Shown piece after piece: positions 1 through 64,000 of a stretch of DNA of 64,000 bases; position 1 is the stretch's first letter, and each line of letters begins with the position of its first letter. Position numbers and translations under genes: made by a program. The stretch comes from Asterias amurensis (Eukaryota > Echinodermata > Asteroidea > Forcipulatida > Asteriidae). The DNA is taken from positions 23,145,202 to 23,209,201 of the forward strand of contig NC_092653.1 of the NCBI RefSeq assembly GCF_032118995.1. Direction: 5' to 3'. Under the pieces are notes generated by a model. It was not told the origin of the DNA and ran no database searches. It saw only the letters and a list, made by a program, of their open reading frames with translations.

Positions 1-2008
1 ATGGTGTAATTTCTTTCGTAGAGTAGGAAGCCAAATATTTAAGAAGCATCCTCTTCTTTGAATTTGAGGATTAGGAAAAACGACCATCCGCGGCCATCTT
101 GAAACGGATGACCGCAGGTCCCAATAGAAAAACAACAACTTCAATATCGTATTGAAATTCAGGTCTTGGCCCCAACGTGGGGACAGTGTCTATTTGAGAA
201 TTCAGAAAGCATGCAGTCTCAACGGGCAAGGCAATTTCATGAATTTTTATCCGGAATGCAAATCAACAAAAACGAATTTCCTAAGACTGCTGGATTGAAT
301 CCAATGCTGTATAGTTTGTTATGGCGTCAGTAAACAGGCTCATACTTAAGGATGGGCACAACAGCGCGGAGTTATACACGGGGGATGTTTCGACGTAGAA
401 CGAGGTGATAGCAGGGTGTGAAATGCGGCGAAGCGGGCACGGTCTAGTCGCCGGGGCGCTTGTCAAAAGGTGATGTATGCCGCAGCTTACGGGTCACAAC
501 TAGCAATGCATTGGTCTCCCCAATTACTGGAAATTGAGAAAATGTGAACGGTAAATATGTCCAGGCCTATAGATCTTCATCACGCTATATAAATGTGATG
601 GGATTGAGGCTGCTTTGAACATAGACTGGTGCCTTGAATTAATTATTGGCGATGTGGATGAAGTGTTACAGGGGAGCAAACAAAATGGCCGACGCATAAT
701 GAAGGTGTGATGGATGAAGCGTTGCCAGCTCATCTCTTTTGATGACTGCGGGCCGCATGTGTTTTGATGTAGACATATTACTTCAGGCCTCCATTAATTC
801 GTTAATAACTACATGAATGTGATTAATAAAACAGCCGAAAAGGATAGTCATGATAAAACACATTTTGTAAGACGGTTTTAAACTAGATTGTGTTAGTGAG
901 TCTCCTCTTGAAAGAAGTGTTTTGTTCTGAGAATAATATTTTAAAAATGAGATAAGTCTCGACACGAAGAGTGTGCTCTTTGATGTATGGCCCAATTATT
1001 GTTTTCTTTTAATTAATACGATAAAATATTATAATTAATCTTCTTCACACACAAAAAAAACAATCAAGACATCCACATTTTTACCCTTTCTTACATCAGC
1101 TGGACCCCATAAATTATACCGTGGAAATCCATTAACAAAACTTCTAAAAAAAATTCTTCCACAGCTTCTAACACTTTCTTCCACAACTTCCACTCTTTTC
1201 TTCCTCAGATTCTACACTTTTCTTCCACACCCTCCATTCAGCTTCTTCGTACAGTCCTCAAAGTCTAAAGAGACTATACATACCACACATTTTTGTTTAA
1301 AGGGTCTTTGGTATTACGTCGTGACTAAGGCCGTATCCAAATTGTCAGCTACGGCCACGACTGTTGCTAAGGCCGTACAGCCGTTACAAGGAATTTGAAC
1401 ACGGGCTTACAGTCTCATCTCTGTTAAAATAAAATCCATTCCATGCCTTCTTTCACTGTACGAATGGACTCCTACTTGATATTCCTTCTTTCCTTCCTTC
1501 ACCATGACATGAGATGACTACTTTTATTACAACTCGTAGCCACTAATGCAGTGTCACACCTATCACCCATGCGTGTGGTAATGTAACACGCGAGCACTGC
1601 CGTGCTATGTTTTAATTCAGCATCTCAACGGTATGGAGGAGCGATTCAACGGAGTCTTTAAAGGTGTGTTCATCATTGGTTTACGGTAGAGTACATTTAC
1701 ATCCACCCTCCAGTTTCCAAATGAACACCACCACACAACAAACCTGTGAAAAGTTCTTCAAATCGGGTGGTCTCGTGTTGGTGAAAACAACAACAAATAT
1801 TGTTGATGGGGATTGTGGGCACGTATGGGGACTTGGGGAGGGCAGATAAATAAACATATTTATTGTGCCTTTTTTCGTTGGTGATGATACAAGGATGGAA
1901 TTCGGCACAATCAGAGTATGTCATGAGAAAGATATTTAGATATTTATATTTATTGGTTTATTTCATAAACATATTACAAAGGAATGAAGAGTATGACAAC
2001 CTATGGTT
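1..2008. other. Intergenic, no gene seen
   Basis: No open frame here has splice context or recognisable protein similarity. Positions about 1130-1250 are a pyrimidine-rich degenerate repeat built on CTTCCACA/CTTCTACA. Around 1325-1385 the words TAAGGCCGTA and TACGGCC recur in both orientations, which looks like an old repeat remnant. I see nothing else. Confidence 0.6.
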
Positions 2009-2157
2009 GAATGGGAAACTTTTGGGACGCTTGGTGGCAGCAGACTTACCAGGTAAAATCCATTGTTCTCGGTCATGTGCGCACGCTCAGAACTACGTAA
2101 CAATGGAAAGTTACCTGGTAAGTCTGCGGCCACCTAGCGTCCGAAAGTCTCCCATTG
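2009..2157. mobile_element. Palindromic MITE, about 150 bp
   Basis: The two ends are inverted copies of one sequence. The left arm starts near AATGGGAAACTTTTGGGACG and continues through GGTGGCAGCAGACTTACCAG. The right arm is its reverse complement, ending at CCCATTG. Arms are about 50 bp with a few mismatches around a short centre. A half copy of the same sequence lies at 15004-15105 in an ERAL1 intron, so this is a dispersed family. There is no coding capacity. The superfamily cannot be assigned from the ends. Confidence 0.75.
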
Positions 2158-4825
2158 CACTAGAACATGAACAATATAACATTTTCTTTAAAAGAAGCTA
2201 AAAAGTAAAACAGTCTGAAGATTAAGGGCCGTTGCATATTTTGTCCTTGGAAAGAATTACAGGTATAGAACAACAATACATTTTCAAAATGGCCGCCTTT
2301 ACTTGATATTCCTAATGTTTCTTTCCAAGAGTAAAACTGTGTTGGCCTTACAGCCAACTTTCTTTCTCACAACATTACTCTGACGGTGTACCGAATTCCC
2401 CGGTTGTGTCGTGAATTTGCGGGTATAACTATGTTTAAAAATATATTTTTTTATGAGCATGTTGGTTCTGAGAAGATAGAGCCGCTGTGTTTGCGACGTT
2501 TTGAACAGTATACTCTGCTCATCTGCGTACATCTTGCTCGTCTTCTCACCTGGAGAAGACCACAACAGTTCTCCTTAGAACAAACACTTCTCCCGAAGCT
2601 ATTTTATCATCATGGTTGTTTTCTCAAGTTTACTACATGTAGCCTATATAACTACTTTTGACTCATAATGTTCGGACCCGGGAGTCATTTTGAAAGACAT
2701 TGACATTCAAATATTGTTTTTATTGTTGTGTTGATTCCTTCATCCGGCATAATCCTCACAAAGTCTTGATTCTCTGATAAGATTATTCTCCACTAAACCA
2801 CACATCAGCCTCCAATTACCAAACATTTTTGTACTTTGATCTCCCTTTCGATATTATGCATTTTCCATTCAAAGTTAAATGCTCGTGATCGCGAATGCAT
2901 TAACTTCACCAACTGCGATTTAGACCAAAGACGGGGAGAAAAATAAAGCTCGGCAGCTACACACATCGCAAAGGACGTACGACCTCAGGAGACACGTGGC
3001 GAGATCCCTCACTAGAGAGTTTAACAAAATAGCTCCAGAGTTTCCCCATTTACCTCTTTTCTCTTTCTTTATTTAACATTTTGGAGAAATGCGCTGTATC
3101 CACAGGCCTGTGTAATGTAACCCCGAGGGATATAAACAATCACAAAGGGGGAGGTGTAAGGGCATTAACAGATTACAAAACAAAAAAAGTTGTGTACAAA
3201 ATATTAGGGGTGTGGGTGATAGAGCTCGGTCACAATGCTGATGTGTTGCCGAACAGTGGGCCTGAGAAGTGGCTTAAGAGGGGCTCGTTGTCTGATGTGA
3301 GCCGCCGGCAGAAATGACCAGTCAACGGTTGACTTGTCCGGTGAAACACCCAGGGAAATGAGCCGTGGGTAGGCTGCGATCGGCGGCCCGTTGCACTCGC
3401 CCTGCCCGCGCCATCGCAGCTGCAGCAGGACGGCTGCGTAGAAGACGACCGTCCACCACGGCCCCGTCCACACGGTCGCTCGCGATCAATACACCCGAAA
3501 CATGTACATGTACACCGTTTGATGAATCTCTTCTCGCACCGACTTGGGGCTTGTACAAGACAGTTTTCAGACTAATTTTCCTGTCGGGTTATTTATTGAT
3601 AATTGCATACGGTACACTGGAGGCCATAATTATCCGGAAGAAATGAATGGAAATCATAAAGTGTGTGTGGATTGCCAAGTCTCACGGGATCGGGCGGAAA
3701 AAGTCACTTTGACTTTTTATAGAGACCGACACGACGTTATAGGTCTTTAAGTAATGTAAATGAGACAACTTCTTATATTTTCGTTTTGTTTGTATAGGGG
3801 GCCTAATTGAGGATACATTGGTGACACAAGAAGTGCAGATGAACAGTAACCGAAATTGCGAGATTTTGTTTCTCTTTTTGTGTTTTAAAAGGAACCCAGC
3901 GAGAACAGGGAAACAATAGTCCTAACAGAAAACGATACAATTTAAAAACAATGCCTGCTTAGCCAATTCTCAATTTTATAGGGCATATATTTCAACAACA
4001 GTTAGATCTGTACTGAGGTATGACGTCATTATGATGTCATAAATTTTGAAACAAGGTTTACAAATTCAAATCTTGAGAGCCGCAATTAAATTCACAGATA
4101 CCAATACTTCCTTCAAAGATATTTTAACGCAAATGATCTTCTCATCATTTTTCAACAGATCTGTTAATGTCTCTCCCGAACACCTTGGTTATGTTTTAAA
4201 AAAAACCTTAGTGTTTAGTTTTGATTATTGTCTTCTTCTTCTTTCTTCTTCGTCATCTTCTTCGCCGTCTTTTCAATTATCACTTCTGTACTTTTGTTTG
4301 AAGACGTTACACTCTTACTGTATGTTATCATAACCGCAAATACTGCCATTTAAAAAAGAATACTTCTACATTAGTGCCAGATGATTATGGCTGTGATGAA
4401 GCAGAAAACATTCATTTTTAGAACAAAGGTAATCCCACCTGCCGCAATTTGGGAGACAATCAAATCTCTCCGAGACATACTCGGAACTATATCATATCGA
4501 CGTTCCGGTTGCTACGGAGTTTGACCTCTGAGTGCCAATACTTCCGGTTGTGACTCCGAAACCGGAAGCGATTGTTCACGGAGCGCTTGCCCCGTTGAAT
4601 GGTGGGTATTTACCCCCTGTCTGGTGCCGGCCCTGGGCATTCAACTTGAGTGAAAGGTTTATACTGTTTTATATTTAAGGGAGACTTGTGTTACAATTTG
4701 TTCACTCTTCAATTATCGATGAACAGTTAGACACGGTAGAGTATCGATGTAGGCCTACTCATAAATAACCGGGTCCGTTTGGATGCAAAACGTATGCCTA
4801 CATCTGACAAGATTTCGTTTGAGAT
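2158..4825. other. Intergenic, with one GC-rich island
   Basis: No gene can be supported. A GC-rich block at about 3360-3490 is open in frames on both strands but has no usable ATG and splice context (see findings). Around 4500-4590 there are three ETS-like CCGGAAG/CTTCCGG words close together. A CTTCTT/CTTCGT-rich tract lies at 4230-4265. The remainder is unremarkable AT-rich sequence. Confidence 0.5.
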
Positions 4826-5190
4826 TTGTGGGTTCAAATCCCGGCCTGGCCGGTGAATGTTTTGAGCAGAACAAGGCTATCATAAAGCGCTTCTCTGAAC
4901 CCATGATTGTGTACAAATTGGGACCTGTGTAGGCCTATGTGGCAGAGTCATCTGATGTGGGTTCCAATCTCAACCTGATGGACCGCCATGAAATGTCATT
5001 GGGCAAAAAACACTTAACCATTAATTGCTTCTCTTAACCCAGATGTATGACGTGGAAACCTTTATAGGTGGCAGAGTCATCAGAACGTGGGTTCAAATCC
5101 CAGCCGTGACTGACATAATGTGTATCATTGGTCAATACACTTATACCATAAATTGCTTCTCTTAACCCAGGTGCTTAAATGGGAACTTGT
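4826..5190 (+). repeat. Tandem tRNA-derived SINE units
   Basis: Three consecutive units of roughly 110-125 bp each carry a B-box-like motif (GTGGGTTCAAATCCC at 4827 and 5089, a degenerate GTGGGTTCCAATC near 4958). A shared tail ending TTGCTTCTCTTAACCCAG follows. Units 2 and 3 also have an A-box-like TGGCAGAGTCATC. The tail resembles that of the SINEs at 34440 and 39117. The head-to-tail arrangement suggests a multimeric SINE or local duplication. Confidence 0.6.
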
Positions 5191-8100
5191 GCTGCCCTGA
5201 TACGGTATTTTGTTAAAACTTCTTAGAACTAATGAATAAGCAGTTATAAGGTTTTTTAACAGTGTTTGCATTTTTATGGGTGGTTCCTTGAACACGTTAT
5301 TTGCTTGTATATATATTTTTTTAACATGCCTCCATAGCATTCACCTCACTTTGTTTCTTATTCTTACTAAGGTTTGAGCGTAAAACCAGACTTTCTGCTT
5401 CTTCACACCCTCACACTCTTGATTTGTTGAGTTGTGGAACAAAGAAGTGGATGTTTCCCCCATCCTACAATCTGGACTGTTTGAAGAGGAAAACTCTGCC
5501 TCCAGCTCCCCTGGGTTATTTTGGGGGGTTGTGTAATCATTTTCTTCTTGTAGCCCTTTCTAGAGTGGCTTTTAGCCTTGTTTGGGGCGAATTTGCATTA
5601 AAACAAAATATCGATTTGAATTTGAAAACATGATTTTTTGGAACAAAATCTGTAGACGTGTATATCCAAGGAAGACACAACACCTGGCTCATAGTAGACA
5701 AACAGTCACTTCCCAAATGATGCATGACTGCTGTGTGTACTCTCGATAAACTTAACTATTGACACGCACTCAGAATTTGTGTTTATTTCACAAATGCAAC
5801 AGTCTGGATTGTGTTGCTTCATGTTTCGTTGGTGTCCACACATAGAAGTCAAAGTCAATCGGTAGTTATTTTTCGTCTCTATTATGTTTCCTTAATAGTC
5901 GTTCAATATTGACACTGGTTTCACGCCTTCTGTAACTTCTCACGATCTTTTAATTGTTGCCGTTCGATTACCAGGGGGTGGGAAACATGCACTTCGGCTC
6001 ACTGCAAATTATAACCGATACATGCTATAAGCTGTTGATTTTTCTTGTACACCTTTTGAGGTCTTTATTATGACACACTATCTGATGGCAATGATGTTCG
6101 TACATCCAAAAGCTAAAAGCCAATACTTTAAAAAAAGAAAAAGAAAAAAAAGTACAGTTCTTTCACGTTAACTTACTTTGCAATATGGTTGGTAAACGCC
6201 TACAGCTTTTACGGCCAATGTTTGAAAACAATTACAATACACAAAACGGTATTAGACAAGTCAACCTTATCAACAACAAAATTGAGACATATTAATAAAA
6301 AAAAAACTAGACAAAGAATGATACTCGTTATTATTACGGTTCATTTCGCAACCAAGTTAAATAACGGTATAGCATTGTAGTAATTCATTGTTACTTATTA
6401 CAAAAATAAATAAAAAATAATATTCTTTGTCCCTGATGCAAATTTAACATCTATTACATATACACATAGTTTTGTAACCACAATTTGTTTTCTTCGTGTG
6501 CTCTATAAGCGGACAAGTGGAAAATTCCATCTTTTGTTTACCTTTCATAGCAATTCAAATGGTGAATGTCAAATTCAACTTAACACAACTTGACATGGAA
6601 TTACATCATACGATGTATATTTAAAATGATGTAAACATAACAGTATTACAATTTTCTCTTGAGAACTGCAAAAGCTGTCCGGACGACCAAATAAGAAACA
6701 ATACTCGGTTTTGTTGACGTACTTATCTGGGGAGTGGGTGCCGAGGGTTTGGGAGCGTGTTGCTACTTCAGCCAATAGCGCAGCACATTGTTTAACTTTC
6801 TACCCGGGTCCAATGGCACTCACGGTGGAATCCTGCGGATAGAATCACGCCCACGGTTTGATCCATCTTTGGTTTTTTAGAGATAACATTCAACCAAATC
6901 ATCTGGGGTTTACTGTAGGCTATATATACATTCAACCCAAATTTTACTCGTTGGAAGTTTTTTTTTCAAAGAGACTCACAAGGAATATTGTATGTTTTGT
7001 GTACTGGATTTTGGGCCGCACATCGGTAACCGGCGTATAGGCCTGTACTTGACAATCATGTTTCTGCATTTAATCCAAACCTGTTGCGATATATCATCGG
7101 TTTGCTAAAGATTGATTTCATTCAAGGCATCTGGTTTTCAATTAGTTAAATAAAAAATAAAATAACAAATTCCTCCGCGAAATTCTAGATATGTTTTATA
7201 GCGGAACCACAAAACATCGGTGGTAAAGATTTTTCCATTTGGAGTTAACAAAACACGAACGATTTCTAATATGAAATTCACAAGTTGAACTCAATTAGAA
7301 GTTGATCGAGAGTTGGCGCTCACTGTAAGACAAAAGGAAAATGCAATTTTTGTTTCATTTCAAATACATAATCTCGTTTTCCCTCCTTCCATAAAGGCTA
7401 TTGAAGTTTAGCAAACAAGAGAAACGTAGAAATACAAACCAGGGTCAATCAGAGGGTATTCAATTCTAAAAAGTAGCTCCATTGTTAACTGTCTTCCTCG
7501 AAAACCCGATTGCGTCACGTACGGTGCTTTTTTCCTCGTCCAATAAAAACACGCGAGCTAATTGTCCTTAGATAAAACACTGATTCAGTTAGGGGACGCC
7601 ATATTGATATGAATTATTGTACGAACAAAGGGGAATAAATGCCCGTGGCGTGGGCTGGATATTACTTTTTTTTGTGTTTTTGAAACGATCTAAGTTGGGC
7701 TTTTATATGACGGGAACATTGGAAGAAACCACATATTGTACATAGGCATGGTTTTCCTATAGAATTGTGCAGTAGGCCTACAATATTGGCGGCGCTTTCA
7801 CAGGGTCCGTTTTTCATCTCCCAAAAATTAATTTCCCTACCACAATTCCCCTATCTCTCATAAGAAACACCCCCATCACATTCAAACTGTCAAAAGCAAT
7901 TCTTTCAGTGGGGCATGTACATCTGTATAGTTGTGTATGTGCATCGCTATTAACATGTTGTAACACCTACCTTTTTCATCTGCAATAAAATTATATAGAG
8001 CAGCATTCAAAGTGCACGTTTATGTTGGACATTAAACAGCGGGTTGGTTTTCAGGTCGGGATTTTCTTGAATAGGCCTCAATGACCAACTCTTTTGCGAC

Positions 8101-8480
8101 TCGTTTTGTGTAATTGTAGTCCAATGTCAAAGCCACGAGTCTGGCAAACCAGCAGGGTGCACCACTCCAATAAAAATCAGCCACTAATGCTACCTTGAAC
8201 TATTCAAATAATTTTAAAAGTCTCACAGCCTCTTGAAAACGTTTAAATTGTTTTCTGGAAACTGTATCTAAGGTAGATCTCACACCAAAAAACGGCTAGA
8301 AATACTCCATCGTTAGCAAACAATGGGCAGACTGAAAATAAGGGCTATTTTTAGAGGGCTAAATTGCACCAAATATGCTCCATGTTGAAGGTCAAACAAT
8401 CCCAGGGGCACAACGACGATATTGGACCATTTCTCGCCAGTCCATAAGCCATACCTTCAAAAAGAAAGAGATAATTATTT
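5191..8480. other. Intergenic, nothing recognised
   Basis: AT-rich DNA without a supported exon, RNA gene or clear repeat. The octamer TAGGCCTA occurs near 7773. Confidence 0.5.
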
Positions 8481-8519
8481 TAACGAGGCTCGGCGCATGA
8501 GTTTCTATGCATGATCCCA

Positions 8520-8935
8520 TCCCGGCCCCCCGGTGTCAGATGCAATTGTGTCCGCCATGCAATACTGTCCGATCCGAACACTTTTGCACCGTGCAATCGT
8601 GTCCGGGCTATGAAAAAAACCGTCCGGTATAATGTGCGCGCGCAACGAGCGTGCATGCACTGAATATACAGCATGTCATTTCCTATGTCATTTATGACAT
8701 GCACTTTATAGCTTGTAAAAAAATGGCGAACGTGTTCCGTCGACCAAGGGCGTTTTATTTACTGCAAGGACGGTTTTGCACGGGGGCGGACACAACTGCT
8801 AATGCAAATGTGTCCTGGCGGACACAATTGCATTATGCAGCAGCGTCCGGGCGGACACGATTGCACATGCAAAACCGTCCGGCGAACAATATTGCATTTG
8901 CAATAGTGTCCTCCGGATAGTATTGCATAGATGAC
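8520..8935. repeat. Array of short palindromic units upstream of ERAL1
   Basis: From 8760 to 8935 there are four to five consecutive units of about 31-35 bp. Each begins GGACAC and ends GTGTCC or CGTCC, around a core of ATTGCAT/ATGCAAT type, so every unit can fold on itself. Related words (ATGCAATTGTGTCCG, GCAATCGTGTCCGGG) occur at 8530-8620, with a non-repetitive stretch between. No coding sequence is evident. The array ends about 135 bp before the ERAL1 start codon, so it lies in or next to that promoter. It may be a foldback element end or a satellite seed. Confidence 0.7.
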
Positions 8936-8996
8936 ATACATGCATGCGACACCGGCCCAGCAGTAGGATAGGCAGCGGACTACGAAATAATAGTAT

Positions 8997-9006
8997 AGCG
9001 CCCTCT
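8997..9006 (-). promoter_or_regulatory. CTCF-core-like motif 5' of ERAL1
   Basis: The minus strand reads AGAGGGCGCT, matching the core of the animal CTCF motif, about 66 bp before the ERAL1 start codon. The same word recurs at several places in the window. Function is inferred from the motif only. Confidence 0.25.
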
Positions 9007-9068
9007 GTGATTATGTGAAAGACAGAAGTACGACGACTTGGAGCAAGTCTACTTAATGCGCAGAAATA

Positions 9069-9079
9069 AACATGGCGGC
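9069..9079 (+). promoter_or_regulatory. YY1-like element overlapping ERAL1 start codon
   Basis: AACATGGCGGC contains the ERAL1 ATG and matches the YY1 consensus AANATGGCGGC. In animals this element often sits at the start codon of TATA-less housekeeping and mitochondrial genes. The motif is visible; its use here is inferred. Confidence 0.45.
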
Positions 9080-12000
9080 CCCCATGTGTCAATCTATTTC
9101 TCGATTACTACGGACACGTTTTGCAATATGCCTGCAATTTCAAAGAGGTGAGACTAACCTTGTTTTGTCATTTAGTTGTCCAGTTCTAACTGCATCTTAA
9201 TTGTGAGAGAAATAAATTGCAAACCACAATTCTCTGCTCTTTTAATATTTCCTCTGCTTACCAGTTATCACGCTATTATGCCTTTTTCTTTGAATTGGGA
9301 AAAAAATAATGATGCCATATATCAACCGATGCCCTAATTATCTTCATTTGTTAATTCGAAGTGTGCAAACATGTATTAAAACTTGATGGACATTGAAATG
9401 TTCATACCACACACCGATCTTGGATGACTTCAACTGGCCCCATTTGTTTTGAGTTTTTCCTGTTTTCACGGCAAACGAGAAAGTATGGTTTCCCGGTGAA
9501 GCCATACATGGAAGAAACATCTGCAGTGACTACAAGTGTTCTTTGAGACTCTGTTACAAAATAAAAATCTCCAAAAATATTAGAAAATTATATAAGGCAC
9601 AGGCTTCTTTAAGCCTCGGTATTTTTTTTCAAGAATGCTCAGCAAAACATTCAGTCACATGATTTTGATCATCATGATTGTGAATTGAAATAGCGTTTGA
9701 TGAAACTTTTTTCGGTGGGCAAATATTTTTATATGGCCTCAACATTATGACATATTATTTGTGTACCTTGTAGAAATGCCTAAAATACCAAACTTTTTGC
9801 ATTTACAAGTGCAAATGACCAGTGGAGCCTTACGTGTTTCTAAGTTTTGGTCAAAGAAGAGGAGACTCTTTGCTTGGCATATAAAACCACACAATTTTTA
9901 TCTAGGGACTGTTAACATCGCGCACAGAGAGGTAAAAGATTTGCAACGATAATAGGGACACCTCGAAAACAGGACCTCCTACGATTTATACTTTTTATTT
10001 TACTTGATTGCACTGCAGGTTGCACACACATGACACATGCACATCTTTATTTCTTGTGTACATATTGTGGCACCCACTGACCGCTGAGCACACAAACCGT
10101 CCACCGTCGGCAGCCCGAGCCGCACCCTTGTGTAGTACTAGATGCTGAATAGGCTTTGACAAGTAGCTGAATTATTGTTATTTAATGTTTGCTACATGAT
10201 GCAGTGCGCATCCGACCTAGCGCCGTTTTGATAATTCTTGGGGCCTGCTCTTATTTTTGTTACGTTTCTAGGGACTACTATACTAGCTGGAGGTTTTCAA
10301 CCAGGTTTCAGAAAAAGTATTTTAGTTTTGTTGTATTTTGATGGAACAGTGACGTCTCTGAATGTTTAAAATTTTCTTTTCTTTTTTCAACAGTGGAAAA
10401 ACCACTTGTCTGCACTCACTGCAGACAGTCTTCTTCTCGTGTTACAACAAAAGAGGGCGCAGTTCACAATGGCCTTCGTCAAGATGACCCATTTTCCACA
10501 AATGGAGTTGAAGAGAACAAGGAAAAAACCCACAGTGGAATTCCTATCAGTTCAGAGAAAGGTAGGAATTGTTAGTTTGCCACTCTTAATAACACATAAT
10601 GCAGGAGCCTCAGTGTGCAGAGTCTTAATGCTCTGCTCATTGGGGCTTCACAGTTTTGCACACTTTCATAATTTCTCGTTAAATTCATAATCTAAATACC
10701 ATACTTATATTCAACTCAAGTCACAAACTGTACAAACTGAGTGTCCCAAAGACTCCAAAAACATGCATTCAGTCCAAGTTTCTATGACCTGATCAGATTG
10801 TCATTTTTGACTTGAGGTCCTTCTTGACTTCTCCATTATCTATCAGTTGTAGATCTTGATTTAGGGTGGAAAATCCACAAAACCATTTACTTGACAGGAA
10901 CTGTTTTTAAAAGACTAGAATCAAATAAGAAAACAAGTTAACCAACTTTTTATTTAAGCAAGCACCAAGACATTTCAAGTAAAAATTTGTGTATTATTCA
11001 TTGCTCAATACAATTGTTCCAATTTGTTCTTGGCAGCTCTCCAGGAGATGTTATTGCTCAAGAAGCCCAATCTGCCAGACGATTCACGAGTCCTAAATGT
11101 CGCCATCATCGGGTCACCCAACGCTGGCAAATCAACACTTATCAATCGACTCATGGGTCAAAGGGTAAGGGTTAAAACTCTACTGGTTCCCTCGGGGTGG
11201 TAGGTTGATACTTGTCCAAGAGCTGTATATTTGAGAGAAATTGGACATAGAGGGACTAACTTCAGTGGACCACACTCCAAGCACGGCTCGCACAGGCCAA
11301 AGCAGTTACGATCTTAAGGATCTTTAACAACCTGGTTGACATCCCACTCACATTTCTGACACCAACCATTGCTCTGAGCAGAGTCGTTCTTACAGAACAG
11401 GGGTTTACTAACACTCATTCTTTCTCAACAGCATTTGAACAATCTCTGTGAAGGCATCAACTGCGCATCTCTTGCGAGTCTTAAACAGGGTATAGTCAGT
11501 CCAGCAACAGTCCAGTGAATGTACTTTGCAACACATTCACTGTTTACACACCCATCTGCATTATATATCCCCACCCTAGCATGCGCACATCAACCAAGGT
11601 ACATAATACACCAGATTGTTGACTGTAATCTCATGGAAGAAGAACAAGACCTACTTTCACCCATGAGAATAATATTATAACCCAAGAGTCAGAGGTCTTC
11701 ACTGAAAAAGAAACGGTATTGATATTTTTTCACATCAGGGTCTCTCCTTTCTTTCAGATTTGTTCGGTCTCAAGTAAAGTCCACACAACGCGCTCTACTG
11801 CCCTGGCTGTTCTCACAAGAAATAATACACAAATTGTGAGTAATTTCTGTACTATCTAATAAGTCTGATAATACTGTTGCTTTGGGGATGCTTTCAGTTG
11901 GAACCCTATTCAACACTTTTGAATGTGTACCCTCCAAATGTCTAGATACTTTTTTGGCTGAGAAAACAACAAAAAACTGTCACAGTATTTTCATTAAGAA

Positions 12001-15000
12001 CTTCAATCTAGCCAGTTTAGGGTGACTTTGGGTACCAACTACATCTCTGGTCGCTAGAGGATAGAACAAATTTTTAGTTTTTCATGAACAATTATGCACT
12101 GTCTCTTTTACCTTGTAGGTGTTATTGGATACTCCTGGTATGGTTAGTCACTTACATGGGAGAAGGTAAGCCATTAGTAACTCAATGTGTTGCGGGTATG
12201 ACAGTGGTTTTTCATTTCGTTTTTGCGTTGGTGAAACATGGTTTATATTTAGTTTGCGTTAACATCATTTGTATATCTTCTAGCTAAGTAGATCATGTTC
12301 ATTTGAAAACTTGTCTTGCCATTTACTCTACTGCCTCGGTGTAGATTTTTGTTGGAATTTGGTAGACTTCTCATTGCTAAAAGAACTGTCCTGCTTATTA
12401 ACTACTACCTGGGTGGAAGGTAGGAAATCGGTAAGGACTACTTCTTTTGCTTAGTGGATCTAGGGGACTACTCATTATTAACTTCACTGCCACAGGGTGA
12501 GTTCTTAATTGGTCTCAACATTTCAACTAGCTTACTTTAGTCATTGTCAGGAGAGCTTGGTATTGGAAAACTTACAGAGTCTGGTACATTTGTTTAGTTC
12601 ACCAAACCAAAGTCTTTGCAAACAAAATTTCTGTTGTTTTTCCTCCATCAGACATCAGTTATCACGACCTCTGCTGGTTGACCCCAAGAACAGCCTGGAA
12701 AAAGCAGACCTTGGTAAGGTCAAACAGTTCTATGCAAATATAAATCATTTCAATATGATTCTTTCATGAAAATTGTCCAGTACAAAAAGTTTAACTCTGC
12801 TGGTCAGACTTTGTAATGAATGAAACGCTGGCTGAGCTGATTGGTGGGCGTTGGTGTCTCCTAGATTTCGAGGTGTTAGAGCGGAAGAGGCAAAGTGGTG
12901 CAATCATGTGATGAGACTGGGAGGCCAACCCGGCGCAGTTATAGATGGTCTGCCTACAGGTACAATTCGAGGTAGAGGCTGCCTAAGCTGCATTGGATAG
13001 ACAGTGTGACAAAGTGGAGTAGTAGAACATGGGAGAGCTGTGATAAGCAGCGATTGAAGGAGAACAGGTGATGTCCCAGCTCCAGGAGTGTGTCCCCATT
13101 ACAATAAAGGCCTTGTACGCAAGTCTTTGCCAAATAATGATGATGATGATACATGTAGTTGAAAATGTTGGATGATGGATTTGTTGTTTTAAATTGTTTA
13201 TCTGTTCATTTTTTAATTTTTAGCTATTGTGCTAGTAGATGCTTCAAACAAGTGGACATGCGAGAAAATATCCCCCGAGATACTGGTGGCTTTGCATCAT
13301 AATCCGAACGTACAATCTGTATTGGTGCTCAACAAGGTACAATTTATTTTGCTTCACATAAAACATAACCACCAAAGTTTATTGTTAATTAGTTGTTAAT
13401 TATTGGTTTTCCCTTACACCGATGTTTGTTAGCAAAAGCACTTCCCGCAGAATCATTGACAAAATTTCCCTTCCGTACCTTCCCAGGTTGACCTGATCAG
13501 CAGCAAGCAGCAACTGTTTTCTCTCACTGCTCAGCTGACCGAAGGAGTCATCGGCAATCACAAATTCACACTGGACAATAGGACAGCCTACTCTCTAGGC
13601 AAGGTCGAGACGAGTCCCATGCTCTCACACAAATACAAACCAAGAATGCAACCAGATGATATTCAAAGCATTCCTATGAACAAATCAGAGAGAACTGATC
13701 AAGTTCAGGAAGTCACCACAGACTCTAGAGACAATTATGAGGCAGACATTCCAACATTTGTTCCGCAAAATCCTGATGCTAATGACAAAGTACCCAGTAG
13801 AAGCAATGATTCAAGTTCGACTGAGAGCTCCAAGAGCGGCATCGACCCTGTATTAAATTTAGACAGCGTGTCTCATCAGAAGTTCAACACTTTAGGAGAT
13901 TATGTCAGCACCTTGGAGGGGTTTAGTTCAAAGAGCAGTGCGGTCGAGGCAGAAGAAGTCTCTACAAAATCTGAAGAGATGCAGGAGGATCAGAAGAGGG
14001 TGAAGCAGGAGCAGCGAGAGCTTTTAAAGATGATGATGAAGAGAAATGGCTGGGATAGGTTTGATGCTGTGTTCATGGTCTCTGCCCTCAGTGGAGAGGG
14101 GCTGGAGGATGTCAAGGTGAGGAACTAGACCTGGGAAAGTAGTTTATTTTTTGGTGAATCAGCTTTGTGGCTATTTTACCATAGATGATTTTTGCAGTCA
14201 AAGCATTTCATATTTAGATGTACAGCCATAATGCATCTTTCATCAATGTACTTTGATTTAAATGCACATAGTACACTAAATATAATGATTACGTTACTAT
14301 AAACCATAGTAGTATGGTAGCTTAAAATGAGCCATAGTGACATAGAGTTCAGATTAATAAGGTGTCTTTCAATTTTCTCATACCAGAAACAGACATGATT
14401 GATTTATCTGGTTTACACTAACCATAAATACCATGTAGCAGAGAGATGTCTTTTCGTGGTATTGACCCATTTTACGACCTGCGGTGTACTTCCAGTTGCC
14501 TATCCTGTCTGTTATATTGCAAGTCCCAAAGGAATTTAGTCCCATAAATGGCGGAAATGGCAGATACGTTATTGTGCGGAGGTGTTTTTTGCATTGTTCA
14601 AGGTGTCAATAGAAACTCTATTTTACATCTTTAAACAATATTAGCTTCGAAACCGAGATACATGGATAGTAACTTAAGGCTTTACGTGAAATGATAGAAT
14701 GGAAAACCCAAATACAGTATTAGAAAGATTCAAATATTGCTACTGTAAAAGAATTTAATTCTTTTTTAGGAACACCTGATGGAGAAGGCAGTTCCGGGTA
14801 TCTGGGAGTACCACGAAGATGTTGTAACCAATTTGTCCCCTGAGGAAATTCTGGTTGAAGCCATCCGAGAGAAACTACTGGAGCATCTTCCACAGGAAGT
14901 ACCTTACAATCTCAGCCAGGTGAGACCATTTGAAGCAAGATGATCAATCTCACTGAACTACATGGATTTATGTGTGTTAGTTTCTTAAAAGTGTTCCTGA

Positions 15001-15782
15001 GCATTCAATGGGAGACTTTCAGGCGCTAGGTGGCAGCAGACTTACCAGGTAAATTTCCATTGTTTACGTAGTTCTGAGCACGCGCACATTACCGAGAACT
15101 ATGTATTGAATGGGTCTGGATCCAAGTTCTGCTTATGTCGTCCTTGAGCAAGATGCTTGTCCATAAGTTGCTTCTCAGCGTCTAGTAATATAAAATCGGC
15201 ACAGATGGTATAGAGACAAGTTAGTTACTTGAGGAGTGAAAACTCCCAAGAAAGTTAAGTGTCCTTGGAATGACTTAAAGGAAGAATCATACTTGCATCA
15301 AGATTTACATTTTATTCTCTATTTTCTTGCAGAGAAATGAGTTATGGACAACGCTGGATTGTGGGAAACTGCGCATTATTCAGAAGATTGTTTGTCACAA
15401 GAAATCCCACGTGGTAAGCACCTTGCTAAGTTTTCTGTAAAATTTTAAAACTCCAGAAGTTGGCCCATAACAGGCAAAACAGTTTTGTCAATAAATGGCT
15501 ATGCTTCAAATGTGTATTTGGGATATGAATATTTCTCTGGAGATGTGTTCAAATATGATCTTTAGGATGAATGAGCTTTCAGATTGAAACTATATTTCTT
15601 ACGTTTGTTAAAAATAGGTACCATAGAAACCAGTACTTTATCTTTAACACAGGGTATATTCTCTTCTTTTTTTTCAGAACATGTTGAAGAAAAGGATTGG
15701 CATTATAGCGCGGGAGGCAGAGGATAGCTTAGTGGAGGCGTTCCATCAAGATGTTCATCTTACACTCGGCATCAAACAATAA
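9072..15782 (+). CDS. ERAL1: Mitochondrial GTPase Era-like 1 (ERAL1)
   Basis: Eleven exons: 9072-9147, 10394-10561, 11037-11164, 11758-11835, 12119-12165, 12652-12713, 13224-13336, 13487-14116, 14770-14919, 15333-15413, 15678-15782. All junctions are GT-AG and keep phase, giving 545 aa (human about 437). ERAL1 binds small-subunit mitochondrial rRNA and helps assemble the ribosome. The N-terminus (MAAPMCQSISRLLRTRFA) is arginine-rich and lacks acids, as a mitochondrial presequence should. G1 GSPNAGKS is at residues 107-114, G3 DTPG at 154-157, G4 NKVD at 223-226 and G5 SALS at 423-426. REKLLEHLPQEVPYN leads into the KH domain (about 485-545). Two oddities: about 125 extra low-complexity, acidic residues between G4 and G5, and a KH region that lacks the GxxG loop. 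Start choice rests on the presequence and the YY1-like context. Family identity is secure; the first two exons are less conserved and less certain. Confidence 0.93.
12830..13160 (+). mobile_element. LINE 3' fragment in ERAL1 intron 6
   Basis: The decayed frame contains a LHWIDSVTKWSSRTWESC-like segment (12991-13043), the type of C-terminal tail found after the reverse transcriptase in several non-LTR retrotransposon clades. An upstream frame reads WCNHVMRLGGQ and RGRGCL. Frames shift between these parts, so it is inactive. It ends in a short GATGAT tract. Clade is not certain; RTE-like elements are one option. Confidence 0.55.
15004..15240 (+). repeat. Half MITE plus SINE-like tail in ERAL1 intron 9
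   Basis: 15004-15105 matches the left arm and centre of the palindromic MITE at 2009-2157 (CAATGGGAGACTTTC, then GGTGGCAGCAGACTTACCAG). Its right arm is missing. The following part, with TTGAGCAAGATGCTTGTCC and TTGCTTCTC, resembles the tails of the tRNA-derived SINEs elsewhere in the window. Confidence 0.55.
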
Positions 15783-15952
15783 GTCTTCAACCTGGGGCCA
15801 ATTTCACAGTGCTACTCAACGTTGAATTCTGCTTCGTCTAAAGTAATTACAATTCCATGTTTGTGGTGGAGTAATCTTCATTGTCAATTATTGCCATGAA
15901 ACTTGACCCAAATAACTCAACTGCTTGTAAACTTTGCATAATTGACAATAAC

Positions 15953-15958
15953 AATAAA
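15953..15958 (+). terminator. ERAL1 poly(A) signal
   Basis: AATAAA, 171 nt after the ERAL1 stop codon, gives a short 3' UTR. It is the first canonical signal downstream of the stop. Confidence 0.6.
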
Positions 15959-16065
15959 ACTGTGTCATTTTAAAGTGCTTTATCACACTCAAAGTCATCT
16001 CAAAAGCCTCTTAAGATTTTGTACTAGGCACTTCAAGCTATTTTAGAAATATGAGAATGAAAAAT

Positions 16066-16240
16066 CGTAACTTCGGTGTGATCCCTGGCTACAGGACAGC
16101 AACCCCCAGACCCCCAGCAACCCCCAGACAAAGATATTGATAAAATAGAGAAACAGCCAAAATAGGGTTAGATAGCTCAGTTGGTTGAGCGCCGGTGCGT
16201 TAATCTGGAAGTCATTGGTTTGAGTCCCATCCGGAGTAAC
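16066..16240 (+). repeat. tRNA-Asn-like repeat, left outer arm
   Basis: An ACCCCCAGA-type repeat (16095-16132) is followed by a tRNA-like sequence at about 16166-16238: D-arm GCTCAGTTGGTTGAGC, GTT at the anticodon position, and T-arm GGTTTGAGTCC. The anticodon stem is mismatched and U33 is replaced by C, so it is unlikely to be a working tRNA gene. An inverted copy lies at 20720-20880. Confidence 0.65.
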
Positions 16241-16439
16241 TATAGAATACAGGTACACTTGGAGCTCTATCTGTGCCTCCGCGGAGGCGGAGTCGCGGTC
16301 ACGTACGTTTTAAGTAACTTGGTCATAGCATGGAGGCAGAAAGCTGGTCGTACTATACTACTTGATTGTATTGAGTGCGATTGATGAATACAACAGATAA
16401 AATGTTAGGGTCGTAGGGAGTCAAAGTGTGACGTGAGTG

Positions 16440-16790
16440 GTGAGGTAGGTGAAGCAGCCGATAGAGGGCGTTTTAGGAAGACGTGCATTTGATGCAATCG
16501 AGAAGACGGGGAAGCTGGAGGCGCGGAGTCGCGGTGTTGACAATGGCCGATAGAGGGCGTCTTTAGGAAGACGAGCATATGATGCAATCGTGAAGATGGA
16601 GAAGGTGGAGGCGCGGAGTCGCGGTGTTGGCAATGGTCGATAGAGGGCGTTTTTAGGAAGACGGGCATTTGATGCAATCGTGAAGACGGGGAAGGTGGAG
16701 GCGCGGTGTGGACAATGGCCGATAGAGGGCGTCTTTGGGAAGACGAGCATATGATGCAATCGTGAAGAAGGGGAAGGTGGAGGCGCGGAG
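16440..16790 (+). repeat. Minisatellite, unit about 90 bp, four copies
   Basis: GATAGAGGGCG recurs near 16460, 16549, 16639 and 16720. Each is followed by a GAAGACG, GATGCAATCG, AAGACGGGGAAG and GGAGGCGCGG series. The unit is often 90 bp, a multiple of three, so a 142-residue minus-strand frame stays open by chance. It is not a gene. Confidence 0.85.
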
Positions 16791-16791
16791 G

Positions 16792-17290
16792 GGCTTTCTT
16801 TCCCTTTTTTAAATAATCCTCTAATGGGGTCAAGTGTATGAGGGCAATATTAATAATTGTACGGAATTCGGGCTTTCCATTTCCCTTTTGTTTAAATCCT
16901 CTAATAAGGTCAAATGTATGAGGGCAATATTAATTATTGTACGGAATTCGGGCTTTCTTTCCCTTTTTTAAATAATCCTCTATTGGGGTCAAGTGTATTA
17001 GGGCAATATTAATTATTGTACGGAATTCAGGCTTTCTTTCCCTTTTCTTAAATAATCCTCTATTGGGGTCAAGTGTATTAGGGCAATATTAATTATTGTA
17101 CGGAATTCGGGCTTTCTTTCCCTTTTTTAAATAATCCTCTAATGTATTAGGATTCGGCCTTTAATTATTTCCCTTTTGGAAATAATCCTCTTTTGGGGTA
17201 ATATGTAGTACGGCAATATTAATAGTTATTAATTATTTGTACGGAGTTCCCATAATTATTTAAATAATCATCTAACGGTCTTGTGAGTTA
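16792..17290 (+). repeat. Minisatellite, unit about 79 bp, five to six copies
   Basis: Units begin GGCTTTCTTTCCCTTTTTTA near 16792, 16871, 16951, 17030 and 17109. Each contains AATAATCCTCTA, GGGGTCAAGTGTAT, GGGCAATATTAAT and TTGTACGGAATTC. Copies from 17150 on are degenerate. The array directly abuts the 90-bp minisatellite. Confidence 0.85.
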
Positions 17291-17514
17291 TCGTATAAAA
17301 TAAATTGACATCACAGCGCAGTTGTGTATTTTCGACCCTAATGAGGGCGCTGTTGTGCATCTTTCAGAGTGCCCCCTAGGTTCGAATATTTATAGTTAAG
17401 CAACAGAGCGCGACCTCAACTCCAGTGTACTGTGTACGTATGAACGTCACCGCGACTCCGTCTCCGCGGAAGCGCAGTGGAAGCTTCGAAGTGTACCTGC
17501 ATTCTATAGTTGTG

Positions 17515-18125
17515 CCTCCCATCCTATCCCAGTAAATATTTCTTTGTTCGAACCCCAAATCATTTACCCAGTCAGTTTCCCTTGTAGAGTAGGGTAAAAC
17601 TCACAGAGTCACTCTTTATAGCAATCATTACATGTTTGAGTTTAGCCAAGGCCACCAGCCTTCTATCTTGCCATTGTCGTCTCTCCTGTAGTTGATCAAA
17701 GTGAAATCTTGCAGCACTTTCTGCAAAAATTGCATCACTTTTTCTACCTTGAAGGTTGGAGATGGTCCAAATGATGAAGTGACTCTGTTGATGATAGTGG
17801 CACCGTGACGTTCCATGTGTAGTTGGCTGTACCTGAACAAGGTAAACATTTATCAGTGTCAGATTATTAACCAGAAAGCCTTGATTTTTTTAAAGACTTT
17901 TGCATATTTTGTTCACGAGGAGGGCCAAAAAGTATGTCTTGTGTTTTTGTTGTTGAAAGTTCTTACCCTCGGCGTTGAGATGAATTACTTTAAGATGGTC
18001 CAAAAACACACACACTGTACCCCACATATTATGAGGAAACACGCTAAATTAATATCAATAACTGATGCTATTTAAAATTTTGAAAAAAGGAATCTAGCCC
18101 CCCAGTTACGTGGTCTAATTAAGAC
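17515..18125 (-). repeat. Middle foldback arm, left copy
   Basis: Reverse complement of 20108-20735 with moderate divergence. On the minus strand at 17849-17628 it carries a decayed version of the small reading frame described for the right arm (MERHGAT, then FGPSPTFKV). The start overlaps a remnant of the tRNA-Asn-like repeat tail (CCCAGTAAATATTTCTTTG). Confidence 0.75.
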
Positions 18126-18249
18126 CCATAGTATAAGATTGAGAACTAGAGGGCACACTGGTGATGCTGCTTGCACATACAAATACGACGGGACCACAAT
18201 GTCACAAGGAGACATGCGCGCCATTTTATATGAGCGTTTGAATATTATT

Positions 18250-18700
18250 AAGTACACTTGGGAGAGTGTGTGTTGATAACGCTACGCGATGCTGTTTTGT
18301 CAACTTGCAAAATGGCCACACAGGGCCATGTGAACACAAGCTATCATGGCTGTTTTGTCAGTTTACAAAATGGCTGCATGAGCGCATGCCAGACCGCATT
18401 GTAGGCTTAGGGTGTGAGCCTTCCCGTGGTGACGTCAGTGCACCTCGGGCCAGCCCCAAGAGAGCCCCACTTCCTTGTGGACCCTATCATCACTTGGGGC
18501 TAACCCGAGGTGCACTGACGTAACGACGAGAAGGCTCACGTGATGATGCATCTGGGGTTTTTTTCCAGGTGATGGAGCGTGGGTAAACATTTGCGCACGT
18601 TCGTACTGGAAAACAAAATAGGCGACTTTTCCAGGACGAACGTTGGGTAGTTCTGTGCCCACCTTCGTCCTGGAAAAAAATAAAACACCCAACATCGGGG
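18250..18700. repeat. Cluster of small foldbacks
   Basis: Three hairpin-type structures stand in a row. At 18283-18390, TGCTGTTTTGTCA and CAAAATGGC recur as direct copies with internal symmetry. At 18414-18540, GTGAGCCTTC and TGCACCTCGGGCCAGCCCCA match CTTGGGGCTAACCCGAGGTG and GAAGGCTCAC inverted. At 18590-18690, TTCGTACTGGAAAA, TTTTCCAGGACGAACGTTGGG and CTTCGTCCTGGAAAA alternate in orientation. No coding sequence. Confidence 0.65.
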
Positions 18701-18730
18701 TCGACCAATGGAAGCTAAACGAACGCACCC

Positions 18731-19275
18731 TATATAACTCTATGTTTTGACCCCTCTGCCTAACCACAATGCATTACGGTTCTGAATCGCGATAAAAGAT
18801 AAACCTCCGACCTTCAATTCAAGGTATTATTGCCATAATTGGATATCTGCCTGCCGAGTGAGCGCAGCGCAGTGACAGTGTTTGCTTACCTTCCTTGCGA
18901 TCAATTCTAGTTTGGGATTCCCTCGTGAAGAGATGGTAGTTTGTACCCACAGAAATGGCGAAAGTTCTGCAAAAAAGTTCAAATTCAAAGTTCCAGAACT
19001 GAAGTTGAGCTGACCTGCTAGCTTAGTGGTCTTCGTGTTGACACATGCATGACATGTGGACTGTGTTTATTATTATCACACCAACACAAAACTGAGGGCG
19101 CTATGCTGGTTTAACGGTGGTATTTTGTTTGCAGGTGAAAAATTAACGGTTGTGTTAAATACCGCCCTCTTACGTGTGGACCACTGCTGCTTTGTGATTG
19201 GTCTGTTACGCGTAAGTTAATAACCAAGCTTTGTGATTGGTCTGTTAAGCGTAAGTTAATAACCAAATGGTCTGG
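18731..19275. repeat. Inner foldback arm, left copy
   Basis: Inverted relative to 19395-19945. It starts with TATATAACTCTATGTTTTGA and includes GGGATTCCCTCGTGAAGAG, GAGGGCGCTATGCTGG and two copies of a 36-40 bp module with TTGTGATTGGTCTGTTA and GTAAGTTAATAACCAA. Further module copies fill the centre to 19395. Confidence 0.8.
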
Positions 19276-19394
19276 TAATACCGCCCTCTTACGTGTGGAC
19301 AACTGCTTCTTTGTGATTGGTCAGTTACGCGCAAGTTGACAAAACAGCATCGCTTTATGATTGGTCTGTTAAGCGTAAGTTAATAACCAAATGG

Positions 19395-19945
19395 CCTGGT
19401 TATTAACTTACGCGCAACAGACCAATCATAAAGCTTGGTTATTAACTTACGCGTAACAGACCAATCATAATGCAGCAGTTGTCCACACGTAAGAGGGCGG
19501 TATTTAACACAACCGTTAATTTTTCACCCGCAAACAAAATACCACCGTTAAACCAGCATAGCGCCCTCAGTTTTTTGTGTTGGTGCAATAATTAAAAACA
19601 CAGTCCACATGTTATACATGTCAACACGAAGACCACACTAAGCTAGCAGATCAGCTCAACTTCAGTTTTGAAATTTTGAATTCGTACATAATTTCTTCAC
19701 TTTTTGGGCAGAACTTTCGCCATTTATGTGGTTACAAACTACCATCTCTTCACGAGGGAATCCCAAACTAGAATTGATCGCAAGAAAGGTAAGCAAACAC
19801 TGTCACCGCGCTGAGCTCACTCGGTAGGCAGAGATCCAATATTAAATACCTTTTTGAATGAAGGGTCGAAAGTTTATCTTTTATCGCGATTCAGAACCGC
19901 AATGCATTGTGGGTAGGCAGAGGGGTCAAAACATGGAGTTATATA
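19395..19945. repeat. Inner foldback arm, right copy
   Basis: Contains TTATTAACTTACGCG and CAGACCAATCATAA modules at the centre, then AGAGGGCGGTATTTAACACA, CAGCATAGCGCCCTCAG, CTCTTCACGAGGGAATCCC and finally CATGGAGTTATATA. All pair with the left arm in reverse order. Identity to the left arm looks high by eye, with scattered differences. Confidence 0.8.
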
Positions 19946-20014
19946 TTATAAAAACTAGAGGGCTCACTGGAGTGCATTTTGTTGGCGACCCCAACCAGAA
20001 ACATTGGTGATCGG

Positions 20015-20103
20015 TTAAAGCCATTGGACCCTTTCAGTAAACAGTATTGTCCAAGGCCCACACTTCTTGTATCACAACTTCTATATCAAATAACAAACCT
20101 AAA
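20015..20103 (+). mobile_element. 5' piece of a TTAA-type MITE
   Basis: TTAAAGCCATTGGACCCTTT, then GTAAACAGTATTGTCCAAGG and CACACTTCTTGTATCACAAC, matches the first 90 bp of the complete element at 24707-25078. It is inserted between the inner and middle right arms of the foldback. Confidence 0.7.
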
Positions 20104-20107
20104 CCAG

Positions 20108-20735
20108 TCTTAAGACTTAATTAGACCACGTAACTGGGGGGCTAGATTCCTTTTTTCAAAATTTTTAATAGCATCAGTTATTGATGTTAATTTAGCATGT
20201 TTCCTCATAATATGTGGGGTACAGTGTATGTGTTTTTGGACCATCTTAAAGTAATTCATCTCAACTCCGAGGGTAAGAACTATCATTATCAACAACAAAA
20301 AGACAAGACAGACTTTTTGGCCCTCCTCGTGAACAAGATATGCAAAAGCCTTTAAAAAAATCAAGGCTTTCTGGTTACTCGTTCAGGTACAGCCAACTTC
20401 ATGGAACGTCACGGTGCCACTTTTAACAGAGTCGCTTCATCATTTGGACCATCTCCAACCTTCAAGGTAAAAAAAAGTGGTGCAAGTTTTGCAGAAAGTG
20501 CTGCAAGACTTCAATTTGATCAACTAGTACTACAGGAGAGACAACAATGGCAAGATAGAAGGCTGGTGGCTTTGGCTAAACTCAAACATGTCTTGAATGC
20601 TATAAAGAGTGACTTTTTGTGAGTTTTACCCTTTACTCCTCAAGGGAAACTGACTGGTTTAACTGTTTAAATGATTTGGGGTTCGAACAAAGAAATGTTT
20701 ACTGGGATAGGATGGGACTCAAACCAATGACTTCC
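20108..20735 (+). repeat. Middle foldback arm, right copy, with a 73-codon frame
   Basis: Inverted copy of 17515-18125. A frame at 20401-20622 begins MERHGATFNRVASSFGPSPT and has a basic, helix-prone C-terminal half (LQERQQWQDRRLVALAKLKH). The left-arm copy of this frame is disrupted. I do not recognise the protein. It could be a remnant of a transposon gene or a captured host exon, and there is no sign that it is expressed. Confidence 0.7.
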
Positions 20736-20904
20736 GGATTAACGCGCTTGGCGCTCAACCAACTGAGCTATCTAACCCTATTTTGGCTGTTTCTCTATTT
20801 TGTCAATATCTTTGTCTGGGGGTTGCTGGGGGTCTGGGGGTTGCTGTCCTGTAGCCAGGGATCACACAAAAGTTACGATACCTGGGAAGGGGCAGCCAGG
20901 GGAT

Positions 20905-21060
20905 CGTCAACATAGGGCTAGATAGCTCAGTTGGTAGAGCACAGGCATGTTAATCCGGAGGTCGTTGGTTCGAGTCCCACTCTAGTAAATTTTAATTTGT
21001 TCACCCCAAATCATTTACAACATTTACCCAGTCAGTTTCCTTTGTGGTGTATAATGTAAA
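20905..21060 (+). repeat. Third tRNA-Asn-like repeat
   Basis: GATAGCTCAGTTGGTAGAGC, GTT at the anticodon position with a preceding T, and GGTTCGAGTCCCAC make this the best-preserved of the tRNA-like copies. The anticodon stem and acceptor ends still pair poorly. The sequence after it (GTTCACCCCAAATCATTTAC, then CCCAGTCAGTTTCC) matches what follows the other copies. This supports a dispersed tRNA-derived SINE rather than a tRNA gene. Confidence 0.55.
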
Positions 21061-21180
21061 CATCTGAAATAAAAAGTTGAACCTCCTTCAAAGGTAATCC
21101 CCTGGCTGCCGCTTCCCAGTTTGTGCGGTGTCTTAATTTGGGTGTGATCCCTGGCTGCACTGCAGTAAACGGTTGTACCC

Positions 21181-21204
21181 ACCCCCCCCCCCCCCCCCCC
21201 CCCC
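21181..21204 (+). repeat. Poly-C tract
   Basis: An almost pure run of about two dozen C. A similar run lies at about 21829-21847 and a shorter one at about 24240-24252. On the other strand these are G runs that could form quadruplexes. Lengths may be assembly-sensitive. Confidence 0.8.
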
Positions 21205-21439
21205 GGAAAGATTTGTCAATCTTATTCTAAATAAATAAAAAGTTTAGTAAATTAACCTGTTTTCAATGGATCTGAATGAATATCCTTGAAAAAAGCAGAA
21301 ATGAGATGAACAAACATTAAACGAAATTCGTCAGATTATTATTAATAAAAGTTAGCTCCATATGGTGGTAGAACATCATTTTTATTTCCTATCGCAATTA
21401 CAAAATCATGCCGCACGGAAATTCTCCGTTTGGTTGTAC

Positions 21440-21552
21440 GGTCTGAGTTGACCTGGGTACGAGTTGACTTAGGTACGAGTTGACTTGGGTACAATATTTC
21501 GGGTACGAGTTGACTTGGGTACGTTGTTGACTTGGGTACGAGTTGACCCGTT
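21440..21552 (+). repeat. 16-bp tandem repeat
   Basis: Six or so imperfect copies of GAGTTGACTTGGGTAC. They encode nothing recognisable, although a short minus-strand frame reads through as NVPKSTRT-type repeats. Confidence 0.8.
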
Positions 21553-22212
21553 TTGTTTTCGAAGACTAAAAACTGATAACACTAAACGGGCATACTCGAA
21601 CTCATACTGGGGTGTTACGGAAGCATTAAAGTGGAAAGAGGTAGAAAGAGAAAGACAGAAAGCACAAAAAAGCATGGGATGAACAAAAGGTTGTTTTACT
21701 TTAGTTTATCATTACAAGAAAAACTCGATCCTTTATGTCTCAAAACTTTGCCAAAAATCCTTACCGCTAACTTGCAATAGCGCCACCTACGTTAGTGTAA
21801 AACTTTTGGGGTAATCATCATTCCCCCTCCCCCCCCCCCCCCCCCCCAATTAAAAAAAATACTCTGGGACATGTTGGTCGATTTCTTTGTCCTGTAGAAC
21901 AATTAAAATGTCTAAATAATAACAATATAAATCAATGGAGTTATAAAGAATATGATAACCCCAGGGTAAACCAGTTTGAAAGCACATGTTTTAGCAGACA
22001 ACATTAATTATCGGAATTTACCCCCACTACTGCGGCCCATTTGGGAAACCCGCCTCGCGCATGCGTTTTACCTACTTAGGATGTCTGGTTTCTGCCTCAA
22101 ACGAGTTAGCTTTTTACACACTAAATGAACTTCCCTCTTCCGCGTGACACAAAGCGCTTGTGCGGAAACCAGACTATAGTGTACGGCGTTGGTTTTCTTA
22201 TACCATTTCAGC

Positions 22213-25200
22213 ATGGCGTCCAACGTAGATTCTCGTGAGTATAAAACCACCTAAATAGATCGTTTTTAGTTTAAGTTTTTAAATAAAATTCAAGTTTTCC
22301 ATAAGATGATGTTGTAAGGCACAAATTGGTTAGCAAAAGGCATTAGTGCACCTCGAAGTTAAGAAGAATGGGACATTTTTAAACGCATAGTTGAGTTTTG
22401 TTCGGCAAGTAAAAATATTCTGCAGCAGCAGCAGTGTCTTTCAATGAAGTGACAAACTCGACCATCAAAGAATGGTTGTTTAAATCAAAGCGTGCTCATT
22501 TAAACCAGTTCTTTAAACACTTCTATTTCCATATAAGGGGTGGACATTTATTGAAGTAAAATAAAGGGTATGCAAGCAGTTATTCAGTTTGTAATAACCC
22601 AGACAAAAATTAAATGTTTTTTTTTTTTTTAGCCAGGTTTTTTGGGGAGAAAAAATTATTTAAAGAGCTCCGTATCTCGCCACAAATCTTTACTCAATTT
22701 TACCAAGGGGAATATCACATGAGTAATGTAAATTAGATACTTATTTATTTCATTAAAAATAAATAGGTGGCAGGATGCAGAAATTTGTCCAACATAAATT
22801 TTGCAGTGTAGGTGGCACTGTTGCTGTGTCAATAGAGGGCGCTTTACGATATGCCTGGAAATGATTTTGACATACCCTGCCACCACTTTATAATTGTTGA
22901 CTCGGTTTTTCCTTTAAAATTTGAGAAAATACAATTTTTTTTATATTAAATAATGGGTCCTACTAAAAGCCGAAAACAAGCCAAAAACAAGTCCAGAGCG
23001 CCACCAACACGCCGCCAACAAGTTAAAAAGACCTCAAAAATGGTAAATAAACCATATATATTTTAGAACTAGGTGTGTTTTGTAATAAAAACATAAATTT
23101 AATGGAAGAACTTCAAGAAAAGTGTGAATTTTTAACCAAAGAAAAAACGGTCGGACGCCATCTTGGCTTAAAATTGTGTTTGGGCCAGTCCATTATGATG
23201 CGGGTGAGTCAGATATAGCAATAGATGGCGGGCGTCATGCACTGTGCATACTGCAGTGAAGGTCTTCACATGAAGCCCTCTGTTGTTGACAAGTGCTAAA
23301 TCTACCCGTATCATAATGGTCGGGTCCTACTAAAAGCCGACAACAAGCCGACAACGCCGACAACAAGTCCAGAGCGCCGCCAACACGCCGCCAACAAGTT
23401 TTAAATACCTCCAAAATGGCCAATAAACCATAGATATATTAGAACTATGTATGTTCTGTAATATAAACATAAATTTAATGGAAAAACTTTACGAAAAGTG
23501 TGAATTTTTAACCAGAAAAAAACCCTTAACTTTGACGGAAAACGGTCGGACGCCATCTTGGCTTAAAATCGTGTTTGGACCAGTCCATTATGATGCGGGT
23601 AAGTCAGATTTAGCAATAGAGGGCGGGCGTCATGCACTGTGCACACTGCAGTGAAGGTCTTCACATGAAGCCCGCCCTCTGTTGTTGATAAGTGCTAAAT
23701 CTACCCGTATCATAATGGTCTGGTCCAAACACGGTTTTTAAGCCAAGATGGCGTCCGACCGCTTTCCGTGCAAGTGAAGTTTTTCTGTTTAAAAAATACA
23801 CACTTTTCGTGAAGTTTTCCATTAAATTTATGTTTATATTACAGAACACATATAGTTCTAATATATCTATGGTTTATTGGCCATTTTGGAGGTATTTAAA
23901 ACTTGTTGGCGGCGTGTTGGCGGCGCTCTGGACTTGTTGTCGGCTTTTAGTAGGACCGTAATGGTCTGGTCCAAACACGCTTTTTAAGCCAAGATGGCTT
24001 TCCGTGCAAGTAGAGTTTTTTCATGGTTAAAAATTCACACTTATTGTGAAGTTTTGACATTAACTTTATGTTTATATTACAGAACACATATAGTTCTAAT
24101 ATATTAATGGTTTATTGGCCATTTTTGAGGTAATTAAAACTTGTTGGCGGCGGTGTTCTGGACTTGTTGTCGGCTTGTTGTCGGCTTTTAGTAGGACCGC
24201 CAATAATGAATGAATAAGTGATTGCAAGGTCTGAAGCTCCCCCCCCCCCCCCAAAAAAAAAGTCTCAAATTTCCGATTGGGGAAAAACTGTATGTTTAAT
24301 TTTTTTTCACCGATAGATTCAGAGTGGAATTCATTGTTAAGCAAAAGTACTTAAAAGTTAATTGATTTATTTGCAGAGTATACTGGTTACGGAACCCCGC
24401 AGCAGGCCCAACAGGGGTGAGTTTCTATGTTGTTAAAAATTTGCACTACAAAATACATTTTTTAGCTTTTAACCGAAGAGCGAAGTTAGATAACCATGAA
24501 GCCCGGTTCATACTCCCTGCTAATGAATTGCAATTTTTGACGTCACAGTCTTTTTTGTATCTGTGTACGTTACGCAGGAGTTGAGCAAATTTCAACTGAA
24601 GCTAATTATTTGTTCCGAACTTGTGACGTTAAAATTTGTATTGCATTCGTGGGAAGTATGAACCAAGCCTTATAACTGAAGTATTTGAATGTCATTGATA
24701 AATTGCTTAAAGCCATTGGACACTTTTGGTAAACAGTATCGTCCAAGGCCCACACTTCGTGAATCACGACTTCTATATAAAATAACAAACCTGTGAAAAT
24801 TTAGGCTCAATCAGTCATTGGTTTCCAGAGAAAATAACAGGAAAACCCACCCTTGTTTCCGTACTTTTCGCCATGTCATGACATGTGTTTAAAATAAATC
24901 CGTAATTTTTGGCATCGAGAATTGATATTGTTTTAATGTGTTCTTAAAAAGTAAAGCATTTCATGGAGTAATATTTCAAGAGGTTTTTCACCATTACCTT
25001 CTGTAAACCCTGTAAGTTGTTTGTAAATCTGTGAACTTTAATTTTTTTGTCTGTACCGAAAGTGTCCAATGGCTTTAAATAAAGAAAATGCAGTTTTGTG
25101 ACTGTAAATTTAACAGAGCTTGTTCTTAGTGTATGGAGCATAGTCTCGAAAAACAGTTGCTGCAAGATCTTAAAATCAATACAAGTTATTTAAGTATCAA

Positions 25201-28200
25201 TGCTTCTATCATTTTAAGGTACAGCTATGGGAGTGCTCAAGGTTACCAGCAACCACAACAGCAGCCTGCTGCAGGGGCAGCACCACCTGCCCAGCAGGCC
25301 GCAGGTTATGGCCAGACACCGCCAGCCGCATACAACCAGGTAAGTTCACCCTAAACCATTTCAGGCCTGGAATTGCACAAAAGTCACAGAGGCCATGGCC
25401 TCCTTTGCCCCTGCATAGTCTGGGCATTGGTGTCCCCTTCAAAAGTTTCCCAGTGAAAACGGCCTTGTCCTCGCAAAGATGACATTCCAGCCTGTCTGCA
25501 TTTCCTTTCTACCAGAGTTTGAGACTTAAGTCTGAGACATGCAGTAACTTGTAGTCTAGAGACTTGCCGAGAGAGATTTGAGACTCGACTCCAAAACTTA
25601 AAGTTAATGCCCTCTTTAAACTTTAAAACTGTTCACCTACCAATGATTTCAAAAGCCAGTCTATGTAATGCTTTTTAACTCATTACAAAGTTTTGTTTTC
25701 CTGCCTCATCTATGTGCCAACCACTGAGCCATGCACTGAGTAACTTTGATCATTGGCCAGCGTACATATTTATGGCATGTATTAATCACAATCATTTGAA
25801 TGTATTTGCAGGCACAGACCACATATGGCACTCAGCCTACAGCCGCTTATGACTACAATGCCCAAGCACAGACTGCCTACGCCCAACCAGGGGCTACCAG
25901 CTATGCCCAAGCCCAGCCAAGTTCATACACTACTCCAGCCTCGACCTACGGACAAGCACAGCAAAGCTATGCACAGCCTGGTAGAACTGGTAGGTTCACA
26001 CAAATTATTTGTAATTATAAATAAACTGGTGCTATTTTTCAGGTCCAATTTCATTCAGTTTGTGTAACTTTATTTATGCACTGATATGTTGCAAATACAG
26101 GGTGCACAAATTTCATTTGTTGGTACTTTTTGTTCAATGTTATATTGTAAGTAACTTTTACCGAATGTTTGGTTCTGTTAACAACGTGTGGTGTATTTGT
26201 GGTCACACACAGTTAGTCATAAAAAAATACGGTGAGGAAGGATCTTAGTAATTGGTTAAAGGAGTTGTCGTTCAAATGATTTGTGTCACTAAATTGTTAT
26301 GGTTGTTGCAAGCATGCTGTGAAGTAAAGGAAAATCTTTCATACATGTTATCTGTCACCCTTTGTTTATAGGTCAAGCAGGCTACACCAGTCAGAGCACT
26401 ACTGGTGGTACTGCAGTGCCAGCAGCGACCGGCTACAGTCAGACTGCCACACCAGGCAGTTACACCCAGGGTAGCACTCCACAGGGATACAGTCAAACCA
26501 GCGCTAGCTCCTACTCAAGCTCAGCTGCTAGCCAACCGTACTCCCAGAGCACTCAGCCAGCACAGAGCAGCACTTACAGCCACCAAGGCAGCCAAGGGTC
26601 CTATAGCGCACCAGAAGTGCCTAAGCAGGGTAAGAAAATACTTTGATTAATCAATTGAGCTTCATAATGAGGCTTTTAGTTCATTTGAAACGCAACTTTC
26701 AGTAGCTGGTGAGGAGTGTCACAAGCAGTTTAATAGATGAGTGAAAATATTTTTCCTGAAGGGAGTATAAAACAAAACTGCAAATGGAAGCCAGTGACAT
26801 ACATGTGTGGCCCTATCGCCAAATACCTTTCTCATGATGTACAACTCACAAATAATTCTCCAACCAGTCCTTCTAAAAGGTGCTGAGAGGTAAAGAAGCT
26901 TTGTTATTGAAAAGTACGACCATAAACATGAGTTGTTAAGAATTTTGGTTCACAGGTGGTTTAGGAGAAGTCCAGTTACTAGTACAATGTTATAAGTGGA
27001 ATCTACTAAGTCTGAAGTCTAAACATTCAATTTAACATGGTTGAATTTGGTCTCTCTGTGTAGGTGGAGTTGGTAGTAGTAGCAGTGGTGGAAGCAGTGG
27101 TGGCTATGGAGGACACTCCGGAAGTGGTTCAACAGGCTATGGTGGATCCCAAGGAGGGCCTCCACAGAGTGGTGCTCTAGGAGGTAGTGGAGGGGGTTAT
27201 GGTGGAGATTCCAGTGGTGGATACCGTGGTGGACGTGGTGGAAGCTCCAGCAGTGGAGGTGGTAGTAGCGGCGGATACGGGTGAGTTACGTTCAATGTAA
27301 TTATTGGTCAAGTAATCTGTGTATAGGTTTCATCATGTATCACGTAAAACTGAAGACTCGCTACATTTATTTCTATGGAAGGTTGAAATTTAATTGAGCT
27401 GTATCAAACGTAAACATAAGCAAGCTTTCTATAAAAGTGTATTCTGTTGTTTTACGTGGGGTCTTATTTGTTTTATTTTGGGGTGAGTAGGGCTTCTTTT
27501 GTTTCCCTTACACAAAATCTTAGCCATTTGTCATCATTAATACGGGTAAATATTATAATGGCTTTTAAAGTCATGTTTCACACTTAAATGGTACAGCCCG
27601 GGTCTGTGGATGTTTGTCGTGTTACATTCACAAAATCACAGTGTATGAGCAGAGCTGTAATTGTGTCGTCAGGATGGTCTTTTTTGCTGTTTTATTTATT
27701 CTATTGTGTTTTTCTCTTTCAATCTCACATTATACTTGCAAACACAGGGCTGAAAAGCAAAATGTTTTTGTTGTCTCTTGTTAGGGGGGCTTATTTTGTT
27801 AACTGTAGCAACAATTAACTGAAAGATTTAGGGATGAAAAGGGTTTATCCACGCATGAAAAAACTGTTGTTTGGTAAAAATATTTGAATACTATGTGCTG
27901 TTTGTGTGAACTCAACTGACAACTTCTAAAACTTTCTTCACAGATTTGAAATCTTCATCCATTTATATTGTTGTTATGTTTTTATAATTTTAAATTATAT
28001 ACAGTTTTTGTTTGGTGCTTTATTATCCTGTCCTTTTATTGAGCAAGTTGTATTTTTGGTTCACATAAATTATAACTTGAAATTACTGTGGCTAAATGAA
28101 CTAAAACTTTGTTTAAGTATTGGTCAATATATGAAATAAGGTGTAGGAAAAGGTTGGTTCATTAAGCAAAAGGGATTTTTATTTTTGTTTTTAGATGGTA

Positions 28201-31200
28201 AGAGTGAAAAAGTAGTTCAATGAAGTGAGGTTCTATGTAAATGTTTTTGAAGAAGTTTTCAATCGATGAAAGTAAACAAAGATTGTTCTTTCTTTGTGAG
28301 TTTATTTTTTAATGATAAGAAATTAGCAATGTATTTCAAACTGATTCTTTGTAATCTCTCCATCGATACACGAGTGCTCTGATCTTCTGAAGAAAAGACG
28401 CCTCTTAGTGGGTTTGCAAACAAAGTATTTGTACTTGAAGTTTTAAGTATTTGATTTAAAATACGTAGCAGGCTTTGAATGAACTCAGCAGTGGTTGCGC
28501 CACTTGCTTTTGCTGCTTTTGCTGTTGTTTGCTGTGCTGCCGTGCTGTAAACCAACAGAAGTTGAACATTTTCCTCATTGGAATACCAATACCCTTTACT
28601 ACAGAATAACGGAGAAAATTTGTTGTGACCCTCAAAAAGCTACATGTAACTTCAAAGCCTGTTGTAGCAGAGCGCGCTTCCCATGATTGCTTCCTTATGT
28701 ATTGCAAATAATTATTGATAATGGTGTTATATTCGTCCATTTTGTTGGTTTTTATTTCACTTAAAATGTGTTTAGAATACAATAATAGATACCCATCTCG
28801 ATCAAAGAAATTTTAGATGTTGGCCTCAAACATTGTGGAACAGAGTTCAGATTGGCCAGGAGCAAATATCTACTGTATCAGCATGCATGTGCAATCCAAC
28901 AAGTTCAACTGTGTTCCTTGATGCTTCCTTCATCAAGATGGCTATTGCAGCTATTGTGAAAATGAGGCTTGACGAAAAACATTGTGAATGTAAACAGTGT
29001 TGTACCATTGTACAGTTAAGTCACATGTTGAGTAAGAATGGTGGCTTAAGTGAAAAAAGTGAAAAAAACTGTTACTAACTAAAACTACATTTCATCAACG
29101 TTATCAAGAGCAGAAGATCATCATATTGGAATTTGATGTTACATGTACCTCTAAAGTACTAGATGTGACGCATATACCACATCCATTTTAGGTATGTTGC
29201 TGTTTTATAACTTCAAGGGAACAGCAGTAACTTTGTTTGATCCAGTTGCGTTAGATAAACCCTGCCTCTTCCAGAAGTGATCCAGTATTTACACCATCTT
29301 GATCTTTTTGATCAGTTGTTGGTCTTGACATCCTAACTTTGAGGGAACATCTTTTGATCCAGTTGCTATTGACCCACTTCACCTGACGTCATCATTCATC
29401 ACCTGACATCATTTATCTCCTCAACCAGTCTTAATTTTGCTCAGAATCGCATGTGCTGCTGTGTAATGCACATTTTAGGCACTGTGCTTTCGTTTACTAG
29501 GTCGGCAAATTTTCACATACATTTCGACTCCCCAAAATGGCATGCCATTGCAGACGAAATCCGCATGTGACCTCAGTGCAAGAGGTGAATAAACAAGTCT
29601 ACAAGTAACACCTTTTGGGGACCCACACAAACGTATCTGGTGTGGGTAAAAGGTTTGAGTGATCTTGTTTTCCCCTCACTGCGTAAGTCCAAGTCCCTCA
29701 ATAGAATTGCCCGCCAAAAAAACAGCGGACCCAAGGAAGGTGCATCAGAGAAAGTGACATACATGTAGAATCTGACAAACTTATGTCAACTCAACAGACC
29801 ATCCGAATGCTGGAGCCCACTAGCTGTCAATGAAAAATTGGTCACTAAAGATCAAATGCCCACTGTGTGCATCTGCTATTATTGAATAACAACAGGAATG
29901 GCAGGTGGATAAATACTAGAGAAACAGTATGGATTGGTTTGTCCTCTTGGGTATAACCAAACTCTTGTTCACTTAAAGAGTCTGAGAAAAAGACAAGAAA
30001 ACAGATCATGATCTGAGAAAGTACACGACACATCTTCTTCCTACAGGATTAGTGTAAATTGTGAAGCAGCGAATGTTAAATCTTCAGATGCTTTAAAAGC
30101 CTGGTAGTATTAGGTTTTTTTTTTATTGGAAAAGGGTCAAGTACTGCAGGTTGAATCTTAATCTGAAAGGGAAAGTTTGTGTAACATTCGAATGCTACCT
30201 AGATCACAATGGTAGAAAATAAAAATGGCAGGAATACTCCATCGTCAACGATTCAACAGAAAGTAAGATGAACCTGTAAACTGAATGAGACTTTGCCAAG
30301 TGATTTGCCTGTGTTTTTTTCCCAGAAAACTTGGGAAAGTTATTAAGTATACAGTGCTTAGAACACATCTGTGTAAGGGTTAAAGCAAATTTTATTCTTT
30401 AGTCCTTGATGCAAAACTTGCATCTATTAGAAAGGTACTTTGTTAATTAATTTGATTTCGTAACTTGATTTATTACAGCAATTAACCTATTGGCTCATTG
30501 GTCCCGTTTGAAAGTTAAAATCCACATCTGTTCTTCACATTGGAGTATTTTGTTCTCTAGGTATACTGTTTGCCGTGCACTTGCTGGGTCGCCAAAATCC
30601 TTGTAGAATTAGTACAAAATATCTTTTCGGCAAGTTAAGGGCCAACAAAAATTACTATGCTGTAAAGTCAAAAGTTTAAAAGATTTGTTTGATTGATTTG
30701 TGTTTATTTACTTTTGTTTATTTTTGTTTTCTTGTTGTGTCGGGAAAGTGTACTTCAAGTGACAATTTTATTTTTTTATTTTGGGTGTCTACGTATATTC
30801 CTAAATACATTATTCTTTTTTTGTGTGTATGATTGTTGATTACAAATGCCTAAATTCTAATCACTGTTTAAGATATGGTTATAAAAGGGAAAATACTTAT
30901 TTATTTTTTTGAATGTGGTACAAGTAGTATAATTCTTTGGTATTCAACTATATATACACATAAGTTTTTTCCTCCTAGAAATGTATTTTACATTACATTG
31001 TTTGTAGCTGCTTAATAAGTAGAGACAAAGTGTTATTTATATATGGGTTTATATGCGTACAAATTTGTAAAAAATATATTTAAGAGGTTTTATGGTTATA
31101 CTATTACTGTTCAATGGGTAGAGGATTTAATACCAATGTATTAGGTAAATGTACTATTTTTGCCAAGTTTGTTTTTGATGTCAGCATCTTCATTGAAGCG

Positions 31201-34200
31201 GCCAATGATTTTCACATCCAGCGCTTACTGAGAGACAGGGCCTAGTTCCCTGACTCCTAAGCATAATATACCAACCTTCTGCTAATTCCTTCTAGTGGTG
31301 ACCGAAACAGCGGAGGAGGTGGACGAGGTGGTGGGGGCTTCAATAAGTTTGGTGGTAAGTTGTTTACTGGGTGTATTTGTGCCTCCTGTAAAAGTATCTT
31401 TTTATCGTGGCATTTGATCGATGATTATTTTCAATTTTTCACTCGGTTAATGAGGCACAAAAAGTGATCTAATATGATTGAGAGAAAAACGAAGGGCTGG
31501 AAAATCAAATAAGGTCATTAATGCAACAAAAAGAACAAGACACATGATTGTTTTTGTGTTTTTGAATGCAAAGCGGTTTTGTGCAGAGTCACAAGTTAAG
31601 CTTTATCGAACAATCTTAAAATTAATGTATGGAAACAACAGTAGTATTTGAGGCACAAAATTAAACGTTCATAAGTTTCTTAATTGTAAAAGAAGAGATT
31701 TAGAACCCAAGTGTAGTTTTTCAAAAAAAGAAAAGAAACCACAGTACTGTTTTGGACTTGTAGAAGTTTCGATGTTGAGGTATGATAGAGTGGTTCTGTG
31801 CGGGACTGGGGTTGGTGGTGGGGGAGCAGCTTATTAGATGTAAATTTAACAGTTTTTTGTTGTTGTTTTTTTCAAAACTTCAGGAAAATATTTTAATGTT
31901 ATACATGTAGGTCTATGCCGGTTAACATAAAACGCTCATACAAATAATTGGCAGCAGCAGATTATGGTTATCACTTGCATTGAAAGTTAGCGTGCATATT
32001 GTAAACTCTATACCTTCTAGATTTATTGCATACACATCAACATTCCTGCTTTTGCCTCATTGGTTTGTGTAGCCATGACAGCCATGCTTGGTTGGGGTAG
32101 GGACCTAGATGCAATTTGATGTTCAGTTAATTTTCACTGAAGGATTCTGATGAAATAAGGATAGCTCTGTTCGCCTTGAGGTTGGGTTAATGTTTAGATG
32201 TAATATGCCATCAGTAAGGAATACTAAAACAGCATTTGTATAATGTATTCCTTGGTTTGTGTTATTCAGATTCTTGCGAGCAAGAGCCGAGTGCTGATAA
32301 GCAACAATTCGGTAATAATAATGTTGGTTGTTCACAATGTACAGCCAGAACGATGTTGATAGAGCATTGTTATGTAATGAACTGGTACTACATTTTTCTT
32401 CTTTTTCTTCAATAGACTGGGTCAGGTGTGAAAAAATAAGTCCTTGGTCGGTTAGTGAGGATAAGGTTTTGGGAGAGGTGGTACCTGTATGTGACTGGTG
32501 CACAACTGGCACGATGGACTCTTGTAGATTGATTGAAATGTTTTAACTCCAGCCTCCCAAAGGGTACACAGTATTGTGTTTCAGGGGTCGAAATTGCCGC
32601 TAGCCCGGGACTACCAGATTTACACCGGGGCTACTCATTTTTCCAGTTTGATAGCCCGACGGGCTAGTGGAAAAATAATGCAAAAATCATCATCACAAAC
32701 AATAAAGAACTATGTTATTGGTGTATTGTAAAGTTTGAGCCGTGACGGGAGACATAATGCGTCTTTCGGGCTACCAAAATCTAATCAGGGCTACTAAAAA
32801 TGATTGGTCACTAGCCCTGCTGACTACCATGGAAATACACTTAATTTCGACCCCTGTGTTTTTAAATTTCCTTCGCAGGTAAAGGACTTGTCCAAGATGG
32901 CATACAAAACTTGTTTGGTCAAATTTCACATAAACATTATATTTGATGTTTATTGTCGGCAATGGTACGATGACCTAACAACAGTGAAACAATGAGTGTT
33001 TTTGTTTTTTTTATGAGTGGGTTTCACTGAATTGTTAGAATCGTGGTGATTTGCCATGATTTGAAGAGCCTTTTAGTTAAAAAGACGTTAACCAACTTGT
33101 GATCACTTGGGAGTGTTCATGGTTTATTGGTTTTTTTCTTTCGTTTATTCTCCCATTTCCTCTCAAAAACCAATTTAGGTTCTGACAGATTAGTACTTCA
33201 TCACTGGTATTAATGATCGCATGTCTGAAGTTTTGTGGAATAGGTTAACATCTACCTGTTACCCAGGATGACTCTGAATGTTGACCAAGTAACTTTATGT
33301 AACCCAACTTTACAATCATCGGTTGAAGTGTTTTTTTTTACTTCCTGTACGTTTATTTTTTTCATAAGGTTGTCTTTTATACGCCGTATCATTTAACCAA
33401 GAAATTATTCGATGGGTAGCCTTTTACACATTAGTTTTATATTCTCTAACCCAGCAGCAGGTGACGTGGTCGTGCAGGGGAGACATTATGTGTTGGAATT
33501 TTTTTTTTAATGGGTACATTTACTACATGTACATTATAACACTCGATGGTCTAGCAGGGCTGTATGCTTCGTTTTTGAAAGGGCAAGGGCACCAAGGCAT
33601 TTTCTTCTTGGTAAAGGGCACCCTATGATAAAATTGCAAATTTGTACTGGAGCATTTCAAGGGCACCAAGGCAATGACCAGGGGACACGGAGGCAATCGC
33701 CTTCGTTGCCTCCGTGAAGTATCGGGCCTGGTCTAGGTAGTGGTTACTGCTCTAGGATGTGGGAATCAGGAATCACGCGAGTACAGTAGAGTGCATGTGG
33801 GTGGTTTTTTGTTTTTGAAGCCTCGTAAAAAGCACCGAGTTCGTATGAAGTGCTTTCACATATCGTTGAATGGTTAAGTGAATTATGAAGTGCTTTTCAC
33901 ATATTGGTGAATGGTAACAACAATTTGTGTACTAAGTCGAGTTAGCACAACCATTCTGAATGGGATTGAATAGACTATTTCCAGTTCACTTTGACATCTG
34001 GGCTTGCTTCTAGGTCTACAGTAGATTACCATGCTGTGTAATATGCCCATTCAAAATGATCATTGAACCTTTTTTTTGGGGGGGGGGGTTGGTGGTTGGT
34101 GATCTGTAACTGTGTGTAGCGAATATATGCAGCCTTTTAACTTTTGTTGACCAGTGTGAAAAGCGCCAAGACAACCATGCCCCAAGACTTTCTTTAGTTC

Positions 34201-37200
34201 TTTGGCGCTGTCTGTTTAGGTACAGTGAAACTTAAACAATAACATAATTTTGTAGTCTTGCAAAATCTGGGATACGCGTGTTCTTTTAATATTAGTATTA
34301 AACTTTGATCTTAAAAAGTTACTGTGCAAAAAAATGCCATAACAACATGGCCCAGGCGTTTTTTATTTTTTAAGGGAACAATTGTGCGTGGCATTTGTAC
34401 AGTTTGTAAAAGGTATGGTGAAACTTAATGATGGGGTGTCGTGGTCTGGGAATGTGGAGTGTAATTTACAGAATGTGGGTTCAAATCTTGGCCATGTAAG
34501 TGGAGACGCTTGTGTCTTAAGAGCAAGACACTTAATCATAATTGCATCTCTCCAATCCGGAATACAGATCAGTACCAGCAAGAGTAGGGGTTGAACTTAA
34601 GATGGTTGTAGTCCAACATTCTCAGTCATTTAATGCCAAGGAAACCGGGTATGAACATCAGCCTGATAAGCCATATTACCTTGGGATAGACTTGACTCTT
34701 TCTTTTTACATGAAACTTAAAACATTAGCATAGATGTAATTACAACGAAGGTTTATTTTTAGTCTTGCTTCTCTCAAGTCTGTGATAAATAGAAGACTGT
34801 GCATGTACACTTCAAAGGGGTAGTTATGTGATTTTTGTCATGTGTAGTCTTCAGAAAACATGCAACATTGTCGTGCGACGAATACCTAGAAGGAAGAACT
34901 TCTTTTTTTTTTCACTGAAAGAAAGATCTTTCCTTAATTGTGGAGGGTTAAAAAGCCGCATCATTTTTTCAAAGAGGTGGTTTGAGTTTTGACGGTGTTC
35001 GTCTTTTTTAAAAGGGCAACGTTGTTGTAATATTCATTAGTGACCGCATAAGGTGTAACGCGGTAATTTTGTATATATTAATATTTTGATGAATAGCCGA
35101 CAACATTTTTTATTTGTCCTTACTGCGTGACCCATTAATATAATTCCGATGGGCCTGGGTACATAGCCCGTGCAATTGAAAGGTTTAAAATATTTGGTCA
35201 GCTTGGTTGAACATTTGACCAAGTTTTGGAATGTGAAACCGTTTTCACTTTTTTTACGCGGGTGTTCATGTCAGTTTAATCAACTTCCTTAACAGTGTGG
35301 GATACGCACCCAAGCCCGTTAGTCTGTTCATGTAAAGGCAAGGCACCAGGGCAATAACCAAGGGCATGGGGCAATTGCTTCATTATCTTTAAGTACACAT
35401 AAAGGGCCTGGGCATCGTCTTATTAGCACATTTATTATTATTTTTAATGAAGAACATTCTGTCCTGAGAATTAAAAACGTAAGCGTGGAAGAGAGCTGCC
35501 AGTGTCAATGCATGCCTAATGCTTCATTTTTGAAAGGTCACAAGGGCATTTTCTCCTCGGTAAAGGGCACCCTAAAGGGAAATTATTTATTTCTACTGTA
35601 TCATTTCAAGGGCATCGAAGCATCGGCCAGGGGGCATGGAGGCAACTGCCCTCGTTACCTCCTGGATATACCAGGCCTGTTCAAGGACGAATGTTCGGCC
35701 TCCTTTGTAGGATTTTGGGGTACTCAAACTTCCTTAAGCTTTTCGCATAGCTACTTGTATGAGCTATGTTGAGGACCATATCATATTGAAAAATTTTCCC
35801 TTATCGTTCCGTCGCATCGCATTTGTATTTTTGGGGTTTTCTTAATGCTAGGTTTTGGTTGACGGACCTAAAGCTTTATCTCCTTTGAACTGGATACTGA
35901 TGACATTTATTCAAAGTCATTTTAATTCGTGCAGGTCTTAAAATTGAAGAAATCCACCGATAGACTACAGGTTATTGTAGCTCAGACATTTTGCCGGACT
36001 GTTAATACTTTAATAATACCGAATATATTTCTTGTTGCTTAAAGTTAAGGTTTGAACTTGAAATCTGCAGTGTGTTTAATTTGGTTTTGAAAAATATGTG
36101 TGTTGGGAATATACTAGACTGCTTGACTTGCATGTAAATGGTGACGTTAATTGCCAATTGCTAAATAAACTTTGGGTATTCCACTACTGATTATATTGAG
36201 CTCAGTCGTACGAGTTTACTCTTGATCTAAAAAATAATGACATAAAAATGGGTAAACTGGATTTGTCTGATAGGAACCGTCAACCCTTTACCAGCTTTCC
36301 TTCTGCTTTTTTATGCAAAAACAATTTAATTAATGTGCACAAATAAAATGGTTTTGGGGTTATTTATGTTTTGTTAGATACTGGACGTGGTGGAAGCACT
36401 GGTGGCGACAGTGGTGGGAGTGGAGGCAGCATGGGCAGCAGTGGAGGAAGCTCCTTTGGAAGTGGTAAGCTTAAATTTTAATTATGTTTGCCTTTGATGA
36501 AGCATCTGAAGTCTTGGGGACAATTGCTGTTTTAGATGGGATTTCAGAGCTGTCGACTCCCCCTGTTTCTGGAATCTGTCCAAGTTCTGATGAAAAAAAA
36601 GAGGCGTTAAACACTGTTCTTTTCAGAAACAACACTCCTCAAAAACGATATTCACATGGTGCTACGCAAACCTCTTTTAGTCCCTAATTATGCAAACTAG
36701 TATGTAGCATGTATTTCTTAAAGGCAGTGGACACTATTGGTATTTAGCTGTTGATAGTATAAAACATTGTGAGAACTGGCTCCTTCTAAACTGACATAGT
36801 TTTCGAGAACGAAGTAATTTTCCACGAATTTGATTTCGAGACTTCACATTTAGAATTTGAGGTTTTGAAATCAAGCATCTGAAAGCACACAACTTTAGGT
36901 GACAAGGGTGGTTTTTCTTTCATTATTATCTTGCAGCGCCGATGACAGATGGAGCTCAAATTTACACAGGTTTATTTTGTGTAGAGCTCGTAATAAAATC
37001 CAGTACACTTATTATTGGAAGAAAGGGGTTTGTCCTTTTCTTTCTTGAGTTCAAAGCTATGAATTAGTGATAATGATAATGTGTTTTGACTTTACAGGAG
37101 AGCCAAAGAAGGATCTGTCTGTAGACACCATCTTTGTCAGCGGCCTTGGAGAGGTATCTGAAGATCAATTAGTGGACTACTTCAGCAAGATTGGTATTGT

Positions 37201-40200
37201 TAAGGTAAGTTCAAAATTTCCCTAGATAATTTTTTGATTCTGTTGATTTGAGAACTGCACGAGTCTTGTGATCATGCTTTACATGGGATCAGGCAGAGCA
37301 CCTTAATAATTGGTCCCACATTTATGGTGTTGAGTTTGTATGCTATATATAAACTGGTTATTATAGCTGGTTATGTAGTTACAAAATTTAATCGGACATT
37401 AAGTGACACAATCATTAATCCTTTCAGCATGAATTTTACTGTATTGCATCTGCGGTAGACAATATGCTGCAATGCATCTTGTGAGGCGAGTCTAGTCGCG
37501 TAGTTAATATACATGTTGCCAGGCTTAAACTGGCGCTGTGTAAATTTTATCAAATGCAAATTAATAACGATCATGCTCTTTGGAGTGGAAAGTTGTAAAG
37601 TTCAACATTGCCTTATAATATGTTTTCAAAATGTCTAAAAACTTCACATTTTGTTAACCAGCTTGACAAGAGGACCGGCAAGCACAAGATCTTCATCTAC
37701 AAGAACAAGCAGACCAACCAGCAGACTGGAGAGGCCACAGTCACCTATGATGACCCACCCTCTGCTAAAGCTGCCATTGATTGGTTCAATGGTAAGTAGT
37801 GTAATGCAGAGATTTATGAGATGATATTGGTGACATCTTTACATAGAAGTGAGATGATGTAATGGTCAACAGGGGGGGGAGTAAGGGTGGGTGGTCAGGA
37901 ATGTGAGTGGTGGCTAATTACTGGACATGGACTGACAGAGGATATGGGCCACCTGTTGAGGTGTGAACAACTATTTTGGAATTCTAGAGATAACCATGGG
38001 AATTATCCTTACATTAGCTTACACAAAACTATTCTTTACCCTTGTCATATTTTTGTTTTTGTCCTGAATATAGACCTTTATTCACGATGTGGCCATCTTG
38101 ATTGTATTCCATTCCATTCCAACTCATTGTAAACCAAACTGAGGCTGGACGAAATAATAGTCTGTGCCATGTTTGCGCAATGAATGTTAGCATTCATTAC
38201 TGTTATGGAAACAGGGAACATGACCAAGATGGTGACAGCGTGACAAAGGTCTATAAGAGTTGGACAGTGTTTTCACAATATTTATGGGAAATCTGTCCTT
38301 ATTTGCTGCTACTAAAGCAGTTTCCCTCCCCCATTTGTGCCATATATTAAGATACTGTGTTTGTTGATTTGTTTTTGTAGGGAAAGATTTCTTTGGCCAC
38401 ACCATTAAGGTTGAGTTTGCGACAGTAAGATCAAACTTCGGGATGAACTTCCGGGGACGTGGAGGCCCAGGTGGAGGTGGAATGGGTAAGGCAGAGTACT
38501 TATCATTTTCGCTTCTTGGAATAAACATTGTCACCAAGACGGTGATGTGAAACTTCTCTGTGCATGTGATGTCATCTAGTGTAATTGAATTTTTCTACTG
38601 TTAAAGCATGTTGAACTTAAAAATTTTGTGTTTAAAGGCACTTGGTATATCCCCACATATACATTAAATAAAAAATTTGTGGAAATATTGGTCATCGAGG
38701 TTGCAAGAAAATAATGGGGAAAAAACACCATTGTTGTACATATTTGTGTGCTTTCTGATGCCTACAAAAACAATAAAAGGCCTGAAGTCTTTTGTTGTTT
38801 GAATAAGAAATTGCCTCTTTCTCAAAAACTATGTTACTTCAGAGGAGCCGTTTCTTACAATAATTTATACTATCAACAGCCATTGCTCCTTACCAATAGT
38901 TCCAGTTCATTATAAAAAATTTGTTTTCTTCTGATTTCAGGCGGTGGTGGCGGCGGATTCCGAGGTCGCGGTGGTGGACGTGATAGTGATGGAGGTGGAT
39001 TCCGTGGAGGTCGTGGTGGTGACAGGGGTGGTGGTGGAAGTATGGGTGGTGGTGGTGGCGGCGGTGCCAGGCAAGGGGATTGGATTTGCACAGATAAGTA
39101 AGTACTGAGATGCAAATTGTTGAGTCAATTGATGAGCGGTTAAGATCACCAAATTCAAACTCTCGTGTTTCTGATCAGCAGAGTGTGGGTTCCAATCCCA
39201 ATAAAGCCGTGACACTTGTGTCCTTAAGCAAGACACTTAGCTATTGCTTCGTCCTTCGGATGGGACATAAGGCCGTTGGTTACGTGTGTTGTGTAACGCA
39301 TGTAAAAGAACCCAGTGCACTTATCGAAAAGAGAAGGGGTTCGCCCCGGTGTTCCTGGCTGTTGCTGCTGTATGCGCCGTAGCACCTTGTAAAAACCCTT
39401 ATAAGGTGCTAACTAATTGGGTCTCAAATTTCACCACTGCAATCTTTCTGAAAGTTTGTTTATACTTGGCGCCTTGAGTACCTTGTTTGGTAGATACGTG
39501 CGCTATATAAGACTTTGATATTATTATTACTATGTTAAAGGGTCTCTCTCTGCGCGCGACATACGCAGTGAAAACACAGCTTGGTCTTTAACCTGCATTT
39601 TTGGAGCAGCGCGTACTACATGCGTTGGTTCGAACATCAGCAGATTAAGCCGGAGCCAAAGCCGAGGTTTGAGAAAGCTACATTAAAGGCATCAAGATCA
39701 TGTTTCATTGTGCAACTAATTGCATTGATGTCTTCTCAGTATAAAAATGTCTGCACATTCTCAATAATTTTGAATAAATTTGTGTGCAAATTGTGCACTC
39801 TGTAAGTTTCAGAGAACGCATACAGATTTTCCAACCTTGGGTCCTGAATGTCTAATTTTAATATTATATATATATATATATATATTTTTTTTCCAGTGGC
39901 TGTAGCAATCACAACTTTGCCCGTCGTGACAAGTGCAACATGTGTGGAAGCCCAAGACCAGCTGATGGTAAGTGATCAGTAAAAAGCAGTGCAAATTAAT
40001 TTGGTTTGCACAAAGTTTTGTAAGGATAAAGAAAACAATTGGGGTGGGGTGCATTCTGATGAAATATTTTACAATACCTGTGTTTAAAAGTGAAACAATT
40101 TATTTGTAATCGATGGCCTTTTAGGACGGCTTATTCAATTTGAATCTTACTGAGACTACCTGATCCTGCAGAAATTCCTTTTAAATTAAACTTATCTCCT

Positions 40201-40754
40201 GGAATTACACAGGGAGGCCATGGCCTCTGTTGCCCTGACCTTGGCCTTGGTGCCCTTTCAAAACTTTTATAGACTTAAAGATTTTCCAATGGTAGTGCCC
40301 TTGACAGAATAAAAATGGCATTAGGCTCTCCAAGATGATATTCCAGGCCTGTCCCTTTTCTCAAGTGTACAAAACCCAGTGCAGTTAAATAATTTGAAAT
40401 GATTGGTCTTAATGATGAGTAGGAGGGTTAATTTGTGGATAGAGTAGGAGGGTTAATATGTGGATTGGTATTTATTATTCATTTTTATTCTTTAACATAG
40501 GAGGTATGCCCGCCCCAGGTGGTGGTGGAGGTGGATTTGGAGACCGTGGAGGTAGAGGAGGCGGTGGTGGCTTCCGTGGACGTGGTGGCATGGATCGTGG
40601 ACGTGGAGGCGGCGGTATGGACCGTGGGCGCGGTGGTGGTGGCTTTGCACCCAGAGGACGCGGTGGAGACAGGGGAGGTGGCCGAGGGGGCTTCAACCCA
40701 CGTGGACGGGGTGGTCCACCAGATGGCCGTAGGGACAGATTCCGTCCGTACTAA
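22213..40754 (+). CDS. FUS: FET-family RNA-binding protein (FUS/EWSR1/TAF15 type)
   Basis: Fourteen exons: 22213-22234, 24377-24416, 25219-25339, 25812-25989, 26372-26629, 27064-27280, 31296-31354, 36378-36464, 37098-37204, 37662-37791, 38381-38485, 38941-39097, 39897-39967, 40501-40754. All junctions are GT-AG and in phase; 601 aa. FET proteins are nuclear RNA/DNA-binding factors in transcription and splicing that phase-separate. Residues 1-206 are a Y/Q/S/T/A/P-rich prion-like region, EWSR1-like in texture, starting MASN as in FUS. Residues 207-327 are G/S-rich and include GGFNKFG. The RRM lies at about 336-425 ([15 protein letters not shown], then [20 protein letters not shown]). RGG boxes follow. 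A RanBP2 zinc finger (CX4CX10CX2C, from GDWIC) is at about 483-515. The C-terminus is RGG plus a DRFRPY PY-NLS. It is probably the single pre-duplication FET gene, so the symbol is approximate. Confidence 0.95.
22949..24200. mobile_element. Palindrome of palindromes in FET intron 1
   Basis: Four related copies of one arm: two forward (22949-23315, 23318-about 23690), two inverted (about 23695-23957, 23960-24200). The inner pair makes a complete foldback element bounded by GGTCCTACTAAAAGCCGACA and its inverse at 23957. The outer pair repeats the pattern. Arms contain GCCGCCAACAAGTT, CATAAATTTAATGGAA, CGGACGCCATCTTGGC and CATTATGATGCGGGT. No coding capacity. It fills most of the 2.1-kb intron. 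Confidence 0.8.
24707..25078. mobile_element. Complete TTAA-type MITE in FET intron 2
   Basis: Both ends are TTAAAGCCATTGGACACTTT and its exact inverse, giving 20-bp terminal repeats that begin with TTAA, the target site used by piggyBac-type elements. Total about 370 bp, no coding sequence. The piggyBac link is inferred from the TTAA ends only. Confidence 0.85.
25362..25494. mobile_element. CAGGCCTG-type MITE in FET intron 3
   Basis: Starts CAGGCCTGGAATTGC and ends CATTCCAGCCTG. The interior has GGCCATGGCCTCCTTTGCCC and GGTGTCCCCTTCAAAAG, shared with copies at 33553, 35508, 40198, 57201 and others. About 130 bp, non-coding. Confidence 0.75.
27281..31295 (+). other. FET intron 6 (4.0 kb)
   Basis: Bounded by GTGAGT and a CTAG acceptor. 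It holds no alternative exon I can support, although T-rich tracts are abundant and a SINE body fragment lies at 30290-30395. It is far longer than FET introns 1-5 (about 0.4-2.1 kb). Together with intron 7 it isolates one 59-nt exon. Confidence 0.6.
30290..30395 (+). repeat. SINE body fragment in FET intron 6
   Basis: GTGATTTGCCTGTG, then a AACTTGGGAAAGT-like stretch and ACAGTGCTTAGAACAC, aligns with the body of the SINE at 48644-48800. The tRNA-like head is missing. Confidence 0.5.
32582..32856. mobile_element. Complete MITE with CAGGGGTCGAAATT ends
   Basis: The ends are CAGGGGTCGAAATTG and TAATTTCGACCCCTG, 14-bp perfect terminal inverted repeats. The interior has GGGCTAC/GCTAGCCC words in both orientations. 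The flanks are nearly identical (TGTGTTT and TGTTTTT), compatible with a 7-8 bp target duplication such as hAT elements make. CAGGG-type ends also fit hAT. No transposase, about 275 bp. Confidence 0.85.
33553..33731. mobile_element. CAGGCCTG-family MITE
   Basis: Contains GGGCAAGGGCACCAAGGCAT, GTAAAGGGCACCCTA and GGAGGCAATCGCCTTCGTTG, ending GGGCCTGG. Shares order and words with the copy at 35508-35679. Confidence 0.7.
34440..34640 (+). repeat. tRNA-derived SINE
   Basis: A-box-like GTGTCGTGGTCTGGGAATG and B-box GTGGGTTCAAATCTTG are followed by TTAAGAGCAAGACACTTAAT, a tail motif shared with the SINEs at 4826 and 39117. Confidence 0.6.
35330..35411. mobile_element. CAGGCCTG-family MITE, fragment
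   Basis: GGCACCAGGGCAATAACCAA, GGGCAATTGCTTC and a GGGCCTGGGC end match the distal half of the family. Confidence 0.55.
35508..35679. mobile_element. CAGGCCTG-family MITE
   Basis: Begins ATGCATGCCTAATGCTTCAT, contains GTAAAGGGCACCCTA and GGAGGCAACTGCCCTCGTTA and ends ACCAGGCCTG. About 170 bp. Confidence 0.7.
36718..36990 (+). mobile_element. TTAA-type MITE, 3' end not found
   Basis: TTAAAGGCAGTGGACACTAT at the left end, then TTGATAGTATAAAACATTGT, GAAGTAATTTTCCACGAATT and CATCTGAAAGCACACAAC, as in the complete copy at 42041-42426. The right terminal repeat is not visible. Lies in FET intron 8. Confidence 0.75.
38632..38900 (-). mobile_element. TTAA-type MITE next to FET exon 12
   Basis: TTAAAGGCACTTGGTATATC at the left and ATACTATCAACAGCCATTGC at the right. 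The latter is the reverse complement of the TTGATAGTAT segment of the family, so this copy is inverted relative to 36718 and 42041. It ends about 40 bp before the exon 12 acceptor and leaves little room for the branch point and pyrimidine tract. Confidence 0.6.
39117..39530 (+). repeat. SINE with Deu-like central domain
   Basis: The head has GAGCGGTTAAG and GTGGGTTCCAATCCC, spaced as in a tRNA with a long variable arm (Ser/Leu type). The body contains AAAAGAACCCAGTGCACTTA, TCGAAAAGAGAAGGGGTTCG and CCCCGGTGTTCCTGGCT, which I recognise as the conserved core of deuterostome Deu-domain SINEs. The tail GCGCTATATAAGACTTTGAT plus ATT repeats looks like an L2/CR1-type LINE tail. About 410 bp, apparently full length, in FET intron 12. 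Confidence 0.7.
39865..39885 (+). repeat. TA dinucleotide run
   Basis: About ten TA repeats directly before the pyrimidine tract and acceptor of FET exon 13. Confidence 0.9.
40198..40351. mobile_element. CAGGCCTG-family MITE in FET intron 13
   Basis: CCTGGAATTACACAGG at the left, GGCCATGGCCTCTGTTGCCC inside, and ATATTCCAGGCCTG at the right. The interior matches the copy at 25362. A 26-bp tandem duplication (GAGTAGGAGGGTTAAT) follows at about 40417-40465, close to the exon 14 acceptor. Confidence 0.75.
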
Positions 40755-40885
40755 GGTAGTCAGTGACCAAACTCCTCTGTGTACAAAGTCTCTTAATCAT
40801 GTGCCACTAGGTTTCTTTCTTGCACTTTAAGGTAACGGAGTGTAGATTAGTTAACACTATCTCTGGAACTCCAAAGAGTTTTGTA

Positions 40886-40891
40886 AATAAA
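40886..40891 (+). terminator. Proximal FET poly(A) signal candidate
   Basis: AATAAA 132 nt after the FET stop codon. A second AATAAA at 41974-41979 would give a 3' UTR of about 1.2 kb. Which is used cannot be told from sequence. Confidence 0.45.
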
Positions 40892-41973
40892 ATGCTCCAG
40901 TGCAGTAAACAAACTTTACATCTCTTTTAAAGCATTTTAGGTGTACGTAGGTCAAAGAATATTCACTAAACCAACGAGACTGAAAAACAAGGCCGCATCT
41001 GTTTTGCGATTCGACTAGCCACCATAGCATACAAAGCAAGTCAGTCACATATCATGGTATATGTAACGCTAAAGATACAACTTCTGAATAACTTGTTAAA
41101 AAACCCCTTTGCATCAGAGTGGACTCTCTATTGTGATAGCATGGCATTGTTGTTTATAAGCAAGGAAATAATGCTGCCTCAAAGTCTATGGTGGCTAGGC
41201 AAAATAGACTGCATCTGTACAGAGTTTAGTAACTTTTTGATAATACTATTTGATGGAGACGGGCCTTAACTAAAGGATTATACCTTGTATTCTTGGCCAT
41301 CTTGCCAACGTAAGGCATTATGTGGTCCCCAGTCCTGTACCCTTTATTGCCTACTTGAACAGTTTACATTCTGTGTTGTGCACAGTTGTGTACTAGTATG
41401 CTTGTGTTAGAAGCAACATTTTTTTCAAACACAAGGCTCTTTGTTTTTAATGTTTAAGTTTAATTTTAAGTCGTCGTTAAAATCTTCCATCCATAATGGG
41501 GAACATCATTGTCTTGGGCCTTGATTTTGAAAGGGTAAACTAAGCTGGAAGTAATCATGTCAAAACAATATGTTAGCACGTTTTCCCAAACCCACCAGTT
41601 CTTTGATCCAATTAACATGATGCATCACAACAATAATCTGGGTTGCACTATTTTGGGAGTAAATGTCTATGTGTGTTATACAGAAGGGTAGTGTCACTTA
41701 TGGTGATGCTGTTATTACATGTTGGTTAAAAAAATTGCAAGCCTGGCACAGATGCCATGTCTAAAGTACATAGAAGAGGTCAATAGAAAATGTGTGGATA
41801 CATGGTAAGGTCGACAGAAAAAAACATAATTTTTTATGAGATGTAAATGTTTCTTGGGGTGTGTGTGGAAGGGGCGGGTTTAACGCAAAGCATTTCCCTG
41901 GAAATAGTATTTGAAGACGGGTTTCAGTGAATTGTTGTTTAAGTCATTTTAGATGTTACTATCAAACTGTTTT

Positions 41974-41979
41974 AATAAA
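41974..41979 (+). terminator. Distal FET poly(A) signal candidate
   Basis: AATAAA followed by TGTCCTGTGT, a TG-rich stretch of the kind found downstream of cleavage sites. No coding sequence intervenes between the stop codon and this point. Confidence 0.5.
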
Positions 41980-42040
41980 TTGTCCTGTGTCGGAATACTA
42001 CATACCCTTTCAATTGTATTTTATTTGAATGTGTTATTGT

Positions 42041-42426
42041 TTAAAGGCAGTTGACACTATTTTTAATTACTCAAATATTTATTTGCATAAAACCTTACTT
42101 GGTAACAAGTAATGGGGAGAGGTTGATAGTATAAAACATTGTGAGAAACGGCTCCCTCTGAAGCAACGTACATTTTGAGAAAGAAGTAATTTTCCACGAA
42201 TTTGTTTTCAAGACCTCAGAATTAGATGAGGCCTGGAAATCAACTTGCATCTGAAAGCACACAACTTCGTGTGACAAGGTTGTTTTTTTCTTTTATTATT
42301 ATTTCGCAACTTTCGCAACCGATTGGGCTAAAATTTTCACATGTTTGTTATTTTATGCATATGCTGAGATACACCAAGTGAGAAGACTGGTGTTTGAAGA
42401 TTATCAATAGTGTCGAGTGTCTTTAA
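42041..42426. mobile_element. Complete TTAA-type MITE
   Basis: TTAAAGGCAGTTGACACTAT at the left and the inverse of TTAAAGACACTCGACACTAT at the right, so 17 of 20 terminal positions match. About 385 bp. This is the reference copy for the pieces at 36718, 38632, 49854 and 51953. No coding capacity. Confidence 0.85.
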
Positions 42427-43362
42427 AGTATATTTGAAATATCAACGATGTACTGGCTATCGTATGTAGTCGGACAGTGCAGTAGAAAAACATGATGGCT
42501 GAACACTGAACACCTTTGGGTAATCGGCCATTATGTTTGTCTTTGTCATCTTCCTGCCTATGTTTTTCTTTCAAATATACAAACATGCTTTGAATTGAAA
42601 TTGAATTTAACTTTGAAACTCAACAGATAATTGAACCTCAACTTGAACATAAAGAAGGTACATGAACGGTGACACCATGAAATTTCAACAATCGTATTTC
42701 CTGAACCACACAATGGATATTTAATATCTTATGCATCATCTTAAAAAAAAAATCTAAACAGCTTTCCTTCCCAAACAGAAAGTTAATGTGACTACATTTT
42801 CATGTTGCCAAAGGATTTCAGATTTAAAATTACTCCATCAAAATTAACCAAATTATATAAGAGTTTAAGATTACACCAAAAGATTCTTCATTGTGAAATA
42901 TTTTACTAATCCAAAGAAAGTTTTGGTAAAAAGAATGTGCAATTCTGCGAAATCTAGAAATGTTTTAGTGTCCCAGAGGACAGAATGCCCAGTAGAACTG
43001 GGAGCTTTGATATTATGATTAACATACACTAAGATTAATCTTAACACATTCACAAAAAGGACATGCACTTCAGAAGTTATCCTTTTATGACCAAACGTGC
43101 TACGTAATTATGGGAAAGCTTGAAGTGAATACATGTACATAGTTTTTGTACCTGCATACAAATGTGCAGAACTAAACGATTATTACATTATACCTGTTAT
43201 GTGTGTACTTCATATATTCCTTTAAAGGATTGATAGCTTTCAGTACTTACAAAACATTATCAAAGATCACAAATGTTCCCACTATTATTAAAACATAGAT
43301 TAATAAAATTTTAAAGCAGCATCTAAATAGCTTGGTTAAGAACAAGATCAATGGAACCATCA

Positions 43363-45580
43363 CTAATGGAAATTGGTGAACCTCAAGCCCACTAGTGTGG
43401 CGATACTGACCATAAGTGCATTGAATCGCACAGGCACTGCAGAACCTGTACTGGGTTTTTCACACACTAAACCTTGCCCTTTAAAGATTGGGCACTCGCT
43501 AAAATCGGCCATACATTCTTTGATCTTATTCGCTTCACGGTTGCCCGACTCGAGTGCCCCCTCAACGTAACCCAAGTATTCAGAGGAAGTTGCTTCCCCT
43601 GCAAAAAACACCCGCCCAACCCTACTTTCCAGTTTCTCGAAACAGTCATCGGAAATATCAACAGGCCAGTTTGAGAAGGCTCCTTCAGTCAGGGGATTCC
43701 TTGACCAATCGCTGACGAGGATACCATCGGCGCCTGGGGAGCTGGCACCGTACAGCGTACGAAGGACTTCCTCGATCTCTGCTTTGGTTTGATCTGCAGG
43801 TTGAGCTTCCACACGACGAGATTCATCACCTGTTATGAAAAATGAAAAAGAGGAAAGTTTCCTGTTCATGCTTTGCTTTTGATGCATCAGCAGGGGTCGA
43901 TTTCACAAAGAGTTTGAAAATATTAAAAACTTAAGGCTAGTCCTAAGTTAGAACGAGTAACTCGTCCTAACTTGAGCTAAGACTAGTCCTAACTCTTTGT
44001 GAAATCTACCCATGAAGGGATATGTCAGTTGGTTTTTAGAACAGATAATTTTCAATAAATTCATCACATAACAAAACTGATAATTTATTCAAACTAGGTG
44101 TAAACCGATTGAAATGAATAACAAACTAAAGTTTAGACAAGTTGTGCATGAGCATACATGCCTGTTCCCACTTATTTTGATTGCAGTATCGACATGTCAA
44201 AATAAGCACTTTTCATATTGGGTTGTTTTTTCATTTTATCATTTCTGCGATTCATCTCTTAAGTTATACCTATCGGTACTTTTCCTTAGGTACCAAAACA
44301 ATTTTAAAGAACTTGTTTAAACCACTCATTTACATCTAAAAAAAAGTTACCACACGGGTATATGTAAAATGGGTAGCTGTAAGGGTAGAGGTCGATATAA
44401 TGTATGAAAAAGCCCAGGTTGTGTACTCTCCCCAGGGAGCTGAGAAAGATTAAAGAAATGTTATTGGCCCAATGAAATGCGCTACTATTATTCTTATGTA
44501 CATGTACTAACCTGTAATATGAGCCATCAACATAGGTGTGCCAGATGGATACAACCCCATAGCTTGGAGGTTCAAGAAGAGTGGGTAGTACCCCTTCCTG
44601 TCACTGGCATGAACAATCCATTCAACATCATCCCAGAACTTTGTTGGAAAAGTGATGTACACTTGGGTATAAGAACCCATGCGTGATTTGTCGATAACTG
44701 CTCTTTTCCACTCGGGGAGTGATGGAGTAAACTGGATGTGGTTTCGTTGGAGGACCCCGATGCTGAAGGTGACCAGGACATACTCTCCGATGTATCGAGT
44801 GCCATCTTCACACTCGACCACGACTGAGACATCATTGGAGTAGTCGATGGAGCTGACTTTTTTACTCAGATGGGTGTGGTTGATGAATTCAGGCTCATCC
44901 AGGAAACCAGCAATGTCATCAAAGATTTGTTTCAAACCTCCGGGATCCTTCATGAAGTATGTGTCGTCGAAAGTTTCAGATTGTCTGGTAGATGACACAT
45001 CTGTCCTCTCAGCGTATTCAAAGTCAAAATCGAACCATTCGATGACGTTATCAAGGGCATCCAGAGCCTCCCATCCTCCTAGGCGTAATGAAGAGCGAAG
45101 GGACATATCTGGGATATCGTCGTCGTCATTCATTCTGTCCCGGATCTCTACAACACGCTCCACTGCTGGATAGAATACATCATACCGTTCATAGGCTGCA
45201 TCCGTGACATTGTCCCCAGCTGCATTAAAATATGTGTTACTTCCATAGTCGCTGATCCAGCGGTCAAGATCAAGTTTTTCAATGATTTTGAGAGTTTCAG
45301 TTCCATTTGGCGATGCCCAAGCAGCACCCAACTCCACTGTCATGTCACCAAATTGGGTATCATGGACACGTCCACCTTTGCGGTCAGCCCCTTCTAAGAT
45401 AATGAAGTCATTCATTCCAGCATCGTGGAACCTCCTAGCTGCCTGTAGGCCAGCACCTCCTGCACCAAGAATCAGAACCCTTGCCTCCCTGTTAGTCTTT
45501 TCACCACAGATTGGATGACACAGGGCAAGAAGCGCCACACAAACCACCAGTTTCAACATGGTTGCAAGGAACGTCAACAA
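43363..45580 (-). CDS. Secreted or anchored polyamine oxidase, maize-PAO-like
   Basis: Two exons on the minus strand, 45580-44512 and 43829-43363, joined in phase 1 across a GT-AG intron; 511 aa. A flavin amine oxidase that should oxidise spermine or spermidine and release hydrogen peroxide. Residues 1-26 are a signal peptide (KLVVCVALLALC core). Residues 35-44 (VLILGAGGAG) are the FAD dinucleotide motif, followed by GGRVHDTQFGDMTVELGAAW. DNVIEWFDFDFEYAE, then SRRVEAQPADQTKAEIEEVL, GAFSNWPV and GRVFFAGEATS align by eye with the maize apoplastic enzyme rather than with vertebrate PAOX or SMOX. The C-terminus ends in a hydrophobic stretch after STGSAVPVRF, perhaps a GPI signal or membrane anchor. 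Substrate preference is unknown. The start is supported by the signal peptide and a TATA-like box upstream. Confidence 0.92.
43892..44010. mobile_element. Foldback MITE in the polyamine oxidase intron
   Basis: GTCGATTTCACAAAGAGTTT and the inverse AACTCTTTGTGAAATCTAC flank an inner palindrome (CTAGTCCTAAGTTAG and CTAACTTGAGCTAAGACTAG type). Related copies are at 62028-62166 and, degraded, at 51805-51945. Confidence 0.8.
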
Positions 45581-45680
45581 TCGCAGTCTGGTTTTTCCTG
45601 TAATATTTGTGACAGAGTCTCAGTTGACAACAATCCACAACAGACCTCAAACTCCCAATGACATGTGCACCGTTTCAGCA

Positions 45681-45690
45681 CCTATATAAA
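45681..45690 (-). promoter_or_regulatory. TATA-like box of the polyamine oxidase gene
   Basis: The minus strand reads TTTATATAGG, about 100 nt before the start codon, which is suitable for initiation near 45655. Motif only. Confidence 0.45.
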
Positions 45691-46339
45691 CCATCAGTAC
45701 TGCAGACCGAGATTAGCATACAGGAAGAGATCTATATACCATTATTGATTCGATGCCTGAAGCCACACCTACATCCACATGAAGAAAAGAAAAAGACAAC
45801 AAAGAAAAAGCAGTCTCTATTGGACTGTGAATGAACTGCACCAAGGTTTAGGCTTAATGTACCTTGATGTAGGAGAATTCTTTACTATTGTTGCTATACA
45901 GTCTATAAGGTCAATCCCCTGTAGCCCTGTGGCCAGGGGAATTTTAACACAAACTCTGCTAATAACAAAATGTCTTCAAAATTCCTAAGAAAACCAAAGT
46001 TGTCTAAGAAGTGATTTTGCTTTCCCATTCCACCACCGTGTTTTGATCTTGCATTCAGTAAAAACCAGCACTAAAATATAGAAAGTATAGACGATGTGAC
46101 CTCTGACGTCACACGAAAACCATAACATGATTCGCGCGCATACCGCCGGGCAAAACCTTTGTGTTTTGGCAGCCAGCTAGAAAGTGTACGCAATCTTACT
46201 GTGACTGCGCAACTCAGTGCCCGGCGAAACATGACGTATAGAGTGTTTTGTCAACAGAGGGCGGTTTGAATGTAAACATAGGTCACATCGTCTATAACAA
46301 CGATGTCAAACAAAAAACTGCATTAACAACTAGAAACAC

Positions 46340-46509
46340 TTATCACTAAGAAAAGGGGTTTGCCCCAGTGTTGCTTGCAGTGGCTGCTGAATGCCCCGTA
46401 GCACATTATAAACCCATAAAACCTTCCATTTGTTCAAGTGCCTTGATGAGGACCTTTTGTATGCGCTACATAAGACTGTACTACATGTATAATTATTATT
46501 ATTATTATA
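46340..46509 (+). repeat. SINE 3' half with Deu-like domain
   Basis: AAAAGGGGTTTGCCCCAGTG, then ATGCCCCGTAGCAC, GTGCCTTGATGAGG and GCGCTACATAAGACTGTACT plus ATT repeats, parallels the second half of the SINE at 39117-39530. The head is absent. Confidence 0.65.
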
Positions 46510-47758
46510 AACCAATGTGGCCTTGCTGCTATTTTTTGTGAAAGTACATCCAAGGTTGCAATAATACCTCAATGACATGGTTTCGCCCTAAAGTTCACTT
46601 ACACCCATTGTCCCATCTCAGCACCCGACCCCCTTTCAATAGTTAAAGGCATCTAGGTAGAGATCTATGTATGTCATGCATTCATGCATGAATATGGGCA
46701 CCAACCAGAACCATAGATGTATGGTTCTTGCTCAAGATATACACATGGGGCCTTCTTTCCAAAGGGGGAAATTGGAATGACGTGGTATTTTCTATTTAGA
46801 GTGTATTCTCTGAACTTTGGATTCCAAAACGGGCTGAAAAAGGCTACTTAAAATTATCTTTAAAAAAAATTTTAGCAAACTTTTTTGAATTTAAATCATT
46901 TTATTAAAGCCACAGAACAATCACTGTCCTGTCTTCATGCACAAAAGGGGAAACTTATAATCAATATTTTTAATTAAAGTATTTCAAACAATCTGTCTTT
47001 CCATTTGTTACATATTTACAAAAATTTCCTCGGCATAAAATTGTTAACAAGAACATGGATACAACAACAATAATACATGCACAATATAGTTTTATACCAA
47101 TTTAAAAGTAGAGTTATACTTTGGTGAATACTCGAACATTAATAAATCATCAAAACTTACTTGGTAAGAAGCACCACAGCTTCAGTAAAGAAGTTATTTT
47201 TACCAATTCAAATAATATGGATGAAAAATGGAGAACAAACTCACAATTTGTTCAGTGAGTGATGTTTCACCTGGCTTCACTTACACAGACTGGCAAATCT
47301 GATGCACTGCCATTGTTGATAGTACAAATATTTTGAAATAAAGATTCCCTTTAAGGTAATATGGTTTGAATAATTTCCCATCCAAAACAGTTGAACCTAG
47401 CGATATGGTTGTACCCGCTGTTTGTAAACGTGGATGGGTTCGAAATTCATGTGAAAATACGTTTTAGAAACATAAATACTAGATTCACAGCTGTCTGTCT
47501 CAGCGGGGAATCCCCCACAAGAATAAATAAGAAGAACAAATAAACAAAGAAATAAATATTATAAACTGTAAAGAAATAAATAAGGAAATAAATAGCAACA
47601 ACTTTTAAAGAACATTTCATCAAGAGTCAAACTGCATAACCGATTTAAAACTGTTTTGGTTGAATATATGTATGCCATTGGTTAATCACTAGTCAAAAAC
47701 TAAAACAGTCAGTGGTTACGACTGCAAAACCCACACTTGCCCCTTAATCTTAGCATAG
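46510..47758. other. Region between polyamine oxidase and SPATA22
   Basis: The interval from the polyamine oxidase promoter to the SPATA22 3' end has no supported gene. It is AT-rich, with A-rich runs near 47520-47600 (AAATAA repeats). Confidence 0.5.
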
Positions 47759-47764
47759 TTTATT
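47759..47764 (-). terminator. SPATA22 poly(A) signal
   Basis: The minus strand reads AATAAA about 54 nt after the SPATA22 stop codon, implying a very short 3' UTR. Confidence 0.6.
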
Positions 47765-47817
47765 TTCAACAAGTTTTCTTACATCTGATATAGTAGGGAA
47801 ATTAACATGTGTAGTTC

Positions 47818-50800
47818 TTACGGTTCTTGCACTGATGCCAGTCTTTCCTTCATGACACTTCCGCTGGTAGTTATCAGAGTGGTCATCACTTTCTGCTCAG
47901 TCGGTGTAGCAGAACGGACAGACACACAGCGGAACAGTCTGCTACGGCCATCTAAACTTCCCATACAGCGAAGCCATTGATCTTTAGTAAGCTTGACCAA
48001 AGGGCGGTCCTTGAAGGAAGGAAATTAATTTGAAAATAAATGTTTTTGTATACTATTTTTGCGAAGTTAAGTCAACATTTTGCTTGTTGTGTTTAAAGGG
48101 TGGCTGCAGTGGTTTTTTTTTAAATTTAAACAATTAAACATGACTTTTTAAACCTGAAATGTTTTTTTAAATTTTTTATTTAATGCGCAAGTATTTTAAA
48201 AGTGGTTTTCAAGAGATTAGGGGAACCCACCCTGCCCCTAAAAGGGAGCCTTCATGTGACGTCATGTCGGGAACCCGAGCCGTCGGGTCCCCTGGCTGTG
48301 TGCATATAGAGACGTGTGCATTGTGTGGCCTGGTACCTAGGCGCGTGTAGTTAGGAACCAGACTCTTTTTGCCGACGATATGTTTGAATTCCCGACGTGA
48401 CGTCGATGGTAGGGAGGCGGTAACAATCCATAAAAAGGGGGGGCATGACTTATTCGCTAATTACGCAAGTGAGATATGTCGGGGGAAAAAACAAAACACA
48501 TTTTATTGATGTTCAATACATATATCAGAAATAAATGACAGCAAAATTGACTGTTTTATTTTAATTCACTGCAGCATCCCTTTAATATTTGCTAGAGCAG
48601 ATGTTACCACTAGAACACTGAATTTGAACTGCCTCTAGCCATTGAGCGAGCTCGATGGTCTAGTAGTAAGACATCTGCTCTAGCAATGCAAAAGTCGTGG
48701 GTTCAAACCTCACCCGAGTGATTTGCCTGTGGAAGTTTGCTCACAGAACTCTGGAAAGTACAGAGTATGCAGTGCTTATTACACAAACACAGTCAATATG
48801 AATACACTAGTAGCAACTATCATGTCAAAAAAAGAGTTCAAAATGTACAGTAGGTTAACTCACTGTCTCATAGAAAATGCACTTTAGTGTCTGTTCTTGG
48901 TCTTTCAGGGTGAACTTTTTGGCCAGGCCATCGATATCAGAAGACATTGCTGAAGTCATTTTACCTGTGTCATCAAGAAATATGAAATAATTTGTTATTA
49001 CAAGTTTCTGCCAAGTTCTTATTTTGTTAGTGTATCAGAAATCAATAAAATAATCAGGCAAAAACTTAAGTCACAGCTGAAAAATGGAACAAAATCTTAG
49101 GTAATGATTTCTAGAAAGTAAGATAATTGCTGCTGCTTCCAAAGTTGCATGGCTTCTGGCTGGCACCCCCTGAACAAAGATGTTGACAAAATACGGAGAC
49201 TGCCAACGTTAGTGCTTTATGGCTCAGATGGCTCATGCTACCTTGCTTGCTCATTCACATGAAAAGCAGTTTAGTATTAATGGACCGCCATAATAAGGAA
49301 AAGGAGGCAATTGGATTTGTTTCAAATTACTTATTTACATATGGGATAATGGACCTGTCCTTAAGCAGGACAGTTCTTTTTAGAACTATTAGTCTCCCGT
49401 ATTCTGCAATCTACTCTGCGGCAGTAGAATAAAAAACAAGACCTATTCCCCCCCCCCCAAAAAAAAAAACAACAACAACAACATAGGAATATTTTATTGA
49501 GTACAAGGGCATATCAACATGGTGTAGGCTTTTTCAAAGGGCAAACAAGTTGGAAAACAGACCAAAGTAGGAAGAGGATCATGCTTGATATAAAGTATAA
49601 AGTGATACCTCACCATGCAACGCCTTAAAACATAAAACAAATTTTTGTGAAACGCAATTTTGTACGAGACAGGCTACTTACCATAGACCTCAAAGATGAA
49701 GACTCCAGCCTTGTCTGTGTGTTTACTCCAATTTCTGACATCAGCGATGGATGCAGTCAAGACTTTACTGGAGCGGTCATCGACACTAAACCCACCCTGT
49801 TGGTTCATCTGAGAAAACTTTCCATCCACCTGCAAGATACAAAGTTTGACTCTTTAAAGGGAAGGTATATGTTTGGTATTCACTTTTAAAACTGATGGCT
49901 TAAAATCTTTTGGTTAGAAGCCTACAGCAGATTTTGATAGTATACAACATTTTGAGAACCATTTCACTTTGAAGTAATATGTTTAATCGAAAAAAGATCC
50001 AGTTTTTTTTCCCAAAGTTTGAATCTAAGAAAAGATTTCTGTGACACTTCTCAGATTGTGTATTCGTATTAAGATTCTTCATCCTGCAAGGACATTATAA
50101 GCTTCAATTTTTTTGCGACTTTCAAAAAACGCTACAACTTTCCCTTTTGAAATTGAACTTTCATAGGTTAGTTTTATTGTATATCTATATACAGCGCCAT
50201 GAGCATAGGATTAAAAGAATCAAACGGTTCCAACAAAAAACAAAGACCACTTTGTTAAAACAAGGATAAGGAGCAAATCCAAATGACAATGCTTCAAAGA
50301 AATGTGAAGGCAAAGTTCCCCAATAATTACCTTAAGTCTTGGAAGGCTAGGCGGGGCACTCTGGTGAGGAGGTCCCACATTTGGCGGAGGCCTGTTGCTG
50401 TTTTGATGAGGAGGCCAACAGGGTAGGGGTGGAGGATCCCTACCCACGGGGAAATGGGGCTGCTGCTGATGAATGGGGTAATCCTGATTGTTGTTGGGCT
50501 GGTGGGGCAAGTCTCTGCCAAACTGTGGCATGCCCATCATCTGGGTAGGGTACCTGTTAATGTAAGCAGATGCAGGCAAATGGTTTGCATTCTGGAAACA
50601 ATATGCCAACATTGGTCTTGAACTTTGCTCTTGAAGGGACCCAGCTATTCTCCTCTAATAAGGGCCGCAATTTTATGGGAAAAATGTAAGTTTGTATTAG
50701 AACCACAGCAAAAGCACAGGGCACCCCAGCAATTGCTGTGGGTTACGTGGATTATTTTGAGGCCTGAAATAATTTGCGTATATTCAAAATAATTGGCAGT

Positions 50801-51522
50801 TAATTTCAACATAAGAAAGACATTTGAAGACTCTATTAGGTGGTCAGGTTGGTGTAGAGGTATCTTTCTACCTTCCACCTCTAGGACCCTAGTTCAAACC
50901 ATGCATGGGGCACTGTGGATTTGGGTTTTCAGTCCCCTCCTGGCTGCGTGGGTTTGTTCCCTGGAATAAATTTCTTGGGTTTTAAAGGACTCTATTGGAA
51001 AATGGATGAACCTCTGATTTGGGGCCTCTTTTTTACCACCTGATTTTTCAAGTGTTGATTCTTTGCAATAACTATACTTTCAATACAATCATATAAATTG
51101 TTTGTATTTTTTAATTTTTTTTTTGTACAATGGACTGCCCATGGATTTTGCACTTTCACTTGTATGGAACTTGTGTTGACTAACGATGCACAACGAATTA
51201 CCTCCATTGTATGGTTCTGTAGCCAGTATAACAGCAACCAGATTATTAAGTGAAACAGAGTCGCACTGTGATGCTTTTTTTCAGGCCCATGTCATTGTTA
51301 ATACAGACATGCCTGAAGTGTTTACTGCTCATCACAGCGGAACACAGTGGGAAAAAAAAACAATGAACAAAAACAAGTTGATTGAATTTAACTGTGAGAC
51401 CTGAGTAAGCAAGTGCTGATAGTATGCAAAGGGTGATTGTTAATAGAAGTTATCACACAAGAACGAGAGGAATACAAAAGTTATAGAATGTTTGCATCCA
51501 GCATCATGGTCCAGTGGTTACT

Positions 51523-51614
<92 letters not shown>

Positions 51615-54600
51615 GTATTAATAAAGCGTCTTATGCCAGGCCTCAAGGCACTTTCCACTAAAATGAGCAATATTTTAAAAAACAGCACTAAATATAGAAA
51701 AGTCAGTTAAAAACCACAAGAAGGGTAAAAAAATTGAGCCCTTAAAATGAAAAATTGTATGATGGAGTCATTGAAAACAATATATTTTGTAAAAGGGCTA
51801 CGAGGTCTACTTCATAAAGATAGTCCTATTAAACTTGGAACCAGTCCTGGGTTACTAAAAACTAAAGGCTAGTTCTAAGTTAGGACAAGAAACTTGTCTT
51901 AACTGGAAATAAGACTATTTAACTCTTTTTGATCCACCTCTGGACACGTTTTGTAATTACTCAAAATACATATTAGCAAAGACTTACTTGGTTACGAACT
52001 AAGGAGAGCTGTTGATGTAATTACTCAAAATACATATTAGCAAAGACTTACTTGGTTACGAACTAAGGAGAGCTGTTGATAGTATAAACCATATTAAGAG
52101 AAATGACTCCCTCTGAAGTTTTGAGAAAGAGGTTATTGTTCACTAAAATATTTGAATCTGAGAAAGACTTCAAGCCCTTTCCCAGTCATCTGAAGGCACA
52201 TTTGAGCAACAATCTATTCTTTCATTGTTTTCTTGCAACAGCAATGACAAATGGAATCAAAACTTTCACAAATTTGTTATTTTCCTGCATTGGGAACAGC
52301 AAGTGCGAATACTGGTCTTTGACAATTACAAAACGTTTCCAGTGCCTTTAACAAATGTGCATTGAAAGAGTTTCCTACCTAGTAGGCGTGGGTCCCTGAT
52401 CCTCATTCACCCCGGCCCACTTCTGCCAGCTATTGTTAATCCCTGGAGGTAGGCGTGGAGCTTGATCTCCTGAAGGGCCCCCTTCAAATTCAAATCCCGG
52501 GGCAAAAGGGGAGGGAGCCATCCATGGACTTTGGGGTAGAGGTGGCATTGGGTTCCCTCGGAAGCTGGGTTGAAAGAAGGCTAAAAGGGAATAGACAATA
52601 GAAAAGATGTAAATTAGACAATTGTTACAAAGGACCATTTTAATCGATCAAAACCACTAAAAACAAGTAAGTTCCATTTAGCTACCACCTCAAAATTGTC
52701 AGTTTTCTTTCAAGAAAAGTAGGGACAATGTTGTCAATTTTGATAATACCTAAATAAAACAATAAAACATAAATTGTTTGCCAAATCTTTGTTCATTTAT
52801 AACTGTACTAGCCTTGGAAATACATGTAAGGTGTTATATTTGGTCCTTGGGAAAAGAGAAGGAAACTTTTATTCAAGTTCAAGGGCGGACTGACATACAT
52901 TTAAAAAAATCAGGTTAATTAATCACCTTTCCCCCCCCCCCATGTCATACATAAATACTAATTTTGGTACAAATAATGTTCCGGATATTTGAATTTTGAA
53001 GCCTGTAGTCGATTGCCTGCCCCCAAACAATTTCTTCACCCCCCTCCCTCCTTTCTGGCAAAGGCTCATGGCTGTGGGAGTACTGACAGAACAGATGTAA
53101 CTTCAAGGAAAGCTCTGAGAGAATGATCAATCATTAATAAACAAAGTGTGCAGAATAAACATTTTATAATGGGAGCTACCTGAATTGTTGTTTGTGTTCT
53201 CATTCCATGAAGGCCTTGGTAGGGTGTTGGTGAAGCTTGGTTGCCGTGGTTGATTTTGGTTATTGTTGGTGTGACGAGGTTGTTTAGCTGGGCCATGGTT
53301 TGAGGATGAGGATGAACCAAAACTTCCTGATTACAAAATGAAAACATTGAATGAGTTTGTGAAAATAAAAGTAGTGTTGGGATTACATTTTTTAGACTTC
53401 TGGTTAAAACAATGTAACATTTTTATTTTTATTTAGGAGGCAAATGTATTAGAATCTGCGGAGATAATTTGCTATTGTGATTTTGCTGATGCCCTTTGGC
53501 CCTAGGTCAAAAACAGCTTATAAACAGTTTAAATAGCTTATAAAAAGCTTATTACATTGTAGTAAATGTGGCCAAGCAAACTATTTTCTCTACGAAAAAT
53601 AAGTGAACAGTTCAGACAAAGTTGGGTGTTGTTAGTGCATATCAAAAACTGCTGATCTGAAACAATTTTACTCTTCTAAAAAATTAAACATATAATAGAT
53701 CTATATAAAAATGGTTTATTTAACTCGCAGCACAATGCTGAATTACAATAGTGTTATACCTGAATAAACTAACATGAAATATAAATTTAAACAAAACAAG
53801 ATTTAAATTTACCCTGGTATTTTGCATTGCTACTACTCTCATTATTTGGATGGGCGATCAGGGCTTGGTGGGAGCGCTTCTTTGAACTGAAAGTCTGTGT
53901 TATTTTCTCTAAGAAAAAAAAAAAGAAAAAATTCTAATTTTATAAACATGACAACAACTTGCATGATTGATAGGCCTATTGTCAATATTGACAAGAAAAT
54001 TTCTTATGCTCAAATGATTCTAGTATGAACTGTGAGTGGCAAATAAGAGTTTGTTTGATGAGGGAAACAAATGGAAAGTTTTGATTGATCAAAAGTTTCT
54101 ATTTACAACACTGGTGACAACAGAGGGCGCTCTACAATAATGCATGGTGGGTTTTGGCCTACATAATTCTGTACTGTAAAGTTGAGCCAGCAAGAAAAAT
54201 GTTTAAAGACACGTCACACCAACTTTGCGCATTGTGTGGATGGGATGGCTTAATTATTGAAGTGCTTAATGAGAGTGTCTTTGAAGATATCTAATGAGTT
54301 GCTAGTTGTTATCGTCTCTCGAAAACTAAAATTTGAAAGAGTGGTGTTCAGTTCAGTTTGTAGGAAAATTCTGATTTTAAATTATGCACAAAACAAAATG
54401 AAAAAGATAAGCAACATCAGTAAATATCCATGAATAACTTAAATTTTCTTTATTTTGAGATACACCTAGTAATATCAACAATTTGTGCAGACTATAGTTT
54501 ATACAGGCCAAAGAAAAACACAAAATGTCTTCTGCATTTTCTGGGATGACTTTTAAAATTAGGTCTAGTAAAATTCAGTGTTGAATGTGTGCTTTCTTCA

Positions 54601-54631
54601 CAAAGTTGGCCAACTTACTTTGGTTTTGCAT
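47818..54631 (-). CDS. SPATA22: SPATA22, meiotic recombination factor
   Basis: Eight minus-strand exons: 54631-54619, 53908-53813, 53326-53180, 52580-52379, 50553-50331, 49829-49682, 48964-48864, 48009-47818. GT-AG junctions keep phase; 373 aa (human 363). In mammals SPATA22 binds MEIOB and RPA on single-stranded DNA and is required for meiotic double-strand break repair. Residues about 1-235 are disordered and rich in N, P, Q and S, with KKRSHQALIAHPNN (human KKRNRQPLTSNP) and a conserved tryptophan region (SWQKWAGVNED). The C-terminal OB-like, RPA2-related domain is clear: KVLTASIADVRNWSKHTDKA, LKCIFYETDRPLVKL, then CMGSLDGRSRLFRCVSVRSA and TEQKVM align with human CVFYEIDRELPRL and FQCVSVRPASVSEQK. 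The very small first exon is the least certain part. Confidence 0.9.
48590..48800 (+). repeat. tRNA-derived SINE with an inverted partial head
   Basis: A-box GATGGTCTAGTAGTAAGAC and B-box GTCGTGGGTTCAAACCTCAC in a tRNA-like head at 48644-48717. The body GTGATTTGCCTGTGGAAG and CAGTGCTTATTACACAAAC is shared with 30290-30395. An inverted copy of part of the head (TTTGCTAGAGCAGATGTTAC) lies just upstream at 48588. Within SPATA22 intron 7. Confidence 0.7.
49854..50110 (-). mobile_element. TTAA-type MITE, degraded
   Basis: TTAAAGGGAAGGTATATGTT at one end, then TTGATAGTATACAACATTTT and GAAGTAATATG as in the family. The right end is not visible. SPATA22 intron 5. Confidence 0.6.
50835..51000 (+). 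repeat. tRNA-derived SINE
   Basis: A-box GTCAGGTTGGTGTAGAGG and B-box CCCTAGTTCAAACCATG, then GGGCACTGTGGATTTGGG and CTGGCTGCGTGGGTTTGTTC. In SPATA22 intron 4. Confidence 0.6.
51505..51650 (-). repeat. AAT microsatellite, tail of an antisense retroposon
   Basis: About 30 AAT units at 51524-51612. The adjoining AATAAAGCGTCTTATGCC resembles the reverse complement of the SINE tail at 39520 (CTATATAAGACTTTGAT plus ATT repeats), so the array is probably an expanded 3' tail. A tRNA A-box-like CATGGTCCAGTGGTTA precedes it. Confidence 0.75.
51805..51945. mobile_element. Degraded foldback MITE
   Basis: TACTTCATAAAGATAGTCCT, AGGCTAGTTCTAAGTTAGG and TTTAACTCTTTTTGATCCAC follow the same order as the element at 43892-44010, with many changes. 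Confidence 0.55.
51953..52345 (+). mobile_element. TTAA-type MITE with internal tandem duplication
   Basis: GTAATTACTCAAAATACATA to GAGCTGTTGAT is present twice, exactly and back to back (51953-52016, 52017-52080). Then come AGTATAAACCATATTAAGAG and further family sequence to CAGTGCCTTTAAC. The right end is the expected TTTAA. SPATA22 intron 4. Confidence 0.75.
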
Positions 54632-54776
54632 TGTTTATGATCAGTGCAGTCCTCTCCGTGCGTGGTCGTGAGTATGGGTTGTAAACTTTAGTAAGAAACT
54701 GTACACTTCAACGAATGAACGCCTCATGAACATGCATGACGGGATGAACTTGTCCTGAAAACTATCAACAAGATTA

Positions 54777-55127
54777 GACCCAGTAAGTGGGTGACTGTAT
54801 TTTTTTTTTTCAGAAAAAGGAATACAGTCACACAGTTACTGGGTCTACAAAAAGGAATACAGTCACACAGTTACTGGGTCTACAAAAAGGAATATAGTCA
54901 CACAGTTACTGGGTCTACACAAAGGAATATAGTCACACAGTTACTGGGTCTACAAAAAGGAATACAGTCACACAGTTACTGGGTCTACAAAAAGGAATAT
55001 AGTCACACAGTTACTGGGTCTACACAAAGGAATATAGTCACACAGTTACTGGGTCTACACAAAGGAATATAGTCACACAGTTACTGGGTCTACAAAAAGG
55101 AATACAGTCACACAGTTACTGGGTCCA
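54777..55127 (+). repeat. 35-bp minisatellite upstream of SPATA22
   Basis: Nine units of about 35 bp, each with AGTCACACAGTTACTGGGTC, from 54812. Variants fall in an A-B-C, A-B-C, C, A order (AAAAAGGAATAC, AAAAAGGAATAT, ACAAAGGAATAT), a three-unit higher-order pattern. The stretch 54777-54810 (GACCCAGTAAGTGGGTGACT) is an inverted copy of a unit, so the array starts with a hairpin. The long frame across it is an artefact of the 105-bp triple. Confidence 0.9.
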
Positions 55128-55740
55128 CACAACATGACAAAGATAAACTGTAAATTAATTAGTAAGTCTAAAATGTCATGACTCGTTAAAACTTAATGTT
55201 AATTACGTAAAATAAACAACATGTTCTCTGAAGAAAAACTATTTTCTTAAAAGCAAAGTTTAAGCAGAATCCTTATGCTTGAGACTTTAAAGGTCTCACT
55301 AGTCTCTCACCAACCAGGGCAGGCAACATTGATTTTCACATTCGAAAAAAAGTCGTCCCCTGCCTGCTTGTCGAAAAAATATCAGCAAAAAGTTTGGGAC
55401 GCACGGAAACACACAGAAAGAAAATAATAAAGCAATAACGAAGTTCTCCTATTGACCATCATCAAAAACGTAAGAAAATGTACCTTTTATGTGTCCATTT
55501 ACGAACCAGTCTTCAACAAAGTAAGAATTCTGTAACTCTTTTCACGCACACCACACGAAGAAAATTACACTGAACTTTTTCTAATAAAAAAGTAAGTTTG
55601 TCAAGAGAGGGCGCTATGTAACCTAATCACCGCGCGCTCGTCCTCGAACCCCCGTCCATCATCTCATGAATAAAAAACAACATCACATACACACGCACAT
55701 AGGGGATCGACTAGAGATCGAGTTTGCTGTTTAATCACTG

Positions 55741-55853
55741 CGGTTGATCGGAGAATGTAAATGGAAGGAAGATCCAAGATCGTCAAGATAACACATTTTC
55801 CTTCATTCTGAGACAACTAATATATCCATCATATACCAGATTCGTAACTTGGT
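55741..55853 (+). other. Possible noncoding first exon of an unseen + gene
   Basis: A stretch without repeats ends in a strong donor (TTGGTAAGTTTTTC). It lies about 1.1 kb from the SPATA22 start in divergent orientation, next to an AGAGGGCGCT motif at 55606. No coding exon follows in the window, so this is a weak suggestion. Confidence 0.2.
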
Positions 55854-55859
55854 AAGTTT

Positions 55860-57200
55860 TTCTTTGAATTATGTTCGCATCTATGCATTGCTGTGACTTA
55901 TGTTTAGTGAAATTGCCAGCGTGAAAATAGCAAGGTGATGTCATCAATTTGGCAGATTGGACACGTCCTCCCTACTCATTGCAATCCGTATGCAAGCTCC
56001 GTCCGTTTGGCCGTGTGGGCCGGCTGGCTGGCTGGCAGCTTCTGATGTCTGATGATCGGCTGGTCATGACACCTGACAGTGACACAGTTGACTAGATCAT
56101 GCACTGGATTTAATATATTCATGTAGCCATCTTGAGTATCAATTGTATAATTTGTATTATGCTGAACTGAATTTCAATGTCTGTTATTGAGAGTGTTAAA
56201 TTAAACTGTTATGTTAAGCTCATTCAAAAGACATTAGTTTTTAGTTATCAAGTGGGAGGGGTCAATCAATGCTGACTGTCCTTAATTATGAAGACAACTC
56301 ACTGTATCTGACATTTAAAACTTGTTCACTCATATCATATCTGTCAAAAAGTAAGGCTTTTCATAATTTACCCTGATGATTCTAATTATAATCTAAATCT
56401 AATTTAATGTAATCGTAATCTGATTCTGAATCTGATGTAATGAAAGTGGCAATCATTTTTCAGTCTGAAGTTTAGGGGATGACAAATATACGTTAAAAAG
56501 CCTATATCATGAAGACATTAGTATTTATATTATGTCAGGTGAATTGTTGAACATAATCATCAATGGTGTTATTGCACACAATTGCACAAGGCTGTGTACA
56601 TTGTGTCAATGTTTGCCCATGTTTTCATTGACTAGCTAGCGAATATTTCATATCAAACTGCAGGAAGCTTTGTAATCAATGATCTAGCCAGCTGGACCAA
56701 TACAAGTTTTGACTGGTCCTACGTTTTTTTTTGCGAGTAGACCATTGTTATTGGGTGAGCCCTGCACGTGTCATTAAAAGTCAAAGACAAAATTGACCAG
56801 TAGGCCTATGTACATACTGAGTGATAGGCCTACATGTTAATTGCATTTTAGTACTCCATGGAAGTTTCATTATGCACTCAAAAATGTATTATGAACAATG
56901 CTTTCTGTGTACACTTTGTGCCATGGAATGTCAAGTGCACAAATTATCCTCTTTTGCTAAAAATAGTTTGCGGTTGAAGAAGCATAAAATCCATGATTGA
57001 TTGACCAACCATACTATGAGTCATCAACGTTAAATTAATTCCATTAAAAATACCAGTAAAAAACATAATTTTTCAAAGAGAACAGCTGGGTTGGAACAAA
57101 ATGCTCCACAGATTTTGTACAAAAAATCATTCGGTACATGGTGTTGCCTCATATAGGGGTTGTCTTAACTTTACCGCTCCATGTCGAGTGACACATATTT
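55860..57200. other. No gene seen
   Basis: AT-rich. A short GGCTGGCTGGCTGGCAG run lies near 56021. No supported exon or element. Confidence 0.45.
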
Positions 57201-57362
57201 CAGGCCTGGTCATCTTTGAACACATGTTGAAAGGGCAAGGCCTTTTTTTTCGCTTTGCAAAGGGCACCTCCATTGGAAAAACCTTAAAGTCAATTGAGAA
57301 ACTTTTAACGAGCACCGAGAACAAGACCATGGCCTCGGTGGCCTGCATGTGATTCCAGGCTT
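57201..57362. mobile_element. CAGGCCTG-family MITE
   Basis: CAGGCCTGGTCATCTTTGAA at the left, AAAGGGCAAGGCC, CAAAGGGCACCTCC and CATGGCCTCGGTGGCC inside, and GATTCCAGGCTTGG at the right. About 160 bp. Confidence 0.75.
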
Positions 57363-60300
57363 GGTACATGTATTTTCTGCCAAACTTGTCTGAACCAAGT
57401 TAACTTGAAGATGTTTTTTAGTGCCTGTAAACAATTTTGGAGTGCCATCTATTTTTTGAGGTCAGTCTGACCATGAGACACTCAGGAGTGTGCACAGGCA
57501 GGCATATACTAAGAGACAGGGATGGGAGGTACTGGAATCCATGCTCGTTATCTCCCTTTACAGTGGTTTGAAATCCTTATTCTAGACCTAAGCAGAGCCA
57601 CAAAACCAGGTCTTGGTAAACTTTGTCACTGAGCCTGCTCTTTACTGGACTTGTTCTTATCAACTTGATAAGGAAACTGATGAGTTTGCATTGCATCCTG
57701 TATAATAATCCACTAGATTATGGAATTACTGTACAATGTAAACACACACTGTAATGCATCTGGCATTGGCAATGGATGATGTCATGCCTACATTGTACAT
57801 GTAACATAGAATCTGTTGTACCAGCTTAAGGACTGAGTGGTACATGTATACATTGCATCAGTCATGCATTGTACATTTTTAGGTACGTAACGTATGTAGA
57901 CTGCTTAGAATAGAAACTCTCTGTTTTAGGTTTGTTTATGTAGAACTTATTGCAAGTTTGTATGTACTAATAATATGAACAGTTATGCCAAGCACTATAA
58001 TTTTGGTGTTGACCTGTTTTCACGGTGGGCAGAGCAATAACATTACATCTACAGTGTACAGTGTACATACATGTATGTACAGCATGTATCATGTGGGCCA
58101 TTTTGGGAGTAAAAATGTACGCAAAGGAATTGACTCCCAAAATGGCGGAAATGGTACAGTGTACTTAGATCTTCAGTGTGCGAAGACACGTTTTGCAACG
58201 TGCTAAGAAGTGACATGAAACAGTGTACAGTTTATGTGATGTTCGTTCATGAATGATGGATTCTAGCCCTTTTCACACTATTGTACAGTACAAAGCCAAT
58301 TCCCAGGAGATAGGATTTACCACAAGTGGTGTTTGGTTTTGTTAGAGTTTATAGCTCCAGGTTAGAGTGAGGAAGGATCTTTGTAAATAACCCTGGGTAC
58401 CTAGCCCTTTTTTCAAGGCCTTCCATGGGTTAGAAGAACCTTCACAGCCATAAAGTGTCTGGAACTTGGAAGACCATACATCATACATCATATCAGCATT
58501 TATATGAGGCGCCTTTTTCCCAAGGTTACAAAGCGCCTACATAAGATGCAACAAAGAACTCCAAACTCAAGCTGTTCCAATGTAGTGAAATAAATCAGTC
58601 AGTAGGAGGACCACATAGGAACACTCAGGAAGATGCAAAACTTGAATACAAATCAAGAAATAAGAACGTCTTTAGAAATTCCTGACATATATAAGTTCAA
58701 AAAGGCCTCATTGCAAGATACATGTAGCCATTTGCAATTGTGGTCTCCAGTTCAAGACGCTTCGTGGCTACACACATTTTCTAAACCACAAAGGTCTTGA
58801 TGAAAAGCTAAGGCCATTTGGGAATGTGTTAACTTGAAACTCTATTTTGGACACAATATTTCACAAACCACAGAATTCCTCCCTCCATGCTGAAAGTAAA
58901 TTTATTGCCATCCATAGAGATTGCCCAGCAATTACAAGAATTCGTCACAGAAGTAAAGAAATAAGAGAAAAAATAATAATCTAATTTAAAGTGTTTGTTA
59001 TGTGCTTGCATTTAATGAAAGCAAACCATTGTTTGCCTTCTGGTCAACCACCCTGATGACATCATATCAAGTATCTGTATTTTTAGCCTGAGCGCTAAAA
59101 CTTGATCCAAGCCTTGGGCCTCAAAGAAGTAATATCAGGATCTGGGTGGAAACCATGGTCTGTTTCTTTGGTTAAAGGTAACGTTCAAACAAAACTTGAT
59201 AGTAAGTTTTCAATCTGAAAGTTCACTGATCAGGTAAATTGCATGCCAGATCCAATCCTCTTGAGAGTTGTTTCCACCAGTAAGGTAAACAATATCAATA
59301 GAATGTCCCTCAAATTTGGCATTACACAAAAACCCTGACAAAACATGAACCCTGTTTTTTAAGTGCAGATCTGCTAAAAAATTGTAAATGGTTTGACAAG
59401 TTTTGATAATATCAAATTTTGTCAAACCGTTTTACTGTGCAAAGAGGTCAGCTGAATCATGTACATGTACGCTGCAGCAACAGCTGTACTGATTGCAAGC
59501 AAATAAAAAAATAAAAATCTACACATGTATGTAGAAGAAGAAAAAATAAAGGAATAAAAATAGATGCAAAAACAAAATAATATTTGTTTATCCCCAATGC
59601 AAAATGTGTTGTTTTCCTGATGCAAATTTCCTTGAACATTGATAAAAAAAATATACAGGCTGGTTGTACATGTACACATGTAGGGGGCCCACATTGTATG
59701 CATGTTATGAAAGTGTAGTGTGTTCAGTAAAAAAGTTCCAGAGTGGGAAAAAATATTCCCAAAACTATCATCCATTTAGACCTACAATGTACTGTACATG
59801 TAGCTTTAATAATAAGGACTATGGGAATGTTGACCCCTCCAGTAAACCACACACACTATCAGCATGCACCCAGGAAACAATAAATGGCCATAGGGGTATT
59901 GTCATATCCCTAGGCTCATCCCATCATTGGGGAACCCTCTAATTGAGGAAAGAACAGTACCCTCTATATTGGGGTCACAGTTGTCTGGATGAGGGGATGT
60001 GTGTTACTTTACAAGCAAATCAAAACTTGTATTATTGATTAGATCATTGGCCTAGAAGAGGATGCAATTTTGATGTAATTATTGCTGTCAGCTTAGTGAA
60101 TAGTAGACAGGTTGGCTATACCACGGAGGTATAGGGTTGGACCCAACATTCTTTCATTGTGGCAAAAGAGGCAAGATGCACCTGGGCGCGCCTTAGTGCC
60201 TTTTGAAATGTTTCAAGTACAAAGTGAGGATTTCCCTCATTTAGGGGCCCCTGACTGTGGAAAAACATTACTACAAGTATTAGCCAAGCATGTTTTTTAC

Positions 60301-61089
60301 TGAGAAAATATAATAAGTCGTTGCAAACTGCTCACCAACTTCAACAAGGACCTGTATGCCAATGCCTGGTATAATTTCATAGTTAATGGCCTGACGTTTT
60401 CGACCTTGAGAAACTTTTGAAGGGGCACCAAGGCTTAGACCAAGGGCAACAGAGGCCACGGGCTCCGTGTAGTAATTATAGGTCTGGTGTTATAGACATT
60501 GAATGTACAGAATGTACAGTATGCACACAAACCACGTATTTTTCAAAACAGTATTTTGGTGTGCTTGTGGGCAAACAATTAGCCCTAATTCCCACTCCGG
60601 ATACTAGAATACACAATATTGAATATCGCCAAGAAGGATACAGATTTACCCCTCAGAGAAAAAAAAAGGGAAACATTAGGCAAAATGTGTAACGATAGCT
60701 TTTGATTAATCATACACTGTATAATGGTGGTCATGGTGGTGTGTTCATTGTAGTAGTTTGGATTATTCCGTTCAAAAGTGGCAAATTTTATAAACCTGCC
60801 CTTTGAAGCAGACAATTATTGCTATCGTTTTTCTACTATGCAAAATTAAGAAGGAAACCAAAGTATATTTCGTGGTGTATTGGTCGGACCCTCATCTTAT
60901 ACAGCAATACTGTTTTGTGCTTGGGTATTTTTTTAGCTTTAAAAGTAACATTTGGATAGGATGATGTGACAGCAGGTACCAACCTTGCCGCAGCATTTTC
61001 AAACAGAAATCAACCCTCAGAAATCTGAGAAACGATTTGTTTTGGGGTGAAAGTTTACCCAAATGATTCGAAGGGAATCCTTTCTCAAA
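57363..61089. other. No gene; TGTACA/TACATGTA-rich tract and MITE pieces
   Basis: From about 57720 to 58230, and again to 59800, the palindromic words TGTACA, GTACAGTGTAC and TACATGTA are unusually dense. A GGCGCC/AAGCGCC segment at 58508-58545 looks like an old retroposon tail. A CAGGCCTG-family piece lies at 60409-60486 (GGGGCACCAAGGCTTAGACC). No supported exon. Confidence 0.5.
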
Positions 61090-61470
61090 ATTGTTTTATC
61101 GATGTAGTGCTCGTCTCACCAATTATCAATTTATCTGGTCGTTACGCAATGAACCGCACCAATGCCTTCGTTCCTCAGACACAAACCTTCTTCGAGTACC
61201 CCTCTCTCATCACTCCTGGGGAAACCGTTCATTCTCTCGGTCGGGTCCTTCCCTATGGAACTCACTCTCCATCAAACTGAGAAAGGAAACTTCCTTCAAC
61301 ACATTCAAGATTCAACCCAAAAGCCATCTCTTCCAATTCAGCTGCCTCTCCTTCTGTTTTTTGTTTTAAATTAGTTCCTAGTTTGTTATCCTTTTAAGGG
61401 TTCCTGCGCCAGGAGTGTCACCTGTGAAAGACATGGGGCTCTATAATTTTCCATTATTATTATTATTATT
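61090..61470 (+). mobile_element. LINE 3' fragment, L2/CR1 type
   Basis: A decayed frame encodes the C-terminal signature seen after reverse transcriptase in L2/CR1-like LINEs. It reads GNRSFSRSGPSLWNSLSIKL, then FNTFKIQPKSHLF, where family members have a RxFSVAAPxLWNSLP ... FKxxLKTHLF pattern. Just upstream another frame gives FYRCSARLTNYQFIW. It ends GGGGCTCTATAATTTTCC plus ATT repeats, the expected tail. Truncated and inactive. Confidence 0.75.
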
Positions 61471-61532
61471 ACTTACCAATCTGATTCTATGCCCCTGTTA
61501 TTCTAAATGGATGTAATGTAATTTCAACTTCT

Positions 61533-61870
61533 TCAAGGGACAGCAAGGCAATGACCAGCCAGGCATTGAGGCAATTGCCTCTGACACTCTGTGAAGTAAT
61601 CGTGTCTGTGTGAGCTGTTTTTCATGGCTCTTCCATCTGTGTCTTCAAGTGATAATTCATCAACATTGTTGTGTTGGTTGAGTTTCTTGGAATGTTGATT
61701 TGTGGTACAACTTGTAAAATAATAACTTGTCAGTGAATTTATTCTCGTATTTGTTCACATCCTGAACATCTGACGAAAAGATTTGTAGAATAGTTATTCT
61801 AGAGACATGTTTTAAAGGGATACACAGGCAACGACTGGTTAAAAAAGTCTTTGAGCTCAGGGCTGGATAT
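61533..61870. mobile_element. CAGGCCTG-family MITE pieces
   Basis: GGGACAGCAAGGCAATGACC and GAGGCAATTGCCTCTG (61537-61600), and a weaker AGGGATACACAGGCAACGAC piece at 61815. Ends are eroded. Confidence 0.4.
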
Positions 61871-62027
61871 TTTTTACAGGTTCCCACTAAAAAAAGTTGC
61901 TCAGGAAGTAGAATGCAATTCCTTTTAAGGCTGTTTTAATATTGAAATGCAACTTCAACTTTGTACACAATTGTTTACACGAGTGTAAAAGTTTGATTTG
62001 TTTTCTTATATTATTTATTAGTCATCT

Positions 62028-62166
62028 GCCGTCAATTTCACAAAGAGGTATTACTCGTCCTAACTTAGGATTAATCTTAAGGTCTGCATGCTACAGTGCA
62101 GGGTTGGGACTCATCCTAAGTCATAAGATTATCCTAAGTTAGGAAGAGTTTTGTGAAATCGACGGC
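62028..62166. mobile_element. Foldback MITE, complete
   Basis: GCCGTCAATTTCACAAAGAG and the inverse of GCCGTCGATTTCACAAAA form the ends. Inside are TCCTAACTTAGGATTAATC and ATTATCCTAAGTTAGGA. Same family as 43892-44010. Confidence 0.8.
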
Positions 62167-62801
62167 AGGAAGGTTAAGATTCTGTTTGGGAGTGGGAAAA
62201 CTTCTCTTCGGGGATATTCTAGCAACAAAAGTGTTACACTCATTCCCCTTAGAGCTAAGTAGAGCCTCCCACCCTTCTTCCAGGCACACGAAAAAACCCA
62301 TAGAGAATTGGCTCACAGAAAAGAACCACCAACTCTAAAATGTTTATCAAATGTTTTCATCAAAATAGAAAGCTTGGATTGGTCCTAACACTGTATGGTC
62401 AAAGTTCAAGTCCAATAACTACAGAATCACAATGACTAGTGAATGAGTAGTGAGAGGGTAACTCAAGTTCAGTGTTTTGTTACGCCATACAATAATGGGA
62501 AAAACTGGATATCGAATGCAACTGCCATTCATTCTCTGTATGGGTAGGGGGTAGCCCTGACAGCCTCTTTTCATTATAACTTCACACACACACAGTATGA
62601 CCAGGGGTTGACCTTACTGGGGTACAAGCTTGTTGTGTTATCCTTCCTGACATCATGACAATAGGGAAGGCAGCCAGTGAGACTCCCCTCTGGTGATCAT
62701 AGGATATGTTCACACGAGCAGCTAGCTTACTAGTTAGTTAAAATGGTTAAATAACAGGGGAAATTGTTGACCGTGTGAACACAAAATGTAGGTGTGCACA
62801 G

Positions 62802-62893
62802 CCACAGTGGGTGCCCCTTTAGTTTACCAATGAGAAAATGCCTTGGTGCCCTTGCCCTATCAAAAGCGAAGCATATAGGGCTGCATGTCTCTC
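62802..62893. mobile_element. CAGGCCTG-family MITE, partial
   Basis: Reverse complement of the start of the copy at 33553: AATGCCTTGGTGCCCTTGCC and GCGAAGCATATAGGGCTGC. Confidence 0.6.
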
Positions 62894-64000
62894 AAGAAAA
62901 CACATAGGCCCACCTATGCCATCACTCTAACTTGAATACAAAATAAACAAACATCATCAGACAGACAATCTCCGCAACGTCACAGTAGAATGGTTTAATT
63001 GACATCACTTCCTGCCTGTGAAAGCTACACTACAAAGAACTACGTCGTTAATAACCCAAAATGCGCTGCTGCAATTTTACCAGCATAATTTAGTGAATGG
63101 GATATAAAGCAACCAACCAACCATCAAAATAAATTTTTAATCATTTTTTTATGTGTTCGCTTTATCTAGATTTATTTTGGGAATCAACTTTTTCTATAAC
63201 CTGACATTTATTTCACCTCCCTGTCTCAAAAATTGACAGAACGTCAATTAAAGGAGTTCTAAGGAGAATGTCAGATTCAATTTTGTGGTGGAATCATGTT
63301 CTTAGTCTTCATGTGAGTGGGGAAAAGATTATACGTACATGTAGGCCCCATCCAACTTGATATGTTTCACACTATTTGCTATTTATTTGACGCAATGACA
63401 GCAGCATCTATGAATAGGAAATAAAAAGAGAATAACTTGGGAAAATAATATTACCCTAAAGGGTCATAGTTCTCTACTTACACTTCAAAATGGTGTCAAT
63501 TGCATTTGGATGGCCCGATGCAATAGTTTTCAATATCAAAAATAGCCGATGACATAATTCTGAGAAAAATTGGTATTTTCTACAATTATCATCAGTTTTT
63601 TCTTCATGCCTTCTGGTTTTCCTTCCCTCCGGAAAAATCAAACACTTTCGATCTCAGGCTGTGCTCTGTGGTTATGCCAAAGGCGCCTTGTAAGCATGCG
63701 GTTTGACCACATTGTTGCCTTGTCCTTTGAAGTTCAGTATCTGAGATGATTAGCCTCCGAAATTATTATTATAATTATTAGGAGCCTATTAGTATTATAG
63801 TAATAAGGAAATGGATTTAGAATGGATAAATAAACCATTTGGTTGACTACACTGCAGGACTTGTTTCGTTTTGGGGGTAACCAGTCGCTAAAATTACTCT
63901 GGCCAGTGGTCCAGTAAGTTCAGTGAGTAGTTGGATCTAAATTTCCACTAAGGTTTAAAACAAAAATGTCCAGTGCATGCAGTGAATTTCGTTCTTGAAG
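62894..64000. other. No gene seen to the window end
   Basis: AT-rich sequence with short ATT-rich tracts near 63755-63780. No exon, RNA gene or clear element supported. Confidence 0.45.

What the first reader, a model, noticed from the sequence alone, without database searches (positions are those of the whole stretch)
16066..20880. A nested, three-tier inverted repeat of almost 5 kb between ERAL1 and the FET gene
Three pairs of arms nest symmetrically around about 19.35 kb: 16066-16225/20720-20880, 17515-18125/20108-20735 and 18731-19275/19395-19945. The outer arms carry tRNA-Asn-like sequence, the middle arms a small reading frame, and the inner arms tandem modules. Only the left half carries two minisatellites and a block of small foldbacks. 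The arm order is palindromic throughout, which favours one composite foldback element, or repeated inverted duplication, over chance insertions. I recognise no transposase.
Basis: seen in the sequence. Interest (0 to 1): 0.7.

Follow-up and report, generated by a model that had tools for sequence, protein, structure and literature searches.

The report
Foldback transposon carrying lambda-crystallin gene pieces
The nested palindrome is a damaged copy of a dispersed foldback-type DNA repeat whose two arms each carry a copied end of a host enzyme gene (lambda-crystallin, CRYL1), later broken up by other insertions.

Summary
The palindrome is real (arms 84-96% identical) and not a local accident. 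Of 14 fetched regions with the middle arm, 7 repeat the arm order as inverted pairs; 4 lie in two head-to-tail clusters on contig C2. The "small reading frame" of the middle arms is the 3' end of host lambda-crystallin (CRYL1) with its last intron: a DNA-level capture. Two CRYL1 loci on contig C14 match it.

The copy is truncated: other copies run further out. Their outer domain is a 16-bp minisatellite of another dispersed family ("fam-M"; 942 and 984 bp in the two clean copies, both with an 8-bp duplication), seen here at 21264-21555. The same palindrome/fam-M junction recurs at three loci for one end, and at two (plus one cut copy) for the other.

Best reading: a non-autonomous foldback transposon with minisatellite ends, palindromic cargo and captured CRYL1 exons, amplified in one burst. 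No transposase, and no palindrome with both ends and a target duplication, was found. New variant of a known kind.

The parts
16064..16232 (-). outer left arm (tRNA-Asn-like), truncated at its outer side
   Evidence: 95.9% inverted match to 20710-20879; other copies run on outward
16233..17516 (+). separate 1,284-bp insertion carrying both left minisatellites; TIR GGnnnAACTATAGAATrCAGGTACACTT; duplication TCCCATCC at 16225-16232 and 17517-17524; the right arm is the empty site
   Evidence: own family with 57 candidates, 40 scored, 38 of 41 matches starting at 16233
17517..18123 (-). middle left arm with captured CRYL1 3' end
   Evidence: 86.3% inverted match; host match
17601..17832 (-). CRYL1-derived last exon, left copy, frame-shifted
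18125..18730 (.). block of small foldbacks/MITE-like repeats between middle and inner left arms; 18125-18416 is also found in arms of other copies
18731..19945 (.). inner palindrome, centre near 19338, with tandem GATTGG/CCAATC modules (motif seen by eye)
   Evidence: 59 candidates in the genome, 40 scored
20116..20717 (+). middle right arm
20227..20272 (+). CRYL1-derived penultimate exon end (...HLNAEG), followed by retained intron 20273-20396
   Evidence: alignment to host gene
20397..20622 (+). CRYL1-derived last exon, right copy, open frame to the stop
20710..20879 (+). outer right arm
20625..21060 (.). tRNA-Asn-derived foldback (arms 79%), a more abundant dispersed repeat included in each arm; tRNA-Asn called at 20916-20988
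20880..21263 (+). further outer-arm sequence shared with other copies, missing on the left in this copy
21264..21555 (-). fam-M terminal domain: 16-bp minisatellite 21445-21547 and terminus A (outermost base 21555); the flanking 8-mer TTTTCGAA occurs once in the window

Best explanation
It is a degraded copy of a non-autonomous foldback DNA transposon. The intact form is inferred to be: minisatellite terminal domain (A end) - cargo palindrome - minisatellite terminal domain (B end). Each cargo arm runs from the centre outward as: CCAAT-rich inner module, splice-site-like exon, captured CRYL1 3' end with its intron, tRNA-Asn-derived foldback, outer arm. Inferred history: (1) the 3' end of CRYL1 was copied once, as DNA, into a repeat unit; (2) one lineage stayed as head-to-tail arrays on C2; (3) another was made palindromic, joined to fam-M ends and dispersed in one burst by a transposase supplied in trans; (4) the window copy then lost its left end, was cut on the right, and took a 1.28-kb insertion in its left arm. 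Shown: dispersal, arm order, CRYL1 origin, shared junctions, the target duplications of two fam-M copies, the separate left insertion. Inferred: palindrome formation by strand switching or hairpin repair, and mobilisation in trans.
For: Dispersal: 14 of 20 fetched regions carry the middle arm and 7 of these are inverted pairs in palindromic order. CRYL1: phmmer to two lambda-crystallin structures, E 5e-5 and 1.1e-4; host loci on C14; long alignments of host copy B across exon, intron and last exon, 72-80% (window left arm 79.2% over 384 columns), and last exon up to 89.5% over 200 columns to copy A. Single origin and burst: near-zero internal branches among dispersed arms; the split of dispersed arms from arrays plus host has support 0.91. 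Terminal domain: two clean fam-M copies with duplications TTTTTAGG and GTGTATAG; same A-side junction in L035, L038, L053; same B-side junction in L036, L037 and, cut after one unit, L034; L038 and L053 also share a MITE at the same fam-M site.
Against: No fetched palindrome shows both an A and a B end of its own, and none shows a target duplication. L032 has a nearly complete fam-M copy beside it, with both ends but unlike flanking 8-mers, so its B end is no evidence for the model. The window junction (21264) and L033's junction lie at other cargo positions. L032 runs on into a further inner module, as the arrays do. No transposase was found: 12 MULE-domain matches, the nearest about 45 kb from a listed terminus.
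Confidence: 0.68

Rival explanations
1. A repeated local gene-like unit (as in the C2 arrays) was spread by segmental duplication and inverted duplication, without a transposase; fam-M ends are ordinary insertions nearby.
For: C2 arrays are head-to-tail units; L032 is partly array-like and has a nearly complete fam-M copy beside it; no target duplication on any palindrome.
Against: The same cargo/fam-M junctions at three loci for one end and two or three for the other, each with one fam-M end only in the fetched stretch; near-zero internal branches among the dispersed arms.
Confidence: 0.22
2. An inverted duplication formed at this place only, with no mobility.
For: Outer arms here are closer to each other (96.4%) than to their next nearest copies (94-95%).
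Against: Same arm order at 7 other fetched loci.
Confidence: 0.02
3. Assembly artefact: the right arms are a misassembled copy of the left.
For: None found.
Against: Arms differ by 4-16%, each has its own indels, the left has an insertion with target duplication that the right lacks, and other loci have the same structure.
Confidence: 0.02
4. A functional divergent gene pair with a bidirectional promoter in the centre, encoding a CRYL1-tail protein.
For: Conserved splice-like sequence (AAGGTA in 23 of 26 inner-exon rows); 13 of 24 last exons open, three of them judged on part of the exon.
Against: 11 of 24 broken; array-versus-dispersed consensus dN 0.051, dS 0.061 over 65 codons, near neutral; no start exon shown.
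Confidence: 0.06

Closest known systems
Foldback transposons: Drosophila FB and Tetris, sea urchin TU (PMC4079207: passages and one section seen; TU and FB details recalled)
   Same: Long terminal inverted repeats built partly of tandem repeats, variable middle, 8-10 bp duplications in Tetris and 8 bp here, no transposase found, repeats amplified as tandem arrays in Tetris
   Different: Here the 16-bp repeat domain is outermost and the middle is itself a palindrome that carries captured host exons
Pack-MULEs and Rehavkus/Mutator elements (PMC6446971: passages seen)
   Same: Capture of host gene fragments; Rehavkus has a minisatellite before its 3' TIR
   Different: 9-bp duplications are given there for Rehavkus, 8 bp here in the clear case; no MULE transposase linked; here the fragment lies in both arms
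Galileo and other P-superfamily foldback elements (recalled)
   Same: Long TIRs, non-autonomous copies, 7-8 bp duplications
   Different: Termini differ from those recalled for P elements; no transposase link was tested

Membership tests
Foldback (FB/TU/Tetris-like) transposon | long terminal inverted repeats containing tandem repeats | tested here: met
   fam-M arms of 16-bp repeats, 144-158 columns, 85-89%; five palindrome-family arms plus one cut copy joined to a fam-M end at the shared junctions
Foldback (FB/TU/Tetris-like) transposon | dispersed copies | tested here: met
Foldback (FB/TU/Tetris-like) transposon | target site duplication at a full copy | tested here: inconclusive
   both clean fam-M copies have one; none found for a palindromic copy
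Foldback (FB/TU/Tetris-like) transposon | sequence homology to described TU, FB or Tetris | not testable with these tools
   no library of eukaryote repeats held
Mutator/MULE (Pack-MULE) | MULE transposase sharing the termini | tested here: inconclusive
   24 of 24 candidates scored, 12 PF10551 matches, nearest about 45 kb from a listed terminus; an absent autonomous copy cannot be excluded
Mutator/MULE (Pack-MULE) | 9-bp target duplication | tested here: inconclusive
   8 bp in L055; in L056 one further base is ambiguous, 8 or 9; only two copies
hAT (left insertion 16233-17516) | 8-bp target duplication and inverted ends | tested here: met
   TCCCATCC on both sides, empty site in the right arm; inverted ends
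hAT (left insertion 16233-17516) | hAT transposase match | not tested
   no hAT search was run; not filed as hAT

The most novel reading that the evidence does not exclude
A foldback transposon has turned a host metabolic gene's 3' end into a long inverted repeat with a promoter-like centre. Transcripts reading through a copy would fold into long double-stranded RNA matching CRYL1 (longest run identical to a host last exon 22-38 bases in all 24 arms compared, 30 and 22 in the window's two arms), so the family could be a natural hairpin-RNA silencer of its donor gene, with the C2 arrays close to the founding locus.
Probability: 0.1. Interest if true: 0.75.

Novelty: new variant of a known kind. 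Interest (0 to 1): 0.5.

Why it matters
Foldback elements are long known, but their transposases are often missing (so for Tetris, PMC4079207). This family combines, in one genome, minisatellite-ended small relatives with clean duplications, palindromes carrying a host-gene capture in both arms, and a sister tandem array. That makes the steps capture, palindrome formation, dispersal and array formation directly testable, and host CRYL1 gives the root for the tree.

Tried and rejected
Not answered: the superfamily of the transposase. A 14.6-kb B...A pair on C8 looked like a possible autonomous element, but its flanking 8-mers differ (CATGTAGA and CTCCTATA). Early readings dropped: another frame of the middle arm (no Pfam match); a protein joining the inner exon to the CRYL1 exon (the inner module has no C14 match among the 40 of 59 candidates scored). 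L032's B end was counted at first as the element's own and then dropped. Rfam microRNA matches at 19350-19437 lie far below their gathering scores and only reflect the hairpin. Codon-position variation in the middle arms could not be counted as meant: the anchor was not found and the three figures printed (0.131-0.135) are not for the exon. In one search the cryB exon was cut wrongly; searches use the corrected cut. In one search one A site (C20) was entered with the wrong strand; it was unpaired either way. Of 26 last-exon matches, two short ones (L039, L041) were left out of the 24 counted.

Bias to note: the 20 regions were chosen from the outer-arm hits, so the share with CRYL1 is not a genome-wide share.

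Papers: a search for TU elements with two other terms found no paper; the listings (six of 280 shown in the last) show no description of this family or of a CRYL1 capture. PMC4079207, PMC6431247 and PMC6446971 were seen as passages, plus one section of the first; the rest as listings.
Full report
OBSERVATION. Self-comparison of 15.8-21.3 kb returns three nested inverted pairs close to the stated positions: 16064-16232/20710-20879 at 95.9%, 17517-18123/20116-20717 at 86.3%, and an inner palindrome 18731-19945 at 84.2%. Of 24 overlapping 5-kb stretches of the window, 7 hold an inverted repeat of 100 columns or more; those over 265 columns occur only here and in a second palindrome further right (22956-24198).

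LEFT-HALF MINISATELLITES. Both arrays (16457-16790, 16791-17144) lie in a 1,284-bp stretch, 16233-17516, with its own inverted ends (16238-16304/17444-17511) and the direct repeat TCCCATCC on both sides. The right arm holds the uninterrupted sequence, which serves as the empty site. A probe of its left end finds 57 candidates in the genome, 40 scored; 38 of the 41 listed matches start exactly at 16233. So this is a later insertion into the left arm only.

DISPERSED COPIES. The outer arm has 439 first-look candidates, 40 scored, because it includes a common tRNA-Asn-derived foldback. The CRYL1-type middle arm is rarer: 30 candidates, all 30 scored, including the window's two arms and two host loci. 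The inner module has 59 candidates, 40 scored. Of 20 regions fetched, chosen from the hits (L031-L044) carry the middle arm; 6 (L045-L050) match only the tRNA-like part, L046 with a further weak match to 18142-18390. Seven of the 14 (L031-L035, L038, L039) are inverted pairs with the window's arm order; L036, L037 and L040 show one CRYL1 arm; L041 and L042-L044 are two head-to-tail arrays on C2. L054 has an inner palindrome next to the tRNA-like foldback; no CRYL1 arm was seen in its 2.1 kb.

THE READING FRAME IS CRYL1. The consensus of the middle arms gives an open last exon that matches solved lambda-crystallins (3f3s E 5e-5; 3ado E 1.1e-4). A lambda-crystallin query finds two host loci on C14. 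The long alignments of host copy B run across the penultimate exon end, the intron and the last exon at 72-80% (window left arm 79.2% over 384 columns; the right arm aligns in two pieces, 72.5% and 82.9%); the last exon alone is up to 89.5% identical to copy A, over 200 columns. An intron is present, so the copy was made from DNA. Of 24 last exons compared, 13 are open and 11 broken (three of the open ones are partial, and two short matches were left out); the window's right copy is open, the left frame-shifted. Between the consensus of 18 dispersed and of 4 array copies dN is 0.051 and dS 0.061 over 65 codons, close to neutral.

HISTORY. Trees of the middle, inner and outer segments have near-zero internal branches among dispersed arms, with nearest-neighbour identities of about 91-99% without gaps. 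Some arms group by locus (L033; the window's outer arms), others do not. On the last exon, rooted with host genes, the split between dispersed arms and arrays plus host has support 0.91; the two array groups join with only 0.74. Of 18 dispersed arms 13 share a derived TTCACTTTGA where both host genes and all 6 array copies have TTCCACTTGA; 5 carry other variants. I read this as one capture, then arrays on one branch and a burst of palindromes on the other.

TRUE ENDS. In 18 of 18 arm ends that match 21205-21268 the sequence runs on beyond it, whereas the window copy stops at 16064 on the left and meets another repeat at 21264 on the right. That repeat ("fam-M") has 373 candidates, 40 scored. 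Two clean copies, 942 and 984 bp, have arms of 16-bp repeats and the duplications TTTTTAGG (8 bp) and GTGTATAG (8 bp, one further base ambiguous). Terminus searches with up to two mismatches found 98 A and 80 B sites; 58 face-to-face pairs, of which 57 are A/B, and 56 of those 57 are 154-1,981 bp long. Of 16 family loci scanned (window, L031-L044, L053) seven hold a fam-M terminus within three substitutions. In six (window, L033, L036, L037, L038, L053) it is a single terminus facing outward; the seventh, L032, has a nearly complete fam-M copy with both ends and unlike flanking 8-mers, and I dropped it. L035, L038 and L053 share one A-side junction (...CTAGACTGATT then fam-M); L036 and L037 share a B-side junction (...TATAGTTGGCAGGA then the minisatellite), and L034 has the same junction cut after one unit. 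The two junctions lie about 27 bases apart in the cargo. L038 and L053 also carry a small MITE at the same fam-M site. A chance fam-M insertion would normally bring both ends; one end each, at a shared junction, speaks for one mobile unit.

MECHANISM. The parsimonious reading is a fam-M-type foldback element whose interior was replaced by a palindromic cargo and which moved with a transposase supplied in trans. Palindrome formation by strand switching or hairpin repair is inference. I saw no locus with both ends of its own and a duplication, and no transposase; 12 MULE-domain matches lie 45 kb or more from listed termini, and a 14.6-kb A/B pair is not one insertion. The window and L033 have other junctions, and L032 runs on into a further inner module like the arrays, so the unit is not uniform.

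PLACING IT. Foldback elements with tandem repeats in their TIRs are known from Drosophila (FB, Tetris) and sea urchin; Tetris has 8-10 bp duplications, no autonomous copy found, and supplied repeats for satellite arrays (PMC4079207). Mutator-like elements tend to acquire gene fragments, and Rehavkus has a minisatellite before its 3' TIR and 9-bp duplications (PMC6446971). The combination of outer minisatellite, palindromic cargo and captured host exons in both arms is, as far as these searches reach, a new variant. The window may be echinoderm; I did not test this. The names ERAL1 and FET were not fully tested: a GTPase-domain match at 10958-11203 fits the ERAL1 side, and the FET-side pieces tried had no Pfam match.

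Noticed in passing
window 22956-24198: A second nested palindrome (608 columns at 87%, with further arms) on the FET side; no match to this element was found in it.
   Followed up: partly
window 24707-25082: A dispersed repeat that also sits inside units of the C2 array (L041, 82-87%); its first 86 bases match 20015-20100 in the element at 91%.
   Followed up: no
window 20916-20988: A tRNA-Asn(GTT) call inside a repeat; tRNA-Asn calls recur in 14 of 21 sequences scanned (window region and L031-L050), so tRNA counts in this genome may be inflated.
   Followed up: partly
window 18560-18730: A small palindromic repeat with ends like GGGTGCGTTCGTTTAGCTTC recurs in other copies: at one shared fam-M site in L038 and L053, elsewhere in L044.
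   Followed up: partly
window 36747-42380: Weak inverted repeats (68-70%, 204-263 columns) further right.
   Followed up: no
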